Of a stretch of DNA of 64,000 bases, positions 1-64,000 are shown one piece after another. The stretch lies in NCBI GenBank assembly GCA_947488235.1, contig CANLAQ010000007.1, positions 1 through 64,000 on the forward strand, given 5' to 3'. The notes under the pieces were generated by a model. It was not told the DNA's origin, searched no databases, and saw nothing but the letters and a program-made list of their open reading frames with translations. Both the position numbers and the translations under genes were made by a program. The number at the start of each line of letters is the position of its first letter. Within the stretch, counting starts at the first letter, position 1. The DNA comes from Flavobacteriales bacterium. GTDB taxonomy: Bacteria; Bacteroidota; Bacteroidia; Flavobacteriales_D; Crocinitomicaceae.

Positions 1-60
1 GGGTACTAAAAGCAGAGTGAGAAACAGAGCGAAAGCGAAGTTAGGATCTCTGCTTTTTTC
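1..60. terminator. Possible terminator hairpin at the window edge
   Basis: AAAAGCAGAG (7-16) can pair with CTCTGCTTTT (47-56) over a 30-nt loop, and six T follow on the plus strand. It would best end a plus-strand gene to the left of the window. Weak, because the loop is large. Confidence 0.35.
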
Positions 61-104
61 TTCATTCTCATTTCCATTTTTAAAGCGAGAGCGACCTTGG
101 GTTT

Positions 105-2150
105 TTACCCTTCCAATTTCTTCACCATGGTTAAAATAGTTGCAATGGCTACCGTTTCACCTGTTTCATCATATACATCAACAAAGAATTTAACAATTCC
201 TTTCGGAATATCATCGTCACTTCTCTTTTCTTGATCTATTTTTTCTTTTACCGTAAACCTTACGCCTATTGTCGCTCCTGGATATACAGGTTTGGTAAAA
301 CGCGCTTCTTCGATGCCATAATTTAATAAGACCGGACCCTTTTTGGGATCTACAAATAAACCAGCTGCTTTCGATAAAATAAAATATCCATGTGCGACGC
401 GTCTTTCAAATATGGTTCCCTCCAATGAGGTAGCGTCCATGTGCGCATAGAAGTTATCTCCTGAAACATTGGCAAAGTTTACAATGTCGGCATCGCTTAC
501 GGTGTGCTTATGAGTAAAAACAGTTTCTCCGACAACCAATTCTTCGAAATGTTGTCTGAAAACATGTGGCTGTGCCTCGGGCATTGTTGCTCCCACTTGA
601 AACTGCTGTGTAATTGCTGTAATTGTATTCGGGTGTCCTTGAATGGCAGTGCGTTGTAAATAATGCAATACACCTCTCTTGCCGCCCATTTCTTCTCCAC
701 CTCCAGCACGACCTGGCCCACCATGAGTAAGCAAGGGCATTGGAGAACCATGGCCTGTACTTTCTTTAGCACAGGATTCATTGAGCACCAATATGCGTCC
801 GTGCATACTTGCCGCTCCAATCACATATTCAGTTGCCTCTTGATCATCTGGAGTAACAATGGAACTTACCAAAGAACCTTTCCCCATTTTTGCCAATTGT
901 ATGGCATCGGGGAGTGTTTTGTATGGCATCAATGTGGAAACTGGTCCAAAAGCTTCAATTTCGTGACAGGCAGTTTTGTTGAAAGGATCTGTATTTAAAA
1001 ATAAGATAGGGGAAAAGAAGGCCCCAGACTTTTTATCTGCACCATGAACTTCGAATTCATCTAAATCTCCAAAAACAATTTGTTGTGATTTAGCCAATTC
1101 TTCAACACTTGCACGCACTCGATCTACTTGAGTTTTTGTAGCCAAGGCACCCATGCGCACTCCTTCAACACTTGGGTTTCCAATTTTGGTGGAGGCAAGT
1201 CGTGCAGAAATGCCCTTTTGAACTTCTTCAAGATATTCTTCAGGTACAATTATTCGCCTAACTGCAGTACATTTTTGTCCTGCTTTTATGGTAATTTCTT
1301 TAACTGCTTCTTTGATAAATAAATCAAATTCAACAGTTCCCGGACTTGCTTTTTTACCTAGAATACTTGCGTTCAAGGAATCGGCTTCTAAATTAAAAGG
1401 AACACTTTCTGAAAGAATTCTAGGATGCGATTGAAGTATTTTTCCTGTTGCTGCACTACCCGTAAAAGTTACGACATCTCTATTATCAACACTATCAATT
1501 AATCCACGACCCAGTCCGACCAACAATTGTAAAGCTCCTTCAGGAAGAATTTTTGATGCTATGATATCTCTAACTACTACTTCACTTAAAAAACTAGTAT
1601 ACTCAGAAGGCTTTACAACTGCTGGAACACCAGCCATTAAATTCACCGCAATTTTTTCTAACATTCCCCAAATAGGAAAATTGAAAGCATTGATATGGAT
1701 AGCAACGCCTTCTTTAGGAACCATGATATGATGACCAATAAAACTTCCATTTTTTGATAGTGGCACTGCAGATCCATCTACATAATAGGGAAGATCAGGA
1801 AACTGTTTGCGCAAGGAGGCATTTGCAAATAAATTTCCAATTCCTCCTTCGATATCAATCCAAGAGTCAATTTTTGTTGCTCCTGTCCAAGAACTTACTT
1901 CGTAATATTTTTCTTTCTGCTCTAGCAAATGAAGGGCTAATGCTTTAAGCATGCGACCTCTTTCTTGAAAGGTCATTTTGCGTAAAACACTTCCTCCTTT
2001 ACTTCTCCCGTACTCTAATACTTCAGAAAAATTAATGCCGGCACTTGATACTGAACCAATAGCTGCACCTGTGATGGAGTTGAATAATAAGGTTTCTTCG
2101 CCTGAGCCATCTTCCCAATTACCAAGAATATAATTTTGATATCGTTTCAT
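105..2150 (-). CDS. paaZ: Bifunctional aldehyde dehydrogenase / MaoC-like hydratase (PaaZ)
   Basis: Bifunctional enzyme of phenylacetate breakdown: in PaaZ the MaoC-type domain opens the oxepin-CoA ring and the aldehyde dehydrogenase domain oxidises the resulting semialdehyde. Residues 1-520 form the ALDH module, with the general-base glutamate near 255 (NLEAD) and the catalytic cysteine near 294 (AGQKCTA). Residues from about 533 form a hot-dog MaoC domain with the GDNFYAHMD active-site segment and a conserved AHGY motif. The length, 681 aa, is that of classical PaaZ. No other paa genes are in the window, so the pathway must be encoded elsewhere, or the enzyme serves another ring-opening or aldehyde pathway. 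It sits alone, with rseP upstream on the same strand after an 81-bp gap. The assignment of the domain architecture is firm; the substrate is inferred. Confidence 0.93.
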   Translation of the reverse strand: MKRYQNYILGNWEDGSGEETLLFNSITGAAIGSVSSAGINFSEVLEYGRSKGGSVLRKMTFQERGRMLKALALHLLEQKEKYYEVSSWTGATKIDSWIDIEGGIGNLFANASLRKQFPDLPYYVDGSAVPLSKNGSFIGHHIMVPKEGVAIHINAFNFPIWGMLEKIAVNLMAGVPAVVKPSEYTSFLSEVVVRDIIASKILPEGALQLLVGLGRGLIDSVDNRDVVTFTGSAATGKILQSHPRILSESVPFNLEADSLNASILGKKASPGTVEFDLFIKEAVKEITIKAGQKCTAVRRIIVPEEYLEEVQKGISARLASTKIGNPSVEGVRMGALATKTQVDRVRASVEELAKSQQIVFGDLDEFEVHGADKKSGAFFSPILFLNTDPFNKTACHEIEAFGPVSTLMPYKTLPDAIQLAKMGKGSLVSSIVTPDDQEATEYVIGAASMHGRILVLNESCAKESTGHGSPMPLLTHGGPGRAGGGEEMGGKRGVLHYLQRTAIQGHPNTITAITQQFQVGATMPEAQPHVFRQHFEELVVGETVFTHKHTVSDADIVNFANVSGDNFYAHMDATSLEGTIFERRVAHGYFILSKAAGLFVDPKKGPVLLNYGIEEARFTKPVYPGATIGVRFTVKEKIDQEKRSDDDIPKGIVKFFVDVYDETGETVAIATILTMVKKLEG

Positions 2151-2231
2151 TAAAACAATGTTTTAGATAAATATAAGTCAGAATTTTCAGACCTAAGTTT
2201 TAGAAGCATAGCAATTAATAGAAAATAATCT

Positions 2232-3629
2232 TTATTTCATAATAAATCGCAGCAAATCATTTCCATTAGCATAGACCATAAGACCTAGCAACAAGACAAT
2301 ACCTACATATTGCGCATATTCTAATACCTTCTGTGGCGCTTCTTTTCCTGTAATCATTTCATATAATAGAAAGACAACATGTCCACCATCTAGAGCAGGA
2401 ATAGGAAGAATATTCATAAAGGCTAGAATTATAGATAGCAAAGCTGTATTTAACCAGAAAGCTTGCCAATCCCAAACCGCCGGGAACATATTTCCAATCG
2501 CTGCAAATCCACCAATGGAACTTGCTCCTTTTTTAGTGAAGACAAATTTAAATTGAGAGACATAATCTCCTAAGGTATTTGCTCCTAGGGTATATCCAAC
2601 AGAAATACTTTTTAAGAAGGAAAAATGTACGGTTTCAATAGCCGTAGAATCGACCAATGCTTTTGAATTTATTTGAAAACCAATGGTTCCATCTTTATTT
2701 ACCCTTGAATTGATTGCTAAGGTATCCCCACCTCGAATTACCTCCAAGGCCGTTTTCTTACCTCTTACTTGATATAGTGCTGCTTGAAGATCGTCAAAAT
2801 AAACAATCTTTTTTTCATCAACAGAAAGCAATAAATCCCCAGCTTTTAGACCCGCTTTTTTTGCAGGAGCATCAGCGACAATTTTCTCGATTTTATTTGA
2901 TTTAGACCTCAATGAGAAAGCAGGAAATGCGCCAGCTTTAAATAAGGCACGGTCAATATCTTTAGGAAGTTTCACATTTGAAATACTCCCATCTGGGTGC
3001 TGCACTTTTAAATTTCGTTTGTAGCGCAATAAAATGCATTTGTTTAACTCGTCAATACTGGTCACTTTTTCACCATCAAGAACTAAAACTTTATCTCCAG
3101 AATGAAGTCCATATTGACCTAAAAAAGGGTGTACACTTAGTCCTGTGCTTAATTTATTTGGATTCAATTCTGTTCGTCCCCAAACAAATACCACGCTGAT
3201 GTAGATTAAAAATCCTAAAATTAAATTGACAGTTACACCACCTACCATGATGATTAAGCGTTGCCAAGCTTTTTTAGAACGGAACTCCCATGCTTCTGCA
3301 GGCAATTTCATTTGTTCGGTGTCCATTGATTCATCAATCATTCCTGCAATTTTCACATAGCCCCCCAGTGGCAGCCATCCCAATCCCCATTCCGTTGTAG
3401 AGGGATCTTCTTTCCATGCTTCAGGAGATGATTTTGTGAACCAAACCGTTTTTTTAACGCCATTTACTTTTTTGTACCTAAACAAAGAAAAATAAGGATT
3501 AAAGAATAAATAAAATTTTTCAATTCTAGTTTTAAAAAAACGAGCAGGAAGAAAATGGCCCAATTCGTGTAAAGTCACTAAAATAGCAAGTGACAGAAAT
3601 AATTGTGCAGCCTTAATTAGAATATCCAT
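2232..3629 (-). CDS. rseP: RIP zinc metalloprotease RseP (site-2 protease)
   Basis: Intramembrane zinc protease that cuts membrane-anchored regulators such as anti-sigma factors. The HELGH zinc motif lies in the first transmembrane segment (residues about 21-25). A PDZ-like domain occupies roughly residues 245-310. The C-terminal segment carries the NILPIPALDGG motif, which supplies the third metal ligand (LDG). The 465-aa length fits the family, including the extra cytosolic insert usual in Bacteroidota homologues. A CAAATATA box on the plus strand (TATATTTG on the coding strand) lies 18 bp before the start, giving a short 5' leader. The dxr gene, a common neighbour, is not visible here. Confidence 0.95.
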   Translation of the reverse strand: MDILIKAAQLFLSLAILVTLHELGHFLPARFFKTRIEKFYLFFNPYFSLFRYKKVNGVKKTVWFTKSSPEAWKEDPSTTEWGLGWLPLGGYVKIAGMIDESMDTEQMKLPAEAWEFRSKKAWQRLIIMVGGVTVNLILGFLIYISVVFVWGRTELNPNKLSTGLSVHPFLGQYGLHSGDKVLVLDGEKVTSIDELNKCILLRYKRNLKVQHPDGSISNVKLPKDIDRALFKAGAFPAFSLRSKSNKIEKIVADAPAKKAGLKAGDLLLSVDEKKIVYFDDLQAALYQVRGKKTALEVIRGGDTLAINSRVNKDGTIGFQINSKALVDSTAIETVHFSFLKSISVGYTLGANTLGDYVSQFKFVFTKKGASSIGGFAAIGNMFPAVWDWQAFWLNTALLSIILAFMNILPIPALDGGHVVFLLYEMITGKEAPQKVLEYAQYVGIVLLLGLMVYANGNDLLRFIMK

Positions 3630-3646
3630 TGTATAATTTTGTGATA

Positions 3647-3654
3647 CAAATATA
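3647..3654 (-). promoter_or_regulatory. Putative -7 promoter box for rseP
   Basis: Reads TATATTTG on the minus strand, a full match to the Bacteroidota TAnnTTTG -7 consensus. It lies 18 bp before the rseP ATG. No convincing TTG -33 element is seen at the usual spacing. Confidence 0.5.
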
Positions 3655-3759
3655 ATGTTTAAACGGTCATTCTAAAAGTTAAAATTGTATAAGTACCCTA
3701 TACTAGTTTCACAGATATTTTTTCTACTGCATTGAATTGCTTAATTTCGTTGCAGACAC

Positions 3760-4476
3760 ATGCACAATTCGGACAGCCTACTTATAATTCCCACTTACAA
3801 CGAAAAAGAAAATGTTGATAAGATGGCGCATATTCTAATGGAGACTTATCCATTAGTGGATATTTTATTCATAGACGACAACTCTCCTGATGGCACGGCA
3901 ATCCTTATAAAAGAATTAATAAAAACATATCCAGAGCGTATTTATTTGGAAGAACGCATTGAAAAATTAGGTCTAGGCACCGCTTATATTCATGGATTTA
4001 AATGGGCTTTATCCAGACACTATTCGTTTATTTTTGAAATGGATTGTGATTTCTCTCATAACCCAGCGGATGTTGCAAGGTTAAAAAATGCTTGTTTAGA
4101 AGGTGCGGATGTTGCGATTGGTTCGCGTTATTGTAAAGGGGGAAAAGTTGAAAACTGGCCCATGAAACGCATATTGATGTCGTATTTCGCAAGTGTCTAT
4201 GTCCGGTTAATTTTATGGATTTCCATTAAGGATACCACCGCTGGATTTAAGTGTTACCGTGCCGATGTACTTCGTAAAATAAATCTCGATCAAATAATTT
4301 TTAAGGGTTATGCATTTCAAATTTGTATGAAATATGCAGCGCTTCAACATAAGTTCAAAGTGGTAGAGGTCCCTATAACTTTTATTGATAGAATCTATGG
4401 CGAATCAAAGATGAGTACGGGTATTTTTAAGGAGGCATTCTTTGGAGTCTGGAAAATGAAAACCATGAAATTATGA
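3760..4476 (+). CDS. Polyprenol monophosphomannose synthase (family 2 glycosyltransferase)
   Basis: GT-A glycosyltransferase of the dolichol/polyprenol-phosphate mannose synthase type, transferring a sugar from a nucleotide donor to a lipid phosphate at the inner face of the membrane. The N-terminus has the [10 protein letters not shown] nucleotide-binding strand, DDNSPDGT, and the metal-binding DxD as EMDCDFSH near residue 93. The family motifs GSRY and DTTAGFKCY follow. At 238 aa it has the soluble catalytic domain only, without the C-terminal membrane anchor of some homologues. Its stop overlaps the pyrC start by 4 nt (ATGA), and DUF4296 follows, a gene order I recognise from many Bacteroidota. 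A near-consensus TAATTTCG box ends 10 bp before the start codon. The exact sugar is inferred. Confidence 0.9.
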
Positions 4477-5810
4477 CAAAGTATCTTATTAAAAACGGAA
4501 CCCTTGTCAATGAGGGAAAAAGCATGACCATGGATATGTTGCTGCAAGATGGCATCATTCAAAAAATAGACAAAAACATTTCTGCAGATGCTTCCATGGA
4601 AGTTATTGATGCCTCAGGTTTATTAGTGCTTCCGGGTTGTATCGACGACCAAGTTCATTTTCGTGAACCAGGGCTGACGCATAAAGGAAATATTGCAAGT
4701 GAATCCAGAGCTGCGGTGGCAGGAGGTATTACCTCTTTTATGGAAATGCCAAACACGATTCCGAATGCACTAACCCAAGACTTTTTAGAGGATAAATATG
4801 ATATTGCAGCAGCAAATTCTATAGCCAATTATTCTTTTTTTATGGGTGCCTCCAATGATAATTTGGAAGAGGTCCTTAAGACTGACGGAAGAACTGTATG
4901 TGGTATTAAAGTGTTTATGGGCTCCTCTACTGGAAACATGTTAGTGGATAAAGAGAAAACACTAGAAGGGTTATTTTCTAAAGTCCCCTTATTAATTGCA
5001 ACTCACTGTGAGGATGAAGCAACTGTTCGTGCCAATTTAGCGCTGTATCATGATCAATACGGGGAAAATATACCCATGTCTGCCCATCCTTTAATTAGAA
5101 GTGAAGAAGCCTGTTATTTATCTTCTTCTTTGGCGGTTTCACTTGCTAAACAATATGGTTCTCGCTTGCATGTTTTGCACATATCTACTGAAAAAGAAAC
5201 CCATTTATTCGACAATAGCATTCCTTTAGCAGAGAAAAAAATCACAGCAGAGGCTTGTATTCATCATTTATGGTTTTCGGAAGAAGATTATTTAGATAAA
5301 AACACCTTAATAAAATGGAATCCAGCGGTAAAAAAAGCCAGTGATAGAGCTGGTATTTGGGAAGCCTTATTGGACAATCGGATTGATGTAATTGCTACCG
5401 ATCATGCTCCACATACATTGGAAGAAAAATTAAGAAAATACGACCATGCTCCATCAGGAGGTCCTTTAGTTCAGCATGCTTTATTGGCAATGCTCGACAA
5501 AGTTAAAGAGGGATACATTACTGTAGAAAGAATGGTCGAAAAAATGGCGCATGCTCCCGCTATTTTATTCAGAATTGAAAATAGAGGATTTTTACGCGAG
5601 GGTTTTGCTGCAGATATTGTACTGGTTAACCCAGCTCTTGCTACGAAAGTTAAGAATGAGGAGGTTCTTTATAAATGTGCTTGGACACCATTTAACGATT
5701 ATACTTTTTCATCTGCAATCTCCAAGACTTTTGTTAATGGAAACTTGGTTTTTAGTGATGGGAAAATCCAAGAGCAGGGCAGTGGTCAACGCTTAACTTT
5801 TAGGGTCTAA
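4473..5810 (+). CDS. pyrC: Dihydroorotase
   Basis: Amidohydrolase that closes carbamoyl-aspartate to dihydroorotate in pyrimidine synthesis. The 445-aa length fits class I dihydroorotases. Visible motifs are [12 protein letters not shown] (residues about 61-72), [14 protein letters not shown] with the lysine expected to be carbamylated, the ATHCEDE and VLHISTEKE metal-histidine segments, and ATDHAPHT with the catalytic aspartate. The first metal ligand block is odd: it reads DDQVH rather than the usual DxHxH, so the first histidine is glutamine (residue 60). I recall the same form in other Bacteroidota enzymes, so it is probably a lineage trait rather than a loss of function. It is translationally coupled to the DPM synthase upstream and to the DUF4296 gene downstream (1-nt overlap). 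Confidence 0.92.
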
Positions 5811-6151
5811 TGAAACAACTGTCACATCTATTTATTTTAATTTCCTTTGTTTTCAGTTGTTCACAGCAACCCGCTCCCGCAAAACCCAATAATTTCATTC
5901 CTCAAGAGGAAATGTCACAAATAATGGAGGAGGTAATGTTGCTAGAAGCTTTCTATCAAAAAAAATATGGTGCGCCTTCTGTGTATAAAGATCCACTAGC
6001 TTTAGCAGCCGAAGGAGTCTTTAAGAAACATAAAATATCAGCAAAAATTTACGAAGATAATTTTACCTATTATGCCCAGCAATATGAGATCTTTAAAGAG
6101 ATGAATGATGCTATTATTGAAAGGCTGAATAAAAAAATTGTAAAGCCTTAG
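5810..6151 (+). CDS. DUF4296 lipoprotein
   Basis: Small 113-aa exported protein. The N-terminus is a lipoprotein signal ending in a lipobox-like FVFSC with the modified cysteine at residue 17, followed by a short proline-rich linker. The rest is a helical domain with the pattern of DUF4296 (IPQEEMSQIMEEVMLLEAF near residues 30-50 and FTYYAQQYEIF near 85). Function unknown. It overlaps the end of pyrC by one base, so it is probably co-translated. Its stop codon overlaps the stop of the convergent HEAT-like gene by 4 nt. Confidence 0.8.
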   Translation: MKQLSHLFILISFVFSCSQQPAPAKPNNFIPQEEMSQIMEEVMLLEAFYQKKYGAPSVYKDPLALAAEGVFKKHKISAKIYEDNFTYYAQQYEIFKEMNDAIIERLNKKIVKP

Positions 6152-6714
6152 TCCAACATCAGGTCGGCATCTATTCCATCATTTTGTTCCTGAATAAACA
6201 TAGCGATTTCACTAACAATATTTGTTTTTCGGTCCTCTTCGTGCGCTCGATCAGATTGGGCATATTCTCTCAAATGTAATTGAGCTTCAAGCAGATGGTG
6301 TTCTTCAAAAGGCCCTTCAAGATTTTCTAGAATCGTCAAGCATTCTAAGGCCTCCATAAAGTTTCCTTCTACCGCGATTTCAACGAAGTCAGCTAAATAG
6401 TCACTGTAATCTAGTCTACTATTCCAAACAACGGTAAGCAAAGCTTGTCTGAGCATATTAAACTCCTCTTCTTTGATGTAGCGGATAAACAAATCGCGCG
6501 AGGCAGGGTCTACTACTTGTGAAAGAAAAGCCAAGATTTGTTTCTTGGTGTTTTCATTCTCAGTATCTGCTGCAATTCCAACGAGAATTTCAAGAACACT
6601 TTCCTCAGCAAATTTTTCTAATTCTTTTAATCCTTCACTTACTTTGTTGGATTGATCTCCTTGTATTAAATCAAATGCTTCTTTAATTTTTAATTTTTGT
6701 TGTGCTGTTGCCAT
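6148..6714 (-). CDS. HEAT-like helical repeat protein, function unknown
   Basis: A 188-aa soluble, acidic, almost entirely helical protein with no signal peptide or membrane segment. Blocks such as LKELEKFAEESVLEILVGI and KKQILAFLSQVVDPASRDLF have the paired amphipathic helix pattern of HEAT/ARM repeats, which suggests a protein-binding scaffold. It begins 18 bp after rsmA and looks co-transcribed with DUF4286 and rsmA, so a link to ribosome biogenesis or translation is possible but is only inference from context. I do not recognise a named family. Confidence 0.7.
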   Translation of the reverse strand: MATAQQKLKIKEAFDLIQGDQSNKVSEGLKELEKFAEESVLEILVGIAADTENENTKKQILAFLSQVVDPASRDLFIRYIKEEEFNMLRQALLTVVWNSRLDYSDYLADFVEIAVEGNFMEALECLTILENLEGPFEEHHLLEAQLHLREYAQSDRAHEEDRKTNIVSEIAMFIQEQNDGIDADLMLD

Positions 6715-6732
6715 TATATTATATCATTTTAA

Positions 6733-7509
6733 TTATACCAATCCTTCAATAAATTCTGTTAATCGAATAAATGCATCAACCGAAAGTCGTTCAGGTCTTT
6801 GTTGTGAGAATTCTTCCGGAAGCTCATGTCCTTTAGTCATACTTTTAAGAGAATTACGCATGGTCTTTCTCCTTTGATTAAAGGCAGTCTTCACGACTTG
6901 AATAAATAATTTTTCACTGCAAGGCAAAGAAGTTCGTTCATTTCTTGTGCAGCGAATTACTCCTGACTTGACCTTCGGAGGTGGGTCAAAAACATCTTCA
7001 TTTACCGTAAAACAGTATTCAATATCATAAAATGTTTGCAGTAATACACTGATGATTCCATACTCTTTTGTTCCAGGTTTTTCTGCAACTCTTACGGCAA
7101 CTTCCTTTTGGAACATTCCCATAATTTCTTGAACTTGATGACGATAATCAAGACATTTAAATAGAATTTGAGAAGAAATATTATAAGGAAAATTTCCCAC
7201 TACTGAAAACGGACCATCACCCATAATTTCGGATAAATCAGCCCTTAAGAAGTCATAATTTAAGATGCGATCACTGAGTTGGGGAAGTTCTTTATTGAGG
7301 TAGGCAATAGAATCAGTATCCACTTCCATTAAATAAAGATCTAAATCTCCTCTTTCGATTAAAGGTCTTGTAAGTGCTGCTGTCCCAGGACCAATTTCTA
7401 TGACTTTGAAACAGTCGCGATGACCAGAAAAGGCATCAGCTATTGCTTTACTCACAGTTTTGTCAATTAAAAAATGTTGACCGAGGTGTTTTTTAGGGCG
7501 AACTATCAT
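6733..7509 (-). CDS. rsmA: 16S rRNA (A1518/A1519-N6) dimethyltransferase RsmA/KsgA
   Basis: SAM-dependent enzyme that dimethylates two adjacent adenines near the 3' end of 16S rRNA during 30S assembly. Visible motifs: the N-terminal PKKHLGQHFL, motif I VIEIGPGTAALT (residues 36-47) for SAM, the acidic EVD at the end of strand 2, and the catalytic NFPYN (residues 106-110), where the more usual form is NLPYN. The C-terminal FNQRRKTMRNSL segment is typical. Length 258 aa fits. The start overlaps the upstream DUF4286 gene by 4 nt. Confidence 0.95.
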   Translation of the reverse strand: MIVRPKKHLGQHFLIDKTVSKAIADAFSGHRDCFKVIEIGPGTAALTRPLIERGDLDLYLMEVDTDSIAYLNKELPQLSDRILNYDFLRADLSEIMGDGPFSVVGNFPYNISSQILFKCLDYRHQVQEIMGMFQKEVAVRVAEKPGTKEYGIISVLLQTFYDIEYCFTVNEDVFDPPPKVKSGVIRCTRNERTSLPCSEKLFIQVVKTAFNQRRKTMRNSLKSMTKGHELPEEFSQQRPERLSVDAFIRLTEFIEGLV

Positions 7510-7823
7510 GAAGGATTAAATACTTCAATTAATTGAAGGTGAGTGCGAAAAGCCGCAAATTTACCTGAAAAATATTCTAAATGTTCTTTTTGTAAGGCAG
7601 GAGCATGTTGTGCGTTATAGGTATCTAATATTTCCTGAGATGCACAAAGATACATTACAGAATATGCCAATCCTCCCTCTTCTTCACCTATGATTTTAGA
7701 TAATTTTGCTTCAAGAAAACAACCTGTATTTAATACATCTGGAATGTGTTTCGTGCGCATCCATGACAGCCAATTTTCCGACTCACTTGCATCAATACTA
7801 ATAGTAACATTATAAATAATCAT
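7506..7823 (-). CDS. DUF4286 family protein
   Basis: A 105-aa soluble protein with the DUF4286 pattern: MIIYNVTISID at the start, WMRTKHIPDV near residues 22-31, and a C-terminal FRTHLQLIEVF. The family resembles a small ferredoxin-like/dimeric barrel fold, but no function is established. It is first in an operon with rsmA (4-nt overlap). A TACCTTTG box on the minus strand ends only 4 bp before its ATG, suggesting a leaderless message. Confidence 0.8.
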   Translation of the reverse strand: MIIYNVTISIDASESENWLSWMRTKHIPDVLNTGCFLEAKLSKIIGEEEGGLAYSVMYLCASQEILDTYNAQHAPALQKEHLEYFSGKFAAFRTHLQLIEVFNPS

Positions 7824-7827
7824 AGGT

Positions 7828-7835
7828 CAAAGGTA
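7828..7835 (-). promoter_or_regulatory. Putative -7 box abutting the DUF4286-rsmA operon
   Basis: TACCTTTG on the minus strand matches TAnnTTTG. Only four bases separate it from the ATG, so transcription would start at or next to the start codon. No clear -33 TTG is present. Confidence 0.45.
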
Positions 7836-7965
7836 GGGATTCATGTGTTATTCTTGTGAAAAATAAACAGTAAAGTAAGTTGATGAATTATTTTATATCG
7901 ATTAATAGAAAGTAAATGAATCTATTGAAGAAAGAATTTATAGGGTAAAAGAGATAAAAATATTA

Positions 7966-7973
7966 TATATTTG
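7966..7973 (+). promoter_or_regulatory. Putative -7 box for the T9SS protein gene
   Basis: TATATTTG matches the TAnnTTTG consensus and ends 23 bp before the ATG at 7997. The -33 element is not clear. Confidence 0.4.
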
Positions 7974-7996
7974 AAGATACAATTAAAAATATAACT

Positions 7997-8752
7997 ATGA
8001 AAAAAATCTTACTTTCAGTTTTTCTTTTTGGGCTTTCTTATGTGAATATTAACGCACAATCATGCACGCCAGGTGCAAATTTTGTTGATTCTACTTATGG
8101 TGTTTGGCCAGATACGACTCAAAATTTACCTTGGGCAACTGTAAATGTTGCTTATTCTACAGACATTAATTTCAAAGTTCCTGCAACAGTTACGATTGAT
8201 TTAGATCCTTCAGGACAGTTTGTTGGTTCACCAATTCAAAGTTTTACCGTTACTGGTTTATCTGGTTTACCAGTTGGATATAACTATGGATGTAACATTT
8301 CAGGTTGTACTTATAATGGTGGCGCAAATGGATGTGCTAATGTATATGGTACAACTGCTACTACAGGAACATACCCTATAACTATTGAAGTAGATGCTAC
8401 TGTATCAGTAACTTTAATCCCAGGATTCCCACCAACACCGGTAACACAATCAGTTTCTTTTGGTGGATATAAAATTATCGTTGGAAATGCTGGTTTAATT
8501 GAACAAGTAATTGCTCCTTTAAATGTAGTTCCCAACCCAACATCTGGAAAAATGAATATTGCTGGTTTATCTGAAGCAATGAGTTCTGCATTGGTGTCCA
8601 TTACAAATATTGAAGGAAAAGTAGTTGCATCTCAACAAATGAATGGTACTACAAATTGTGCATTTGATTTAACCAATATGGATTCAGGTATTTATTTTGC
8701 TTCTATCCAATACGCAGGTGGAGTAGAGAATATTAAGTTTATCCTTGACTAA
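7997..8752 (+). CDS. Secreted protein with type A T9SS sorting domain
   Basis: Exported 251-aa protein of unknown function. A Sec signal peptide (MKKILLSVFLFGLSYVNINA) ends near residue 20. The middle 20-165 is a glycine-, threonine- and cysteine-rich beta domain with paired cysteines (for example NYGCNISGCTYNGG). The last 80 residues form a type A T9SS C-terminal domain: NVVPNPTSGKMNI, then VSITNIEGKVV, then MDSGIYFASI. The protein should therefore cross the outer membrane through T9SS and be released or anchored on the surface. It is monocistronic: a promoter box lies upstream and a strong terminator downstream. Confidence 0.85.
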   Translation: MKKILLSVFLFGLSYVNINAQSCTPGANFVDSTYGVWPDTTQNLPWATVNVAYSTDINFKVPATVTIDLDPSGQFVGSPIQSFTVTGLSGLPVGYNYGCNISGCTYNGGANGCANVYGTTATTGTYPITIEVDATVSVTLIPGFPPTPVTQSVSFGGYKIIVGNAGLIEQVIAPLNVVPNPTSGKMNIAGLSEAMSSALVSITNIEGKVVASQQMNGTTNCAFDLTNMDSGIYFASIQYAGGVENIKFILD

Positions 8753-8781
8753 GCGTCAGTAAACCCCATTCCGATTTTAAG

Positions 8782-8812
8782 AAGCCTCTTCAGTAATGAA
8801 GGGGCTTTTTTT
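8782..8812 (+). terminator. Rho-independent terminator after the T9SS gene
   Basis: An 11-bp stem (AAGCCTCTTCA pairing with TGAAGGGGCTT, one G-T wobble) with a GTAA loop, then a run of seven T. It starts 30 bp after the stop codon. Confidence 0.85.
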
Positions 8813-8850
8813 ATGGGTCAAATTTTCTGAAGTGCATTAATTTCATAAAT

Positions 8851-8880
8851 AAAAAAAGCCCTCACATGAGGGCTTTTTTA
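8851..8880 (-). terminator. Terminator of tRNA-Cys (near-symmetric)
   Basis: A perfect inverted repeat, AAAAAAGCCCTCA / TGAGGGCTTTTTT, with a 2-nt loop. It has T runs on both strands. It lies two bases past the tRNA-Cys 3' end, so it most likely ends that transcript, and it may also act as a back-up for the plus-strand gene. Confidence 0.8.
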
Positions 8881-8882
8881 TG

Positions 8883-8953
8883 AGGTCTCGAGCGGACTCG
8901 AACCGCTGTAGACGGTTTTGCAGACCGTTGCCTAACCGCTTGGCTACGAGACC
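8883..8953 (-). tRNA. tRNA-Cys (GCA)
   Basis: The minus strand folds into a full cloverleaf: 7-bp acceptor stem GGTCTCG/CGAGACC, D arm with AGCGGTTAGGC, anticodon loop CTGCAAA giving anticodon GCA (cysteine), and the T arm GGTTCGAGTCC. The discriminator base is U, usual for tRNA-Cys. The CCA tail is not encoded. A consensus promoter and a terminator flank it. Confidence 0.95.
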
Positions 8954-8982
8954 AAATTTGATATAACAACCTATATCTGGCA

Positions 8983-9012
8983 CAAAAATAGGGAAATTAT
9001 ATCGAACTTCAA
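8983..9012 (-). promoter_or_regulatory. Promoter of tRNA-Cys
   Basis: On the minus strand, TTG (9012-9010), a 19-bp spacer and TATTTTTG (8990-8983): the Bacteroidota TTG/TAnnTTTG promoter with ideal spacing. The -7 box ends 29 bp before the tRNA 5' end. Confidence 0.7.
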
Positions 9013-9020
9013 AGATGAAG

Positions 9021-9693
9021 TTATCGTTTTATAATTTTTGTTGTGCTCATTTTCCCTTTGTTATTTATAGAGAGATAATACATTCCTGCGGTACTTTCAG
9101 CTCCATTTTGATTGTTCCCTTTCCAGAAAATAGTGGTAGGATTAATCGCATCTGCTTGTGAAAGGGTGTTCACAAGAGTCCCTTTTAAATCGTAGACCAA
9201 GACCTTAATTTCTGGATCAAATCCACCTTCAAACACTATATTCAATCCGTTTTCCCCCATCGGATTGGGATATGTTTTAATAGCACTGCTGTTACCATAT
9301 TCTTCTAAACTTACATTCATTAAGCTAGCCAAATCATAATTTTCATCTCCAGGAAGATAGTTCATGTAATGAAAATAGATAATGAACATTTCATCTGTAG
9401 TATTGTAGCCCATAGAGACCGTTTGGGGTGGTGTGTTTGGATTATGAATGTTTTGATCTGTATTGTCATAAACACCCTTTCCTTTAATGGTGTATCCGGT
9501 AGGTAAATGTTTCAAATGATCAAAGAAATAGAAGTCTTGCCAATGAAAATCCCAATGCGGAATATTAATAAATTTGATGATGACATTGTGTACATTTATT
9601 ATAAAATAATTGTGCTACTTCACCACTCCAAGTTTGTGCATTTACGCAATACGCTAAAGCGCTAAATGCAAGTAAAGAAAAATATTTAATCAT
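9021..9693 (-). pseudogene. Internally deleted cytochrome c / copper-monooxygenase-like T9SS protein
   Basis: Two pieces of one former gene are joined with a frame break. The 5' piece starts at the ATG at 9693: it gives a signal peptide (MIKYFSLLAFSALAYCVNAQ), then WSGEVAQLFYNKCTQCHHQ with a heme-binding CxxCH, and stops about 42 codons in. The 3' piece, in another frame from about 9585, begins IPHWDFHWQDFYFF and continues with GVYDNTDQN, NPNTPPQTV and TTDEMF, the hallmark end of the copper type II ascorbate-dependent monooxygenase-like domain. It ends in a type A T9SS tail (TYPNPMGENGLN ... TKIIKR). The cytochrome domain body and most of the monooxygenase domain are missing. An ATG at 9515 lies inside the 3' piece and is unlikely to be a true start. 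Confidence 0.75.
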
Positions 9694-9697
9694 GTTT

Positions 9698-11020
9698 TTA
9701 TTGTTTGATAATTCTCTTAGTTACTATTTCTTGATCAAAATTACGGATTAGAATTAAATAGGTTCCGTTTTTATATCCTGATAAATCAATTGATTGTGTA
9801 ATACCCTCAAAGGAACGCTCCTCTAAAGTCCTTCCCGACATATCAACTATTTGGATCTGATATTGGTTATAGACACTTAAGTTTATGGTAATATTACCCG
9901 AAGTTGGGTTGGGATAAATAAGCGTTTCAAGCTCAGTGGTTTCTTCAATACCCGCACCCAGACATACCTCATCAATCGGACTTCCATCACAGTAATTCAT
10001 AGGATATAGAATCGCCAATTGTAGTGGAGCATTTGCCAATTGAAGAGGCGTTTCAGTACAGCCCAATCGATCTACTAAAAAATCCCGCACAAAATTTTCT
10101 GTGGTATCCATATAGGCTAAAGCACTTGCGCTCGTCCCTGCATATGGAACATGTGGAGCTCCAGGAAAGGTATAAAAATTGCTTTGAACATTAATTGCGC
10201 ATGCTCTATCGTGCAACATTCTACTTCCATCTAAATACATTAAAGGAGTACCAGGATTTACGACGCCTCGATTGTATTTAACAGTTCCATCAGAGGTTCC
10301 GTGAATAGAACAAAGTGGAACATCTCCCGCTTCAAGCCAGCCGTATCGTGCAAGCGCGCCGCAAAGATTTATCACCCCTTTTACATTAGTAGAATAACCT
10401 GGGTTTCCACTTGTTCCCTCTAAACCACCTAAAGTTTGTATAGTTGTTGGGCTTAAATAACCACTAATTTCACATGGATCGTTTAAATAAGCTACATGCA
10501 ATGCCGTAATTGCTCCAGCTGAACTCCCGCCAATAAAGATTTGATTGGTGTCTATTTTATACAAATTTGCCCCAGTAGCTTGGTCCTTATAGAAAAATCT
10601 TATAGCTGCTTTTAAATCTTGTACTGCACGCACCACCGCCTTAACCGCATTAGCGGAATCAATAGGGAAAAACCCAGTTCTGTAGTTGATTGAGGCACAT
10701 GCATATCCCTTTAAGGCAAATCTTTGAGATAGATTGAGCACATCAATATCAGTTTTAGTCCCGCCTAAAAAACTACCACCGTGCACCCAAATAATTAATG
10801 GTCTACTCGTCTCTGTGTCGCCTGTAGGGGAATAAAAGTCAAGCGCTAAAGGAGTGTTAGCTCCGGTGAAAGAATTGTTTTGACCGAAATTAATATTACT
10901 AATGGTAGTAAAATTAGTAAAGACATCGCTTGCATAACGGCCATTTAAACAGGGCTGCGCTAAACAAGTTGCAAGACTAATGAAGGTGAAAAACAAATGG
11001 ATTAATGTAAATTTTTTCAT
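9698..11020 (-). CDS. Secreted carboxylesterase-like alpha/beta hydrolase with T9SS tail
   Basis: Exported esterase-type enzyme, 440 aa. The signal peptide ends near LATCLAQ (residue 22). The catalytic domain covers roughly residues 40-325: oxyanion loop HGGSF (near 80), nucleophile elbow GGSSAGA (near 165) with the serine in GxSxG, and a late histidine in FPGAPHVPYAG. Residues from about 365 form a type A T9SS C-terminal domain (LIYPNPTSGNITI ... IVTKRIIKQ), so the enzyme should act at the cell surface or outside. It follows the SGNH-like lipoprotein gene by 11 bp and is very likely in one transcript with the FadL-type porin. A role in hydrolysing an ester substrate whose products enter by FadL is inferred from this context. 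Confidence 0.85.
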   Translation of the reverse strand: MKKFTLIHLFFTFISLATCLAQPCLNGRYASDVFTNFTTISNINFGQNNSFTGANTPLALDFYSPTGDTETSRPLIIWVHGGSFLGGTKTDIDVLNLSQRFALKGYACASINYRTGFFPIDSANAVKAVVRAVQDLKAAIRFFYKDQATGANLYKIDTNQIFIGGSSAGAITALHVAYLNDPCEISGYLSPTTIQTLGGLEGTSGNPGYSTNVKGVINLCGALARYGWLEAGDVPLCSIHGTSDGTVKYNRGVVNPGTPLMYLDGSRMLHDRACAINVQSNFYTFPGAPHVPYAGTSASALAYMDTTENFVRDFLVDRLGCTETPLQLANAPLQLAILYPMNYCDGSPIDEVCLGAGIEETTELETLIYPNPTSGNITINLSVYNQYQIQIVDMSGRTLEERSFEGITQSIDLSGYKNGTYLILIRNFDQEIVTKRIIKQ

Positions 11021-11031
11021 AGTTATAAGTT

Positions 11032-12405
11032 TTAAGGAAAATAGATAGATGGATAATTCAGCGCATTAATTTGTGGAATGGTAGCTTTATATTTTTTATT
11101 TATAGCTCTTATAAAAACATTCGCCAGTAAAGCATTTCCTTTTGGATTTAAATGAATCCCATCAAGTGAATAAGCCCCACCAGAAACAAATTTCGCCGAC
11201 ATAGAAACACCGTTGTAAACGAAACCATCGTTTAATCCGGAGTAAAAATCGGGAGTTTCGGCAATTGCCAATCCATAAAAATTCGAATATTGTCGTATGA
11301 CTTGATTGTAAGCTAAGATTTGATTTCTTATCTCTTGAAGTTCTGCTAAAGTTAAAACAAACTCATCTCTTAAAGGATAAACACTACCATATTGATGACA
11401 CTTAACGGAATCAAGGGGAACACTTAATAAGATTAATTCTCCTTCTACCATTGGACGCACACCAAAAGCACCAGCGTTGGGATCCTCTATCATGAAGGCA
11501 TTTGATCCAATAGTAAAACTAAACCCTAGAGGGCCATAAATTTGATTTAAAGATTCAGCGTTGGTTGCATCTAAATTCAATCCATTATAAGGAATCGTTG
11601 TAAAGTAAGGCATTTGGGTGATGTCTGGGATCGTCCCTACCACTGCTTTTACATTTTGGTTATACAGCTGCTCACACAATTGGATTAAGGATTCTTCAAA
11701 TCCAAGGCCAGGAAAACCAGCAAGTGGAGACATCGGATTTTGTGTTGCACCACTTCTCGCATACGGCAACACATCCTCTATTCCCAAATAAATGCTACAA
11801 AATGTGGGATAACCTCCATCAAAAATGTTCTCTTGAACGGATGAATACGCACCTGAACCGGGGAGGTTAAATTGATCCTTTGACATTCTCGCGAAAAATG
11901 CATTGTGTTGAGGAAGATTAATGTTACCAAAAGCCGTTGAAACCATATCAATCATTCGCAAGCCTGGCACCCCAAAATTGGTAAATTTATTTTGGGAAGA
12001 ATATACCGAAGTTGTCAAGGAAGATCCCTCCCCTTGTTGCGCAAAACGCAGGGGAGAAAGTCCAATTGCACCAAGACAATCTGTTTTATATCCTAAAATG
12101 AGCCTTGATAATAAATTCGCGTTTGTGCCAACATTTGCGTTTCCCATTAAAGGCATATAAATTTCACCAGCGCCAACTAATTTTAGTTGTGTTTGAAGCA
12201 AAGCCCCCAAAGAATTGATTTGCCCATCATGATATAAGGCATCATCCATATATCCTGCAGTAGTTCCATCACCAATCGCTACAAAGTGTTGCGCATTAAT
12301 TTCTCCAGCAGAAATGACACTTGAAGCATCAATTTTAGGTTTGCAACTGCTAAAAATAATTCCAATACTTAGCAGTGAAATAAGGGGAAATATATTTTTT
12401 ACCAT
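11032..12405 (-). CDS. SGNH/GDSL-hydrolase-like lipoprotein lacking the block I serine
   Basis: Predicted lipoprotein of 457 aa when started at 12405, which places a lipobox (IIFSSC) after a short hydrophobic signal; a start at 12435 would add ten residues. The fold matches the SGNH hydrolase lipoproteins usually found next to FadL porins. Block I reads FVAIGDGTTAGYMD, where GDSxTAGY is expected, so the nucleophile serine is glycine. Block V, YSLDGIHLNPKGNALLANVF, keeps the Asp-x-x-His pair. Either it is a non-catalytic binding lipoprotein or the neighbouring threonine took over, and neither can be settled here. Its start overlaps the end of the FadL gene by 7 nt, so the two are coupled. Confidence 0.8.
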   Translation of the reverse strand: MVKNIFPLISLLSIGIIFSSCKPKIDASSVISAGEINAQHFVAIGDGTTAGYMDDALYHDGQINSLGALLQTQLKLVGAGEIYMPLMGNANVGTNANLLSRLILGYKTDCLGAIGLSPLRFAQQGEGSSLTTSVYSSQNKFTNFGVPGLRMIDMVSTAFGNINLPQHNAFFARMSKDQFNLPGSGAYSSVQENIFDGGYPTFCSIYLGIEDVLPYARSGATQNPMSPLAGFPGLGFEESLIQLCEQLYNQNVKAVVGTIPDITQMPYFTTIPYNGLNLDATNAESLNQIYGPLGFSFTIGSNAFMIEDPNAGAFGVRPMVEGELILLSVPLDSVKCHQYGSVYPLRDEFVLTLAELQEIRNQILAYNQVIRQYSNFYGLAIAETPDFYSGLNDGFVYNGVSMSAKFVSGGAYSLDGIHLNPKGNALLANVFIRAINKKYKATIPQINALNYPSIYFP

Positions 12406-13688
12406 CTGTAATAAAATGAAATTCCTGGACACCAAGCAATGGTAGTATATGTACCGCTTATTTGGGTTTCAATATTAGTATCTGCTCTTTTTATTTTTGT
12501 GTAATATAAGCTTAAATCTATTCCTGTTTTTAGATTGAAATTATAACCAAGACCTATTGTTCCATAAGCCCTATTTGCATCTGGGGTTTCTGGTGTAACA
12601 TATCCATTCTGAACAGGCGAAATTCCAAATCCACCCCCGCAACGCACTAATAATTCATGGAGTGGAATTTTAGTTACTACCGCATCCTCAGTCATAATCT
12701 CGTTCGAGGCACTTTTAGAATAACATCTCAGCGCGACCCATTCCATTCCTCCCCTAAAAGCAAAAGTATTTTTATAACAACGGGCTGATTTTGTGTCTGA
12801 TAAAGAGCTTGTGTTTTGCTTGTAATCAAAGGATAAGGTATCGTATACTTTCCAACCCACAGCATTAACATCCACAACAAATGTTAGTGACCTATTCAAT
12901 TTTAAGGCTGCCCCAAGCGTCAACACACTCGGTAATGGCAAGGAGGAAGTAAAGTTTCCATTAGGAAAATTAGCACTTAGGGAATTTGGAACACTAAAAG
13001 TTACTTCACCGTCATTTACTTTCATGTTTATTTTAGAGCGATAATCTATGCCTATATTTAATTTCTTATTTGCATTAAGGTGAATACCGAAATTATAACC
13101 TATTCCTATGGCTTTTCCGGCTAATTCAGCATGCGAATAGACTCCATTGGCATCTTGAATTGGGAGGTCTTTTTGTAAATTTACGCTTCCCTTGCTGATT
13201 ACAAATCCACCACCTATTCCGATATTATCTGAAATTCTATAGGCAAAGGTTGGCTGAATGAAAATAGCCTTAAGGGATAATCTGGTCAATGCAAAACGAC
13301 CAATCCAGCCGTCTTCGTATTGAATCGTGCTTCCAAAGGGCGTGTTAATAGCAATCCCAAATTTAAGTTTTGCAGAGGACTTTGCTTGAAACATTCCATA
13401 GACTGAAAAAGGAGTTCCAATGGGTGAATTGGTTCTGTAGGCACCATTACTTGCAGAGTCAATAAAGAGCACATTGGCAAAAACAGGTGTTCCACCAACA
13501 ATAACACTGTTTTCATTTAAAAAAACGGCAGATCCAGGATTATAAAATAAACTTGAGGCATCTCTAGGCAAGGCAGTCCCTGCACAACCCATTCCTTGTT
13601 GCTTCTGACCTTGAAAGTTCACTTGAAAACCTTGAGCAATTAAGTTATGAGCGAGAAACAGAAAAAAAAGTTGAAATAAAACCCGCAT
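12399..13688 (-). CDS. OmpP1/FadL/TodX family outer-membrane transporter
   Basis: Outer-membrane beta-barrel of 429 aa that lets hydrophobic compounds such as fatty acids pass. The signal peptide ends at about residue 18 (LIAQGF). The N-terminal plug segment has the family signature GQKQQGMGCAGTALPRDASSLFYNPG (split here: GMGCAGTA at residues 32-39, then SSLFYNPGS). Alternating strands follow to a C-terminal aromatic residue (YYRW), typical of barrels. It is first in a minus-strand operon with the SGNH-like lipoprotein and the secreted esterase. Substrate not determinable from sequence. Confidence 0.9.
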   Translation of the reverse strand: MRVLFQLFFLFLAHNLIAQGFQVNFQGQKQQGMGCAGTALPRDASSLFYNPGSAVFLNENSVIVGGTPVFANVLFIDSASNGAYRTNSPIGTPFSVYGMFQAKSSAKLKFGIAINTPFGSTIQYEDGWIGRFALTRLSLKAIFIQPTFAYRISDNIGIGGGFVISKGSVNLQKDLPIQDANGVYSHAELAGKAIGIGYNFGIHLNANKKLNIGIDYRSKINMKVNDGEVTFSVPNSLSANFPNGNFTSSLPLPSVLTLGAALKLNRSLTFVVDVNAVGWKVYDTLSFDYKQNTSSLSDTKSARCYKNTFAFRGGMEWVALRCYSKSASNEIMTEDAVVTKIPLHELLVRCGGGFGISPVQNGYVTPETPDANRAYGTIGLGYNFNLKTGIDLSLYYTKIKRADTNIETQISGTYTTIAWCPGISFYYRW

Positions 13689-13889
13689 TTTTTACTTTTA
13701 TATCCTCTAAAATAAGCAATTTCTTTTAAAGAATTTGTTTTTTTACTCCTTGATTTCATTAGATCTTATTTCACTTTTATAAAGGGCACAAAATTTAATC
13801 TAATAAATTAAAATATTGCGTAACCCTTTCGCACAAAGCAGCGTTAATAAGTGCTGCGACTTTACGATAAAAAGTCCTCACTTCAAGTG

Positions 13890-13897
13890 TAATTTTG
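13890..13897 (+). promoter_or_regulatory. Putative -7 box abutting the AsmA-like gene
   Basis: TAATTTTG matches TAnnTTTG and ends five bases before the ATG at 13903, which supports that start and suggests a leaderless transcript. No clear -33 element. Confidence 0.45.
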
Positions 13898-13902
13898 GTG
13901 GA

Positions 13903-16578
13903 ATGAAGAAAATGCGGATTTGGAAAATATTAAAATGGGTATTAGGGATAGTACTGGGCTTAATATTGTCTGTCTATATTTTACTATATTTTTTTAAAAA
14001 TGAAATTTGTGATGCGGTTATTGCTGAGGTAAATAAAGAACTACAAGTTCCTATTAATTATTCTTCTGTTGATTTGGCTTTCTGGGGCTCCTTTCCTCAC
14101 CTCTCCATTGATTTAAATAATGTCTACATAAAAGACGCCTTTCCAAATAAAAAACCTGCAGATACATTATTGTATTCCGAAAGAATTAGAATGGAATTTA
14201 ATCCAATTGATTTATGGAATAAAAAATATGAAATTCAAGTATTAGATATTTCAAAAGGCACTCTTATGATTAAAATTGACAAGAATGGTGATGGGAATTA
14301 TAATATTATGAAACCCTCTAATGAGGATCCCTCCACACCATTCAACTTACAACTTAAAAAAATTGCAGTCAATGATTTGCGTTTAAGTTATCACAATAAA
14401 AGCACCGCGCAATACTATAAAACAAGGATGACAGCCGCCACATTATCAGGCGACTTTTCCTCAGATAAATATACGGTTCGTGCTGATGGTGATTTATTTG
14501 TAGTGAAAGCAAAGAGTGGGAAAATAGCCTTATTGTCTAACAAAAATTTAAAATTTGGGCTGAATGTTCTTGTCGATGACCGTCTTGGCACTGTCCGACT
14601 TCCCAAAGCAAAAATTGATATGGAAGGCTTACCATTTTTAATAGATGGTTTGGTAACAAACGACAGTTTAAATTTCAGTATAAAATCTAAAGATATTTTA
14701 TTAAAAGATCTTGTAAATAAGTTATCATTAGACGCTTCAGAGGACATTGATAAATTTCAAGGGGATGGTGAGATTTATTTCAATTTGGGAATACATGGAG
14801 CTCTTGCGCCAACCGCACCTACTATCATGGCTTGTGATTTTGGAATAGTCAATGGGTCTTTAACGGAGCCCTCTCGACATTTAAAAGTAAGCGACATCAA
14901 TTTGAAAGGAAACTATAACAATGAAGGAGGCGCCGATAAGGAATTCCTAAGTTTAGAAAAAATAACTTTTAGAACTGCCGGAGGTCCCTTCACTGCCAAT
15001 TTATTAATCAAATCATTTTTAAATCCTCAAATTGATGGAAGAGCAGCTGGGAACATAGATTTATCTATTGCTCATGCGATTTTTAGATTTCCATATGTTA
15101 AGCGTTTGGTAGGAAAAGTCAAACTTAAAGCAGATTTTTCTATGCGAACAGACCCTAAGCAAGGCGATTTAGTTTTTAATACATGCGATGGCGCGGTGCA
15201 AATGCGCAATGTTTGGTGTAAATTAAAAGAAGATAAACGCACCTTTGAAAACATCAATGGGGATATTTATCTTAGAGGTAGTGAGGCTGGAATTGAGGGC
15301 GCTAGTTTGAAAGTGGGTAAAACGGATTTACTGATTGACGGGGTCTTTAAAAACATTTATGCATACATGAATGGCAAAGGCGCGCTTACCACTCAAATTA
15401 GTATTGATAGTGACTTCATTCGTGTAGAAGATTTAGGCACGACCACCAAAGCTGAGAAATTAGAAGAAAGTCGTGTGTTTGCTCTTCCGGATGATATTAA
15501 TGGAGAAGTAAATTTAACCGTGGGCTCTTTGAAATATGACAAACATCGTTTTAATCATATTTTGGGGACCATGAAAATTCAAAATAGAAGACTTCATTTC
15601 CCTCAAATTAGTTTGGTTAATGCTGATGCTTTAATCAGCGGGGCATTAATAATAGAAGAAAGGACTCCTGAAATTTTTAGTATTACGGCACAAGTTGCTA
15701 GTAAAAACCTACAATTCAAACCCTTATTTAAAGAATGGGATAATTTTGAGCAATCCGTAATTACCGATCAAAACATTTCAGGTAAAGCAGAGGCAAACCT
15801 AGCTTTTTACGCACCTTTTGATTTGAGGTCAGGAATTATTATGAAATCAATTGATTCAAGATTAGATTTAAAAGTATACAATGGTCACCTTAAAAATGTG
15901 GATTCTTTTGATGCAATTATTGAAAGTATGCGCACCAATACAGGTAAATTATTAATCGGCAAGAAAAATATTGATCAATTAGAGAAAAAATTAAAAGACA
16001 TTTCATTTGAAACATTAGAGAATTGCATCATTATTCGAAATGGAGGACTTGAAATTCCAAAGATGCAAATCGCGTCTTCCGCCTTAGATATAGATCTTGC
16101 TGGAACACATGATTTTGATAATAATATAGATTATAGATTTGGTTTTAGATTCAGGGACTTATTAATTCAGGAAAGAGATGCTGCATTTGGTGAAGTAGTT
16201 GATGATGAGACAGGCCTAAGAATTTTTATGAGAATGTATGGCACACTTGATAAACCAATTATTGAATGGGATAAAACCGCTAAGAAAGAACAGGGGAAAC
16301 AAAATAGAGAACAAGCGGTATCTGACTCAAAAGGGATATTAAAAGCAGAGTTTGGTTTGTTTAAAGGCGATACAACCGTGAAGAATTATGTGCCGAAAGA
16401 AGTGCCGAAAGAATCATTAAAAATAAAATTTGGTCCTGCAACGCAAGAAGAATTTGAAGAAGAGAAAAAACAAAAGAAGGATTCAAAATTGAAAAAAACC
16501 TTAAAAAATTGGAAAGAGGAACAAGAGAAAAATGGAGGTGATCAATTTGCTGTTGGTAAAGGTAAGGGTCTTGATTAA
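13903..16578 (+). CDS. AsmA-like / AsmA-family inner-membrane anchored protein
   Basis: Large 891-aa periplasmic protein held by one N-terminal transmembrane helix (WVLGIVLGLILSVYILLYFF, residues about 11-30). The domain right after it, NKELQVPINYSSVDLAFWGSFPHLSI, is the AsmA N-terminal pattern. The remainder is long beta-rich repeats of the bridge-like lipid transfer type. The C-terminal 100 residues are lysine- and glutamate-rich. AsmA-like proteins affect outer-membrane assembly or phospholipid transport to the outer membrane. I chose the ATG at 13903 over an in-frame TTG at 13816 because the extra 29 residues are cysteine-containing and unlike a signal sequence, and a promoter box overlaps that stretch. 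recO follows 35 bp downstream. Confidence 0.85.
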   Translation: MKKMRIWKILKWVLGIVLGLILSVYILLYFFKNEICDAVIAEVNKELQVPINYSSVDLAFWGSFPHLSIDLNNVYIKDAFPNKKPADTLLYSERIRMEFNPIDLWNKKYEIQVLDISKGTLMIKIDKNGDGNYNIMKPSNEDPSTPFNLQLKKIAVNDLRLSYHNKSTAQYYKTRMTAATLSGDFSSDKYTVRADGDLFVVKAKSGKIALLSNKNLKFGLNVLVDDRLGTVRLPKAKIDMEGLPFLIDGLVTNDSLNFSIKSKDILLKDLVNKLSLDASEDIDKFQGDGEIYFNLGIHGALAPTAPTIMACDFGIVNGSLTEPSRHLKVSDINLKGNYNNEGGADKEFLSLEKITFRTAGGPFTANLLIKSFLNPQIDGRAAGNIDLSIAHAIFRFPYVKRLVGKVKLKADFSMRTDPKQGDLVFNTCDGAVQMRNVWCKLKEDKRTFENINGDIYLRGSEAGIEGASLKVGKTDLLIDGVFKNIYAYMNGKGALTTQISIDSDFIRVEDLGTTTKAEKLEESRVFALPDDINGEVNLTVGSLKYDKHRFNHILGTMKIQNRRLHFPQISLVNADALISGALIIEERTPEIFSITAQVASKNLQFKPLFKEWDNFEQSVITDQNISGKAEANLAFYAPFDLRSGIIMKSIDSRLDLKVYNGHLKNVDSFDAIIESMRTNTGKLLIGKKNIDQLEKKLKDISFETLENCIIIRNGGLEIPKMQIASSALDIDLAGTHDFDNNIDYRFGFRFRDLLIQERDAAFGEVVDDETGLRIFMRMYGTLDKPIIEWDKTAKKEQGKQNREQAVSDSKGILKAEFGLFKGDTTVKNYVPKEVPKESLKIKFGPATQEEFEEEKKQKKDSKLKKTLKNWKEEQEKNGGDQFAVGKGKGLD

Positions 16579-16613
16579 TATTCTTTCGGTAAAAATTCAG
16601 GATTAATTTTCAT

Positions 16614-17297
16614 ATGAAAACAAGTGATAAAGGCTTTCTGTTGCATCGAATAAGTTATTCAGAAAGTAGCCTCATCCTCGTTTTTTATACCCAAAAAAAT
16701 GGCTTAGCAAAATATATTTATAAGGGGGGGAAGAAAAAGAAAATTGCAATGCATCCCTTAGGATTATATGAGATTGCTGCTTTTAAAAGACCTGAAAGTG
16801 ATTTGGGTATCATAAGTTCTTTACAATGGGAAACCCCCAGCTTAAAGCTATTAGACAAGCCATTAAAAGTTCTTATCTGCTTTTTTTTGAGTGATGTTTT
16901 GCGCCAGACACTGAAAGAAGAACAAGCAGATACTGGTTTATTTAATTTTCTTGAAAACGCGATGCAAAACTTAAATACTTCGCAAGATGACAAAGCATTT
17001 CCTGTTCAATTTTTAATTGAATTTATACAGATTTTGGGTTTTGAACCCCAAACAATGGAGGATCCGAAATTTTTTGACTTAAGTAATGCTGCCTTTTTAA
17101 CAGAATCAAGCGGACTGCCCAATGAAATTAATGGTCCAATCGTTACTTTTCTTAATGATATGTTTCTAATGGAAGCCTCTGATTTAGAATTATATAAGGA
17201 AGCATTGCCTATTATCTTAAAATATATGAAACTTCATTTACCCTCCTTTGACAATGAAAAATCATTGGGAATTATAAAAGATATTCTTTACACCTAA
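16614..17297 (+). CDS. recO: DNA repair protein RecO
   Basis: Recombination mediator that helps load RecA onto SSB-coated gaps in the RecFOR pathway. The N-terminal OB-fold is seen in GFLLHRISYSESSLILVFYT and the K-rich YIYKGGKKKK loop; the rest is the helical RecO_C region. Length 227 aa fits Bacteroidota RecO. No cysteine zinc finger is visible, which is common in this phylum. Probably transcribed with the AsmA-like gene. Confidence 0.9.
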   Translation: MKTSDKGFLLHRISYSESSLILVFYTQKNGLAKYIYKGGKKKKIAMHPLGLYEIAAFKRPESDLGIISSLQWETPSLKLLDKPLKVLICFFLSDVLRQTLKEEQADTGLFNFLENAMQNLNTSQDDKAFPVQFLIEFIQILGFEPQTMEDPKFFDLSNAAFLTESSGLPNEINGPIVTFLNDMFLMEASDLELYKEALPIILKYMKLHLPSFDNEKSLGIIKDILYT

Positions 17298-17463
17298 TTA
17301 AAAAATTAGTTCCTCTTTCTGTAACTAATCCAACTCATTGTCAGTAAACATTTTTTGATAATTCTTTTTAGAATTAGTCTACAAGTTGAACATAATAGAC
17401 CCTTAATCGTTTTGTTATTGTCAATAGGACACTTTTTAGTAATTTTGCACTTAAAATATTAAT
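17298..17463. other. Intergenic region recO-desaturase
   Basis: Holds a weak 7-bp inverted repeat (ATTAGTT/AACTAAT, 17305-17329) with an 11-nt loop just after recO and no T run, then the desaturase promoter. No coding potential seen. Confidence 0.4.
17419..17448 (+). promoter_or_regulatory. Promoter of the fatty acid desaturase gene
   Basis: TTG at 17419-17421, a 19-bp spacer and TAATTTTG at 17441-17448 fit the Bacteroidota TTG/TAnnTTTG promoter. The start codon follows 15 bp later, so the 5' leader is very short. Confidence 0.7.
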
Positions 17464-18573
17464 ATGTCATACAAGAACATCACTTTTGAAAAAGGACACA
17501 ATGAAGAATTTTACAAGGTATTGCGTCAAAGAGTAAATCAATATTTCAAAACCAAAAACATCTCTCGGAACGCTAATTTTAGCATGGTAATTAAGTCAAT
17601 TTTTATGTTGACGCTTTACATTACTCCCTTAGTTCTTTTATTAACTTGTGAATTAAATGTATGGCAAACACTAGGCTTGTGGTTGGTCATGGGTTTTGGA
17701 ATGGCGGGAATAGGCTTATCCATCATGCATGATGCGAATCATGGTGCCTACTCAAAAAATGAAAAAATCAATGGCATTATTGGAAAAGTGATGATTATTA
17801 TTGGTGGAAATCATACGAATTGGAAAATTCAACACAATGTACTTCATCATACATACACTAATATAACAGGCTTAGATGAAGATATTAATCCTCCTGCAAC
17901 TTTCTTAAGATTTTCGCCTAATACACCAAGAATTCCAATACATCGTTTTCAATATTTATATGCTTGGTTTTTTTATGGTTTAATGACTTTAGTTTGGTTC
18001 GTGAATAAAGATTATTCTCAAGCAAGTCGCTATAAAAAAATGGGCTTGATAGAAACTCAAGGCATTACTTATGCGCAACACATGGCTTTTATTATAGTTA
18101 GTAAAGTCATCTTTGCTTTTATTTTCTTAGTGCTTCCATTTTGGTTGGCTTCAACTCCATGGTACATCACAATCATTGGATTTCTAATAATGGAATTTGT
18201 TTCTGGATTAACACTTGGCGCTATTTTTCAGCCAGCTCATGTCGTTCCTACTTCCAATTATCCAATGCCAGATGATTCTGGAAATGTTCACGCAGATTGG
18301 GCAGTAAGTCAGTTGTATAACACGGCCAATTTTGCCCCAAAAGCTCCATTGTTTTCATGGTATGTGGGAGGTTTGAATTATCAAGTTGAACATCATTTAT
18401 TTCCAAATATTTGTCATGTTCACTACAAAAAACTATCAAAAATTGTAAGTGAAACCGCGCATGAGTTTAAATTACCCTACAACTCTAATAAAACATTTTT
18501 ATCTGCTCTAGTAGAGCATACAAAAATGCTTAAGCAATTAGGAAGGTATGATAATGCTCCTGCAATTCACTAA
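17464..18573 (+). CDS. Membrane fatty acid desaturase (acyl-CoA/acyl-lipid type)
   Basis: Di-iron membrane desaturase of 369 aa that introduces a double bond into fatty acyl chains. The three histidine boxes are present: HDANHG near residue 89, HNVLHH near 124 and QVEHHLFP near 306. The third box begins with glutamine, as in front-end (delta-5/6-like) desaturases, but no fused cytochrome b5 domain is present. Four to six transmembrane segments lie between the boxes, for example around residues 45-85 and 215-260. It has its own promoter. The YjbR and S4 genes follow closely. Regiospecificity cannot be read from the sequence. Confidence 0.9.
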   Translation: MSYKNITFEKGHNEEFYKVLRQRVNQYFKTKNISRNANFSMVIKSIFMLTLYITPLVLLLTCELNVWQTLGLWLVMGFGMAGIGLSIMHDANHGAYSKNEKINGIIGKVMIIIGGNHTNWKIQHNVLHHTYTNITGLDEDINPPATFLRFSPNTPRIPIHRFQYLYAWFFYGLMTLVWFVNKDYSQASRYKKMGLIETQGITYAQHMAFIIVSKVIFAFIFLVLPFWLASTPWYITIIGFLIMEFVSGLTLGAIFQPAHVVPTSNYPMPDDSGNVHADWAVSQLYNTANFAPKAPLFSWYVGGLNYQVEHHLFPNICHVHYKKLSKIVSETAHEFKLPYNSNKTFLSALVEHTKMLKQLGRYDNAPAIH

Positions 18574-18579
18574 ATAATT

Positions 18580-18933
18580 ATGTTCTTAGATGAGTTGCGA
18601 GAATTCTGTTTAAGCAGAAAAGGAGCTACGGAACATTTTCCATTTGATCAAAACACACTCGTATTTAAAGTAGGTAATAAAATGTTTGCTTTATTGGATG
18701 TTGAGCATTTTGAAGGAGTTGCTTTGAAATGTGATCCAGAATATGCGCAAGTACTTAGGGCTGAATATAGTGCCATAAGTGGTGCATTTCACATGAATAA
18801 AGTGCATTGGAATAGTGTTAAGATAGGAGGAGATGTCGACGATCAATTGTTGCGCCAGTTAATTAAAGACTCCTATAACTTAGTTTTTGATAATTTAGCT
18901 AAAAAAATCAAAAATGAAATTGAGATGGGATAA
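18580..18933 (+). CDS. MmcQ/YjbR family protein
   Basis: Small 117-aa protein of the CyaY-like-fold MmcQ/YjbR family: FCLSRKGATEHFPFD near residues 9-23, VFKVGNKMFALLD, LKCDPE, and the C-terminal NKVHWNSVKI with a SYNLVF helix. The family is described as DNA-binding-like but its role is unknown. It starts 6 bp after the desaturase stop and overlaps the next gene by 20 nt, so it is part of the same transcript. Confidence 0.88.
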   Translation: MFLDELREFCLSRKGATEHFPFDQNTLVFKVGNKMFALLDVEHFEGVALKCDPEYAQVLRAEYSAISGAFHMNKVHWNSVKIGGDVDDQLLRQLIKDSYNLVFDNLAKKIKNEIEMG

Positions 18934-19288
18934 GTTTCTTTGGTGTGTCCGTATCTGTAAAACGCGTTCAATGGCGGCCGAAATCTTATCTAAAGGGCGT
19001 ATAAAAATCAATCAAGTACAAGTCAAACCATCTAAGGAAGTCGCTATTGGTGACCACATCTATTATCATAAAAACACCGCCGTATTTACCTATAAAGTTG
19101 TTGGCTTAATTGACAAAAGAGTAGGCGCCCCTCTCGTAAAAGAGTATATAATTGACCTTACAACGATGGAGGAGATTGAGAAGTTTAAGAATTATCAAGA
19201 CGCTCAAAAAAATTATAGAAATAATGGCGATGGAAAACCTTCTAAAAAAGATCGACGAGATTTAGAGGGTTTTTTTGAAATCAATTAG
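18914..19288 (+). CDS. S4-domain RNA-binding protein (Hsp15/HslR-like)
   Basis: A 124-aa protein with an N-terminal S4 RNA-binding domain: RWDKFLWCVRICKTRSMA, then GRIKINQVQVKPSKEV. The C-terminal tail is basic (GDGKPSKKDRRDLEGF), as in Hsp15, which recycles stalled 50S subunits carrying nascent chains. Length and tail support an HslR-like assignment. Its first 20 nt overlap the YjbR gene in another frame. Confidence 0.85.
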   Translation: MKLRWDKFLWCVRICKTRSMAAEILSKGRIKINQVQVKPSKEVAIGDHIYYHKNTAVFTYKVVGLIDKRVGAPLVKEYIIDLTTMEEIEKFKNYQDAQKNYRNNGDGKPSKKDRRDLEGFFEIN

Positions 19289-19333
19289 CGGAATAATTTA
19301 TTATTACCTAATGCTAAATGATTAACTTTAAAG

Positions 19334-20365
19334 GTGAAGAAATTTTCAAGAAGAAGCTTTATTCCAATTGTTGGAGCACTACTTGTAGCGCCTTCCATGC
19401 TGTCTTTTTCATCAAAGCCCTCAGCGCCAAATAAAATAAAACCAAAAGCTTTAAAAAAAGGAGATGCCATAGGCATATGTGCAAGCGCCGGAGCTATACA
19501 TGATGTTAATGACATTATTACTTTCATTCAAGTGCTAAAAGATCATGGATTTGAAGTTAAGGAAGGAGTGAATGCGCGCACTAAATACGGCTATTTCTCG
19601 GCGGATGATCAATTGCGTGCTGCTGAATTTATGGATATGATTTGCGACACTAGTATTAAAGCTATTTTTTTTACCAGAGGTGGTTGGGGCTGTGCTCGAA
19701 TATTGCCCTTACTTGATTTTGATCTGATTCAAAAAAATCCAAAAATAATAATGGGTTTTAGTGATATCTCTTCGCTGCTGAATGCTATTACCGTTAAGAC
19801 TGGCTTAATTACTTTCCATGGACCCAATGGAAATGCAACTTGGAATGAATTTAGCTGGAAATCAATTGATGAGGTACTTTCAAATGCCACTCCATTTTTA
19901 TATAATACACCTATTTTACCTGCAATGGATACTCCACCAACTACTATTGTTGCCGGGATGGCAGAAGGAGAATTGTTCGGGGGGAATTTAAGTGTTATGA
20001 CCGGGTTACTTGGAAGTGAATATTTACCTGATTGGAAAGGGAAAATTCTTTTTTTTGAGGAAGTTCTTGAAGAGCCTTATCGGATTGATCGGATGCTAAC
20101 TCAATGGAAAATGAATGGTGTTTTTGACCAAGTCAACGGCATAGTATTAGGACAATTTCGCAAATGTGTACCTGAGGAACCAGCATGGTCTTTTTCCTTA
20201 ATGGAGGTACTGGTTCAACATTTCGGTCATTTAAAAATCCCGGTTTACGCTGGATTTTTATTAGGCCATGTGAAAAATAAACATTCAATTCCTATCGGCG
20301 CCCAAGTTGTATTAGACGCTGATGATGGTACGATTCAATTAATAGAACCTGCTGTTCTTGCATAA
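19334..20365 (+). CDS. LD-carboxypeptidase (peptidase S66) with a Tat-like leader
   Basis: Serine peptidase of family S66, which removes the terminal D-alanine from murein tetrapeptides. Motifs: LKKGDAIGICASAG at the start of the mature part, FTRGGWGC, the GFSDISSLL nucleophile region, FHGPNG, and the late GHVKNKHSIPIG with the catalytic histidine. Catalytic glutamate candidates lie in GELFGGNLSV and FFEEVLEEPYRIDRML. Unlike the cytoplasmic E. coli LdcA, this 343-aa protein begins with SRRSFIPIVGALLVAPSMLS, a twin-arginine-like export signal, so it may act in the periplasm. The start is GTG; no upstream ATG fits. Confidence 0.87.
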   Translation: MKKFSRRSFIPIVGALLVAPSMLSFSSKPSAPNKIKPKALKKGDAIGICASAGAIHDVNDIITFIQVLKDHGFEVKEGVNARTKYGYFSADDQLRAAEFMDMICDTSIKAIFFTRGGWGCARILPLLDFDLIQKNPKIIMGFSDISSLLNAITVKTGLITFHGPNGNATWNEFSWKSIDEVLSNATPFLYNTPILPAMDTPPTTIVAGMAEGELFGGNLSVMTGLLGSEYLPDWKGKILFFEEVLEEPYRIDRMLTQWKMNGVFDQVNGIVLGQFRKCVPEEPAWSFSLMEVLVQHFGHLKIPVYAGFLLGHVKNKHSIPIGAQVVLDADDGTIQLIEPAVLA

Positions 20366-20435
20366 CAATCTTTTTAATGGGATTTCTTCGAGAGTGCTTT
20401 TGAGTAATTCAATTCCAACAGTCCGACTTTTTACT

Positions 20436-20443
20436 TAATTTTG
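20436..20443 (+). promoter_or_regulatory. Putative -7 box for hutI
   Basis: TAATTTTG matches TAnnTTTG and ends 22 bp before the ATG. No TTG at the expected distance. Confidence 0.4.
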
Positions 20444-20465
20444 ATTGATCTTATAAGAAAATTCA

Positions 20466-21692
20466 ATGACAAAAATTCTCATAAAGAATATTAAAGGATT
20501 GGTTCAGGCGGGTGAAAATCTTCCTGCCGTGTTGAAGGGAAAACAAATGTCTTCGCTGCCAATTCTTGAAAATGCTTTTCTAGCGCTAGAAGATGGGGAG
20601 GTTATTGATTATGGATTAATGCAGGATTGGCAAGGGATTACAGATTGGCGTGATGTTGAAGTTGTTGATGCAGAGGGATCTTATGTTTTGCCAGCCATGT
20701 GTGATGCGCATACCCATACCGTTTTTGCGGCTTATCGAGAAGGTGAATTCGTTGATAGGATTCTTGGTCTTTCGTATGAAGAAATAGCACTCAAAGGAGG
20801 TGGAATCTTGAATTCGGCTGATGCTCTAGCAAATTTAAGTGAAGATGAACTGTTTGAATTATCTTGTGATCGCGTTAAAAAAATGATAGCATTGGGTACA
20901 GGTGCCCTTGAAATTAAATCAGGTTATGGACTTAATGTTGCTTCTGAAATAAAAATACTACGCGTAATCAAACGCATGAAGTCCTATTTCACCATTCCAA
21001 TAAAAGCAACATTTTTAGGTGCTCACGCTTTCCCCACCGCTTATAAATCAGACCAAGCAGCTTATATTTCTTTAATTATAGACGAAATGCTTCCGATAAT
21101 TGCTGCAGAAGAATTGGCGGATTATATTGATGTTTTTTGTGAGCGGAATTACTTTTCATTAGAACAAATGCAAGAAATCTTGCGCGCAGGAAAAAAATAT
21201 GGTTTAGTTCCCAAAGTGCATGTAAATCAGTTTTCTATTTTAGGAGGCGTTGCCGCCGCTTGCGCCTTGGGCGCTAAATCAGTTGATCATTTAGAGGTTT
21301 TAGATGATCATGATATTCTAGCCTTACAAAATAGTACCTGTATACCGACCCTCTTACCCGCCTGTTCTTTCTTTATTAATATTCCATACGGTGATGCAAG
21401 AAGGATTCTAGCGGCTGATTTACCTCTTGCGCTAGCAAGTGATTATAATCCAGGATCAAGTCCAAATTATAATTTATTTATGGTGTGGTCCCTCGCTTGT
21501 GTAAAAATGAAGTTGACACCTGAAGAAGCGTTTAATGCATTATCAATTAATGCAGCTTATGCTATGGGACTTGAAAATTTTGGCAAAATATTTTTGGGGT
21601 ATAAAGGAAATATTATGCTAACCAAACAAATCCCTTCATTCGCTTATTTGCCCTATTCTTTTGGTGAAAATAATATAGCAAGGATCTTCTAG
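20466..21692 (+). CDS. hutI: Imidazolonepropionase
   Basis: Amidohydrolase that opens imidazolone-5-propionate in histidine breakdown, giving N-formimino-L-glutamate. Metal-binding HxH is seen in CDAHTHTVFAAYREGEF (near residues 79-95), followed by GGGILNSADAL, FLGAHAFP, KVHVNQF and the catalytic SDYNPGSSPN near 330. Length 408 aa fits. No other hut gene is in the window, so the rest of the pathway would be elsewhere. Confidence 0.93.
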   Translation: MTKILIKNIKGLVQAGENLPAVLKGKQMSSLPILENAFLALEDGEVIDYGLMQDWQGITDWRDVEVVDAEGSYVLPAMCDAHTHTVFAAYREGEFVDRILGLSYEEIALKGGGILNSADALANLSEDELFELSCDRVKKMIALGTGALEIKSGYGLNVASEIKILRVIKRMKSYFTIPIKATFLGAHAFPTAYKSDQAAYISLIIDEMLPIIAAEELADYIDVFCERNYFSLEQMQEILRAGKKYGLVPKVHVNQFSILGGVAAACALGAKSVDHLEVLDDHDILALQNSTCIPTLLPACSFFINIPYGDARRILAADLPLALASDYNPGSSPNYNLFMVWSLACVKMKLTPEEAFNALSINAAYAMGLENFGKIFLGYKGNIMLTKQIPSFAYLPYSFGENNIARIF

Positions 21693-21699
21693 AAAACTT

Positions 21700-21707
21700 T
21701 AACTTTG
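21700..21707 (+). promoter_or_regulatory. Putative -7 box abutting the TraB/GumN gene
   Basis: TAACTTTG matches TAnnTTTG, ending seven bases before the ATG at 21715; a leaderless or near-leaderless transcript is likely if used. It lies just after the hutI stop. Confidence 0.45.
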
Positions 21708-21714
21708 AGCGATT

Positions 21715-22935
21715 ATGAAGATTGTTTTATTTTTCGGGGTGTTTCTAAGTGTCTTTGGCTTATCGTCTCAAAATGTACGCACCAATAGCGCGTTACTTTG
21801 GGAAATTTCAAGTCCAAATAGCACAGTAAAGTCCTATTTATTTGGAACTTTGCACTCTAATGATAAAAGGGTCTTTTACTTACCAGATTCTGTTTATTAT
21901 GCTTTGGAGCACGCGCAAGCGATTTTATTGGAGACTAATATTTTTGATTATTTCGAAGACATTGATCCACGAGATAATGATGTGATTTTGCTTTTTGATG
22001 ATATGGGTAAGCCCTATACAAGTTCAAATTTGGCGTCTAAAACTGTCTATGGTGATGAGAATGGAATGCCTCAATTCTTAGATGCTTATTTTCAACAATA
22101 TGCCTTGTTTGCAGGTAAAAATATAATTCCACTTGAAACCAATCAAGAACAAGTAAATGCCTTAATTGATCTACCAATAAGTGATGAAAATCAATGGGAA
22201 TCATTGAAAAAAAATAGAAAAAGTAAGGCCTTGATAGATTTGTATTTGGAAGGAAATTTAAGTGAAATTGATAAATTTATGCGATTGAATTTATCCCAAA
22301 ATCCAGAAGTGTACGAATCCTTGATTATTAAAAGGAACTATAAAATGCTGCGTGTTTTGGATTCTTGCCTAAATAAAAATCAAGCCGTTTTCGCTGCAGT
22401 TGGTGCTGGACATCTATACGGTGATAAAGGAATGATTCAGCTATTGAGAAATAAAGGTTTTAAAGTTAAACAAGTAAGTGCTATTTATTCTGAAGTCCCG
22501 ATTAAAGAAAAATCTTCCGTACGGAAAGTGAATAACGGATATGATTTAATGATCAAGGAAAAAAATGTTCTAATTCACTTTCCTGGAGTTCCCAAAGTTA
22601 CTTCACAAGACTGCACGATTAAAGCCATCTATCGAGAATTAGGACAGGGAAATACTTATCAAATTGAAATCATTCCTTATGATACTACTTTGACTTTTAA
22701 TACCTATGCTGATATTTATATTGCAAGTCCAGAAAATTCAACTTACACCTACCAAGAATCACTTGATGGTACTTTGAGTTATTCTGGATTGTCAGATGTT
22801 TATCCAGAAGGTTTGCATTGGGTACAATTATTTACCAATGGAGAATCTTTATTGATCGCTAAAACCTATGGCGGGAATATGTTCATGAATTCCAATCGAC
22901 CAAAACAATTTTTTGATAAAATTATATTTGAATAA
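21715..22935 (+). CDS. TraB/GumN family protein with extra C-terminal domain
   Basis: Exported 406-aa protein. A signal peptide ends near residue 19 (SVFGLSSQ). Residues 25-250 match the TraB/GumN (Tiki-like metalloprotease) fold: SYLFGTLHSND with the first conserved histidine and AAVGAGHLYGDKG with the GxH motif near residue 230. Many homologues end about here, but this protein has about 150 further residues, beta-rich and without motifs I recognise, ending QFFDKIIFE. Substrate unknown. The gene follows hutI by 22 bp. Confidence 0.8.
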   Translation: MKIVLFFGVFLSVFGLSSQNVRTNSALLWEISSPNSTVKSYLFGTLHSNDKRVFYLPDSVYYALEHAQAILLETNIFDYFEDIDPRDNDVILLFDDMGKPYTSSNLASKTVYGDENGMPQFLDAYFQQYALFAGKNIIPLETNQEQVNALIDLPISDENQWESLKKNRKSKALIDLYLEGNLSEIDKFMRLNLSQNPEVYESLIIKRNYKMLRVLDSCLNKNQAVFAAVGAGHLYGDKGMIQLLRNKGFKVKQVSAIYSEVPIKEKSSVRKVNNGYDLMIKEKNVLIHFPGVPKVTSQDCTIKAIYRELGQGNTYQIEIIPYDTTLTFNTYADIYIASPENSTYTYQESLDGTLSYSGLSDVYPEGLHWVQLFTNGESLLIAKTYGGNMFMNSNRPKQFFDKIIFE

Positions 22936-22959
22936 CGCTAAATAATATTAAATTTAGCG
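22936..22959. repeat. 8-bp inverted repeat between TraB and ATPase genes
   Basis: CGCTAAAT and ATTTAGCG separated by eight A/T bases, beginning directly after the TraB stop codon. No T run follows, so it is not a standard terminator. It may be an RNA processing or attenuation structure. Confidence 0.35.
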
Positions 22960-22968
22960 AAAAAGAAT

Positions 22969-24096
22969 ATGAATAGAATCTTCAAGGAGTCATTTTCCGC
23001 GTTGCTTCCCAACAATAAATTACTTCTTTTATATGGTCCAAAAGGCTTAGATAATTTAAATTTTGCCACTGAAATTCTCAGTGAAAAATCCGCTAATTAT
23101 AATGTTATAGATCTAAGTAATCCATCTATTAGAGGGGAATTAAATAAATTAAAATTCGAGGAATTAATTTGGTACATCAATCAAGCTCCTTTCGCCATTC
23201 TTAATGAATGTGAACATTTAAAATTATTATCGACACTAGCAGATGCTGTTCTAGATCAAACAGTAACCTCTTCTTTAATTTTAATTGCAAAAAACAAAAC
23301 AAACCTAGACATTGAATTAGTAGATGCATTAGAAAATGCAGGTTTAAGTTTTTATTTCCCAGCACCTACATTTTATGAATACACGATAAAAAATGGTTTG
23401 TCTACTGAAGATAAAGGCCTTGAAAAAAGATTAATTTATGGCAACTATTTTGGGCTTGATACAGCTGATGAAGAAATTGAACTGCAGCTTAAGGAGCGTG
23501 CTAAAATTATGTTAGACGGCCCATTTAATTCAAAAAGTAGGGTCAATAAAAATGATATTTTATGGCGCACGATACAAGTATTAGCGCACCACATTGGACA
23601 GGCACTATCATATCATCAAATCAGTGAATTAATACAAGTAGATAATGAAACGGTTGAACGCTATATTCATATATTAATTGATGCTCACCTTATCTACAAA
23701 ATACCATGTTATAGTACAGACCAGCGTTACGAGTTAAAAAAGACGCATATATTTATTTTTATGGACAACGGTATTCGAAATGCAGTGATTAATAATTTTA
23801 ATGCACTTACCATGCGTATTGATTTAGATGCTTTATGGAAGAATTGGCTCATTTCAGAAAGAATTAAATGGAATACCATCAACAGGAGACATCCAACATA
23901 TTACTTCTGGCGCTCTCATACCCGGCAACAAATTGATTTGATTGAATTGGGTGAAAAAGGTATGCAGGGATTTAATTTTAAGTTCGAAAAGAAAAAAATG
24001 ATTAAAACTGCTCCCTTGTTTTCAAGCTATTATCCGTCTAGTGCTGTCCATACGGTCAATAAATCTACTTACCTTACCTTTTTAACAAAGAAATAA
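22969..24096 (+). CDS. DUF4143/AAA_14-type ATPase-like protein with degenerate nucleotide site
   Basis: A 375-aa soluble protein with the layout of the AAA-plus DUF4143 family: a P-loop-like N-terminal domain (residues 1-150), a winged-helix linker (YHQISELIQVDNETVERYIHIL near 215), and a C-terminal restriction-endonuclease-like part (FWRSHTRQQIDLIEL near 315). The nucleotide site is eroded: the Walker A position reads LLYGPKGLDNLN, without the GKT/S, and the Walker B position reads FAILNECEHL, with asparagine instead of the metal-binding aspartate. It directly abuts the AddB-like nuclease gene, with no gap, so the two are surely co-transcribed. A supporting or regulatory role for the nuclease is only inference. 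Confidence 0.65.
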   Translation: MNRIFKESFSALLPNNKLLLLYGPKGLDNLNFATEILSEKSANYNVIDLSNPSIRGELNKLKFEELIWYINQAPFAILNECEHLKLLSTLADAVLDQTVTSSLILIAKNKTNLDIELVDALENAGLSFYFPAPTFYEYTIKNGLSTEDKGLEKRLIYGNYFGLDTADEEIELQLKERAKIMLDGPFNSKSRVNKNDILWRTIQVLAHHIGQALSYHQISELIQVDNETVERYIHILIDAHLIYKIPCYSTDQRYELKKTHIFIFMDNGIRNAVINNFNALTMRIDLDALWKNWLISERIKWNTINRRHPTYYFWRSHTRQQIDLIELGEKGMQGFNFKFEKKKMIKTAPLFSSYYPSSAVHTVNKSTYLTFLTKK

Positions 24097-26904
24097 ATGA
24101 AGTTCATAGATTTTATTGCCCAAAGAATTAAAGATAATGATTGGTTAAACGATGATTTGGTAGTTGTTTTACCATCATCTCGTGCTGTAAAATATTTAAT
24201 GGCTGCTTTATCTAAGCATTATGGGAAACCAATTTTTGCACCTCAAATTCTTACCATTGATGAGTTGTTCTCCTCTCATTCCCCCAAAAAAATAATTGAT
24301 CCGTCTCGTTATTTGCTTTTACTCTATAAGGCTTATGGAATTGTTGAAACAGAAACCCAACAAGATTTTGAAAGCTTTTTAACATGGGCGCCCCTAGTCC
24401 TTAATGACTTTGAAGATATTAACAGATATCTTTTGGATCCAAAAGATGTTTTTAAGAACCTTAAAGCAATCAAAGAGTTGGAGAGTTGGAATTTAGAAGA
24501 TAAAGAAATCACAGAAGCTCAAAAGGTCTTTATGCGATTCTGGGACCTGCTTCCTGGGCTCTATGATGCCCTAGAAAATTTATTATTGCAACAAAATTAT
24601 ATAACGCCAGCACAATCGTATAGGTATCTTGCCCAAAACACATCGTTATTATTTTCAGAAAACCCGAATGCATTTTATGTATTTGCAGGCTTTAATGCCT
24701 TGTCAGCCGCAGAAACAAAAGTCATAGATTATTTAATTAAGAAAAAATCTGCCGTTTATTTTATTGATTCTGATGCTTATTATTTGAGCAATCCCACCCA
24801 TGAAGCTGGTTTATTTCAACGCAAAAACAATAAGGCATTTGGCATTAATAAACCTGAATTCGTTAGAAATGAATTGAGCACAAAGCCTTTAAAAATCGAT
24901 TTAATACAATGTGCGCAATTGACAGGACAAGTAAAAATCGCAGCTACAGAACTCGCCAAGATCACACCTGCAGCAATGGAGGACACTTTAGTTCTTTTAG
25001 CGGATGAAACATTGATTAGCGCCTTGGTAAAAAATCTTCCTTTATCCATAGGAAAAGCAAATATAACGCTGGGCTTACCGCTCAATCAAACGCCAATAAA
25101 ATCATGGATTGAAATTATTTTCGATATTCAAGAAAATAAAAGCCGTTTTAAAACAAATGCTGTTTATCACAAAGATTTACAACGCATAATAAATCATATT
25201 TTTTGTATTTCCTGGTTGGATGATACCGCAAAAGCGAAATTGGTACACATGGAACAAGACATGATCCGGTACAATAGAGTTTTTCAAAATTTGGATAATC
25301 TTCAAATTAGTACAGATGTATCCGAATTACTGAACAAAATGTATATTCCTTGGGAGCAAGATTGGAGTAAAGCAATTCAAAGCATAAGAGCGATTAATTC
25401 TTTTTTAGGTAAAAATATCCCAAGTAGTTTTGAATTTGAGAACAGTATTCTTAGCGCCTTTGACCAATCAATTAATGCCTTCGAAATTATTGTTAATGAA
25501 GGCTTGCCTGATTTATCACTCCGAACCTTTAAATTATTATTTAACCAGCATTGGCATTCAAAAAGTATTGCATTTCATGGTAATCCAATTGATGGACTTC
25601 AAATCATGGGACTTTTAGAAACTCGAATGTTGGATTTTAAACGGATTATTCTGTTGGGAATGAATGAAGGTAATTTACCTCCAACCAATAATTTAAAGAC
25701 AATTATTCCCATAGACCTTCGAAAAGGACTTGGCTTGCCAACCCAACGCGAGAAACAAGGGATTTTTGCCCAACATTTTTATCGTCTCCTTCATTATTGT
25801 GAGGATTTAACCATTACTTATACGACTTTAAGTGACCAAATAACGAACGCTGAACCAAGTAGATATTTAAATCAACTGGAATTAGAATTGGCACGAATAA
25901 ATCCAAATATCGTATTTAATAAAAGTTATTATATCACTTCTTTTCCTGAAAAAAGTGATATTGGATCCAGTAGTATTGATAAAAAAATAGATATTATTGC
26001 TCAGTTAGACGCCCATTTTGAAAAACCAATTTCAGCATCAGCACTCAATAAATATCTTTCTTGCCCCTTAGATTTTTATTATAGATACATTGTAGAATTT
26101 GGTGAGGCAGATACGGTAATGGAGGAAATTGAAAGTGGTGCTTTTGGAACTTTTATTCACGATACGCTAGAGCAATTATTTCTCCCTTTTGCCCAACGCG
26201 ATAAGGAAAGAAATTTTATCAGTCCAAGTCCACCAGCATTGAGTACATCAAGTATAGACAATATGCTGATTGCATTTCCGCCGATTTTGTATTCTCGATT
26301 CATGAAGCATTTCAATAATGATAAATCTTTATTTGCCACTGGAAAGAATCTCTTAAGCTTTGAAATGGCAAATGAAATTGTGCGGAAAACTTTATTTTCT
26401 GAAAAGGAATTTATTTCCACTCTGACACAACCACTTTATATTGAACAACTTGAAGCTCCTCTTTCATGTAGTGTTGTAATTCAATTAAATGGTTCCCCTA
26501 AAACCATACAGTTAAAAGGATTTATTGATCGAATTGATCGCATCGGAGATGACTACCGAATTTTAGATTATAAATCAGGGCAAGTGAAACCTGAGCATGT
26601 ATTATTTAAATGGCCAGAAGGCAAAAGCTTGAGTGAAGCGTTTAAAGCGTCAAAGCATACTTTACAATTAAGTCTGTATTGTTTATTGTTCGAAAAAAAT
26701 TACAACTGTAAGCCTGCCGAGGCAAGTATTTTATCATTGGTTACCTCCACAGGATATACTCAAAAGCTGAGCAAGTCAGGAGGAAGTATAAGCGAAATGC
26801 CGGCTTTATTTGAACAGTTATTGGAAGAAACAATTAATGAAATTTATGATTTATCCATTCCCTTTGAACATGATGAGGATGCCAATTATTGTAACTATTG
26901 TTAA
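24097..26904 (+). CDS. AddB-like PD-(D/E)XK nuclease / inactivated helicase
   Basis: A 935-aa protein of the AddB/RecB-nuclease type used in double-strand break end processing with an AddA helicase (not in this window). The N-terminal region (VVVLPSSRAVKYLM, LTIDELF) is helicase-like with no working Walker A. The C-terminal nuclease domain shows GTFIHDTLEQLF (about 684), GFIDRIDRIGDDY (about 807) and ILDYKSGQ (about 824) of the PD-(D/E)XK site. One iron-sulfur type cysteine lies in YLSCPLDFYY (about 656) and two in the last residues (NYCNYC). The protein stops there, where relatives usually carry one more cysteine a few residues later. A hairpin follows the stop. Confidence 0.82.
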   Translation: MKFIDFIAQRIKDNDWLNDDLVVVLPSSRAVKYLMAALSKHYGKPIFAPQILTIDELFSSHSPKKIIDPSRYLLLLYKAYGIVETETQQDFESFLTWAPLVLNDFEDINRYLLDPKDVFKNLKAIKELESWNLEDKEITEAQKVFMRFWDLLPGLYDALENLLLQQNYITPAQSYRYLAQNTSLLFSENPNAFYVFAGFNALSAAETKVIDYLIKKKSAVYFIDSDAYYLSNPTHEAGLFQRKNNKAFGINKPEFVRNELSTKPLKIDLIQCAQLTGQVKIAATELAKITPAAMEDTLVLLADETLISALVKNLPLSIGKANITLGLPLNQTPIKSWIEIIFDIQENKSRFKTNAVYHKDLQRIINHIFCISWLDDTAKAKLVHMEQDMIRYNRVFQNLDNLQISTDVSELLNKMYIPWEQDWSKAIQSIRAINSFLGKNIPSSFEFENSILSAFDQSINAFEIIVNEGLPDLSLRTFKLLFNQHWHSKSIAFHGNPIDGLQIMGLLETRMLDFKRIILLGMNEGNLPPTNNLKTIIPIDLRKGLGLPTQREKQGIFAQHFYRLLHYCEDLTITYTTLSDQITNAEPSRYLNQLELELARINPNIVFNKSYYITSFPEKSDIGSSSIDKKIDIIAQLDAHFEKPISASALNKYLSCPLDFYYRYIVEFGEADTVMEEIESGAFGTFIHDTLEQLFLPFAQRDKERNFISPSPPALSTSSIDNMLIAFPPILYSRFMKHFNNDKSLFATGKNLLSFEMANEIVRKTLFSEKEFISTLTQPLYIEQLEAPLSCSVVIQLNGSPKTIQLKGFIDRIDRIGDDYRILDYKSGQVKPEHVLFKWPEGKSLSEAFKASKHTLQLSLYCLLFEKNYNCKPAEASILSLVTSTGYTQKLSKSGGSISEMPALFEQLLEETINEIYDLSIPFEHDEDANYCNYC

Positions 26905-26910
26905 ATAAAA

Positions 26911-26945
26911 AAGCCTAAAAAGAAAGTGTTTTTCTTTTTAGGCTT
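26911..26945 (-). terminator. Hairpin between convergent genes
   Basis: A 15-bp inverted repeat (AAGCCTAAAAAGAAA / TTTCTTTTTAGGCTT) with a 5-nt loop. The T run follows the stem on the minus strand, so it best fits termination of the minus-strand gene that ends at 27040, though it could also serve the AddB-like gene. Confidence 0.7.
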
Positions 26946-27039
26946 ATCTGCAAGTTAAATAAATCTAAGTATAAACAAACGCTATTGTCTATAAATCAAA
27001 GACGCAAGCATTTCAAAAGAGGTTGCCCCACTTTAAAAA

Positions 27040-27399
27040 TTAATATAATTCTGTCTTTAAACTAGTTCTATAGTCTTTCAATTCTTCGCGATTAACTTTG
27101 TGCTCTGCATTTTTTAATAGATTTAATAAATACAGTAAGTTTTCTTTTTCTTCTATTTCAATAGGGTATTCATTACCCTCTTCATCTTCTTCGTATTGCG
27201 CTTGAACATTAAAAGCCGAATTTTCAGTAAGAAATTCATAAGTCAGTCTTAACACCTTAACCACAAGTGGATCCTTTTCCGCAAGGGCCATTACTCTTAA
27301 GGATTTTAATTCCTCAATTAGTTTAGGGTTGTCAACACCTTTTTTTTCTACTAAAGAAATTATAATGTTTAGTTTTTCGTTTGCTAGGATTGTCTTCAT
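27040..27399 (-). CDS. Small helical acidic protein, function unknown
   Basis: A 119-aa soluble protein, helical and acidic, with LNIIISLVEKKGVDNPKLIEELKSL in the N-terminal half (positions about 9-33) and an acidic stretch EEDEEGNEYPIEIEEKEN in the middle. No family recognised. I chose the ATG at 27399 over an in-frame ATG at 27459: a TAnnTTTG box lies between them at 27417-27424, and the extra 20 residues are basic and unlike the rest. A hairpin follows downstream. Confidence 0.65.
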   Translation of the reverse strand: MKTILANEKLNIIISLVEKKGVDNPKLIEELKSLRVMALAEKDPLVVKVLRLTYEFLTENSAFNVQAQYEEDEEGNEYPIEIEEKENLLYLLNLLKNAEHKVNREELKDYRTSLKTELY

Positions 27400-27416
27400 T
27401 TCAAAATTTTTCAATA

Positions 27417-27424
27417 CAAAAGTA
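27417..27424 (-). promoter_or_regulatory. Putative -7 box for the small acidic protein gene
   Basis: On the minus strand TACTTTTG, matching TAnnTTTG, ending 17 bp before the chosen ATG at 27399. It argues against the longer reading from 27459. Confidence 0.4.
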
Positions 27425-27488
27425 AGCAACTTAATAGATTTCTTAAAACTCTTGTGCATTATTTTTCGTTCTGCCTCGAATGTATTTC

Positions 27489-27496
27489 TATTTTTG
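27489..27496 (+). promoter_or_regulatory. Putative -7 box abutting the LysE gene
   Basis: TATTTTTG matches TAnnTTTG and ends six bases before the ATG at 27503, so the message would be leaderless. It also excludes longer upstream starts. Confidence 0.45.
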
Positions 27497-27502
27497 TACT
27501 TA

Positions 27503-28153
27503 ATGGATTTCTACTTACAAGCATTTGGCATCGGATTTTTACTCAGCGTAATGGTGGGTCCTGTGTTTTTTGTTTTACTCGAAACAAGTATTACTAAAGG
27601 CGTCCGCGCTGCATTAGCATTGGATCTGGGTGTTTTTATTAGTGACATTGTCTATATATTATTTGCTTTTATTTTCGCTTCACAATTAAAAAACCTTACT
27701 TCTGGCGACGGAAAGAATAATTTAATTCTTGCAATTATTGGAGGGATATTATTTATTGGTTACGGTATTTACTCTTTTTTTAAGAAACCACAGTTTAATC
27801 TAGAGGAATCTTCTTCAGATGCTCAAAATAATAAAATGGATTATGTAGTATTAGCACTTAAGGGTTTTGTGCTAAATTTTGCTAATCCCGCGGTAATATT
27901 TTATTGGATAGGAATAATTGCAAAAGGATACAGTACAGTAGATAATGAGGGCAGTCATTTTCAAATTTTTGCTTTTGTGTTAATTGTTTTATTGACTTAC
28001 TTTGGAATTGATGTTTTAAAAATATTCGGTGCCAAGAAATTAAGACCCCTGGTGACTGAATCTTTATTGGTGGCACTCAACCGTTTAATAGGTTTGGTTT
28101 TCTTCTCTTTTGGCCTCTTTTTACTCTTACAACAGTTTCTAGGAAAGATGTAA
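27503..28153 (+). CDS. LysE/RhtB family amino-acid exporter
   Basis: A 216-aa inner-membrane protein with about six transmembrane segments. The N-terminal GFLLSVMVGPVFFVLLETSI matches the LysE signature (GxxxGP), and ALALDLGVFISDIVYILFAF and GFVLNFANPAVIFYW are the typical second and fourth blocks. Such proteins export amino acids or related small molecules; the substrate is unknown. The frame is open upstream to 27329, but that part lies on the opposite-strand gene and across a promoter box, so I start at 27503. Confidence 0.88.
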   Translation: MDFYLQAFGIGFLLSVMVGPVFFVLLETSITKGVRAALALDLGVFISDIVYILFAFIFASQLKNLTSGDGKNNLILAIIGGILFIGYGIYSFFKKPQFNLEESSSDAQNNKMDYVVLALKGFVLNFANPAVIFYWIGIIAKGYSTVDNEGSHFQIFAFVLIVLLTYFGIDVLKIFGAKKLRPLVTESLLVALNRLIGLVFFSFGLFLLLQQFLGKM

Positions 28154-28181
28154 CATTTATTAATTTTTTCTTTATCTGCTT

Positions 28182-29891
28182 ATGACTCGGTTTTTTGCAT
28201 TACTCCTATTACTGTTAATTTTTCAAACAACTTATTCTCAAAAAGTACAACCCGAGAATTTATCTCCGAAAACCAAAATTTATTGGGATGCAAATAAAAA
28301 ATATATTAATTCAGTTGGGTCTTATTATATAGATGATCAACATCCCACGACTCTTGAAAAACATGGTAAGTGGTTATTTTATTCTCTTGAAGGCGTGCTA
28401 GAAGAAGAACGATATTATTTTAGAGATCGCATTCATGGTAAACAAACACTATATTTTCCCGATAAAAAAATTAAACGACAAATGTATTGTGTTTTCAATG
28501 TTCCAGACAGTGCTTTTAATGAATGGAATGCTGATGGAAAGTTAATTATATCTGGACTTTTTGATATGGGGAGTCCGATTGGAAATTGGAAATATTTTTA
28601 TGATAATGGCGCCCAAAGATCAATGGATAAGGTAATTGGTGATACTACTTATACAATGGATTATTGGGAAAATGACAAGCAACATACACAAACCATTATA
28701 TCAGGTGAGGGTTTCATAAATACTTATTTTGTTACAGGGCTTCCTAAAGAAAGATATCAATTTGTTGGGGGTTTAAAAAATGGGCCTTTTGAGGAAAGGG
28801 TTGCCAATGGAAGGGTCTCCGTAAGTGGATTTTTTAAAAATGGTAAGAAGGATAGTACTTGGCTATTCTACGATCAAGATGGTTTGCTAGACAAACAAAT
28901 GGGCTATGCATTAGATTCTCTCCATGGTTCCTATATTGTATACTTTCCCGAAGGCACAATTAACACCGCTGGGTCTTATGTATATGGAAAAAAGACAGGC
29001 CACTGGCTTTGGAATTTACCTGACGGCAAGGGGGTAGAAATGGAAGGTGACTTTGAGTCAAATTTACAAGACGGACCGTGGGAATATTACTATTCTTCAG
29101 GAGAATTGTCTTATAAAGCCAATTATTCAAAGGGTTTGCGCAGTGGAGAATGGCTTTATTTTTATAAGGATAGTACGCCCTATCGGAAAGGAGTTTACCT
29201 CAATGATTTAAAACAAGGCTTTTGGCAAACCTGGTATGAGGACGGTACACTTTTAATGCAAGGTTCTTATATGGAAGGTAAAGAATTTGGTGTTTGGGAG
29301 AATTTTTGGGAGAATGGGCGCATTAAAAATAAAGCAACTTTTAAAGACGGAAAGCTAGATGGATCTTGGGTTTCTTATACCCCTAATGGGACATTAATTT
29401 TATCTGGCACCTATAAAAATGGTTTTAAAAATGGGCATTGGCAAGAATATTATAATAATGGCGCCCTCAAAGAAGAAGTTCAATACAAAATTAAAAAGTT
29501 AAAAAATTCCAATGGTGGTATTGTTATCATGGGAATGAAATCTATTCAAAGTGTTCAGCACGGCCCCTATAAAACATATTCTCAAATTGATTTCACGGTT
29601 AAACAATCCGGTAAATTTAAAAATGGGTTAAAAACAGGTAAATGGATTGATTATTATCCAGGTGGAGTAGTGCCAACTATTATTTCCAATTATAAAAACG
29701 GAAAATTAGAGGGCGATTTTCAGCAATTCGGTAGACAAGGAAATCTGATGAATGACATTCATTATAAAGACGGTTTGAAAGATGGTTATTTCACCCTTTA
29801 TAATGCATCAGGCAAAATTGTAGTTCAAAAAATGTTTAGGCGTGGTATGGAAATGCAAAAGTCAAACGGGGGTGATATGTTTGCTCCTTAA
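28182..29891 (+). CDS. Exported MORN-like repeat protein (YwqK-like)
   Basis: A 569-aa exported protein. A signal peptide ends near LIFQTTYSQ (residue 19). The rest is a tandem array of MORN-2-type repeats of about 23-24 residues with the pattern G-x-W-x-x-Y-x-x-G-x-L-x-x-x-x-x-Y-x-x-G, for example KTGKWIDYYPGGVV, RSGEWLYFYKD and FKNGHWQEYYNNGALK. Databases often label such proteins as YwqK-family antitoxins, but no partner toxin is near and I would not carry over that function. Its stop codon overlaps that of the convergent rnr gene by 4 nt. Confidence 0.82.
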   Translation: MTRFFALLLLLLIFQTTYSQKVQPENLSPKTKIYWDANKKYINSVGSYYIDDQHPTTLEKHGKWLFYSLEGVLEEERYYFRDRIHGKQTLYFPDKKIKRQMYCVFNVPDSAFNEWNADGKLIISGLFDMGSPIGNWKYFYDNGAQRSMDKVIGDTTYTMDYWENDKQHTQTIISGEGFINTYFVTGLPKERYQFVGGLKNGPFEERVANGRVSVSGFFKNGKKDSTWLFYDQDGLLDKQMGYALDSLHGSYIVYFPEGTINTAGSYVYGKKTGHWLWNLPDGKGVEMEGDFESNLQDGPWEYYYSSGELSYKANYSKGLRSGEWLYFYKDSTPYRKGVYLNDLKQGFWQTWYEDGTLLMQGSYMEGKEFGVWENFWENGRIKNKATFKDGKLDGSWVSYTPNGTLILSGTYKNGFKNGHWQEYYNNGALKEEVQYKIKKLKNSNGGIVIMGMKSIQSVQHGPYKTYSQIDFTVKQSGKFKNGLKTGKWIDYYPGGVVPTIISNYKNGKLEGDFQQFGRQGNLMNDIHYKDGLKDGYFTLYNASGKIVVQKMFRRGMEMQKSNGGDMFAP

Positions 29892-32026
29892 TCTTTTGAA
29901 AGCATCAAGTCAATCTGCCTCTTTTTAGTACTTACATCGGTAATTTTTACCTTCACACTATCCCCAAAATTATATTCTTTGTGGAACCGTGATCCAATAA
30001 TTCTAAACTTATCGGCATCAAAATAATAGCGATCTCCTTCAATGGATTGCATGGAAACCATTCCTTCACAATTGTTTTCTAGAAGTCGCACATACATTCC
30101 ATGCTCCGTAATTCCAGAAATTACTCCTTCAAATTCCTCTCCAATGCGATCGATTACAAAAAGTGTTTGGAAATATTTTGTGGATTCTCTTTCTGCTTCT
30201 GAAGCTTTCCTTTCATTGCGAGAAATTAATTTGCAAATTTCATCCAATGAATTGCCGTAAGTATGGTTTCTCCCCTGTAGTTCCTGCTCTAAGATGCGGT
30301 GTACCATCAAATCTGCATATCTTCTTATGGGAGAGGTAAAGTGAGAATAATGGGTAAAGGCTAATCCAAAATGTCCGATGTTGGCCGTTTCGTAGGTCGC
30401 CTTCGCCATGGAACGAATAACCATTGATTGTATCAACGGGAATTCATTTTCTTCCCTGATAGTTAATAGTAGATGGTTGATGTTTTTAGCGATTTCATCC
30501 ATTCCTTGATAGGAAAGTTCATGGCCGAATTTATCAATGAAAAGCTTTAAGAATCCAATTTTTTCTGGATCTGGCTTGTCATGCACTCTATATATCATTG
30601 GAATAACATCTTTATTTTTAGACGGTTTGGATAAGTAGGTACAAACGCGTTTATTGGCCAATAACATGAATTCTTCAATCAATTTATGGGCATCTTTAGA
30701 TGTTTTGACAATCGTTCCAATGGGGTGCCCCTTCTCATCGAGTTGAAAGCGCATTTCTTCGGATTCAATATTTAACGCCCCTTGCGCTAAGCGCTCTTTT
30801 CTTATGATCTTTGCCACTTTATCAATGGCGCGAATTTCGTTTTCATGATCTCCAGATTTTCCCTCAATGATTTCCTGAGCTTCTTCGTAAGAGAATCTTC
30901 TGTTGGAGTGAATAACAGTCTTTCCAAACCATTCTGATTTTACATCACCTTTTCTATTCATTACAAAGACTGCCGAAAAACTATACTTATCTTCATGTGG
31001 TCGCAGTGAGCAAGCAATATTTGATAATTGTTCCGGTAACATTGGAATTACTCTGTCCACCAAATAAACCGAATTAGATCTTTTAAGCGCTTCTTTATCC
31101 ATCGCACTCCCTGGACGAACATAATGACTCACATCCGCTATATGAACGCCTAATTCAAAGTCGCCATTTGGCAATTCTTGATAGGAGATGGCGTCATCAA
31201 AATCTTTCGCATCAGCAGGATCTATTGTAAAGGTTAGGATCTCTCTAAAATCTTTTCGTTTGGCAATTTCTCGTTCATCTAAATTAATAGATACCTGTTC
31301 CGCCTCCTCTAAAACAGCATCTGGAAATACAGGGTCGATTCCTTGATTGTAAAGAATGGAAAGCATCTCCACATCATTGGTTCCAGGATAACCTAATATG
31401 GCAATCACTTCTCCAAACGGAATACTTGTAGATTTTGGCCAAATGGTTATCTTAACAAGAGCTTTTACTCCGTTGACAGCACCATTTAATTGCCCCTCAC
31501 TAATTTGAATCTGTATTCCAGATCTTGCATTGTCTGGAATTAACATGGCTTTCTTATCACTAATCTTGATCGTACCTACAAATTGAGTTTTCTCTCTTTC
31601 AAGCACCTGCATTACAGCTCCTTCCGGACGGTTTTTCCCTGGATTAATGATTCTTAACTTCACCAAATCATTATGCATGGCTTGGCCAATATTATGTGGT
31701 GCGATAAAAATATCTTTTTCTTCACCTTCCACCACTACAAAACCAGAACCTCTTTGTGTGATTTCAATTCTTCCGCTTAGGGTATTTTTATTTTCAACAA
31801 GCTTGAATGATTGATGGGTTAGCTGCTTGAGCAGATTCCGCTTCGACAATTGTAAAAGAACATCATATACCTGCTGTCTTAAGGCAGGATTGTTGGCGTC
31901 GATTTTAGAACAAATTTCCTTGTGAGAATACTCATCGTCAGGATTTTGTTCAAACACCCTCATTATTTGAGGTGTTATTCCCTTAAAAGATCCAAGGGTT
32001 TTGGGTTTAAAAAATTTCTTAGGCAT
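29888..32026 (-). CDS. rnr: Ribonuclease R
   Basis: Processive 3'-to-5' exoribonuclease that degrades structured RNA. Domain order: N-terminal winged helix, cold-shock OB domains (residues about 65-230), the RNB catalytic domain with DPADAKDFDDAI (about 267-278) carrying the metal-binding aspartates, and a C-terminal S1 domain (FEGVISGITEHGMYVRL, about 625-700). Length 712 aa fits. The gene is isolated on its strand, with a convergent 4-nt stop overlap downstream. Confidence 0.95.
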   Translation of the reverse strand: MPKKFFKPKTLGSFKGITPQIMRVFEQNPDDEYSHKEICSKIDANNPALRQQVYDVLLQLSKRNLLKQLTHQSFKLVENKNTLSGRIEITQRGSGFVVVEGEEKDIFIAPHNIGQAMHNDLVKLRIINPGKNRPEGAVMQVLEREKTQFVGTIKISDKKAMLIPDNARSGIQIQISEGQLNGAVNGVKALVKITIWPKSTSIPFGEVIAILGYPGTNDVEMLSILYNQGIDPVFPDAVLEEAEQVSINLDEREIAKRKDFREILTFTIDPADAKDFDDAISYQELPNGDFELGVHIADVSHYVRPGSAMDKEALKRSNSVYLVDRVIPMLPEQLSNIACSLRPHEDKYSFSAVFVMNRKGDVKSEWFGKTVIHSNRRFSYEEAQEIIEGKSGDHENEIRAIDKVAKIIRKERLAQGALNIESEEMRFQLDEKGHPIGTIVKTSKDAHKLIEEFMLLANKRVCTYLSKPSKNKDVIPMIYRVHDKPDPEKIGFLKLFIDKFGHELSYQGMDEIAKNINHLLLTIREENEFPLIQSMVIRSMAKATYETANIGHFGLAFTHYSHFTSPIRRYADLMVHRILEQELQGRNHTYGNSLDEICKLISRNERKASEAERESTKYFQTLFVIDRIGEEFEGVISGITEHGMYVRLLENNCEGMVSMQSIEGDRYYFDADKFRIIGSRFHKEYNFGDSVKVKITDVSTKKRQIDLMLSKD

Positions 32027-32076
32027 GCGGTGGGGTAGACAATATCATATGCCTATTGGATAAATGAGTCCTTCTT

Positions 32077-32823
32077 TTAATGGCGAATAATCACCTTTCT
32101 ATTAAAGGGTTTGAAGCTCTGACCTTCAAAGGTGATGAAATAAACACCACTCTTGAATTCAGACACATCAAGTTTTTTGTTTGAATAAATAGTTTCTTTT
32201 AAAATAACATTTCCAAGTACATCAACCATTTTCATACTCGCAGTTTCAGCGCCGTTTAAGGTAATGTTTAAGTAATCACTTGAAGGGTTAGGAGCAATAG
32301 TTACAGAAGCAACATCTTTGATCGGCTTAACTGCCGCAACAATTTCAATTAAAAGATCTACTGAATCAACAAAGTTAATGCCGTCTCCTGAAACATAGTA
32401 ACGATAATGAGCCAAACAAGGCTGGCTAAAATCGTCTGGGTCAATTGAAACTTTCAGTTTTCCATATTCTCCATCACCAATAGGAAATAAAGCACTTACT
32501 GGCGTTGTCCAAGGATTGCTTGCCATTTGACCTGATGAAAAACAGGTCCCACCCCAAGGATCTGTTGCATGTCCCCAACAAATTGCATCTGTCCAACCAG
32601 CTGGAACATCTAAACGAGTTCTTGTAATGCGCCAATTGCGGGTTAATCCTGTATTGTTGTAAATGTTAAAAGGAACATCAAAAACGGCTAATGATTGTGT
32701 GCCCATGCCGTAAGTTTGACCCGAAAGCTCTGTGGTTTGGCCATCAACATAAATATTGATGTTATTTTGAGCAAAACTGCTAAGTGAGAAGAAAGTTAAT
32801 AGAATGAAAATATATAATTTCAT
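32077..32823 (-). CDS. Secreted protein with type A T9SS sorting domain
   Basis: Exported 248-aa protein. The signal peptide MKLYIFILLTFFSLSSFAQ directs the choice of start at 32823; a reading from 32871 would add 16 residues ahead of it. The mature part is a beta-rich domain with an immunoglobulin-like look (DVPFNIYNNTGLTRNWRITR, WGGTCFSSGQM) of unknown function. The C-terminus is a type A T9SS domain (IAPNPSSDYLNITL, MVDVLGNVI, FKSGVYFITF). It should be exported to the surface or medium. Confidence 0.82.
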   Translation of the reverse strand: MKLYIFILLTFFSLSSFAQNNINIYVDGQTTELSGQTYGMGTQSLAVFDVPFNIYNNTGLTRNWRITRTRLDVPAGWTDAICWGHATDPWGGTCFSSGQMASNPWTTPVSALFPIGDGEYGKLKVSIDPDDFSQPCLAHYRYYVSGDGINFVDSVDLLIEIVAAVKPIKDVASVTIAPNPSSDYLNITLNGAETASMKMVDVLGNVILKETIYSNKKLDVSEFKSGVYFITFEGQSFKPFNRKVIIRH

Positions 32824-32845
32824 GATGTTGGAGATTCGTTTAAAA

Positions 32846-32853
32846 CAAATATA
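32846..32853 (-). promoter_or_regulatory. Putative -7 box for the T9SS protein gene
   Basis: TATATTTG on the minus strand, ending 22 bp before the ATG at 32823. It supports that start. Confidence 0.45.
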
Positions 32854-32916
32854 ACTTAAAATATGCCACATTCAAAAAACCACACTTATTTTTTATATTA
32901 TTTAAATTCAATAATG

Positions 32917-32924
32917 TAACTTTG
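32917..32924 (+). promoter_or_regulatory. Putative -7 box for the TlpA-DUF6029-Omp28 operon
   Basis: TAACTTTG matches TAnnTTTG; ATG at 32971. The -33 element is unclear. This is the only promoter-like match seen ahead of the three-gene set. Confidence 0.4.
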
Positions 32925-32970
32925 ATTCGGCAAGGTTTTTGAAAAAGAACTAAAAACTAAATTATTTTAA

Positions 32971-33483
32971 ATGAAAAAAGCACTCTTTTCTCTATTATTT
33001 ATCTTCGTTGCGAGCTCATATTTTGCTCAACATGACGGCGGACTTCTTGAAAATAAAAAACTTCCTTCTGTCAAGTTAAAAGACATGAATGGGAATGCTG
33101 TAAATACTGCTGAATTAGGTTTCAAGGGACCTGTAGTAATTAGTTTTTGGGCAACTTGGTGTGCCCCCTGCAAGAAAGAATTAAATACAATTCATGATTT
33201 ATATACCGACTGGCAAGAAGAAACGGGCGTTCAATTGGTTGCCGTTTCCATAGATGACGAAAAAACAAAAAGTCAGGTTCCTATTTATGTTAATGGAAGA
33301 GCTTGGGAATATTTAGTATTAATGGATCCTAATGGAGATTTTAAGCGTGCAATGGGTGTGAACAATGTTCCCCATACTTTTTTGATTGATCAACAAGGAA
33401 ACATTGTCTATTCTCATAACAATTATGCGCCTGGTGATGAGGAAAAATTGTATGAAGAAATTAAAAAATTGACGAAACAATAG
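32971..33483 (+). CDS. TlpA-like periplasmic thioredoxin
   Basis: Exported 170-aa thiol-disulfide protein. The signal peptide ends near residue 19 (ASSYFAQ). The thioredoxin fold carries the active site WATWCAPCKKE (cysteines 64 and 67) and the cis-proline in NNVPHTFLID near residue 133. It is first of a tight operon: the DUF6029 barrel gene begins 6 bp downstream, then an Omp28-like lipoprotein that has its own CxxC. Reduction or maturation of the partner proteins is a reasonable inference. Confidence 0.9.
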   Translation: MKKALFSLLFIFVASSYFAQHDGGLLENKKLPSVKLKDMNGNAVNTAELGFKGPVVISFWATWCAPCKKELNTIHDLYTDWQEETGVQLVAVSIDDEKTKSQVPIYVNGRAWEYLVLMDPNGDFKRAMGVNNVPHTFLIDQQGNIVYSHNNYAPGDEEKLYEEIKKLTKQ

Positions 33484-33488
33484 TCTGA

Positions 33489-35150
33489 ATGATTAAAAAA
33501 ATACTACTAATACTGTTGCTTTCACCTACGGTCTTATGCTCACAAGGTAATTTAACAGGAAACATTGAAAGTACTTTTCAATATTTAAATCAAGATTCCA
33601 TTATTGGAGCCAATCAACCTGTATCAAAAGGTTTGCTTAATTCTTACATGAATGTTTTTTACACGAACGGAAACTTTAAGGCTGGGATGCGTTTTGAGTC
33701 TTATTTGCCTCGAATTCAAGGTTATCCAAATCGTTTTGATGGCACTGGAATAGGTATGCGTTACATTGGCTATGTGAATAATTTAGTGGATGTAACTTTA
33801 GGTTCCTTCTATGAGCAATTTGGCAGTGGACTTGCATTCCGAGCTTATGAAGACAGAGCCTTAGGTTATGATAACATGATGGATGGTGCTCGAATTATTG
33901 TGCGTCCCCAAAAAGGGATTGTCATTAAAGGTGTTTATGGCTATCAGCGCTTGTCTTTTCAAAAAGGACAAATAATTCACGGTGATGGAATCGTTAGAGG
34001 TATTGACGGCGAAGTACATCTAAATGAGGCCATTGATAAAATGACATCCTTCCCCTTGGACATTGTATTAGGCGCTTCTTTTGTAAGTAAATTTCAGGCA
34101 GATGATGATGAAGCATTGATACTTCCTCAAAATGTTGCTGCATACGGTGGTCGTGCCAAGTTGAGGTATAAAAACTTTTATCTAGACGGCGAATATATTC
34201 TGAAAGAACAAGACCCTTCGAGTGACAATGGAAAAATTTATAATTATGGTCATGCAGGCGTATTTAATTTAAGTTATACTCAAAAAGGTTTAGGGATTTT
34301 GGTCTCTGGTAAATCTGTCGATAACATGAGTTATCGTTCGGATAGGAATAAGGATTTACAAGATGTTTTTATCAATTATCTACCATCACTGAATAAAACC
34401 CACACCTATAATTTGGTTGCTACGCTTTATCCTTATGCTACACAACCATTGGGTGAGGTAGCTTTTCAGGCAGATGTATTGTATACTTTTAAAAAGGGAA
34501 CAACATTGGGTGGAAAGTATGGAACTACCATTGGTGGTAATTTTTCAACTACCTATAGACCTATGCAATACACAAGTGGAATAAATCCCTTAGATTCTAC
34601 AGGTGTATCGTATACTTCTCGCTTATTTGCGATGAGTGACAGTCTCTATTGGCAAGACATTAATTTTAATATTTCTAAGAAGTTCAATAAAAAATTCAGT
34701 ACAATCTTAAGCTTTTATAGTATTAAAATAAACAATGATGTCGCTAAAATATCTAATGATGCACAAGGAATTATCCACGCCTCTATTGGGGTTATTGAGT
34801 TATCGTATAAAATAAATACCCATCACTCTTTACGCGCTGAATTTCAAGGATGTTTTGTCCAAAAAGAAAATGGATTGATTAAGGATAAAGGAAATTGGGC
34901 AACAGCATTGATAGAATACACGATTTCTCCAGGTTGGTTTTTTAGTTTTATGAATCAATATAATTATGGCAATCCCGTGATTGACAAACGCGTTAATTAT
35001 CCAATTCTAACCTGCGGTTATATTAAAGACGCAACGCGCTTTACGGTTTCCTATGGTCGTCAGCGTGCCGGTTTATTTTGTGTTGGTGGGGTGTGTAGAT
35101 TCGTACCAGCGTCCAATGGATTAACATTGAGTTTCACCCAAAGTTTTTAA
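33489..35150 (+). CDS. DUF6029-type outer-membrane beta-barrel protein
   Basis: A 553-aa protein with a signal peptide ending at about residue 18 (TVLCSQG) and alternating beta strands to a C-terminal phenylalanine (TLSFTQSF), typical of outer-membrane barrels. N-terminal motifs GNIESTFQYLNQDSIIGA and GSFYEQFGSGLAFRAYEDR fit the DUF6029 family of Bacteroidota. Function unknown; it could be a transport pore or an assembly partner. Genes on either side encode thiol-active exported proteins. Confidence 0.78.
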   Translation: MIKKILLILLLSPTVLCSQGNLTGNIESTFQYLNQDSIIGANQPVSKGLLNSYMNVFYTNGNFKAGMRFESYLPRIQGYPNRFDGTGIGMRYIGYVNNLVDVTLGSFYEQFGSGLAFRAYEDRALGYDNMMDGARIIVRPQKGIVIKGVYGYQRLSFQKGQIIHGDGIVRGIDGEVHLNEAIDKMTSFPLDIVLGASFVSKFQADDDEALILPQNVAAYGGRAKLRYKNFYLDGEYILKEQDPSSDNGKIYNYGHAGVFNLSYTQKGLGILVSGKSVDNMSYRSDRNKDLQDVFINYLPSLNKTHTYNLVATLYPYATQPLGEVAFQADVLYTFKKGTTLGGKYGTTIGGNFSTTYRPMQYTSGINPLDSTGVSYTSRLFAMSDSLYWQDINFNISKKFNKKFSTILSFYSIKINNDVAKISNDAQGIIHASIGVIELSYKINTHHSLRAEFQGCFVQKENGLIKDKGNWATALIEYTISPGWFFSFMNQYNYGNPVIDKRVNYPILTCGYIKDATRFTVSYGRQRAGLFCVGGVCRFVPASNGLTLSFTQSF

Positions 35151-35151
35151 T

Positions 35152-36090
35152 ATGAAAAGCTACTTAACCTTCTTTGCAATAGCTTGCATTTCCTTGATTA
35201 TGGTCTCTTGTGATCATGTAGAAAATCCTTATCCTCCTGGAACAAGCAATGAATTAGACACTACACTTTATCCTGGAAATTGGAGTAATTATGTGGCAAA
35301 TGAATGGCCGGTTTTTTCACCGAATGCTAATTTATTGCGCAATGTTCTTATTGAGGATTATACGGGTCATAAATGTATTTTTTGTCCTGCAGCAGGTGAC
35401 TTAGCCCATCAGTTGGAAGAGGCAAATCCTAATCGAGTTTTTATTGCTTCTATTCATGCTGGACCGGAAGGAATTGGAGATTTTCAAACTGTTTCTGCAC
35501 CTGAATATCCTCTTGACTTTACCAATCCTCAAGGAGCAGCAATAGGAATATATTTTGGCGCCAATGATGGAGGATTTCCTGGTAATCCAAGAGGGACCGT
35601 GAACCGCTTTAATAATGGCACCATTTTTCAAAGCCCAACCCAATGGACCAATATGACCAATACGATGTTGGCAGACAATAATTTAAAAGTAAATATGCAA
35701 TCAGCTCTTAATTATTATCCCACTACTAAAGGAGCTTTTTTACATCTTGAAATAGAAAAATTGGATGCAACATTAAACGATGCTTTGGGTGTTGTTTCTT
35801 ATTTGATTGAAGATTCATTAGTCGGTGATCAGAAAATGAGCGATAATAGTCACAATACAGCCTATACGCATCGTGACATCCATAGAGGAAATTTAAATCA
35901 ACTTACTTTTGGTCGAACACTTACCGGTGCAGATCTTATCAATGGAAAGTATTATGTTAATTATAGTTTTTTAGTTCCCAATCAGTTAGATGGAAATTAT
36001 AATGCACAAAACATGCATATTATATCATATGTATACAATAAAGTAACTTGGGAAATTTATCAAGTGGTAAAACAAAAGATTGCACCCTAA
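35152..36090 (+). CDS. Omp28-related lipoprotein with thioredoxin-like CxxC
   Basis: A 312-aa predicted lipoprotein: lipobox cysteine at residue 20 (LIMVSC). Near residue 68 it has EDYTGHKCIFCPAAGDL, with cysteines 75 and 78, the hallmark of the Omp28-related family, whose N-terminal part resembles a thioredoxin fold. The rest is beta-rich, ending QVVKQKIAP. The gene starts 2 bp after the barrel gene, so co-translation is likely. It should sit at the outer membrane, possibly facing outward. Substrate unknown. Confidence 0.8.
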   Translation: MKSYLTFFAIACISLIMVSCDHVENPYPPGTSNELDTTLYPGNWSNYVANEWPVFSPNANLLRNVLIEDYTGHKCIFCPAAGDLAHQLEEANPNRVFIASIHAGPEGIGDFQTVSAPEYPLDFTNPQGAAIGIYFGANDGGFPGNPRGTVNRFNNGTIFQSPTQWTNMTNTMLADNNLKVNMQSALNYYPTTKGAFLHLEIEKLDATLNDALGVVSYLIEDSLVGDQKMSDNSHNTAYTHRDIHRGNLNQLTFGRTLTGADLINGKYYVNYSFLVPNQLDGNYNAQNMHIISYVYNKVTWEIYQVVKQKIAP

Positions 36091-36135
36091 TTGGAAGTAT
36101 AGTTTTCAGGGTATTCAAAATATTTATTTTTTAAT

Positions 36136-38556
36136 GTGATCAAGCTGCGTACTTTTTTTTGGAATTTACTCCCGTGGTTTGCGCCCTTATTTTTTCTCTT
36201 TTTGCTTTTGCGAACTTTTGTTTATTTTCAATTGCAGGGTTCACCAATTATTGCTGATACGCATCTTTCTTTTATTTGGTGGGGCTTGCTTTATGATTTT
36301 TTACTGGTGTTTGGAATTTGGGGTGTTGCATCTCTTTTATTTACTAGTTTACAAGCGCTCCTTCCAAAAGTAAAATTTACTTTTTTATTTTTTCTTCTTC
36401 CCCTAACACTACTATATTCGAATGTCATTTTAGATCAATGCTATCTTACCATGGGGGAGCCGCTTGATGAATCAATTTTCTTGTTCAGTAAAGAAGAATT
36501 GTGGATTATTTTAGGGCTGCAACAGCGGCTTACTTTAGAAACAAGTCTTGCGCTCCTTGCACTTCTCCTTATTTACTTTCTACTTGTCCGATTATTCTAT
36601 TTTGTATTAAAAAACAAGCCGTTTCTTTCCAACTCCTATTTATTTTATTTCTCGTGTTTGGCACTAGTGTACCTTCCATTTTCTAGATATACAAAAACAG
36701 AAAACTTGAGCCAAGAGGCTATCGTAAATAATAGATTGTTATTTTTTTTAGATGAATGTATTCGCTTTTCAATTCAACCTGAACGCAGTTCAAAGAAAAT
36801 TTACAAAGCAGATTTTAAGAATTTAGATCCGGAATTTTATGGTTCAACTCAGACAAATGGAATTTTTCCAACATGGCATAAATTACCCAATAAAAGTTCC
36901 TTAAGTCCATATTTTAATAAAACGAGCAATGGCAAACCCCCAAATATTGTTTTTATTATTGGCGAAAGCATGTCCTCTGATTTCTTTGGCGAACGAAGTA
37001 AAAACACAGGTTGCATAATGCCCTTTATGGATTCTTTGTCAAAAAAATCGCTTTATTTCCCGAATACTTTTTCAACTTCCCAGCGTACTCACAATGTACT
37101 ACCATCTATTTTTTCTTCAGTCCCAAATGTTTTTGATGGTGCTGTATTTCAACAAATAGCGTATCCAAATCATTGGTCTTTAATGGGCTTGTTAAGAAGA
37201 TCTTATTTTACAAGTTTCTATTGTGGAGTAGATCTTCAATATTTAAATATGCAGGGATTCATGGATTATCATCAAGTAGATTATTCTGTTAATCATTGGT
37301 CTAAAGCAAGAGTTCAGCACTCAGATAGTATCAATAGCCCTTGGGGATTCCCTGATGAAGACCTCTTCAAACAAGCTATCGAAGATGATTCACTTTCAAA
37401 GCACCGAGATAAAGCCAGTTTTAAAATCTTTTTAACCATCAGTTCTCATGACCCGTTTATTTATCCAGAGAAGGCTCTGTATACCCAGCAAGTTATCGAA
37501 AAAGCAGCGACAATATCAAACCCTATAAATCGCAACTTAATTTTAAAGAATGCCTCCAATTTTGGTTCTTTTACTTATTGTGACGCACAAATTAAAGCCT
37601 TTCTCCAGGAACAATCCAAATTACCGGAGTACCAAAATACGATTTACATCATTACTGGCGATCATGGGTCTGAGTTATATAATGCAAGCAAGTTGTCTAA
37701 ATATAATGTCCCGTTGGTTATTTTCTCACCTTTATTGAAGCAAAACTTTAAATCTAAGGCACTTGTTTCTCATAATGACCTTACTCCAAGTTTACTGAAT
37801 TATTTGCGCTTAAACTATCCAATAGCTGTTCCAGACAGCATTCCATTTGTTGGAAAAGAATTACTTTTCCTTCCTTATTTTAAGGCCAATCGAGCTTTTG
37901 TTTTTACAACGAATAAATTGAAAAGCGAAGAAGGAATATTTTACGACAAAGTTTATTTGGCCAATCAAGTTTATTTATTGCATAAAGATTTGTCTCTTAC
38001 AAAAAAGCCAGATTCAAAAATAGGACCTTTTTTTAAAGAGCAGTTTTTTCAATATCAATTTTTTAGTCAATATTGTATTAATCAAAATAATCTTGTTCCA
38101 ACTCAGCAACACCATCTATGGTATGAAAATAGGGGGTGGGTTCAAGTTCAAAGTAAAGCCTCCGAATCTGATCAAGTAAACTCCAACAATCGCTTGGTTT
38201 TTTTAGGGTCTTTTGCAATAGTGCCTAAACAACAACAAAATATTAAAATTCAGGTTACCGGAATGGTGTTTTGTGGTAAGAAGGCTAATATAAATCTTTC
38301 AGGCGATGTTGTAATCAAACTAAAACACAACCGCTGGTTGAATAAAGAACAACTACTTTTCAAAGGGATTCGCCCTAATTTTGAGGAAAGATTCAAGCCC
38401 AATGCGTGGAATAAAATTGTTTATACGATAGAATTTAATCCATCTAAAACGAAAAAATTAAACAATAGGAAAGAGTTGTATTTGTATTTATTTAATGATC
38501 AAAAGGAAAGGATAAAAATTAAGGATCTAGAATTAATTTTGAGTAAAAAAGTTTAG
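36136..38556 (+). CDS. LTA synthase-like membrane sulfatase/phosphotransferase
   Basis: An 806-aa inner-membrane enzyme of the alkaline phosphatase/sulfatase superfamily. About five transmembrane helices fill residues 1-185. The catalytic domain (about 265-580) has NIVFIIGESMSSDFFGE with the metal-binding glutamate, STSQRTHNVLPSIF with the nucleophile threonine, and IITGDHGSELY with the late metal ligands. Relatives transfer glycerol- or ethanolamine-phosphate to envelope glycans or lipids. The protein has an extra C-terminal beta-rich domain of about 120 residues (from LVFLGSFAIV). The start is GTG; the overlapping ATG leads straight to a stop. It follows the Omp28 gene by 45 bp. Confidence 0.83.
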   Translation: MIKLRTFFWNLLPWFAPLFFLFLLLRTFVYFQLQGSPIIADTHLSFIWWGLLYDFLLVFGIWGVASLLFTSLQALLPKVKFTFLFFLLPLTLLYSNVILDQCYLTMGEPLDESIFLFSKEELWIILGLQQRLTLETSLALLALLLIYFLLVRLFYFVLKNKPFLSNSYLFYFSCLALVYLPFSRYTKTENLSQEAIVNNRLLFFLDECIRFSIQPERSSKKIYKADFKNLDPEFYGSTQTNGIFPTWHKLPNKSSLSPYFNKTSNGKPPNIVFIIGESMSSDFFGERSKNTGCIMPFMDSLSKKSLYFPNTFSTSQRTHNVLPSIFSSVPNVFDGAVFQQIAYPNHWSLMGLLRRSYFTSFYCGVDLQYLNMQGFMDYHQVDYSVNHWSKARVQHSDSINSPWGFPDEDLFKQAIEDDSLSKHRDKASFKIFLTISSHDPFIYPEKALYTQQVIEKAATISNPINRNLILKNASNFGSFTYCDAQIKAFLQEQSKLPEYQNTIYIITGDHGSELYNASKLSKYNVPLVIFSPLLKQNFKSKALVSHNDLTPSLLNYLRLNYPIAVPDSIPFVGKELLFLPYFKANRAFVFTTNKLKSEEGIFYDKVYLANQVYLLHKDLSLTKKPDSKIGPFFKEQFFQYQFFSQYCINQNNLVPTQQHHLWYENRGWVQVQSKASESDQVNSNNRLVFLGSFAIVPKQQQNIKIQVTGMVFCGKKANINLSGDVVIKLKHNRWLNKEQLLFKGIRPNFEERFKPNAWNKIVYTIEFNPSKTKKLNNRKELYLYLFNDQKERIKIKDLELILSKKV

Positions 38557-39809
38557 TTCTTTATTTCCCCAAGTAATTTGAAATCAACCCTTCTGTTAAT
38601 ATCTCTGCCTTGTTGTGTGGTATTAGAGGCAATAGGTTTGGTAAATCCATGAAATTCTACTATTATTCTTCCTGTATCAACACCTTTTTGTACTAAATAA
38701 TCTTTAACAGCATTGGCTCTTTTTCTAGAAAGATCAAGGTTATATGCTGCATTTCCTACATTATCAGTATGTCCCGCAACTACTAAATAAATATCGGTTC
38801 TTTCAAGCAATGCTTTTGCAAAGGCATCTAATCCTGCAAATTGACTTGGCTTAATTACAAATTGGTCAAAACCAAATACTACATTTTCAGGTTGTTCTAT
38901 TTCTTTTTTTGCAATGATTATGGTATCTATATCAACAGGAGGTATTATTTTAACAGGCGGTAAATAATAATAGGAAAATAGGTCGTCATGCTTTCCCTTA
39001 CTGTTTCTATTGCTTGAAAAGTAACCACTAGTGTCGGAAATTGCTGCAAGTGCTAAATCATCATAAATCGAATTATAACCATCTCCAAGTGGTTTTATAG
39101 AATCATTTTCAAAAACAAACAGGTCAAATCCACCAATACTTAATGTGTTATTGGAAGTAAAATAAATTTTATTCTTATATACAAAAGGGAAACATTCTAT
39201 TGAGTCTGAATTGATGTTCTTGAGCGCTATTGGTCGAGACCAATCCTTTCCATTGTAGTCAGAGTAATAGAGATCGTATTTCCCTCTTCCTTTTTCAAAA
39301 TCTGAAGCATAGTATAGTTTCTTATTTACTTCATCATAAAATGGATGCGTTACATTGCATCCTTCGTTATTTAAAGGAAATGCAAGTGGCAATGTCCAAG
39401 CATCTCCTTCTTTTGCAGAATAAAAAATCCCTAATTTATTTTTCTTTGAATTACTATTATTGGAGAAAAACACTAAAGTTCCAGCATCATTGGAACTTAT
39501 TGGTCCGTCATGCATAGTTGAATTAATGGAAACTGGTATTTTGTAATCTTTACTTTTTAGTGTTATTTCTTTGATTCCACATTGATCTACCCTGAATAAG
39601 TCTGTATATGGTTTAGCAATGGCCTCGTCAATTAAAGCTTCATCAACGCTAGTGTTTTTGGAACCTGACACGAGAATTAATTCTTGTCCAAAGGGTCGAA
39701 TACCAAAGTCATCAGTTAGGGTATTGTAACATACAGTATCCACCACCAATGTTTGCGCATTGACCGTCCCAAACAGGAGGGAAATAAATAAAAGGAAGTA
39801 TTTAGGCAT
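38553..39809 (-). CDS. OmpA-family outer-membrane protein with PD40 repeats
   Basis: A 418-aa exported protein. The signal peptide ends near LLFGTVNAQ (residue 19). Residues 60-270 contain WD40-like beta-propeller (PD40) repeats, such as KLYYASDFEKGRGKYDLYY and KIYFTSNNTLSIGGFDLF. The C-terminal OmpA domain has the peptidoglycan-binding motif GHTDNVGNAAYNLDLSRKRA. Length and layout resemble the OmpA-type partners of PorP/SprF proteins in T9SS and gliding loci (PorE-like). It lies 4 bp from the PorP/SprF gene and is the last of a three-gene set with the giant surface protein. Confidence 0.87.
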   Translation of the reverse strand: MPKYFLLFISLLFGTVNAQTLVVDTVCYNTLTDDFGIRPFGQELILVSGSKNTSVDEALIDEAIAKPYTDLFRVDQCGIKEITLKSKDYKIPVSINSTMHDGPISSNDAGTLVFFSNNSNSKKNKLGIFYSAKEGDAWTLPLAFPLNNEGCNVTHPFYDEVNKKLYYASDFEKGRGKYDLYYSDYNGKDWSRPIALKNINSDSIECFPFVYKNKIYFTSNNTLSIGGFDLFVFENDSIKPLGDGYNSIYDDLALAAISDTSGYFSSNRNSKGKHDDLFSYYYLPPVKIIPPVDIDTIIIAKKEIEQPENVVFGFDQFVIKPSQFAGLDAFAKALLERTDIYLVVAGHTDNVGNAAYNLDLSRKRANAVKDYLVQKGVDTGRIIVEFHGFTKPIASNTTQQGRDINRRVDFKLLGEIKN

Positions 39810-39812
39810 AAA

Positions 39813-40742
39813 TTAGTTGAAAAAACGAGGGCTATCAGCTTTCTTATTGGTTTTATTTAATTTTAATCTGATCGCCAATTCATGTGATTGCACGGAAACC
39901 CTATTCAATTTATTTACGGGGTAGGCATAAGAATATCCAATGTATAATTTATCCTTTACATTCAATCCAATTATTGCTCCGAGACTTCCTTTCAAGTGAT
40001 ATGTCGCTCCAAAATCTATCAGTTTATTAGCGGTCAATATCACATTTAAATCTAAATTAACGGGTCCACCATATCCATACATGGTCATTACACTAGGACG
40101 AATATCTAAACGATTGCTCAACTTTAGGTCAGCTCCAGCATAAGAGATATAGCCACTTTTGTTGTCAACATACATACTCATATCCATTCTATTAAATCTA
40201 AATGCAGTTACTCTAGGCTTAGAAAAACCAACATAAAACTTTTTCGAATACAATAAGAATCCAAATCCCGCATTAAAAGATAATCCTGTAGTTAAATTTT
40301 GAACCATATCTGGATCACCTGGATCTGTAGTCTGAAGCTCAGACAACATTACATTTTGATTGATTCCAGTAAGTTTTAGCCCTGTTGAGAATTTCCAATT
40401 ATTGTTCAATTTTAAATGGTATGCACCCACTAAGTTTACACTTGTGGATTGTACTGGACCTACCTCGTCTGCTACGATACTAGCGCCCATTCCAAAATTA
40501 TCAAATACATGAAAATTCCCAGAAATAGTTGCTGTTTGCGGTGCCCCCGGCATTCCAACCCAATATTGTGACCCTAATACCGAAATATCAGAATAGTCAT
40601 TGGCCCCCGCTTGCGCAGGGTTTAAGGTAAGGGCATTAAAGCGATACTGCTTGAAACTTGGATCATTTTGAGCATTTGCTGCACTGCTTATTGCTAGCAT
40701 TGCAAGACAAAATGAAAACCCTATTATTTTTTTATTTTTCAT
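39813..40742 (-). CDS. PorP/SprF family type IX secretion membrane protein
   Basis: A 309-aa outer-membrane barrel of the PorP/SprF family. The signal peptide ends around SAANAQ (residue 25). The mature start has the family pattern DPSFKQYRFNALTLNPAQAG (about residues 27-46), then SVLGSQYWVGMPGAPQT, and the C-terminal VQSHELAIRLKL strand. PorP/SprF-like proteins are needed for secretion or attachment of T9SS cargo with type B tails. The neighbouring giant protein has exactly such a tail and ends 24 bp upstream, so this is its probable partner. Confidence 0.92.
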   Translation of the reverse strand: MKNKKIIGFSFCLAMLAISSAANAQNDPSFKQYRFNALTLNPAQAGANDYSDISVLGSQYWVGMPGAPQTATISGNFHVFDNFGMGASIVADEVGPVQSTSVNLVGAYHLKLNNNWKFSTGLKLTGINQNVMLSELQTTDPGDPDMVQNLTTGLSFNAGFGFLLYSKKFYVGFSKPRVTAFRFNRMDMSMYVDNKSGYISYAGADLKLSNRLDIRPSVMTMYGYGGPVNLDLNVILTANKLIDFGATYHLKGSLGAIIGLNVKDKLYIGYSYAYPVNKLNRVSVQSHELAIRLKLNKTNKKADSPRFFN

Positions 40743-40766
40743 AATATTTTTTTGAATGCTGTTATT

Positions 40767-43700
40767 TTATTGTTTTACTCTATTGATGTAAACATATCCC
40801 TTGAAGGTATCACCTTCAGTTGTTAATACATAGTAGTAGGTACCATCAGGTAATGCTTGACCATTTTCTGATCTTGAACCATCCCAATCATTTTGGTAAT
40901 TACCACTTGAATATACACGGTTTCCATAACGATTGAATACTTCAAGATTTTTTGTATTGTAGGTTTCAAGATTTCTGATTACAAATAAATCATTGATATT
41001 GTTCCCATTAGGAGTGAAGGCTTCTGGAATAAATAATTCAATTGGATCAGCGATGTCATCACAAGAATCATCAATCCCATCTAAATCAGTATCAATGCCA
41101 TTAGTTTCAACAGTTAATGTGATATTAGCAACACTTGTATTTCCATTGTTATCGGTAATGGTAACGGTTAATACATTTTGACCAATGTTTCCACAATCAA
41201 AATTGGTTTGACTTAATGATGTAGTAGCTATTCCACAATTATCAAATGACCCTGCATCAACATCATTGAACGCAACTACTGCATTTCCTTGTAGATCTAA
41301 TATTACAGTTATATTCTGCAATACTGGTGTTGGATTTATATCATCTGTAACAGTGATTGTTTGTGTTCCTGTATTCGTATTACCACTCGCATCTGTTACG
41401 GTCCAAGTAATAATTGTAGTTCCTACCGGGAAGTCAACAGGTGCATCGTTTACGACAGATGCAACAGTACAGTTATCATTAGTAATAGCATTACCGATGA
41501 TCACATTTGATGCTACACAAGCATTGTTAGTAGATAACATCAATGAAGCTGGAGGAATAATGGTAGGTATCTGATTGTCAATTACCGTAACTGTTTGTGA
41601 TGCCGTTACAACATTTCCATTATTATCTGTAACAGTCCAATTCACGGTTGTTGTACCTAAGTCATAAACTGTCGGTCCATCATTAACTAAAGAAGCAATT
41701 CCGCAGTTGTCAGATACTACAGGGTTTCCTAAATTGACATTAAATGCATTACAACTGTTGTTTGCAAACACTGTAATATTTGCCGCAGGAATTAGTATTG
41801 GCGCAACATCATCCGTAATGGTTACTTTCTGAATGGTGTTGGTACTATTACCATTGACATCAATTACCGTCCAGGTAACAAAGGTTTCTCCAACAGCGAA
41901 CGCGCTTGGAGCGTTATTCGTCACAAATGCTACCCCACAATTATCCGAAGTAATTGGAGTTCCTAAATTCAAATTATCAGCAGTACATCCTGAGTTGGTA
42001 ACTGCTGTTAAATCATTAGGTGGAATAATTGATGGATTGATATTATCTACTATGGTAACATTTTGTGTAGCTGTTCCAATATTCCCACTGATGTCTGTAG
42101 CAGACCAAGTAACAATTGTTGTTCCTACCGGGAATGCAGCAGGAGCATTACTTGTAATTGAAGCTACGGTACAATTATCTAATGCAATCGCAGTTCCAAT
42201 ATTCAATCCTGTTGCTGTACAAGAAGTATTTGAACTTGAATTAATGTTTTGTGGAGCAATTACAACTGGAGCAATTACATCAGTAATGGTAACATTCTGA
42301 GTTGCTGTAGCTGTATTACCACTTCCATCTGTAATGGTCCATGTTACTACAGTTATTCCAACATTGAAAGCATTCGGAGCATTATGCGTTACAGAAGCAA
42401 TCGAACAGTTATCAGCAGTTACAGGTGTACCAAGCGCTATATTCAACGCCATACAACCGTTATTGGTTGTAGCATTTACAGCAGCAGGTGCCGTAATGGT
42501 TGGATTAACATTATCAGTAACGCTTACAAGTTGCGTTGCATTGGTAGCATTACCACTTGCATCGGTTACAGTCCAAGTAACAGTAGTTGTTCCCAAATTG
42601 AAAGTTGCCGGAGCATTGTTGGTAACCGAAGCTACCGAACAGTTATCAGCAGTTACTGGCGTACCTAATACAACACCAGTTGCTGTACAAGCAGTATTGG
42701 TAGTAGTATTAATTGCAGCAGGCGCTGTAATGGTTGGGAAGATATTATCAATTACTGTAATGGTTTGTGTAGCGGTGGCAGTGTTACCACTTGCATCAGT
42801 TACGGTCCATGTTACTGTAGTATTTCCTATATTGAAAGTTACCGGAGCATTATGCGTAACAGAAGCCACAGAACAGTTATCAGCTGCTACTGGCGTTCCA
42901 AGATTTAAGCCTGTTACCGAACAAGTAGCACTTGCATTAGCAGTGATATTAGCAGGAGCAACTATAGTTGGATTAGTAGCATCAACTACTGTTACCGTTT
43001 GAGTTGCAGTAGCAGTAAGACCACTTCCATCTGTCACCGTCCAAGTTACAGTAGTACTTCCAATCGCGAAAGTTGCTGGTGCATTATTTGTAACGGAGGC
43101 TACTGAACAGTTATCTGAAGTTACTGGCGTTCCAAGTGTTACACTAAAGGCTGAACATGCATTATTAGCATTAACATTTACCGCTGCAGGAGCGGTGATG
43201 GTTGGATTTACATTATCAATAACAGTTACAAGTTGTGTTGCATTGGTAGCATTACCACTTGCATCTGTTACCGTCCAGATTACGGTAGTAGTTCCTAGAT
43301 TGAAAGCTGCCGGAGCATTGTTGGTAACAGATGCTACTGAACAATCATCAGCAGTAATTGGCGTACCTAATAAAACCCCCGTTGCCGTACAAGCAGTATT
43401 GGCAGTAGTATTCATAGCAGCAGGCGCTGTAATTGTTGGGAACACATTGTCTTGTACTATTACGGTTTGGTTCGCAGTCGAACTGTTTCCAGCAATATCA
43501 GTAAAGGTCCAAGTAATAACATTTGTACCTGGTATAGAGTAACTTAATGGTGTAGAAGCAGTACCTGTAATTACTCCTGAACAGTTGTCTGTTGTTGTTG
43601 GAGGAGTCACTGTTACCGAACAAGACCCAGTAACTGTTGCTAAAGTTGGAACAACTGGAGCAATATTGTCAGTAACGGTTACCGTAAAGCTACAAGTACT

Positions 43701-46700
43701 TGTATTTGTAGATGCATCTGTAGCAGTATAAGTAACTGTTGTGCTACCTGCTGTGAAGGTACTTCCTGACGCATTACTCACCGTATATTGAACCCCTGGG
43801 CAATTGTCTGAAATTGCAGGTGCAGTCCAATTAACGACAGCATTACAAGAATTTTGTGAGGTTCCTACACTAATGTTTGCAGGACAATTAGTAATAATTG
43901 GATTTTGATTATCAACTATTGTTATTGTGAAGGAATACAGGGTATTGTTTCCTGATTGATCTACTATTTCATAAGTTTGAGTAGTAACACCAACAGGGAA
44001 AATATCACCTGATGTAAAACCAGTATTATCAATTTGCGTCATATTTGCCGTACAATTATCACCATAAGTTGGTAGCGCATAATTAATTACTCTTCCGCAG
44101 ATACCTGAGACAGCTGTATTGGTAATACTTGCAGGTGTAACTATGAATAATGGACTAATCGTATCAGCAACTGTTACTGTTGAGGTACATGTTGATACAT
44201 TTCCAGACAAATCAGTTACTGTTAAAGTTACCGTGTTGGCACCAAGATTTGAACAATTAAAATTAGAATTATTTATTGTAGTTGTTGCAATTCCACAGGC
44301 ATCGTTAGATCCATTGTCTACCTGAGCAGCAGAAATACTTACAAGTCCTAAAGCATCTAATTGCGCCGTGATATTCTGGCAAATCGCGCTTGGAGGAACT
44401 ATATCTTGCACAGTTATCATACTAACACAAGTATTGGTGTTTCCACTGCCATCAGTTACCGTCATTGTGAATGGATTTGTTCCAATATCAGCACAAGTGA
44501 AAGTAGATTGATTTAAAGTATAACTGGAAATACTACAGTTATCGACTGAAACATTGTTGACCATAGCACCTGTAGCAGTAAAACTGCCCAGAGCATCTAA
44601 TAAGAAAAGTGTATCGTGGCAATGAGCAACAGGATTTTGTACATCAAGTACAGTTACTATTTGTGTAGCACTTGTACTAAGACCACTTCCATCTGTTACC
44701 GTCCAGGTAACTGTTGTATTACCTAATGGGTATACTGCAGGCGCGTTATTTACCACTGAAGCAACGGAACAATTGTCATTATACATCGGGGATCCTAATG
44801 CTACACCAGATGCTGTACATATATTTAAATCATTATTTACAGTTACTGCAGATGGTGCAGTAATGGTTGGATTTTGATTATCAATTACGGTAACTACTTG
44901 TGTTGTTGTAGCTGTATTTCCACTACCATCGGTTACCAACCAAGTTACAGTCGTATTTCCTAATGGATAAGAAGACGGACCATCATTGGTGACAGATGCT
45001 ACCGAACAGTTGTCATTGGTAACAGGACTACCTAAGTTGACTCCTGTTGCTGCACAAGAAGCAGCGTCAGCATTAACTGTTACAGCAGTTGGAGCAGTAA
45101 TTGTTGGAGCAGTAATATCCACAACAGTTACAATAACTTGGTCAGAACTAGTACAGCCATTATTATTTCCTGTTAGGGTATAAGTAGTAGTGGTCATTGG
45201 TGTAACTATGGTGGTCGGTGTTGTTGAGGAGTACCCAGCAGGGCTTGAACTCCATGTAACAGGACTGGTTCCGCCAGGTTGGTAGGAAACGATGACATTA
45301 CTGAGAGTCAAGGTTACAAAGTCTGACCATGCATCTAAATCCTGAGGTCTAATACTTAGTATTTGACCATTAACAATATTTCCGTTGAAATTGGTAATCG
45401 TAATTGGGGTATTACAAGATGTAATATTTACCCAAGCAGATCCATTCCAATACTGCATTAAGTAATAAGAATTGTATAAATAACAAGTTATACCTGAATA
45501 AACCAATATTGGCGTGAAGGTGATTGAAGTAATAGTTGCTCCTGCTGGCGCACCACTTAATGTTAAATTCACAGGAGTCCCTGAATCATCATACATAGCA
45601 CCCGATGCGCTTAAAGGACCTACTACCGCAGGAAGTGTTGATGTTCCAGTAAGAGTTACTGGCCCACCTGGACAAGTAGAAACATCTGCTCCAGCATTAA
45701 CTGTTGGATAATTATTAATGGTAATTAAACTAGAAGTTGAAACCACCCCAGAAGGGAAGCCGCAACTGGTATTGTTTGCAAACCAGAAATTAGTTTCATT
45801 CACAAGATCAAAAGAAAGGTTATTGGTACCTGCAGTTGATGGCGCTGTTACAGTTAAATAATAAGTCTGAGTTGCACCAGAAACTAAGCCATTAGCATCA
45901 ACCCTGATAAAATAATCAAGATCACCATTCCATTTTATTCCCACATTAATATCTGGTGCAGCATTCGTCCATGTTGCTGTTCCTGTATTGGTAAGGGTAA
46001 TGCTAACTGTTCTAACTTCTCCAACACACCAGTTGGAAGAACCAGTATTCATAGAAACAAAGGTACTTTGCCAAACTGCGCCATTGGTTAATACAGTTAC
46101 AGTCGAACTGTAACCAGCAGTTCCCGAACATTTGGTCAACATACATCTGTATAGAGAAGTAACACTTTGATTCACCGAAGCTGTTGCAGCTGTAGCACCT
46201 AAAACATTTGACCAAGTTGCGCCATTATCAGTTGAAACTTGCCATTGATAACTTAATCCATCAGGGGAGGGCGGATTTAAAAAACTTAGAGTAAAGTTCG
46301 TTCCAGAACAAACTCCGCTGACACTTGCTTGCGCGTTGACACCACTTGGAGCAATATTGTCCAAGATCGTCATGGTTACTTGAGCAGAACCAGGAGCATT
46401 AGTACATCCAGTGGTTTGATTGGTATACGAAATATTGTACAAGGTTGTAATTGCGGGAGTTACATTTTGAGTAAAAATATTAGTTCCAGAACTTACCGCC
46501 GGAGCTGGAAGTGCTGAACCATTTCCTGTCCATACAGTAGTATAGTTCGTAGGAGGTGTGAAAATCCAAGATTGAGGAGCACTCACAGCAATTTGCGCAG
46601 TGGTTCCAGACCAATAGTTTACGGTATTTGGTGTTACTGCACAATTTGGAGCAGCAGCGCCAATAGTACCAGAAGGACTATTTACACCAATTGATTTAGC

Positions 46701-49700
46701 ATTGGTAGATTGTGTTTGAAGACCTATGATACCCACCAATCCTGTTGTTTCATATAGAATTACTTGGAATTTTTGATATCTAGTAGAATAAGCATATTGA
46801 TTTACATAATATTCAACAATAAATCTTCTGTTTGGGGCGTAACCATTTGTCCAATAGCGGATATGGGTATTGGAGCCGACATAACCACAATGTAAGTCAT
46901 TGGAACCCGCATAGATGGCTCCTAAAGGATCAACAGTATTGGGTAAAGCACCAATGATAAAGTCACCTAATGCAGTAGCATTATAGGCACCAAATTGGAG
47001 TACACCATTCGTTCCAACATTAATCGTTGTGTAATTAGTTCCAAAGAAGTTATAACTAAAGCCAATTGGTATGGCGCTCCAACCACCATCATCTAAACTT
47101 CCAGAAGCTAAACCAGCAACTGCTGCTCCATTGTTACATAAATAAGCAGCTCCAGATGGAATGGTGAAAGGCGTTAAACTAGCACATGCAGCCGTAAAGT
47201 TTCCAGCGGATAAACCTGTATTGATGGTTGCTGATGTTCCCGGACAAACTCCGTTGGCACTTGTTGTTAAATTTGCTGTAGGCAATGGGTATAATCCAAT
47301 ACTTTGAATAGCAGGAAGACTGTAACAACCATTATCTAATGTTTGCACTTGTACGGCGCTTGTTTGCGTAATTCCTGCGGTTATACTCGTACCAGTTGTA
47401 CCGCTCAAAGAAGGAGATCCTTCTAATGAAGTCCAAGCGTAGGTACCTGAAGAGCCAGAAGCGTTAAGTGTAACTGATCCTCCGGTTCCACAAAATTGAC
47501 TTTGTGAAGCAGTAATTATCGGTGTAGCAGGCTGTGACCCTAAGGAGAAAGAAGTAGAACTTGTAGCGGTTCCTGTCATGTTCGACACCGTAATTGGTCC
47601 AGAAGCACCCGTTCCTGGTATAGCATTTATCGTTGTACTATTAACAATGGTAAAAGAAGATGCATTCACGCCGCCAAATTGAACAGCCGAAACTGTATTT
47701 AAGCCGGTTCCCGTTATTGTAACGCTAACAGCTGGACAGCCACTTGCAGGTATAGAGGTAATAGTAGGTAAAGGAACTGCTAAAACAGTTAATTTATAAT
47801 CTTCGAATTCGCCCCAAGAGTTTGGCCCACAGGCAGTTGTTGCACCCAAATAACCGTTAGAAACGCGCATTCGATAAGTACCAACAGCTTGAGCTCCAGC
47901 AACATTAACTACGGTTGAACCACTTGCAACATAAGCATTTGAATTGTAAACACTTTCTCCAGCATCAGCAAAATCTAAGTCATTGTTCCAATCTATCCAG
48001 AGTTGGAAATAATCACTTGAATAAATTGAATTCATATTAATGGTAAACGATGAACCTTGATATGCTGAAGCTCCAATGGTAGAATAGTAATTTCCATACC
48101 CCCCTGCACTAGCGCCTGTAACATTAGTAAAGTTGGTAGAAGCACCTACCGTATTTACATTGGTTAAATAATACGTTGTTGATCCGGCAGGTATACAAGC
48201 AATAACAGAAACCAGTACGGGATTTGAAATCGTTGTATTACCCGTACAAGTAACTATACATTGAAAATAGCTTAATGCTGTTATGGTAGCGGTATAAGTT
48301 GAATTTGTTTGCCCAGCAACATTAGTCCAAGGCCCAGTAGAAGAACTTGCCGTTTGCCATTGGTAGGTAACGCCGGTTCCAATAGTATTATTTTGTAAAG
48401 AAAGATTGACTGTTTGCCCACTTCCTACGGCTGATGATGAGGTTAAGGTATTTCCTGGTGCAGGAGTTCCTGAACATGGTGGAGGGGCTAAAATATTAAT
48501 GCAATAATCTTCGGTCTCTCCCCAAGTATAAGTACCTGTTGAAGCTGCTCCAAAAGAAGATTCAACTTCAATAACACGCATTCTAACTGTTCCTACCGCT
48601 GCAGTCATCGGAATATTCACTGTTGTTGAAACAGTTGTACCCCCAACTGCAAAAAAAGTGTAGGGAGAAGTATAAACGAGTTCTCCAGCATCCGTGAAGA
48701 CTCCGTTGGCATTGTAGTCAATATAAACGGTCACTACTCCTTGATAAGAAGCCCCACCGCACATTCCAACTGTAACTGAAAGAGGATAAGAAGTACCTTT
48801 ATACATATTTGGCGCGGTTAAATATCCAGCATAATTGGAATACATAGAAGCCGCAGATCCAGGTCCTGGAGCCGCAACTCCACAAGAAGAGGAATTGCTC
48901 AAAGAACCAAAAGTTACATTGAAGATCTCGTCATCTGCTGTGGATGTGGCCGATGATGAAGGGTAAGAGAGACAAGAACAAGGTCCACCACCATTGATGC
49001 TTATATATAAGCTGGTGGAATTTGATGATATCCCGCTATTAGCACAAGTTATAATTCTTCTATAATAGGTCGCCGTACTAGTATTTGTAACTAAAGTTGC
49101 AGCTGTAGCACCAGTGATATTTGTCCAAGTAACATTGTCCGGTGAAGATTGCCATTGGTAGGTGAGACCAGTCCCTACAGCACTACCTGTGGTTGATAGA
49201 GTGAAATTTGTACCTGGACAAACGGTAGTTAATGTGGAGACTGTAGTTCCGCCTGTTGGAGTGCCTGCACAGGCTGTATTAGAAGCTGCAGTAAGTTTAA
49301 TATTAGGTAAAAAGGTATTCCTTGTTGTTGCAGTTGGCGGGGCACTTGGGTTTGGATTAGTAAGATCACTATAATAGATAATAGAACTGTTTGCAGCACC
49401 TGCGGTATATCTATACATGGTACTTACATAGGTATAGGAAGCATTGTTTTCGTCACACGCCACCACTAAATTCCCCCCAGTCCAAGTAAAAGGTGTCTGC
49501 AAAGTAACGGTTACCCAACCTGTAGGCCAAGTATTTACATTTCCACTATAAACCTGAGTCATTGCAGCAGTAGACACCCAATTTGTTGTTGTTGCAAACG
49601 CTGCTTGAGCAGTATTACCGAGAAAAATCGTCCAATTGTTATTATTAGTTGTTCCAGCAGCATTTGCAGTATTAATGTACCACGCAATTTGAGTTATTTG

Positions 49701-49973
49701 CATACCCGCCGTCATTCCTTGTGCAGTTAAATTTGCTGCAGGATAAATACTCTGATTGTAGCTGTAGCCCCAAAAGTTATTAATTGGAACCTGATAGGTA
49801 GTTGTTACACCTGTACCAATTGTGTAAACTGTTTGTCCTGATAAATTTCCATTTACCCCTAAAATAAGAAACAATGCAAATAAAGCATGGAGCCAAATCT
49901 TAGTAATGCTGGTTTTTGATTTTTTCATTTTTGAGTTTTTGGAATCTAAAATCGGATTGTAATAATTTTTCAT
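40767..49973 (-). CDS. Giant T9SS surface protein with GEVED and HYR repeats
   Basis: A 3068-aa putative surface protein or adhesin. The signal peptide (LHALFALFLILGVNGNLSGQ) ends near residue 47; the ATG at 49928 would shorten the N-terminus by 15 residues and is equally plausible. Two GEVED domains lie at about 333-495 (ending WGETEDYCINIL) and 592-728 (ending WGEFEDYKLTVL). An IPT/TIG-like segment (about 730-812) and a nidogen-like segment with FFGTNYTTINVGTNGVL (about 960-1100) follow. Then come Ig/PKD-like parts and about 17 tandem HYR domains (about 1619-2957). A calcium-binding-like DTDLDGIDDSCDD precedes the type B T9SS tail (from about 2979: FIPEAFTPNGNNINDLF ... WDGSRSENG). The HYR domains each carry paired cysteines. 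Confidence 0.93.
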   Translation of the reverse strand: MKNYYNPILDSKNSKMKKSKTSITKIWLHALFALFLILGVNGNLSGQTVYTIGTGVTTTYQVPINNFWGYSYNQSIYPAANLTAQGMTAGMQITQIAWYINTANAAGTTNNNNWTIFLGNTAQAAFATTTNWVSTAAMTQVYSGNVNTWPTGWVTVTLQTPFTWTGGNLVVACDENNASYTYVSTMYRYTAGAANSSIIYYSDLTNPNPSAPPTATTRNTFLPNIKLTAASNTACAGTPTGGTTVSTLTTVCPGTNFTLSTTGSAVGTGLTYQWQSSPDNVTWTNITGATAATLVTNTSTATYYRRIITCANSGISSNSTSLYISINGGGPCSCLSYPSSSATSTADDEIFNVTFGSLSNSSSCGVAAPGPGSAASMYSNYAGYLTAPNMYKGTSYPLSVTVGMCGGASYQGVVTVYIDYNANGVFTDAGELVYTSPYTFFAVGGTTVSTTVNIPMTAAVGTVRMRVIEVESSFGAASTGTYTWGETEDYCINILAPPPCSGTPAPGNTLTSSSAVGSGQTVNLSLQNNTIGTGVTYQWQTASSSTGPWTNVAGQTNSTYTATITALSYFQCIVTCTGNTTISNPVLVSVIACIPAGSTTYYLTNVNTVGASTNFTNVTGASAGGYGNYYSTIGASAYQGSSFTINMNSIYSSDYFQLWIDWNNDLDFADAGESVYNSNAYVASGSTVVNVAGAQAVGTYRMRVSNGYLGATTACGPNSWGEFEDYKLTVLAVPLPTITSIPASGCPAVSVTITGTGLNTVSAVQFGGVNASSFTIVNSTTINAIPGTGASGPITVSNMTGTATSSTSFSLGSQPATPIITASQSQFCGTGGSVTLNASGSSGTYAWTSLEGSPSLSGTTGTSITAGITQTSAVQVQTLDNGCYSLPAIQSIGLYPLPTANLTTSANGVCPGTSATINTGLSAGNFTAACASLTPFTIPSGAAYLCNNGAAVAGLASGSLDDGGWSAIPIGFSYNFFGTNYTTINVGTNGVLQFGAYNATALGDFIIGALPNTVDPLGAIYAGSNDLHCGYVGSNTHIRYWTNGYAPNRRFIVEYYVNQYAYSTRYQKFQVILYETTGLVGIIGLQTQSTNAKSIGVNSPSGTIGAAAPNCAVTPNTVNYWSGTTAQIAVSAPQSWIFTPPTNYTTVWTGNGSALPAPAVSSGTNIFTQNVTPAITTLYNISYTNQTTGCTNAPGSAQVTMTILDNIAPSGVNAQASVSGVCSGTNFTLSFLNPPSPDGLSYQWQVSTDNGATWSNVLGATAATASVNQSVTSLYRCMLTKCSGTAGYSSTVTVLTNGAVWQSTFVSMNTGSSNWCVGEVRTVSITLTNTGTATWTNAAPDINVGIKWNGDLDYFIRVDANGLVSGATQTYYLTVTAPSTAGTNNLSFDLVNETNFWFANNTSCGFPSGVVSTSSLITINNYPTVNAGADVSTCPGGPVTLTGTSTLPAVVGPLSASGAMYDDSGTPVNLTLSGAPAGATITSITFTPILVYSGITCYLYNSYYLMQYWNGSAWVNITSCNTPITITNFNGNIVNGQILSIRPQDLDAWSDFVTLTLSNVIVSYQPGGTSPVTWSSSPAGYSSTTPTTIVTPMTTTTYTLTGNNNGCTSSDQVIVTVVDITAPTITAPTAVTVNADAASCAATGVNLGSPVTNDNCSVASVTNDGPSSYPLGNTTVTWLVTDGSGNTATTTQVVTVIDNQNPTITAPSAVTVNNDLNICTASGVALGSPMYNDNCSVASVVNNAPAVYPLGNTTVTWTVTDGSGLSTSATQIVTVLDVQNPVAHCHDTLFLLDALGSFTATGAMVNNVSVDNCSISSYTLNQSTFTCADIGTNPFTMTVTDGSGNTNTCVSMITVQDIVPPSAICQNITAQLDALGLVSISAAQVDNGSNDACGIATTTINNSNFNCSNLGANTVTLTVTDLSGNVSTCTSTVTVADTISPLFIVTPASITNTAVSGICGRVINYALPTYGDNCTANMTQIDNTGFTSGDIFPVGVTTQTYEIVDQSGNNTLYSFTITIVDNQNPIITNCPANISVGTSQNSCNAVVNWTAPAISDNCPGVQYTVSNASGSTFTAGSTTVTYTATDASTNTSTCSFTVTVTDNIAPVVPTLATVTGSCSVTVTPPTTTDNCSGVITGTASTPLSYSIPGTNVITWTFTDIAGNSSTANQTVIVQDNVFPTITAPAAMNTTANTACTATGVLLGTPITADDCSVASVTNNAPAAFNLGTTTVIWTVTDASGNATNATQLVTVIDNVNPTITAPAAVNVNANNACSAFSVTLGTPVTSDNCSVASVTNNAPATFAIGSTTVTWTVTDGSGLTATATQTVTVVDATNPTIVAPANITANASATCSVTGLNLGTPVAADNCSVASVTHNAPVTFNIGNTTVTWTVTDASGNTATATQTITVIDNIFPTITAPAAINTTTNTACTATGVVLGTPVTADNCSVASVTNNAPATFNLGTTTVTWTVTDASGNATNATQLVSVTDNVNPTITAPAAVNATTNNGCMALNIALGTPVTADNCSIASVTHNAPNAFNVGITVVTWTITDGSGNTATATQNVTITDVIAPVVIAPQNINSSSNTSCTATGLNIGTAIALDNCTVASITSNAPAAFPVGTTIVTWSATDISGNIGTATQNVTIVDNINPSIIPPNDLTAVTNSGCTADNLNLGTPITSDNCGVAFVTNNAPSAFAVGETFVTWTVIDVNGNSTNTIQKVTITDDVAPILIPAANITVFANNSCNAFNVNLGNPVVSDNCGIASLVNDGPTVYDLGTTTVNWTVTDNNGNVVTASQTVTVIDNQIPTIIPPASLMLSTNNACVASNVIIGNAITNDNCTVASVVNDAPVDFPVGTTIITWTVTDASGNTNTGTQTITVTDDINPTPVLQNITVILDLQGNAVVAFNDVDAGSFDNCGIATTSLSQTNFDCGNIGQNVLTVTITDNNGNTSVANITLTVETNGIDTDLDGIDDSCDDIADPIELFIPEAFTPNGNNINDLFVIRNLETYNTKNLEVFNRYGNRVYSSGNYQNDWDGSRSENGQALPDGTYYYVLTTEGDTFKGYVYINRVKQ
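41105..45118 (-). repeat. Tandem HYR-domain repeat array within the giant protein gene
   Basis: About 17 in-frame units of roughly 236 bp (78-83 codons). Each starts near D-N-x-x-P-T-I and contains DNCSVASV, then G-T-T-T-V-T-W-T-V-T-D-x-S-G-N. The units centred near 43.3 kb and 42.6 kb are the closest pair: 68 of 78 residues identical by my alignment, an offset of about 711 bp, three units. This suggests duplication of a three-unit block. Units at either end have diverged more. Confidence 0.85.
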
Positions 49974-50333
49974 AATAATCTCTTAAAAATATTTTTAATT
50001 TGAGTTTTACAATAAAATAAAAATCAAACTGTTATGCATTAATCTTGAGTCAGAAAAAAGCCTGACGACTAAAAAAGCGCATTTCAGCACTTCTAATGTA
50101 GGAATTTAAAAATATTAATGCTGTTTAGATGAACATTTAATCTGTTTCATCGAATATTCACCTTGTTTTGACAAAGAATTAATTTTAAAATTCTATTCAA
50201 AAAAAGAGTCCAGTTAGTAAGTAATTTATTTACAGCTCTTTAGAGATTTTAGTGAAAAATCTCAATTAAAATAAGAAACTTATCATTTTGGGGAAATAAT
50301 TATTAAAAAAGAAACAACGGAGTAAATCTAAAA
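49974..50333. other. Non-coding region between gpmI and the giant protein gene
   Basis: A 360-bp, very A/T-rich stretch. I see no open frame, no tRNA and no convincing terminator. A small 5-bp inverted repeat (GTCAG/CTGAC, about 50048-50065) stands just upstream of the giant protein gene. It should hold that gene's promoter (minus strand) and the 3' end of the gpmI operon, but no exact TAnnTTTG box was found on the minus strand. Confidence 0.5.
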
Positions 50334-51842
50334 TCAGATAATTAAGGAATTTCCTGTCATTTCATTAGGAAGATCAAGATCGAGTCTTTGCAGGATAGTA
50401 GGGGCAATGTCTGCCAAAATACCCTCTTTTAATGTCAGATTATTTTCTCGACCAACCAATAGCACCGGAACAGGATTCATACTGTGCGCCGTATTCGGAG
50501 TTCCATCGTCATTTATGGCGTAATCGGCGTTTCCGTGATCTGCAATTACGATAAATTCATATCCTTTTTCTAGTCCTGTTTGCAGCAGTTCCCCTAAACA
50601 AGCATCAACGGTCTCAATCGCCTTGACTATGGCGGAAAATACACCGGTATGTCCAACCATATCAGGATTGGCAAAGTTGAGACATAAGAAATTTGGAGTG
50701 GAACTTAAGATGGCTTGCTTTGCTAAAGCGCAAACTTCCAAAGCACTCATTTCAGGTTGCAAGTCATAGGTAGCTACTTTTGGCGAATTTACCATGATGC
50801 GTTCTTCTTTTGAAAAGGGAACTTCACGGCCACCATTGAAAAAGAAAGTTACATGCGGATATTTTTCCGTTTCTGCAATTCGTAGTTGACTCAATCCTGC
50901 TTTCGCGATAACTTCTCCAAGGGTATTGGTTAAATTATCTTTATCGTAAATGACATGAATATTCTTGAAATTCGCATCGTAATTGGTCATCGAAAAATAC
51001 TCTAATTCCAGGGGAAACATTTGGTGTTCCGGGAATGCTTTTTGTGTCAATGCTATCGTAATTTCCCGTGGTCTATCGGTTCGGAAATTGAAATTAATGA
51101 GTACATCATGCTTCCCAATCAAGCCTTTTTTATTTAAAATAACAGGTTTTAAAAACTCATCAGTAATCCCTTCAGCATAGGAATCGTTTAGTGCAGCATC
51201 AGAATTTAAAGATTCCTTTCCAACACCATGAATCAGCAAGTCGTAAGCGACTTTAATGCGCTCCCAGCGTTGATCGCGGTCCATGGCATAATACCTACCG
51301 ACCATACTTGCGACTGAAAATGAATATTTTGCTGCAATTCCCTCTGTTTCTTTTAAGAATCTTACAGCACTTTTAGGATCACAATCTCTTCCATCTGTTA
51401 TGGCGTGAATATAAGCTTCTTTTACGCCTTGATCTGCGGCCATCTTGCAAAGTGCAAATAAGTGTTCTTTTGAACTGTGTACACCGCCATCTGAAAGCAA
51501 ACCCATTAAATGTAATTTTTTGCCTGGTTCTTTGGCTTTATTGAAAGCGTCTAGAAGAATTTTATTTTCAAAGAAGTCCCCTTCTCTAATTTCCTTATTG
51601 ATTCTTGTCAATTCTTGATAAACCACCCTGCCAGCTCCTATGTTCAAGTGACCCACCTCTGAATTTCCCATTTGCCCCTCCGGAAGACCCACCTTTTCGC
51701 CAAAGGTAGTCAAGGTAGCATGCGGGTATTGGCGCATTAAGCGATCCATTACTGGAGTGCTTGCCGCTGCTATCGCATCTGATGCACCTCCGTTTCCAAT
51801 GCCCCAACCGTCCAAAATTATTAATCCAACATGTTTGTTCAT
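50334..51842 (-). CDS. gpmI: 2,3-bisphosphoglycerate-independent phosphoglycerate mutase
   Basis: Interconverts 3- and 2-phosphoglycerate in glycolysis, with two manganese ions. Of the alkaline phosphatase superfamily: GLIILDGWGIG with a metal aspartate at residues 6-16, QMGNSEVGHLNIGAGR with the phospho-serine (about 57-72), HAITDGRDCDP, NFRTDRPRE, FANPDMVGHTG and VIADHGNAD. Length 502 aa fits. It is last in a five-gene minus-strand operon, overlapping the histidine kinase gene by 4 nt. That pairing is unusual for a core glycolytic gene. Confidence 0.96.
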   Translation of the reverse strand: MNKHVGLIILDGWGIGNGGASDAIAAASTPVMDRLMRQYPHATLTTFGEKVGLPEGQMGNSEVGHLNIGAGRVVYQELTRINKEIREGDFFENKILLDAFNKAKEPGKKLHLMGLLSDGGVHSSKEHLFALCKMAADQGVKEAYIHAITDGRDCDPKSAVRFLKETEGIAAKYSFSVASMVGRYYAMDRDQRWERIKVAYDLLIHGVGKESLNSDAALNDSYAEGITDEFLKPVILNKKGLIGKHDVLINFNFRTDRPREITIALTQKAFPEHQMFPLELEYFSMTNYDANFKNIHVIYDKDNLTNTLGEVIAKAGLSQLRIAETEKYPHVTFFFNGGREVPFSKEERIMVNSPKVATYDLQPEMSALEVCALAKQAILSSTPNFLCLNFANPDMVGHTGVFSAIVKAIETVDACLGELLQTGLEKGYEFIVIADHGNADYAINDDGTPNTAHSMNPVPVLLVGRENNLTLKEGILADIAPTILQRLDLDLPNEMTGNSLII

Positions 51843-52735
51843 AGTTGCAAGGTAATTTTAAAATTGGCGCCCTTCGGTTTATTATCTGAATAAGTTATTT
51901 TCCCTTTGTGCAGAGATGCAAATTGTTCAACGATATAAAGCCCCAAACCACTTCCTTTCTGCGTTCGAGTTTCTTCATTTTCTACGCGGTAAAATTTGGA
52001 AAAAATTTCTGTTTGATGGGTTAGGGGAACACCCGGACCTTCATCCTTTACACCAAAAATAAATTTATTTTCTTCCTGTGCTGCATACAAAGTTATGTTT
52101 GCCTCTTGTCCTGCGTATTTGATGGCATTTTCTAATAAATTGGAAAGAATGGCTTCGAACATGAATCTATCCGCTTTTAATTCTGCATCACTGTCAATGC
52201 TAATTTGAATAAAGTTCTTACCGTAATTTTTATGGATTCTGTCAACTATTTGTTGCGCAAGTTCTGAAAATCTAAAAGTACTTTTCACAGGCTGAATAGA
52301 TTTGTTGTCCAAACTTGATGCATGTAAAATATTTTCGATAAGTAATTCTAAGCGTTCGTTTTCATCTAATGATTTTTTTAAAAGTTCTTGCCTTTTTTCT
52401 AAAGTAAGATCATGCTTCAACATGGTTTGGATCATTATTTTCTTAGCGGCAATAGGAGTTTTTAATTCATGTGTTATGGACAGTAGAAAATTACTCTGTC
52501 TTCTAGATAATAGAATGTCCTTTTGAATGGATTTTCTAATTTGCCAAAGGCCAAAAATGAGTATAATAAAAAAGACCATTCCCTCCCCCAAAATCATTCC
52601 CACTCTTCTCATGGAAGCATCGGGAGTGGCTTCTGTTTTCTGACTTAATTCTATTAAATGATATCCCCACCAAGCAAATTGTAAGATAATATAGGTACTT
52701 AGAATGATGAAGAAAAATCTAGTTTTATTATTCAT
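51839..52735 (-). CDS. Membrane sensor histidine kinase (orphan)
   Basis: A 298-aa two-transmembrane histidine kinase. Transmembrane segments lie at about residues 6-27 and 45-66, with only a short periplasmic loop between, so any signal would be sensed in or near the membrane. The HisKA H-box is SITHELKTPIAAKK (histidine near 88). The ATPase domain has the N box NLLENAIKYA (about 190), the G1 box KDEGPGVP, and the G2 box KGSGLGLYIV. No response regulator is adjacent, so its partner is elsewhere. It starts 3 bp after the antiporter gene and overlaps gpmI by 4 nt. Confidence 0.9.
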   Translation of the reverse strand: MNNKTRFFFIILSTYIILQFAWWGYHLIELSQKTEATPDASMRRVGMILGEGMVFFIILIFGLWQIRKSIQKDILLSRRQSNFLLSITHELKTPIAAKKIMIQTMLKHDLTLEKRQELLKKSLDENERLELLIENILHASSLDNKSIQPVKSTFRFSELAQQIVDRIHKNYGKNFIQISIDSDAELKADRFMFEAILSNLLENAIKYAGQEANITLYAAQEENKFIFGVKDEGPGVPLTHQTEIFSKFYRVENEETRTQKGSGLGLYIVEQFASLHKGKITYSDNKPKGANFKITLQL

Positions 52736-52738
52736 CGC

Positions 52739-54916
52739 TTATTCTGTATCGGTATTTTTTTTGAAGATACTTCCCACTTCTTTACCAATTTTTTGAATTG
52801 TTTCTACACCTACACTAATTGGATTTCCAGTAATATCATCGTAATTAGTAAAGATATTTTCTTTTTCTTGACCCGGATAGATGATAATGGTGTCGTTATC
52901 AGGATACGCTTTTTCAACCCTCGTCAAAAATCCTTCTATTTCAGGGGTATACGAAACTGATCCAAAACGAGAAGCACACACCACCACAATATCGCCTGGT
53001 TTCTTGTTTGCTTTCAAGAAAACATCGTCTAGAGTATCAATTTCGAACGCGCTCATTTCAAAATCAATTTTATTGGCTTGTCCTACTTTTAAGGCGCGAT
53101 CATAGACTCCTTCCGTTCCGTAGAGGTGCACCTTGATCGACAATTCTTTTGCCAAGCGTAGAATGCGTTCCATCCAAATGGCAAAGTCGGTTTCCAATTC
53201 CGCAAAAGCTGGACAAATCAATACAATGCGCTCATAATTGACAGAAGGCTGATCTAAGCGACAGAAAAAAATAGTTTTATCACAAGAATCTAATAGATGT
53301 GATCGATCATCTCCAACCAATCTTTTTAATAAATTGATTTTACTACTATCATTCAATATTACAATATCTGAAACCAATTCTTTAGATACACGGGCAATTC
53401 CTGAAGAAATATTTAAATCTATCGTCGCAATAGTATTTATTTTGATCTCATGACCAGAGAAATGTTTTACGATATCTTCAAGTGATTTTCTTGATTTACG
53501 GATCATTTTTTCAGCGTCAACATTGTTTTCATGGACACTTACTACTGAAATAGGATTGATCACTTTGGAATCTGAAATTAATATTCCAAAATCTAGTAGC
53601 GATTCGTTGCCTTGAAGTTCATTCATGGAAACCAGTACATGTTGGTTCCTTAATTTGGTTTCGTTCTGACCTTCATCACCATTTTCAGCTTGTTCAATCA
53701 ACAAATTCTTTCCAGCGCTTTCTGTGACAAAGGAGGCGGTCATGCAGGTAAAAAGAATCAACAATATGGTTCCGTTGACAATATTAATATCCAGAATTCC
53801 ATGACCATCGCCATATCCGACCATAATAATGGCAAGGGTAGCGGCTGCATGAGAGGTACTTAGACCAAAAATAATATTCCTTTCATTTTTACTCAATTTG
53901 AAAATTATTTGTGTGGTATAGGCAGCCAACCATTTGCTAAAAATTGCAAAAGTGGTCAGTACTGCTGCAATAATGAGGGGCCATGAACCAGCAAAAAATG
54001 CGCGGTAATCCACCACCATCCCCACAAAAATCAAAAAGAAAGGAATGAAGAGTGAATTGCCGATAAAGTCAATGCGGTTCATTAATATAGAATTGTGAGG
54101 CACTAATTTATTGAGCACCAATCCAGCGACAAATGCCCCGATAATTCCTTCCACTCCTGCTACTTCTGCTAGAAAGGCAGAAAAAAACACTGTGGCAAGT
54201 ATAAATATATATTGCGAAGTCTTCTCACTGTCTAATTTACTCAAAAACCAACGGGCAATTTTTGGGATTATTAAAAACATGATAAGGGAGAAGATTCCCA
54301 AAGAAGTAATAAGCCTCAGCCAAAAGGAAAAATCCAAACTTCCTTTGGAAGAACAGGTTATAATGGCAAGAATAATTAAAACAGCCGTATCAGTCAATAT
54401 GGTTCCGCCAACGGTAATGGCAACTGAAGAATGTTTAGACAATCCAAATTTACTTATAATGGGGTAGGCTACTAAAGTATGTGTTGCGAACATACTCGCT
54501 GTTAAAAGACTGGCCATTGGACTTAAGTGCAGGGCATAAAGGCATAAGGGATACCCTAAAACGATTGGAATTAGGAAAGTGAGTAATCCAAAAGTGAGAC
54601 TTTTTTTGATATACTTTTTGAATTGTGTGAGATCCAATTCTAAACCGGCAATGAACATGATGTAAAGCACACCAATGGTAGCGAAGAGCTTTATATTTCC
54701 GGAGGCAGCCATGGCTTCAGCACCAATTAAATTAAGTCCTTTTGGACCTATCAAAACACCTGATAAGATCAAGCCAATGATGGCAGGAATTCTTGCTTTT
54801 CTTAATAAAATAGGAGAGAGAAGGATGATGAATAACATCAATGAAAAAACCAATACTGGATTGTGTAATGGTAATTTGAATTCAGAGAGTAAGTGTTCAA
54901 AAAAATAATCCATCAA
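52739..54916 (-). CDS. CPA2-type cation:proton antiporter with USP-like domain
   Basis: A 725-aa membrane transporter. Residues 10-410 form a 12-13-helix Na+/H+ exchanger (CPA2/KefB-like) domain, including GLILSGVLIGPKGL near 47-60 and AEVAGVEGIIGAFVAGLVLNK near 250-270. Residues from about 430 form a soluble domain with the look of paired universal stress protein modules (SDIVILNDSS, GDIVVVCASRFGSVS), a likely regulatory part. The ion is unknown (Na+ or K+). It overlaps the upstream deacetylase gene by 4 nt. Confidence 0.88.
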   Translation of the reverse strand: MMDYFFEHLLSEFKLPLHNPVLVFSLMLFIILLSPILLRKARIPAIIGLILSGVLIGPKGLNLIGAEAMAASGNIKLFATIGVLYIMFIAGLELDLTQFKKYIKKSLTFGLLTFLIPIVLGYPLCLYALHLSPMASLLTASMFATHTLVAYPIISKFGLSKHSSVAITVGGTILTDTAVLIILAIITCSSKGSLDFSFWLRLITSLGIFSLIMFLIIPKIARWFLSKLDSEKTSQYIFILATVFFSAFLAEVAGVEGIIGAFVAGLVLNKLVPHNSILMNRIDFIGNSLFIPFFLIFVGMVVDYRAFFAGSWPLIIAAVLTTFAIFSKWLAAYTTQIIFKLSKNERNIIFGLSTSHAAATLAIIMVGYGDGHGILDINIVNGTILLILFTCMTASFVTESAGKNLLIEQAENGDEGQNETKLRNQHVLVSMNELQGNESLLDFGILISDSKVINPISVVSVHENNVDAEKMIRKSRKSLEDIVKHFSGHEIKINTIATIDLNISSGIARVSKELVSDIVILNDSSKINLLKRLVGDDRSHLLDSCDKTIFFCRLDQPSVNYERIVLICPAFAELETDFAIWMERILRLAKELSIKVHLYGTEGVYDRALKVGQANKIDFEMSAFEIDTLDDVFLKANKKPGDIVVVCASRFGSVSYTPEIEGFLTRVEKAYPDNDTIIIYPGQEKENIFTNYDDITGNPISVGVETIQKIGKEVGSIFKKNTDTE

Positions 54917-55521
54917 TCTAAAATTGCAAAGTGATAACCTTTGTTCAGCATGCGTTCAATAAAAACTGGAAGCACCAATTTTAATTTATCAAAGGTACGA
55001 TGGTTGTCATGAAAAACGATAATATCTCCCGATTTTATTTTTTTCATTTTTTTCTCGATTTTACTGGCCGATACACTTGAATCAAAATCATTAGACAACC
55101 AAGTCCACATAATGATTTTATAACCTAATTTTCTCAGGAGACGCGCTTGTTTTAATTTTATTCTTCCGTATGGAGGTCTAAACAAATTACTTGATAAGAT
55201 CGAATTGGCATCCTCCACAGAATTTAGGTACGAACTTGTATTGCTTGTCCAACCTTTTTCGTGACGCATGGTATGATTTCCGATTTTATGACCCTCACTA
55301 ATAATTTGATTTAAAATTAGCGGGTTATTTTGCGAGGCCTCACCAACACAAAAGAAGGTAGCTTTTATATTATGTTCTTTTAAGCAAGATAAGATCCAAT
55401 CACTATGCCCAGCACCGGGCCCATCATCAAAAGTTAAATAAAGTGCATTCTTTTCACCTCCCCTCCAAATCCAATTAGGAAATAGTTGTTGCACGAACCA
55501 GGGGATGCGAAAAATAGGCAT
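54913..55521 (-). CDS. Polysaccharide deacetylase (NodB-type)
   Basis: A 202-aa carbohydrate esterase family 4 enzyme. The NodB motifs are complete: YLTFDDGPGAGHSDW with the catalytic base and metal aspartate (about 28-42), HKIGNHTMRHEKGW with the HxxxH metal pair (about 75-88), FRPPYGRIK (about 112-120), DFDSS, and IIVFHDNHRT near residue 170. It removes acetyl groups from a polymer such as peptidoglycan or an extracellular glycan. The N-terminus has only a weak hydrophobic stretch, so its location is uncertain. It abuts the DUF2723 gene without a gap. Confidence 0.9.
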   Translation of the reverse strand: MPIFRIPWFVQQLFPNWIWRGGEKNALYLTFDDGPGAGHSDWILSCLKEHNIKATFFCVGEASQNNPLILNQIISEGHKIGNHTMRHEKGWTSNTSSYLNSVEDANSILSSNLFRPPYGRIKLKQARLLRKLGYKIIMWTWLSNDFDSSVSASKIEKKMKKIKSGDIIVFHDNHRTFDKLKLVLPVFIERMLNKGYHFAILD

Positions 55522-58500
55522 TTATGGGGTGTTGCTGTCTGGTTTATTTGCTGCTGGAATCATTTTTTGTAGATCCATATTTACAGGTTGTCCACTCGGT
55601 ACAGCACCACTTGGCACTCCTGGAACTTTAATAAATCCATAATGCTGACCCATACCACCCAAATAAGCTTGAAGACTTGCCAGCAAGGGGCTATATTTAC
55701 CGCCAATTCCTCCTGAAACTTCGCCATTATTGCTCGCTAATTGTTCTAATTCTGAATACATTCTAGGGGCAATTATTTTGTAAACCCTATTAATACTTTT
55801 ATAAATACGCTTGGCTAAAGGCCCGTTCTTATTACCCAAAGTAGGATCTGCTGCAATGATATACATTTTAAAACTTGCGTCTAAGGCAGCATATAAATCT
55901 TCCACATTATCAGGCTTCGAACTTATGCGAACATCGGTGTGCTCATAGTAGGCGAAAATTCTTTCGTAATCGTCCATTAATGCCATTCCAAGGGCTTCAG
56001 CCTTTGCTTTATTTTTAGTAACATAGTATAATTGTACATATTCGTGTAGTACACCACTACATTTAGCTCTGATATCTTGGCCATTAAAGTTATAGGCATC
56101 ATGCATTTTGTTTAATTCCAAAGACGCCATTGGATCACATTGATTCACTTCACCGAAATCCATAACATTTTTCAAAGGCATTTTTGCAAGAGACATATCT
56201 AAAAGAGCACATGCTTTTTTGTTATTGCCCTTATTAGCAAATTGTTCTGCCAGCAACATGAAATTCACACGATATTGAACGGTATGACGACGAGCATAAT
56301 AATCAGTCAGAACACCTGGCATATTCATTTTTCCATAGCTATAAGTATGACTTAAATGTTGGTCCATTTTTCGAATATTGTAAAAATTCATAACATTAGA
56401 CCTCATAGGATTTAATTCATAAGCCATTCCAACTTGTTGAACATAACCACTACTCAACAAAGCAATTGAAAATGCAGAGCCGCGATTACTTGAGAAATAA
56501 ATGCCTCTTTTCCAGTCATTATTGGCAACAATATCCATCATCATGATTTCATCTCTAGTCAAATAACGATCTCTTTTAGAATCAAACTCAAATGGAATCC
56601 TCGTTGGGCAAGTTGCCATTTCCTGTTTAGTAATCACTCCGGACTTAAAAGCATTGTTTTTATTTACTTTCAAAGTAAAACTAGAAGAAGGGAAGAAACT
56701 CACTTTTCCATCTTTATTATTCAGCGCATTGGCATCGTCTCTCACAAAAGCCATCGCTTCAGCAAAATCTACGGACATCCATGGTTTTTCGAAATCTTGA
56801 ATCAATTTTTGTAATTCCGAAGCAATCGCATCATCAATTTTGATGGCGCCACTTTGATTGGCCTCCAAAATTTGAGCAATCGCATTGTATTTTTTGTAAA
56901 TATTACCTTCAAGATCAGCATCATTTGAAATCAAATCACTTTGAAGTTGATTAAAGGCCACTTGAATATCCGGATTAACTACCGTAATTGAAGGTATAAA
57001 CCCAGCCATTTTTGCGTTAAAATATTGAATCGTCTGTTGCGCAGGGATTCGGTTATTTTTAACCCTCATGTGAATCACCTTTTCTTTCAAGGCATCATCA
57101 CCAGAGGAACCAAACAAATCAAGTAAACCAAGGAAATATACTTGATCCGTATTTCCCGCATACATTAAGATCTGATCTTCTCTAAATTTAATAGGTAAGG
57201 GATCAGATTCGTAAGCTTTCATTTTCATTTGATTGGTGTACCAATCAGTCCCCATAAGGGAAAGATTACAAACCCTCACATCAGTCCTTACACCTTCTAC
57301 CTCTTGCATGTACCACAATGGGAAAGTATCATTATCACCGTTGGTAAAAATAATTCCATTTTTTTCGCAAGATTGCAGGTAATTAAATGCCAGATCACGG
57401 GCGCTTGTCTTACCACTTCTATCGTGGTCATCCCATCCTTGGAAGGCCATGATTAAAGGCACCATAACTCCAAGCACTGCTGCGAGGACGGCTCCATTTT
57501 TTTCAGTTTGCAATACCTTTTTCAAGAGCAACATAGTTCCTATTAACAAAGCAGCAATTAATAAAATCATGGACCATAAAATAGTATTAGCCATACCATA
57601 TTCAGCACCCATATCTGCCAAAAGCATGAGCACCAAAATAGCTCCGGCCCAAATCGCCGCTTTTTTAAAGTCTTGTTTTTGGAAACGCATGAACATGTCG
57701 TAGAGGGCATAAACCCCAATTCCTATCCACATGGCAAAGAAATAGAACGACCCGGCATAGGCATAGTCTCGTTCTCTTGGTTCCATTGGTTTTTGATTTA
57801 AGTACACTAAAATTGCAAAACCTGTAAACATAAAGACCAGTGATAAGACAAAGGCATCTTTTGGAGCACGATAAAAATGAAAAAACAATCCAATTAATGC
57901 AAGCGTCAAAGGAAGTAGGAAAAATCGATTGTGAGAGGCATTGTCTTCTGTATATTTTGGAGCAAATTCTTGACTCCCAAGTCTGGCTTCATCAAGAACG
58001 GTAATTCCCGTCAACCAATTGCCGCGCATGTTATCTCCATGTCCTTGAATATCATTTTGTCTTCCAGCAAAATTCCACATAAAGTAACGGATGTACATCC
58101 AATTGACTTGATATCTAAAGAAATAAGTAAGATTTTCACCAAAGGTTGGCAATCGTTTACCGTCATTTCCGATATCTGTTAGCGTTTCATCATTTGGATC
58201 GTAACCAGACCAATTTTCATATCCTTGTTGATGCGATGGATTTCCTTCCGAATACATTCTTGGGAACAGTGTTTGTTGCGCGTAAGTCGCTATCCCTCCA
58301 TGGCGAACAGAAGCATTACTTTCATAATACTTTTCCTCAATACTGTAAGCACCTCGATGTTCGAGCACCCATTTCTTGGCATCTGCTTCTTTTTCAAAAG
58401 CCTTAATGTCATTGTCGCCTTCCATAATGACGAATCGTTGTAAATAAAATGGAGAAAAATCCTTCCATTCATCCCTTGAAGTTAATTGAGGACCATCTTC

Positions 58501-59598
58501 CGTCATGATTTCCCCATTTTTCAAGGAGTTCCAATAATTACCTGAAAGAAGAGGCGCTGAACCGTATTGTTCTCTTTTCAAATAAGAGTGCAGGGTAACT
58601 AGATTTTCAGGATCATTTTCATCCAATGGAGTATTGGCATTGGAACGAATCACGATCACTGCGAAAGAACCATATCCAATAAGTAAAAAAACAAGCCCCA
58701 TAAATATATTGTACAGGATCGTTTTTCCTTTTTTTCTGGCGTACATCACCCCTATAACACAGATGATTATTAAGAAAATGAAGAAGAATATCGTTCCTGC
58801 AAAAAAGGGCAATCCCAATGAATTTACAAAAGAAACTTCAAAAGCAGAGGCTAGAGCGACAGAACCTGGAATTACACCTTCTTGAATAAAACCTAAGGTG
58901 AACAATGAAATAACGCCTGTCAAAACAAAACCTTGCCAATTCGTTTTTTCGAATGCTTGAAAATAAATAATATAACAAATAGCAGGAATAACAAGGATGC
59001 CCAAAAGGTGAACACCAATGGCTAAGCCCAAAAGAAACATAATCAAAAGCAACCATCTATTGGGAGAAACACTTGAAATAAATTTTGATTCAGACATTTC
59101 TTCATCCCATTTCAGCGCAGCCCAAAACACGACCGCAGTAAATAAAGAGGCCATTGCGTATACCTCACCCTCTACTGCTGAAAACCAAAAGGAATCCGAG
59201 AAAGTATAAGACAAAGCACCAATAGCAGAAGCGGTAAAGATGGCTATTCTATCTCCACAACTAAGTTCTGCTTTGTGCTTTAAGATCATTTTTTTAATCA
59301 AGATCGTTAAGGACCAGAACATGAACAAAATAGTTAAAGAAGATGACAATGCTGACAAGGCATTGATCCAAACGGCAACATTTTCAGGAGCAGCGAAAAA
59401 AGAAAACAACCTTCCCATAACCATAAATAAAGGTGCCCCTGGAGGGTGTCCCACCTCTAATTTATATGCAGCTGTAATATACTCCCCACAATCCCACAAA
59501 CTAACCGTATCTTCAATCGTCATTAAATAGACTAAAGTCGCTATAGCAAAAACTCCCCAACCCAACACTGTGTTCCATCTTGAATATGACATAATCAT
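55522..59598 (-). CDS. DUF2723 (GT117-like) large membrane protein
   Basis: A 1358-aa protein. The N-terminal 700 residues are a multi-pass membrane domain with the GT-C-like luminal motif SLWDCGEYITAAYKLEVGHP (residues about 33-52) and NQKPMEPRERDYAYAGSFYF (about 605). The C-terminal half is soluble, with FTNGDNDTFPLWYMQEVEG (about 753) conserved in the family, and ends in a proline-rich tail. DUF2723 proteins are classed as membrane glycosyltransferases (GT117), probably using lipid-linked sugars; the acceptor is not known. It is first in an operon with a polysaccharide deacetylase, supporting an envelope-glycan role. Confidence 0.88.
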   Translation of the reverse strand: MIMSYSRWNTVLGWGVFAIATLVYLMTIEDTVSLWDCGEYITAAYKLEVGHPPGAPLFMVMGRLFSFFAAPENVAVWINALSALSSSLTILFMFWSLTILIKKMILKHKAELSCGDRIAIFTASAIGALSYTFSDSFWFSAVEGEVYAMASLFTAVVFWAALKWDEEMSESKFISSVSPNRWLLLIMFLLGLAIGVHLLGILVIPAICYIIYFQAFEKTNWQGFVLTGVISLFTLGFIQEGVIPGSVALASAFEVSFVNSLGLPFFAGTIFFFIFLIIICVIGVMYARKKGKTILYNIFMGLVFLLIGYGSFAVIVIRSNANTPLDENDPENLVTLHSYLKREQYGSAPLLSGNYWNSLKNGEIMTEDGPQLTSRDEWKDFSPFYLQRFVIMEGDNDIKAFEKEADAKKWVLEHRGAYSIEEKYYESNASVRHGGIATYAQQTLFPRMYSEGNPSHQQGYENWSGYDPNDETLTDIGNDGKRLPTFGENLTYFFRYQVNWMYIRYFMWNFAGRQNDIQGHGDNMRGNWLTGITVLDEARLGSQEFAPKYTEDNASHNRFFLLPLTLALIGLFFHFYRAPKDAFVLSLVFMFTGFAILVYLNQKPMEPRERDYAYAGSFYFFAMWIGIGVYALYDMFMRFQKQDFKKAAIWAGAILVLMLLADMGAEYGMANTILWSMILLIAALLIGTMLLLKKVLQTEKNGAVLAAVLGVMVPLIMAFQGWDDHDRSGKTSARDLAFNYLQSCEKNGIIFTNGDNDTFPLWYMQEVEGVRTDVRVCNLSLMGTDWYTNQMKMKAYESDPLPIKFREDQILMYAGNTDQVYFLGLLDLFGSSGDDALKEKVIHMRVKNNRIPAQQTIQYFNAKMAGFIPSITVVNPDIQVAFNQLQSDLISNDADLEGNIYKKYNAIAQILEANQSGAIKIDDAIASELQKLIQDFEKPWMSVDFAEAMAFVRDDANALNNKDGKVSFFPSSSFTLKVNKNNAFKSGVITKQEMATCPTRIPFEFDSKRDRYLTRDEIMMMDIVANNDWKRGIYFSSNRGSAFSIALLSSGYVQQVGMAYELNPMRSNVMNFYNIRKMDQHLSHTYSYGKMNMPGVLTDYYARRHTVQYRVNFMLLAEQFANKGNNKKACALLDMSLAKMPLKNVMDFGEVNQCDPMASLELNKMHDAYNFNGQDIRAKCSGVLHEYVQLYYVTKNKAKAEALGMALMDDYERIFAYYEHTDVRISSKPDNVEDLYAALDASFKMYIIAADPTLGNKNGPLAKRIYKSINRVYKIIAPRMYSELEQLASNNGEVSGGIGGKYSPLLASLQAYLGGMGQHYGFIKVPGVPSGAVPSGQPVNMDLQKMIPAANKPDSNTP

Positions 59599-59737
59599 TA
59601 AATTTGTTTTCTTTTTAAGAATAGTTACCGTGCGAATTTAGGAATATTTATCATCAGATTTTAGATTTCAAATAATATTTCTTTGCTTTTTCAAGTGCAA
59701 ATTTTAACGATTTTCTTTTATATTTAAATTAAGTTCT

Positions 59738-59745
59738 TAAATTTG
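59738..59745 (+). promoter_or_regulatory. Promoter -7 box of tRNA-Gln
   Basis: TAAATTTG, matching TAnnTTTG, ends 10 bp before the tRNA 5' end, the right distance for a very short leader. The -33 element is not obvious. Confidence 0.55.
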
Positions 59746-59755
59746 CATCCAGAAT

Positions 59756-59828
59756 TGACCCATGGTGTAACTGGCAACACGTCTGTTTTTGGTACAGAAG
59801 AGTCTAGGTTCGAGCCCTAGTGGGTCAA
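59756..59828 (+). tRNA. tRNA-Gln (UUG)
   Basis: Full cloverleaf: acceptor stem TGACCCA/TGGGTCA, D arm TGGTGTAACTGGCAACA, anticodon stem TCTGT/ACAGA with loop TTTTGGT giving anticodon TTG (glutamine), and T arm AGGTTCGAGCCCT. The U1-A72 pair is usual for tRNA-Gln. The discriminator is A and CCA is not encoded. A terminator follows at once. Confidence 0.95.
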
Positions 59829-59830
59829 CA

Positions 59831-59861
59831 AAAAGTTCTGAGGAAACTCAGAACTTTTTTT
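59831..59861 (+). terminator. Rho-independent terminator of tRNA-Gln
   Basis: A 12-bp stem AAAAGTTCTGAG/CTCAGAACTTTT with a GAAA tetraloop, followed by a T run. It begins two bases after the tRNA end. Confidence 0.9.
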
Positions 59862-59888
59862 ATGCACTATACTTTTTTCAGATGGTAA

Positions 59889-59908
59889 TATTTGAAATCT
59901 TTCAAATA
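59889..59908. repeat. 20-bp perfect inverted repeat, possible operator
   Basis: TATTTGAAATCTTTCAAATA: two perfect 9-bp arms around TC. It sits between the tRNA-Gln terminator and the short-chain dehydrogenase stump, 28 bp before its ATG. It may be an operator left over from the former dehydrogenase gene. No T run, so not a terminator. Confidence 0.45.
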
Positions 59909-59936
59909 AATAATATTAAAGTTTGAGGTAATTTCC

Positions 59937-60035
59937 ATGTCCTATTTCCAAAATAAAGTTGCAATAATTACAGGATCAAGCCGCGGTATTGGTTTGTCTA
60001 TTGCAAAAGAATTAGTAGCAAATGGCGCAATGGTA
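59937..60035 (+). pseudogene. N-terminal stump of a short-chain dehydrogenase/reductase
   Basis: From the ATG at 59937 the reading is SYFQNKVAIITGSSRGIGLS followed by IAKELVANGA: the first strand, the TGxxxGIG dinucleotide-binding loop and the first helix of an SDR. Homology ends abruptly near residue 33, about position 60033. The remaining 41 codons to the stop at 60161 look unlike any SDR and run into thiL. The rest of the gene (about 210 codons expected) is missing. It is probably a deletion relic; the short open frame might still be translated. Confidence 0.7.
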
Positions 60036-60055
60036 AGACAAATAGAAATTGGTCT

Positions 60056-60063
60056 TACCTTTG
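60056..60063 (+). promoter_or_regulatory. Putative -7 box for thiL
   Basis: TACCTTTG matches TAnnTTTG, just past the end of the dehydrogenase homology and 42 bp before the thiL ATG. Confidence 0.4.
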
Positions 60064-60105
60064 CAGCTATTAAAAATCAATTATCATTTAGTATCAAGTT
60101 ATATC

Positions 60106-61140
60106 ATGTCAGAGAACACAACAAAAAATATTCAAGAATTAGGGGAGTTTGGCCTGATTGATCATCTAACCTCGGGTTTTACCACTTCAAATGCTACCAC
60201 TGTTTTAGGTATAGGCGATGATTGTGCGGTAATTGAAATTAATGCAGAGGAATCATTTCTTGTTTCTACGGATATGTTAGTTGAAGGCGTGCATTTCAAT
60301 CTGATGTATGTTCCTTTAAAACACTTAGGTTATAAAGCTGTTGCAGTAAATGTATCTGATATTTGTGCTATGAATGGTAAAGCGGAGCAAATTACAGTTG
60401 CATTGGCTGTTTCGAGTAAATTTCCTGTAGAAGCATTAGAAGAACTTTATGAGGGAATCCAATTGGCTTGCGATCATTATCAAGTGGATCTAGTGGGTGG
60501 AGATATGACCTCTTCGTGGTCTGGTTTATCCATTACAATTACAGCTATCGGAAGGGTTGCCAATAATAAAATGACTAAGAGATCCGGGGCAAAACCCAAT
60601 GATATTATCGTTGTTTCAGGTGATTTAGGAGCCTCGTATTTAGGACTTCAAATTTTAGAAAGAGAGAACGAGGTATTTAAGACCAATCCAAAAGTACAAC
60701 CAGAATTGGAAGGCTTTGATGCGCTTATTCAAAGGCAGTTGAAACCGGAAGCTCGAATGGATATTATTGAGCTTTTAGAAAAAATGGATGTAGTTCCAAC
60801 AAGTATGATTGATATTTCGGATGGTTTGGCTTCCGAAGTAATGCACTTATGTAAACAAAGTGGAACTGGTTGTCAATTATTTGAAGATAAAATTCCCATG
60901 ACGGATAAAACTAAATTGACAGCGATTGAGTTTAAAATTTCCCCAGTTACATGCGCCCTCAATGGCGGGGAGGATTATGAATTGCTTTTCACGGTTAGAC
61001 AAGAAGATTTTGATAAAATAGTTGGGAACCCAAGTATGTCCCCAATCGGTTATATGACAGAAGATGCTGATGGTAAATTCTTAATTGATGCGGCTGGAGA
61101 TGTCGTGCCTCTAAAAGCTCAAGGCTGGCAACACTTTTAA
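60106..61140 (+). CDS. thiL: Thiamine-monophosphate kinase
   Basis: Phosphorylates thiamine monophosphate to the active cofactor thiamine diphosphate. The AIR-synthase-like fold shows VLGIGDDCAVIE (about 36-47) with the metal aspartates, LVSTDMLVEGVHF, VNVSDICAMNG, LVGGDMTSS, DISDGLASE and GGEDYELLFTV. The ATG at 60106 gives 344 aa, typical of the family; the frame is open upstream to 60049, but that part is non-homologous. The gene lies just after the dehydrogenase stump, and its stop overlaps that of the convergent SPOR-like gene by 4 nt. Confidence 0.94.
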   Translation: MSENTTKNIQELGEFGLIDHLTSGFTTSNATTVLGIGDDCAVIEINAEESFLVSTDMLVEGVHFNLMYVPLKHLGYKAVAVNVSDICAMNGKAEQITVALAVSSKFPVEALEELYEGIQLACDHYQVDLVGGDMTSSWSGLSITITAIGRVANNKMTKRSGAKPNDIIVVSGDLGASYLGLQILERENEVFKTNPKVQPELEGFDALIQRQLKPEARMDIIELLEKMDVVPTSMIDISDGLASEVMHLCKQSGTGCQLFEDKIPMTDKTKLTAIEFKISPVTCALNGGEDYELLFTVRQEDFDKIVGNPSMSPIGYMTEDADGKFLIDAAGDVVPLKAQGWQHF

Positions 61141-61508
61141 TCTACTCTAGGTAAGTGTATTTCTGTGCGATGAATAACGCAGATCGTGAATAAACTCTGA
61201 ATCTTAGCTTGTACTTTTTCGACATCAATTTTATTGCGATAATCTCCAACCATTAAATTGAAGTTGGGATCCTCAAAATTCATGTAAATTTCAGTTTTTG
61301 GATATAATTCTAAAAATTTTCTTTTAGCGGCATCTGCAACATCTTTATTAGAGTCAAAACAAATCTGTAAACGATATCCAATTGTTTTTTCTGCTTCATT
61401 AGAGATTGATTGAACCATTCCAGGTAATCGGGAATCATTTTTAATTATAATCTGTCCAAAGGCATGACTTCCAAATACAATAAATAAGCAAAGTAAGATT
61501 TTCGACAT
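61137..61508 (-). CDS. Exported SPOR-like domain protein
   Basis: A 123-aa protein with a signal peptide ending near residue 19 (GSHAFGQ). The mature part resembles the short SPOR proteins of Bacteroidota: GYRLQICFDSNKDVADAAKR, then YPKTEIYMNFEDPNFNLMVG followed by DYRN. The SPOR fold binds denuded peptidoglycan glycan strands, often at division sites. The C-terminus ends HLPRVD. It has its own consensus promoter. Confidence 0.78.
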   Translation of the reverse strand: MSKILLCLFIVFGSHAFGQIIIKNDSRLPGMVQSISNEAEKTIGYRLQICFDSNKDVADAAKRKFLELYPKTEIYMNFEDPNFNLMVGDYRNKIDVEKVQAKIQSLFTICVIHRTEIHLPRVD

Positions 61509-61523
61509 GGTAAATAATTTCTA

Positions 61524-61554
61524 CAAAATTAACTAAATGCCTCTTAAAGAACAA
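61524..61554 (-). promoter_or_regulatory. Promoter of the SPOR-like gene
   Basis: On the minus strand, TTG (61554-61552), a 20-bp spacer and TAATTTTG (61531-61524), fitting the Bacteroidota consensus. The -7 box ends 15 bp before the ATG. Confidence 0.65.
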
Positions 61555-61657
61555 TTTTAATCTAGAGACAATTAAAAGGCTTATTTAGAATGATTTTAAA
61601 TTAGCAGTATTATTGTATTTTTTGTCATAAAACTGTCATAGAATAGTGTGTTTGTCC

Positions 61658-61665
61658 TAAATTTG
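61658..61665 (+). promoter_or_regulatory. Putative -7 box for the alternative complex III operon
   Basis: TAAATTTG matches TAnnTTTG; 58 bp before the ATG at 61724. The usual -33 TTG is replaced by CTGTCA-like bases at the right distance. Confidence 0.45.
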
Positions 61666-61723
61666 CTACCGTAAAAATACGTTAAAATCGTATTATTTGA
61701 ACAAGAAATTAGTAACGTTTTTC

Positions 61724-63058
61724 ATGAAAATATCTAATATTCAGAGGTTTAAGCGCTTGAGCACAATGGTTGCTGGCGTTTTCACAGTGATTACCTTTTT
61801 ACTTCCAAACCAAGTTTTGGCTGATGGCGGAGGTGATTTTAAAGCTAAATGTGCAAGTTGTCACCAACCCCACAAAAATAGTACAGGACCAAAACTTTTT
61901 CAAGTTAGAACCAAATGGGCTACTGGTGGAGCAAAAGAAGGATCTATTTACCAATGGGTAAATAACTGGCAAACAGCAGCTGCAAATGATCCATACGCGG
62001 CAGATGTATCTAAATGGTCTGCGACGGCAATGTCTGCATTTCCAGATTTATCTAAAGAGCAGATTAATGGAATAATGGATTGGATCGATATGCAACCAGA
62101 CCCAGCAGCAACAACAACTGGCGATCCTACTCAAGTGGGTGGCGATCCCTCTGCTACTGAAGAAGAAGGATCATTTTCTTGGATTTGGCTGGTAATCGGT
62201 GTTATTTTTATCATCATTATTCTAGCAGTTGGTGGTGTTCGTCGTCAATTGAAGCATGTAACAAGTGAGGAAGAGCTAGTTGAAAAGTTAACCTATGGTG
62301 AAGAACTTCGTGCTATGGCATGGAAATATAGACTTTGGGTAGGATTAGGTTCTTTGGTCTTATTACTTTCAGTTTTGGTAACGGTAATGCAAGGATTAGG
62401 TCGTATTAATGTGGTTGAAAATTATCAACCGTCTCAACCTATAGTTTTCCCTCATGACAGACACGCAGGAGCTAATGGTATTGATTGTAAATATTGTCAT
62501 AATTCAGTGGCTAAATCTAAGTCGGCCAGTCTTCCATCTGTAAATGTTTGTATGAATTGTCACAAACAAATTAATGGAGAAGGCAAACCATTTGCTGATC
62601 AAATCAAGAAAATTTATGCAGCTGCCGGATGGGATCCTGCTGGCGCTGGAAAATATACTGGAAAAACTAAACCGATTGTTTGGAATAAAGTACATGTTTT
62701 ACCTGATCATGTTTATTTTAATCACTCTCAACATGTTGTAGTGGGTGGAGTAGATTGTAAGCAATGTCATGGCGATATGACAAAAATGAACGAAGCAGTT
62801 AAAGTGCAACCAGTAGAAGAATTGAATAAGATAGAAGGTAATATTAAATTGTCACGACCTACTTTAACAATGGGTTGGTGTATCGAATGTCACGCTGCTA
62901 AAGATGTTCCTTTAGGAAATGGCAAGAACGCTTATTACGATGAGATTCATAGAAGATTAAAAGACAATGATAAAACATTGTATAGAAAATACCTAAAAGA
63001 CGGTAAGGTTACCGTGAGTGAATTAGGTGGATGGGAATGTGCAAAATGTCACTATTAA
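61724..63058 (+). CDS. actA: Alternative complex III subunit ActA, with fused monoheme cytochrome c domain
   Basis: Multiheme cytochrome c subunit of the quinol-oxidising alternative complex III. Six CxxCH motifs are visible: one N-terminal (CASCH, just after the signal region) and five C-terminal (CKYCH, CMNCH, CKQCH, CIECH, CAKCH). Two transmembrane segments lie between, SWIWLVIGVIFIIIILAVGG and LWVGLGSLVLLLSVLVTVM. The C-terminal five-heme part is ActA. The N-terminal single-heme part resembles a monoheme cytochrome such as ActE fused in front. The ATG at 61724 is preferred to a TTG at 61697. The actB gene follows 24 bp downstream. Confidence 0.9.
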   Translation: MKISNIQRFKRLSTMVAGVFTVITFLLPNQVLADGGGDFKAKCASCHQPHKNSTGPKLFQVRTKWATGGAKEGSIYQWVNNWQTAAANDPYAADVSKWSATAMSAFPDLSKEQINGIMDWIDMQPDPAATTTGDPTQVGGDPSATEEEGSFSWIWLVIGVIFIIIILAVGGVRRQLKHVTSEEELVEKLTYGEELRAMAWKYRLWVGLGSLVLLLSVLVTVMQGLGRINVVENYQPSQPIVFPHDRHAGANGIDCKYCHNSVAKSKSASLPSVNVCMNCHKQINGEGKPFADQIKKIYAAAGWDPAGAGKYTGKTKPIVWNKVHVLPDHVYFNHSQHVVVGGVDCKQCHGDMTKMNEAVKVQPVEELNKIEGNIKLSRPTLTMGWCIECHAAKDVPLGNGKNAYYDEIHRRLKDNDKTLYRKYLKDGKVTVSELGGWECAKCHY

Positions 63059-63082
63059 TAATTAGGTCATAGTCAGAAAAAT

Positions 63083-64000
63083 ATGGGAATGACAAGAAAA
63101 TATTGGAAAGGTCTTGAAGAATTAAAGGAAACCCCTGAATTTATCAAGCAAAGAGAGAATGAATTTCCTTCTCAAGTAAGTGTTGAAGAATTTTTATCTG
63201 ATGATAAATTAAACGAAACATCTACTGCACGAAGAGACTTCTTGAAGTTTTTAGGTTTCTCCGTTGCGGCAGCTTCTTTAGCAGCTTGTGAGGCGCCTGT
63301 AACTAGAGCGGTGCCTTATGTAATTAAACCAGAAAATGTAACACTAGGTATGCCCACATGGTATGCTTCAACTTACTATGATGGTTCTTCATACACTAGT
63401 ATTTTAGTTAAAACTAGAGAAGGTCGCCCTATTTTTATTAAAGGAAATAAGGATTTTGGAATTACCAAAGGGGGCGTTAATCCTCAAATTATTGCCTCTG
63501 TATTAGGATTATACGATAGCGAGCGATTGAAAAATGCTTCTATCGGAGGTGTTGATGTTACCCAATCAAAATTAGATGCAGCAGTAATAAGTGCTCTTAA
63601 ATCCGCTAAAAAAGTCACCTTAATTAGTAATACTGTTATCAGTCCATCCATGAACCGAGCAATCGGAACAATGGCCGCTGATCTGAATGTAAATGGTGCT
63701 ACTAAATTTGAGCATATTACTTATGATGCTGTTTCATACAGCGCGATGAGAGAAGCCAATCTTCAAAACTTTGGTGCTGCTATTTTACCTTCTTATGATT
63801 TTTCTAAAGCGAAATCAATAGTAAGTATTGGTGCAGACTTCTTAAGTACTTGGTTGATGGCAACTGAATATGCTGCTCAATATGGGTCAAGAAGAAATCC
63901 TGAAAAAGAAGCGGAAGGCGAATGGATGTCAAAACACTTCCAATTCGAATCCAACATGTCGATTTCTGGATCTAATGCTGATTACAGAGGGATGATTAAG
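63083..64000 (+). CDS. actB: Alternative complex III subunit ActB (5' part only)
   Basis: Open from the ATG at 63083 to the window end (306 codons), so truncated by the window. The opening MTRKYWKGLEELKETPEFIK is the ActB N-terminal pattern. A twin-arginine-like signal, ARRDFLKFLGFSVAAASLAA, with a following cysteine, starts near residue 50. The visible part then enters the molybdopterin-oxidoreductase-like domain, for example VIKPENVTLGMPTWYAST and ILVKTREGRPIFIKGN. In ActB this domain has no molybdopterin; iron-sulfur clusters sit in the later domain, beyond the window. It is in one operon with actA. Confidence 0.9.
   Translation, partial: MGMTRKYWKGLEELKETPEFIKQRENEFPSQVSVEEFLSDDKLNETSTARRDFLKFLGFSVAAASLAACEAPVTRAVPYVIKPENVTLGMPTWYASTYYDGSSYTSILVKTREGRPIFIKGNKDFGITKGGVNPQIIASVLGLYDSERLKNASIGGVDVTQSKLDAAVISALKSAKKVTLISNTVISPSMNRAIGTMAADLNVNGATKFEHITYDAVSYSAMREANLQNFGAAILPSYDFSKAKSIVSIGADFLSTWLMATEYAAQYGSRRNPEKEAEGEWMSKHFQFESNMSISGSNADYRGMIK

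Follow-up and report, generated by a model that had tools for sequence, protein, structure and literature searches.

A conserved TlpA, DUF6029 barrel and Omp28 gene unit of Bacteroidota and its possible role as a thiol relay across the outer membrane

A TlpA-like thioredoxin, a DUF6029 outer-membrane barrel, and an Omp28 protein are encoded side by side in the window (the whole 64,000-nucleotide stretch analyzed here), and together they form a real and well-supported gene unit that is widespread in Bacteroidota. How the unit works we infer, and we give an even chance to the idea that it acts across the outer membrane as a thiol-disulfide relay, in which TlpA would contact and reduce a dithiol of the barrel and electrons would flow onward to thioredoxins at the cell surface. 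The idea builds on the gene unit, its conserved cysteines, and the joint presence and absence of its members, together with predicted folds and a predicted surface location. A literature search, the coverage of which lacked most subscription papers, found no description of the unit, and the single paper found to name DUF6029 suggests, in its accessible portion, polysaccharide secretion (PMC9603273).

A conserved gene unit

The three genes lie on the forward strand at 32971-33483 (TlpA, 170 amino acids), 33489-35150 (DUF6029 barrel, 553 amino acids), and 35152-36090 (Omp28, 312 amino acids), with intergenic gaps of 5 and 1 bp. The initial annotation had described three close-set genes with these gaps, a WCAPC motif in TlpA, and a KCIFCP motif in Omp28; the open reading frames agree, and the first cysteines of the motifs are residues 64 and 75, respectively. 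Gene calls were the longest open frames, and thus neither start positions nor small overlaps can be relied on. The borders of the unit should better be extended to the left, to position 32077, to take in a divergent fourth gene.

The three-gene unit that had been proposed from this one locus is conserved across sampled DUF6029 loci (n = 99, the window and 98 others). In 72 of 99 loci, the gene immediately preceding the barrel on the same strand encodes a TlpA with a WCxPC motif, and in 5 more this gene is divergent; the gene immediately following the barrel, again on the same strand, encodes Omp28 in 51 of 99. Adjacency of TlpA and the barrel is more frequent than chance, because it was found in 72 loci even though the operon-type TlpA profile gave only 8 matches in the whole source genome. 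Moreover, when neighborhood conservation was checked as the initial annotation had suggested, a TlpA-type gene was found within approximately 6 kb of DUF6029 in 81 and Omp28 in 68 of the 99 stretches; both search profiles had been built up from the proteins of the window, using these same loci. TlpA went unrecognized within the stretch at 18 of the 99 loci. The named loci are the best 80 of 576 relatives rather than an even sample, and the alignments A2 and A3 comprise 63 and 55 hand-picked sequences.

Genome-wide, DUF6029 was present in 98 of 395 sampled Bacteroidota genomes, about a quarter. An Omp28 gene was found anywhere in 76 of the 98 DUF6029-positive genomes, and 22 gave no Omp28 match; reciprocally, DUF6029 was present in 76 of the 83 Omp28 genomes among the 395 and absent from 7, one of which (G156) has a strong Omp28 match. 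Given the 81 and 68 stretches with a nearby partner and the 76 of 98 genomes, we conclude that DUF6029 does not occur mostly without Omp28 or TlpA. We nonetheless count the 22 genomes that lack Omp28, the 7 that lack DUF6029, and the 18 loci without a recognized TlpA against a relay. Within one genus (199 genomes), the barrel and Omp28 were both present in 60 genomes, the barrel only in 4, and Omp28 (over cut-off) only in 2, and operon-type TlpA was present in 62 genomes of the same set, all 62 of which have the barrel. At 18 loci of another lineage, the slot is filled by CxxC lipoproteins and/or thioredoxins with tails for the type IX secretion system (T9SS). Among genomes chosen for comparison, SprA scored over the cut-off in 39 of 40 carriers and 32 of 40 non-carriers (Fisher 0.03), a difference that says little because T9SS is too common and the genomes were hand-picked.

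TlpA and the cysteine pair of the barrel

TlpA is a TlpA/ResA-like thioredoxin that matches Pfam AhpC-TSA/Redoxin at 80.2 and 79.1 bits (cut-offs, 26-27) and falls below the cut-off of NCBIfam ResA (NF002854; 85 versus 170 bits), and its nearest PDB chain is 2m72. Residues C64, P66, and C67 were invariant in 35 aligned orthologues (CAPC codons for residues 64-67, 33160..33171, + strand), and the WCxPC motif was present in the window's TlpA and in 146 of 147 barrel-adjacent TlpA genes. With a signal peptide that, judged by eye, has no lipobox, TlpA is predicted to be a soluble periplasmic protein. The source genome also contains a DsbD gene.

The barrel is a full-length member of DUF6029 (PF19494), scoring 577 bits against a cut-off of 27 over residues 3-553 and profile positions 3-538 of 538. 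Its AlphaFold2 model (mean pLDDT, 91.9; pTM, 0.85) has 24 long strands that span residues 21 to 552 without extra domains. DUF6029 was the only Pfam family matched at an E value of 0.1, with neither a TonB-dependent receptor (plug or receptor) nor an usher family among the matches. When the model was searched with Foldseek, 364 barrels matched at an E value of 0.001. In a further structure comparison, the best solved fold among the matches listed was the usher 3ohn (Z, 17.9; root mean square deviation [rmsd], 4.5; 374 residues). When the barrel alignment was used to search PDB sequences, the hits were limited to RecA entries lacking any qualifying stretch, an outcome taken as an artifact; of 41 stretches in viral contigs that fit a pattern in a scan with the alignment, none encoded a relative by tblastn.

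A barrel could instead export polysaccharide, with the thioredoxins incidental to it. Some Wzi-type barrels near OPX genes resemble DUF6029 by HHpred, and a secretion role was suggested in the accessible part of the 2022 paper that reported them (PMC9603273). Wzi was not among the 50 structural matches listed for our model, an absence that excludes nothing. The recurrent neighbors of the barrel are thioredoxins, however, and an export reading has no use for the invariant cysteine pair described next, and thus we consider export very improbable.

The barrel has no CxxC but carries an invariant CxxxxC pair of its own, Cys531 and Cys536 (codons 35079..35096, + strand), which the initial annotation overlooked. 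Among 99 rows, the two columns hold cysteine in 96 and 97, and the pair were the two most conserved of the 553 barrel positions when ranked over 96 intact family rows. The ranking left out three rows: L067, the barrel frame of which is interrupted in its assembly; L069, which is truncated; and L130, which scored below the cut-off and lacks the motif. All three remain in the cysteine-column, gene-order, and neighborhood tallies over 99 loci. The pair lies in the hairpin before the last strand (model strands 528-532 and 535-539), and the model predicts that this hairpin faces the outside of the cell. The extracellular loops overall are less conserved than the strands, which we count against a relay.

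Omp28 and the fourth neighbor

Omp28 scored 52.4 bits with Pfam Omp28 (PF11551; cut-off, 34.9) and remained below the cut-off of NCBIfam lipoprot_Omp28 (NF033782; 116 versus 150 bits). C20, C75, and C78 were invariant in 55 aligned Omp28s; C20 is the lipobox cysteine (35209..35211, + strand), after which positions +2 and +5 are acidic, and residues 75-78 are the CIFC motif (35374..35385, + strand). The model (pLDDT, 90.6) predicts a thioredoxin-like domain and an Ig-like domain. Its best PDB match is HBP35 of Porphyromonas gingivalis (5y1a; Z, 23.4; rmsd, 2.6; 226 residues), and its C-terminal domain matches 2r2c (Z, 11.8). A profile comparison of Omp28 with TlpA aligned 42 columns around the CxxC at a probability of 63%, a similarity that is suggestive only, and we prefer the predicted structure because it is the better test. 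The earlier claim of a CxxC-bearing thioredoxin-like fold on both sides of the barrel is thus borne out, for Omp28 by prediction.

The initial annotation also missed signs that the CxxC partner is bound to the cell surface. Among 51 downstream Omp28s, 34 were lipoprotein-like, 15 had type IX secretion tails (six confirmed by NCBIfam TIGR04183), 2 had neither, and none had both. The signals for two alternative routes, lipid or T9SS, make Omp28 look like a cell-surface protein. The lipoprotein counts depend on the rule: a strict lipobox pattern found 79 of 119 downstream Omp28s, missing obvious lipoboxes and counting some CxxC sites, while a relaxed rule of our own found 34 of 51 and 68 of 68, and neither is a trained predictor. 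The tail profile was seeded with 10 TIGR04183-matching proteins and the window's fourth protein. Extra CxxC thioredoxin or Omp28 proteins occur at many loci, at least one of them T9SS tailed in 45 of 99.

These surface signals bear on whether Cys531-Cys536 is instead a structural or gating disulfide, with TlpA and Omp28 as dedicated folding or repair factors for a barrel that does another job, such as transport. The pair is invariant and, in the model, near enough within its hairpin to form a disulfide, and LptD, an outer-membrane barrel with disulfide-dependent assembly, is a precedent. LptD resembles the DUF6029 barrel in having functional cysteines, and its structures are among the Foldseek matches; its cysteines, however, join the barrel to a periplasmic domain, whereas the DUF6029 pair falls within one outer hairpin and has thioredoxin genes on both sides. 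For maturation, it would be odd to hold a folding factor at the outer face by two separate routes, and the additional thioredoxins, some of them T9SS tailed, fit poorly, so we regard maturation as rather unlikely.

A proposed fourth member with an invariant cysteine pair was likewise overlooked. The divergent gene at 32077..32871 (- strand), probably starting, to judge from the alignment, at an internal ATG at 32823, encodes a protein that is probably secreted and that matches Por_Secre_tail over the cut-off at 46.7 bits. Of 179 loci, 87 have a homologue close to the barrel; both cysteines (open reading frame residues 98 and 110) were present in all 86 aligned members shorter than 400 amino acids, and a type IX tail was found in 78 of the 86. 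A genome search with the alignment matched 199 of 199 genomes through the shared tail and was therefore limited to near full-length rows, of which there were at least 29, all 29 listed being in barrel-positive genomes.

A possible relay and its relation to known systems

How a relay might run is as follows. DsbD would probably hold periplasmic TlpA in its reduced form, and TlpA would pass electrons to Cys531-Cys536 at the outer mouth of the barrel or dipping into its wide lumen. The pair would then reduce the CxxC of Omp28, kept on the outer face by its lipid or, in other lineages, delivered by the type IX system, and Omp28 and further secreted thioredoxin-like proteins would act on surface disulfides, with the fourth protein and its own cysteine pair as partner or client. 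The contacts, the direction of electron flow, the access of TlpA to the pair, and the final substrates are what we infer. We counted in favor the gene order, joint presence, barrel cysteine conservation, the two surface routes of Omp28, the reducing CxxC of HBP35, the DsbD gene, and the usher-like barrel. We counted against it that the 16-residue outer hairpin may be beyond a periplasmic TlpA, unless the hairpin dips inward or TlpA enters the lumen. In a more ambitious version, which we hold as possible but with well under even confidence, the unit would be a whole extracellular reducing system: TlpA would dock in or enter the 24-strand barrel, the hairpin would serve as the shuttle linking the lumen with the surface, and a lipid-anchored and T9SS-delivered fleet of thioredoxin-like proteins (Omp28s and T9SS-tailed relatives, with the fourth protein as client) would keep disulfides at and beyond the surface reduced.

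HBP35 (PG0616) is the nearest studied relative. Like the window's Omp28, it combines thioredoxin-like and Ig-like folds with a CxxC, and it is outside the cell with an active CxxC; unlike Omp28, which has a lipobox and a gene adjoining the barrel, HBP35 is a hemin-binding T9SS cargo. The accessible text reports that its CxxC reduces insulin and that its authors found no role in protection against oxidative stress (PMC2907840), the latter counted against a relay. The literature covered, seen in part, names no source of HBP35's reduction on the surface and gives no redox role for Omp28. PG2173 of P. gingivalis, the Omp28-family (PF11551) protein of structure 2r2c, is termed an Omp28 lipoprotein in the part of the report available (PMC9722745), and the window's Omp28 shares both the Pfam family and the C-terminal fold.

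HBP35 also raises the possibility that the barrel is a channel for uptake or export with a hairpin that binds metal or heme, and that the thioredoxins maintain either the thiols or the metal in reduced form. According to the accessible text, HBP35 not only binds hemin but is also required for growth without hemin (PMC2907840), and a preprint, available in part, uses gene neighborhood to connect Muribaculaceae surface thioredoxins with iron uptake (PMC13404670). The copper transporter OprC was also a Foldseek match, but only one of the 364. Moreover, the barrel matched no TonB-dependent receptor family in Pfam at an E value of 0.1, and no metal transport gene was seen to recur next to it in neighborhood maps, the flanks of which were annotated unsystematically. 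We therefore judge metal or heme handling improbable.

A relay, if true, would be a concrete electron source for the exported thioredoxin-like proteins of Bacteroidota, of which HBP35 is the studied example, and would give a role to a conserved barrel family otherwise without one. It would add a stage across the outer membrane to disulfide biology and would bear on how aquatic, gut, and oral Bacteroidota handle extracellular disulfides, metals, and oxidants. To our knowledge, known thiol-reducing pathways all end in the periplasm. The first step here resembles the pathways from DsbD to ResA, TlpA, or CcmG, with a ResA-like thioredoxin and a DsbD gene; those pathways end in the periplasm, whereas here a cysteine-bearing outer-membrane barrel and a surface thioredoxin would follow.

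Two other barrel systems invite comparison. The FimD and PapC ushers, which have 24 strands, are the best structural match and share the strand number, but identity is approximately 10%, and the DUF6029 barrel has no plug, N-terminal, C-terminal, or chaperone-binding domains; no pilus genes were seen beside it. The MtrCAB porin-cytochrome conduits follow the same plan of periplasmic carrier, wide barrel, and surface carrier, and an extracellular reducing system, if true, would be their thiol counterpart in the 98 of 395 sampled genomes. The Mtr complex barrel (6r2q_B) ranked 11 among the Foldseek matches, which shows no kinship because it is one fold match among many large barrels. Unlike MtrCAB, the three proteins have no CxxCH heme-binding motif, the residue after the CxxC being K in TlpA and P in Omp28, and thiols would take the place of hemes.

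Conservation of the TlpA-barrel-Omp28 unit

The initial annotation described a tight three-gene arrangement, and this was confirmed on the forward strand: TlpA with its WCAPC motif (32971-33483), the DUF6029 barrel (33489-35150), and the Omp28 lipoprotein (35152-36090) follow one another with just 5 and 1 bp in between. The window comes from a draft genome of 2.45 Mb, and the nearest barrel relatives among named contigs belong to a Flavobacteriales MAG (96% barrel identity) and a Crocinitomicaceae MAG (82%). DUF6029 was found in 98 of 395 genomes sampled over the phylum. Stretches of about 6 kb on each side of the matches, shorter at contig ends, gave 98 loci, two from one genome; with the window, 99 loci were counted, using crude gene calls and labels from profiles grown out of the window's own proteins. 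Neighborhood conservation, proposed earlier as a check, held: in 72 of the 99 loci the barrel is immediately preceded by a same-strand TlpA gene (in 5 more by a divergent one), and the same-strand gene that immediately follows it codes for Omp28 (51 loci) or a TlpA-like protein (19 loci). The 80 named loci, which are the best 80 of 576 relatives and thus closest matches rather than an even sample, had TlpA in this upstream position in 70, Omp28 in the downstream position in 68, and both in 62. One genome carries two complete units on different contigs (L089 and L091). The next gene after Omp28 in the window, at 36136, encodes a sulfatase-domain protein; by comparison of lengths only, L131, the locus of the closest relative, is the one named locus with a neighbor as long.

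Barrel and Omp28 also occur together. Omp28 was detected in 83 of the 395 genomes, 76 of which also encode DUF6029 (about 21 expected if independent); DUF6029 occurred without Omp28 in 22 genomes and Omp28 without DUF6029 in 7. A second test set, 199 genomes of one genus in which the unit is patchy, contained DUF6029 in 64 genomes and Omp28 in 67 at an E value of 0.001 or 62 over its cutoff, with both together in 60 and the barrel only in 4. Omp28 over the cutoff lacked a barrel in two genomes, both drafts less than 90% complete. The barrel and the best Omp28 match were on the same contig within 6 kb in 57 of the 60 genomes and on different contigs in 3. Operon-type TlpA (E value of 1e-35) was present in 62 genomes, all 62 of them barrel carriers, and the two carriers without it had weak DUF6029 matches only. 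Fisher tests of joint presence gave values of 1e-37 or smaller, which ignore shared ancestry.

The barrel cysteine pair and a putative relay

Among 99 aligned barrels, cysteine appears in at least eight rows at only two columns, window residues 531 (96 rows) and 536 (97 rows). When three loci (L067, L069, and L130) were omitted, both cysteines were present in 96 of 96 rows and had the two top conservation scores. A GxxCxxGxC motif directly precedes the last strand, and in the predicted model (pLDDT 91.9, pTM 0.85; 24 long strands by our count), Cys531 and Cys536 are borne on short strands at 528-532 and 535-539. The last strand in barrels of this type ends in the periplasm, and thus, as argued from topology, the modeled Cys531-Cys536 hairpin faces the outer side. 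Loops 108-130 and 526-541, both on that side, are the two best-conserved loops, and none of the top 40 conserved residues lies in the periplasmic turns, though those turns total 47 residues only. Taken together, outer loops are less conserved than strands (0.33 versus 0.38). Among solved structures, usher barrels match the model best (3ohn, with a Z of 17.9 and an rmsd of 4.5 over 374 residues). As usher barrels let folded pilus subunits through, it is conceivable by analogy that the barrel admits a thioredoxin-sized visitor.

We conclude that a thiol relay across the outer membrane is the best-supported reading of the unit; we know of no counterpart, and our literature search, largely of open-access papers, found none. 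WCxPC proteins of the TlpA/ResA type are usually reductants. We infer that DsbD would hand over to TlpA, TlpA to the barrel cysteine pair, the pair to Omp28, and Omp28 to surface substrates. DsbD has one match in the window's genome, in a frame running off its contig.

Omp28 and other predicted surface partners

In the Omp28 model (pLDDT 90.6), the first domain has Cys75 and Cys78 at a helix start and the invariant Pro146 just ahead of a strand, as in thioredoxins, and an Ig-like domain follows. Among solved structures, P. gingivalis HBP35 matches it best by a wide margin (Z of 23.4 and rmsd of 2.6 over 226 residues), followed by an Agrobacterium protein (Z 17.9). HBP35 is described as secreted via the Por (type IX) system (PMC3120885). 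Recombinant HBP35 with DTT reduces insulin and requires its CxxC, and its authors regard the role of the thioredoxin domain as unknown and find no part in oxidative-stress protection (PMC2907840). The same source reports that HBP35 binds hemin, which speaks for a second rival, that the unit handles metal or heme.

With respect to the relay, the predicted location of Omp28 is informative. Of the Omp28 proteins encoded immediately after the barrel in 51 loci of the phylum sample, 34 have a lipid-attachment signature, 15 a type IX tail, 2 neither, and none both. An acidic residue is found at +2 to +6 in all 34 lipid-signature proteins; in the named set, the signature is present in 68 of 68 and the acidic residue in 67. 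Six tailed Omp28s tested against NCBIfam all exceeded the TIGR04183 cutoff. One operon slot holds proteins that would reach the outer face by two routes of unrelated kind, which suggests that selection maintains their place on the surface. The main rival holds that the barrel disulfide is structural and is matured by the thioredoxins, but a surface-placed Omp28 fits the relay better, as do extra secreted thioredoxins: at least one type IX secretion system (T9SS)-tailed TlpA or Omp28 is encoded in 45 of the 99 loci.

A variant lineage of 18 loci from one genome family (L110 and L112-L128, f24) has TlpA and a distant DUF6029 barrel with CxxxxC, followed by proteins other than Omp28. These are thioredoxin-like CxxC lipoproteins (often CPHC) in 13 loci and T9SS-tailed thioredoxins in 16, with at least one per locus; one tailed protein was confirmed by curated models.

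A proposed fourth member, a small type IX-tailed protein, is encoded divergently beside TlpA (32077-32871, reverse strand). In 87 of 179 loci, relatives of this protein are encoded close to the barrel, either divergently or in the same direction. All 86 aligned proteins under 400 amino acids have both Cys98 and Cys110, and 78 of the 86 carry the tail according to our own profile. As five genomes of the genus set (G454, G496, G528, G535, and G549) place a relative beside a second, large Omp28 on a contig other than the barrel's, the fourth member may be tied more to Omp28 than to the barrel. Its proposed role is that of a client or a partner.

Another contig of the same genome (C22; L003:27-2042) encodes a second Omp28-family protein of 671 amino acids, whose CxxC reads TWCQWCP and whose type IX tail scores 46.8 bits with TIGR04183; it is a candidate secreted thioredoxin-like client of the relay. 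In L053, L149-L151, and similar loci, a TlpA-labeled CxxC protein of about 480 to 540 amino acids directly upstream of the small TlpA is possibly a further secreted client. The T9SS-exported protein 00502 of Paraprevotella clara, annotated as Omp28 related, is reported to recruit trypsin and promote its self-degradation, and its authors assign WD40 and Ig-like domains (PMC9477747).

Likely counterparts in P. gingivalis and other genes in the window

The solved chain closest to the window's TlpA is 2m72, which we take to be PG_2175 of P. gingivalis. PG2173 is described as an Omp28 lipoprotein (PMC9722745) and PG_2174 is listed from vesicles as uncharacterized (PMC4335976); thus, the operon is likely also present there. 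PG2175 is absent from the thioredoxin list in PMC2907840. Among the papers searched, one names DUF6029, as a possible polysaccharide-secretion barrel (PMC9603273), and Muribaculaceae surface thioredoxins like HBP35 are discussed in a preprint (PMC13404670).

Elsewhere in the window, a HYR/GEVED protein of 3,068 amino acids (40767-49973) bears a CHU_C type IX signal and lies beside a PorP/SprF-family gene (39813-40742) and an OmpA-family gene (38553-39809). The stretch from 38553 to 49973 appears to encode a giant secreted protein of the cell surface together with its own PorP/SprF. A 1,358-amino-acid protein (55522-59598) matches the TMEM260-like protein O-mannosyl-transferase family.
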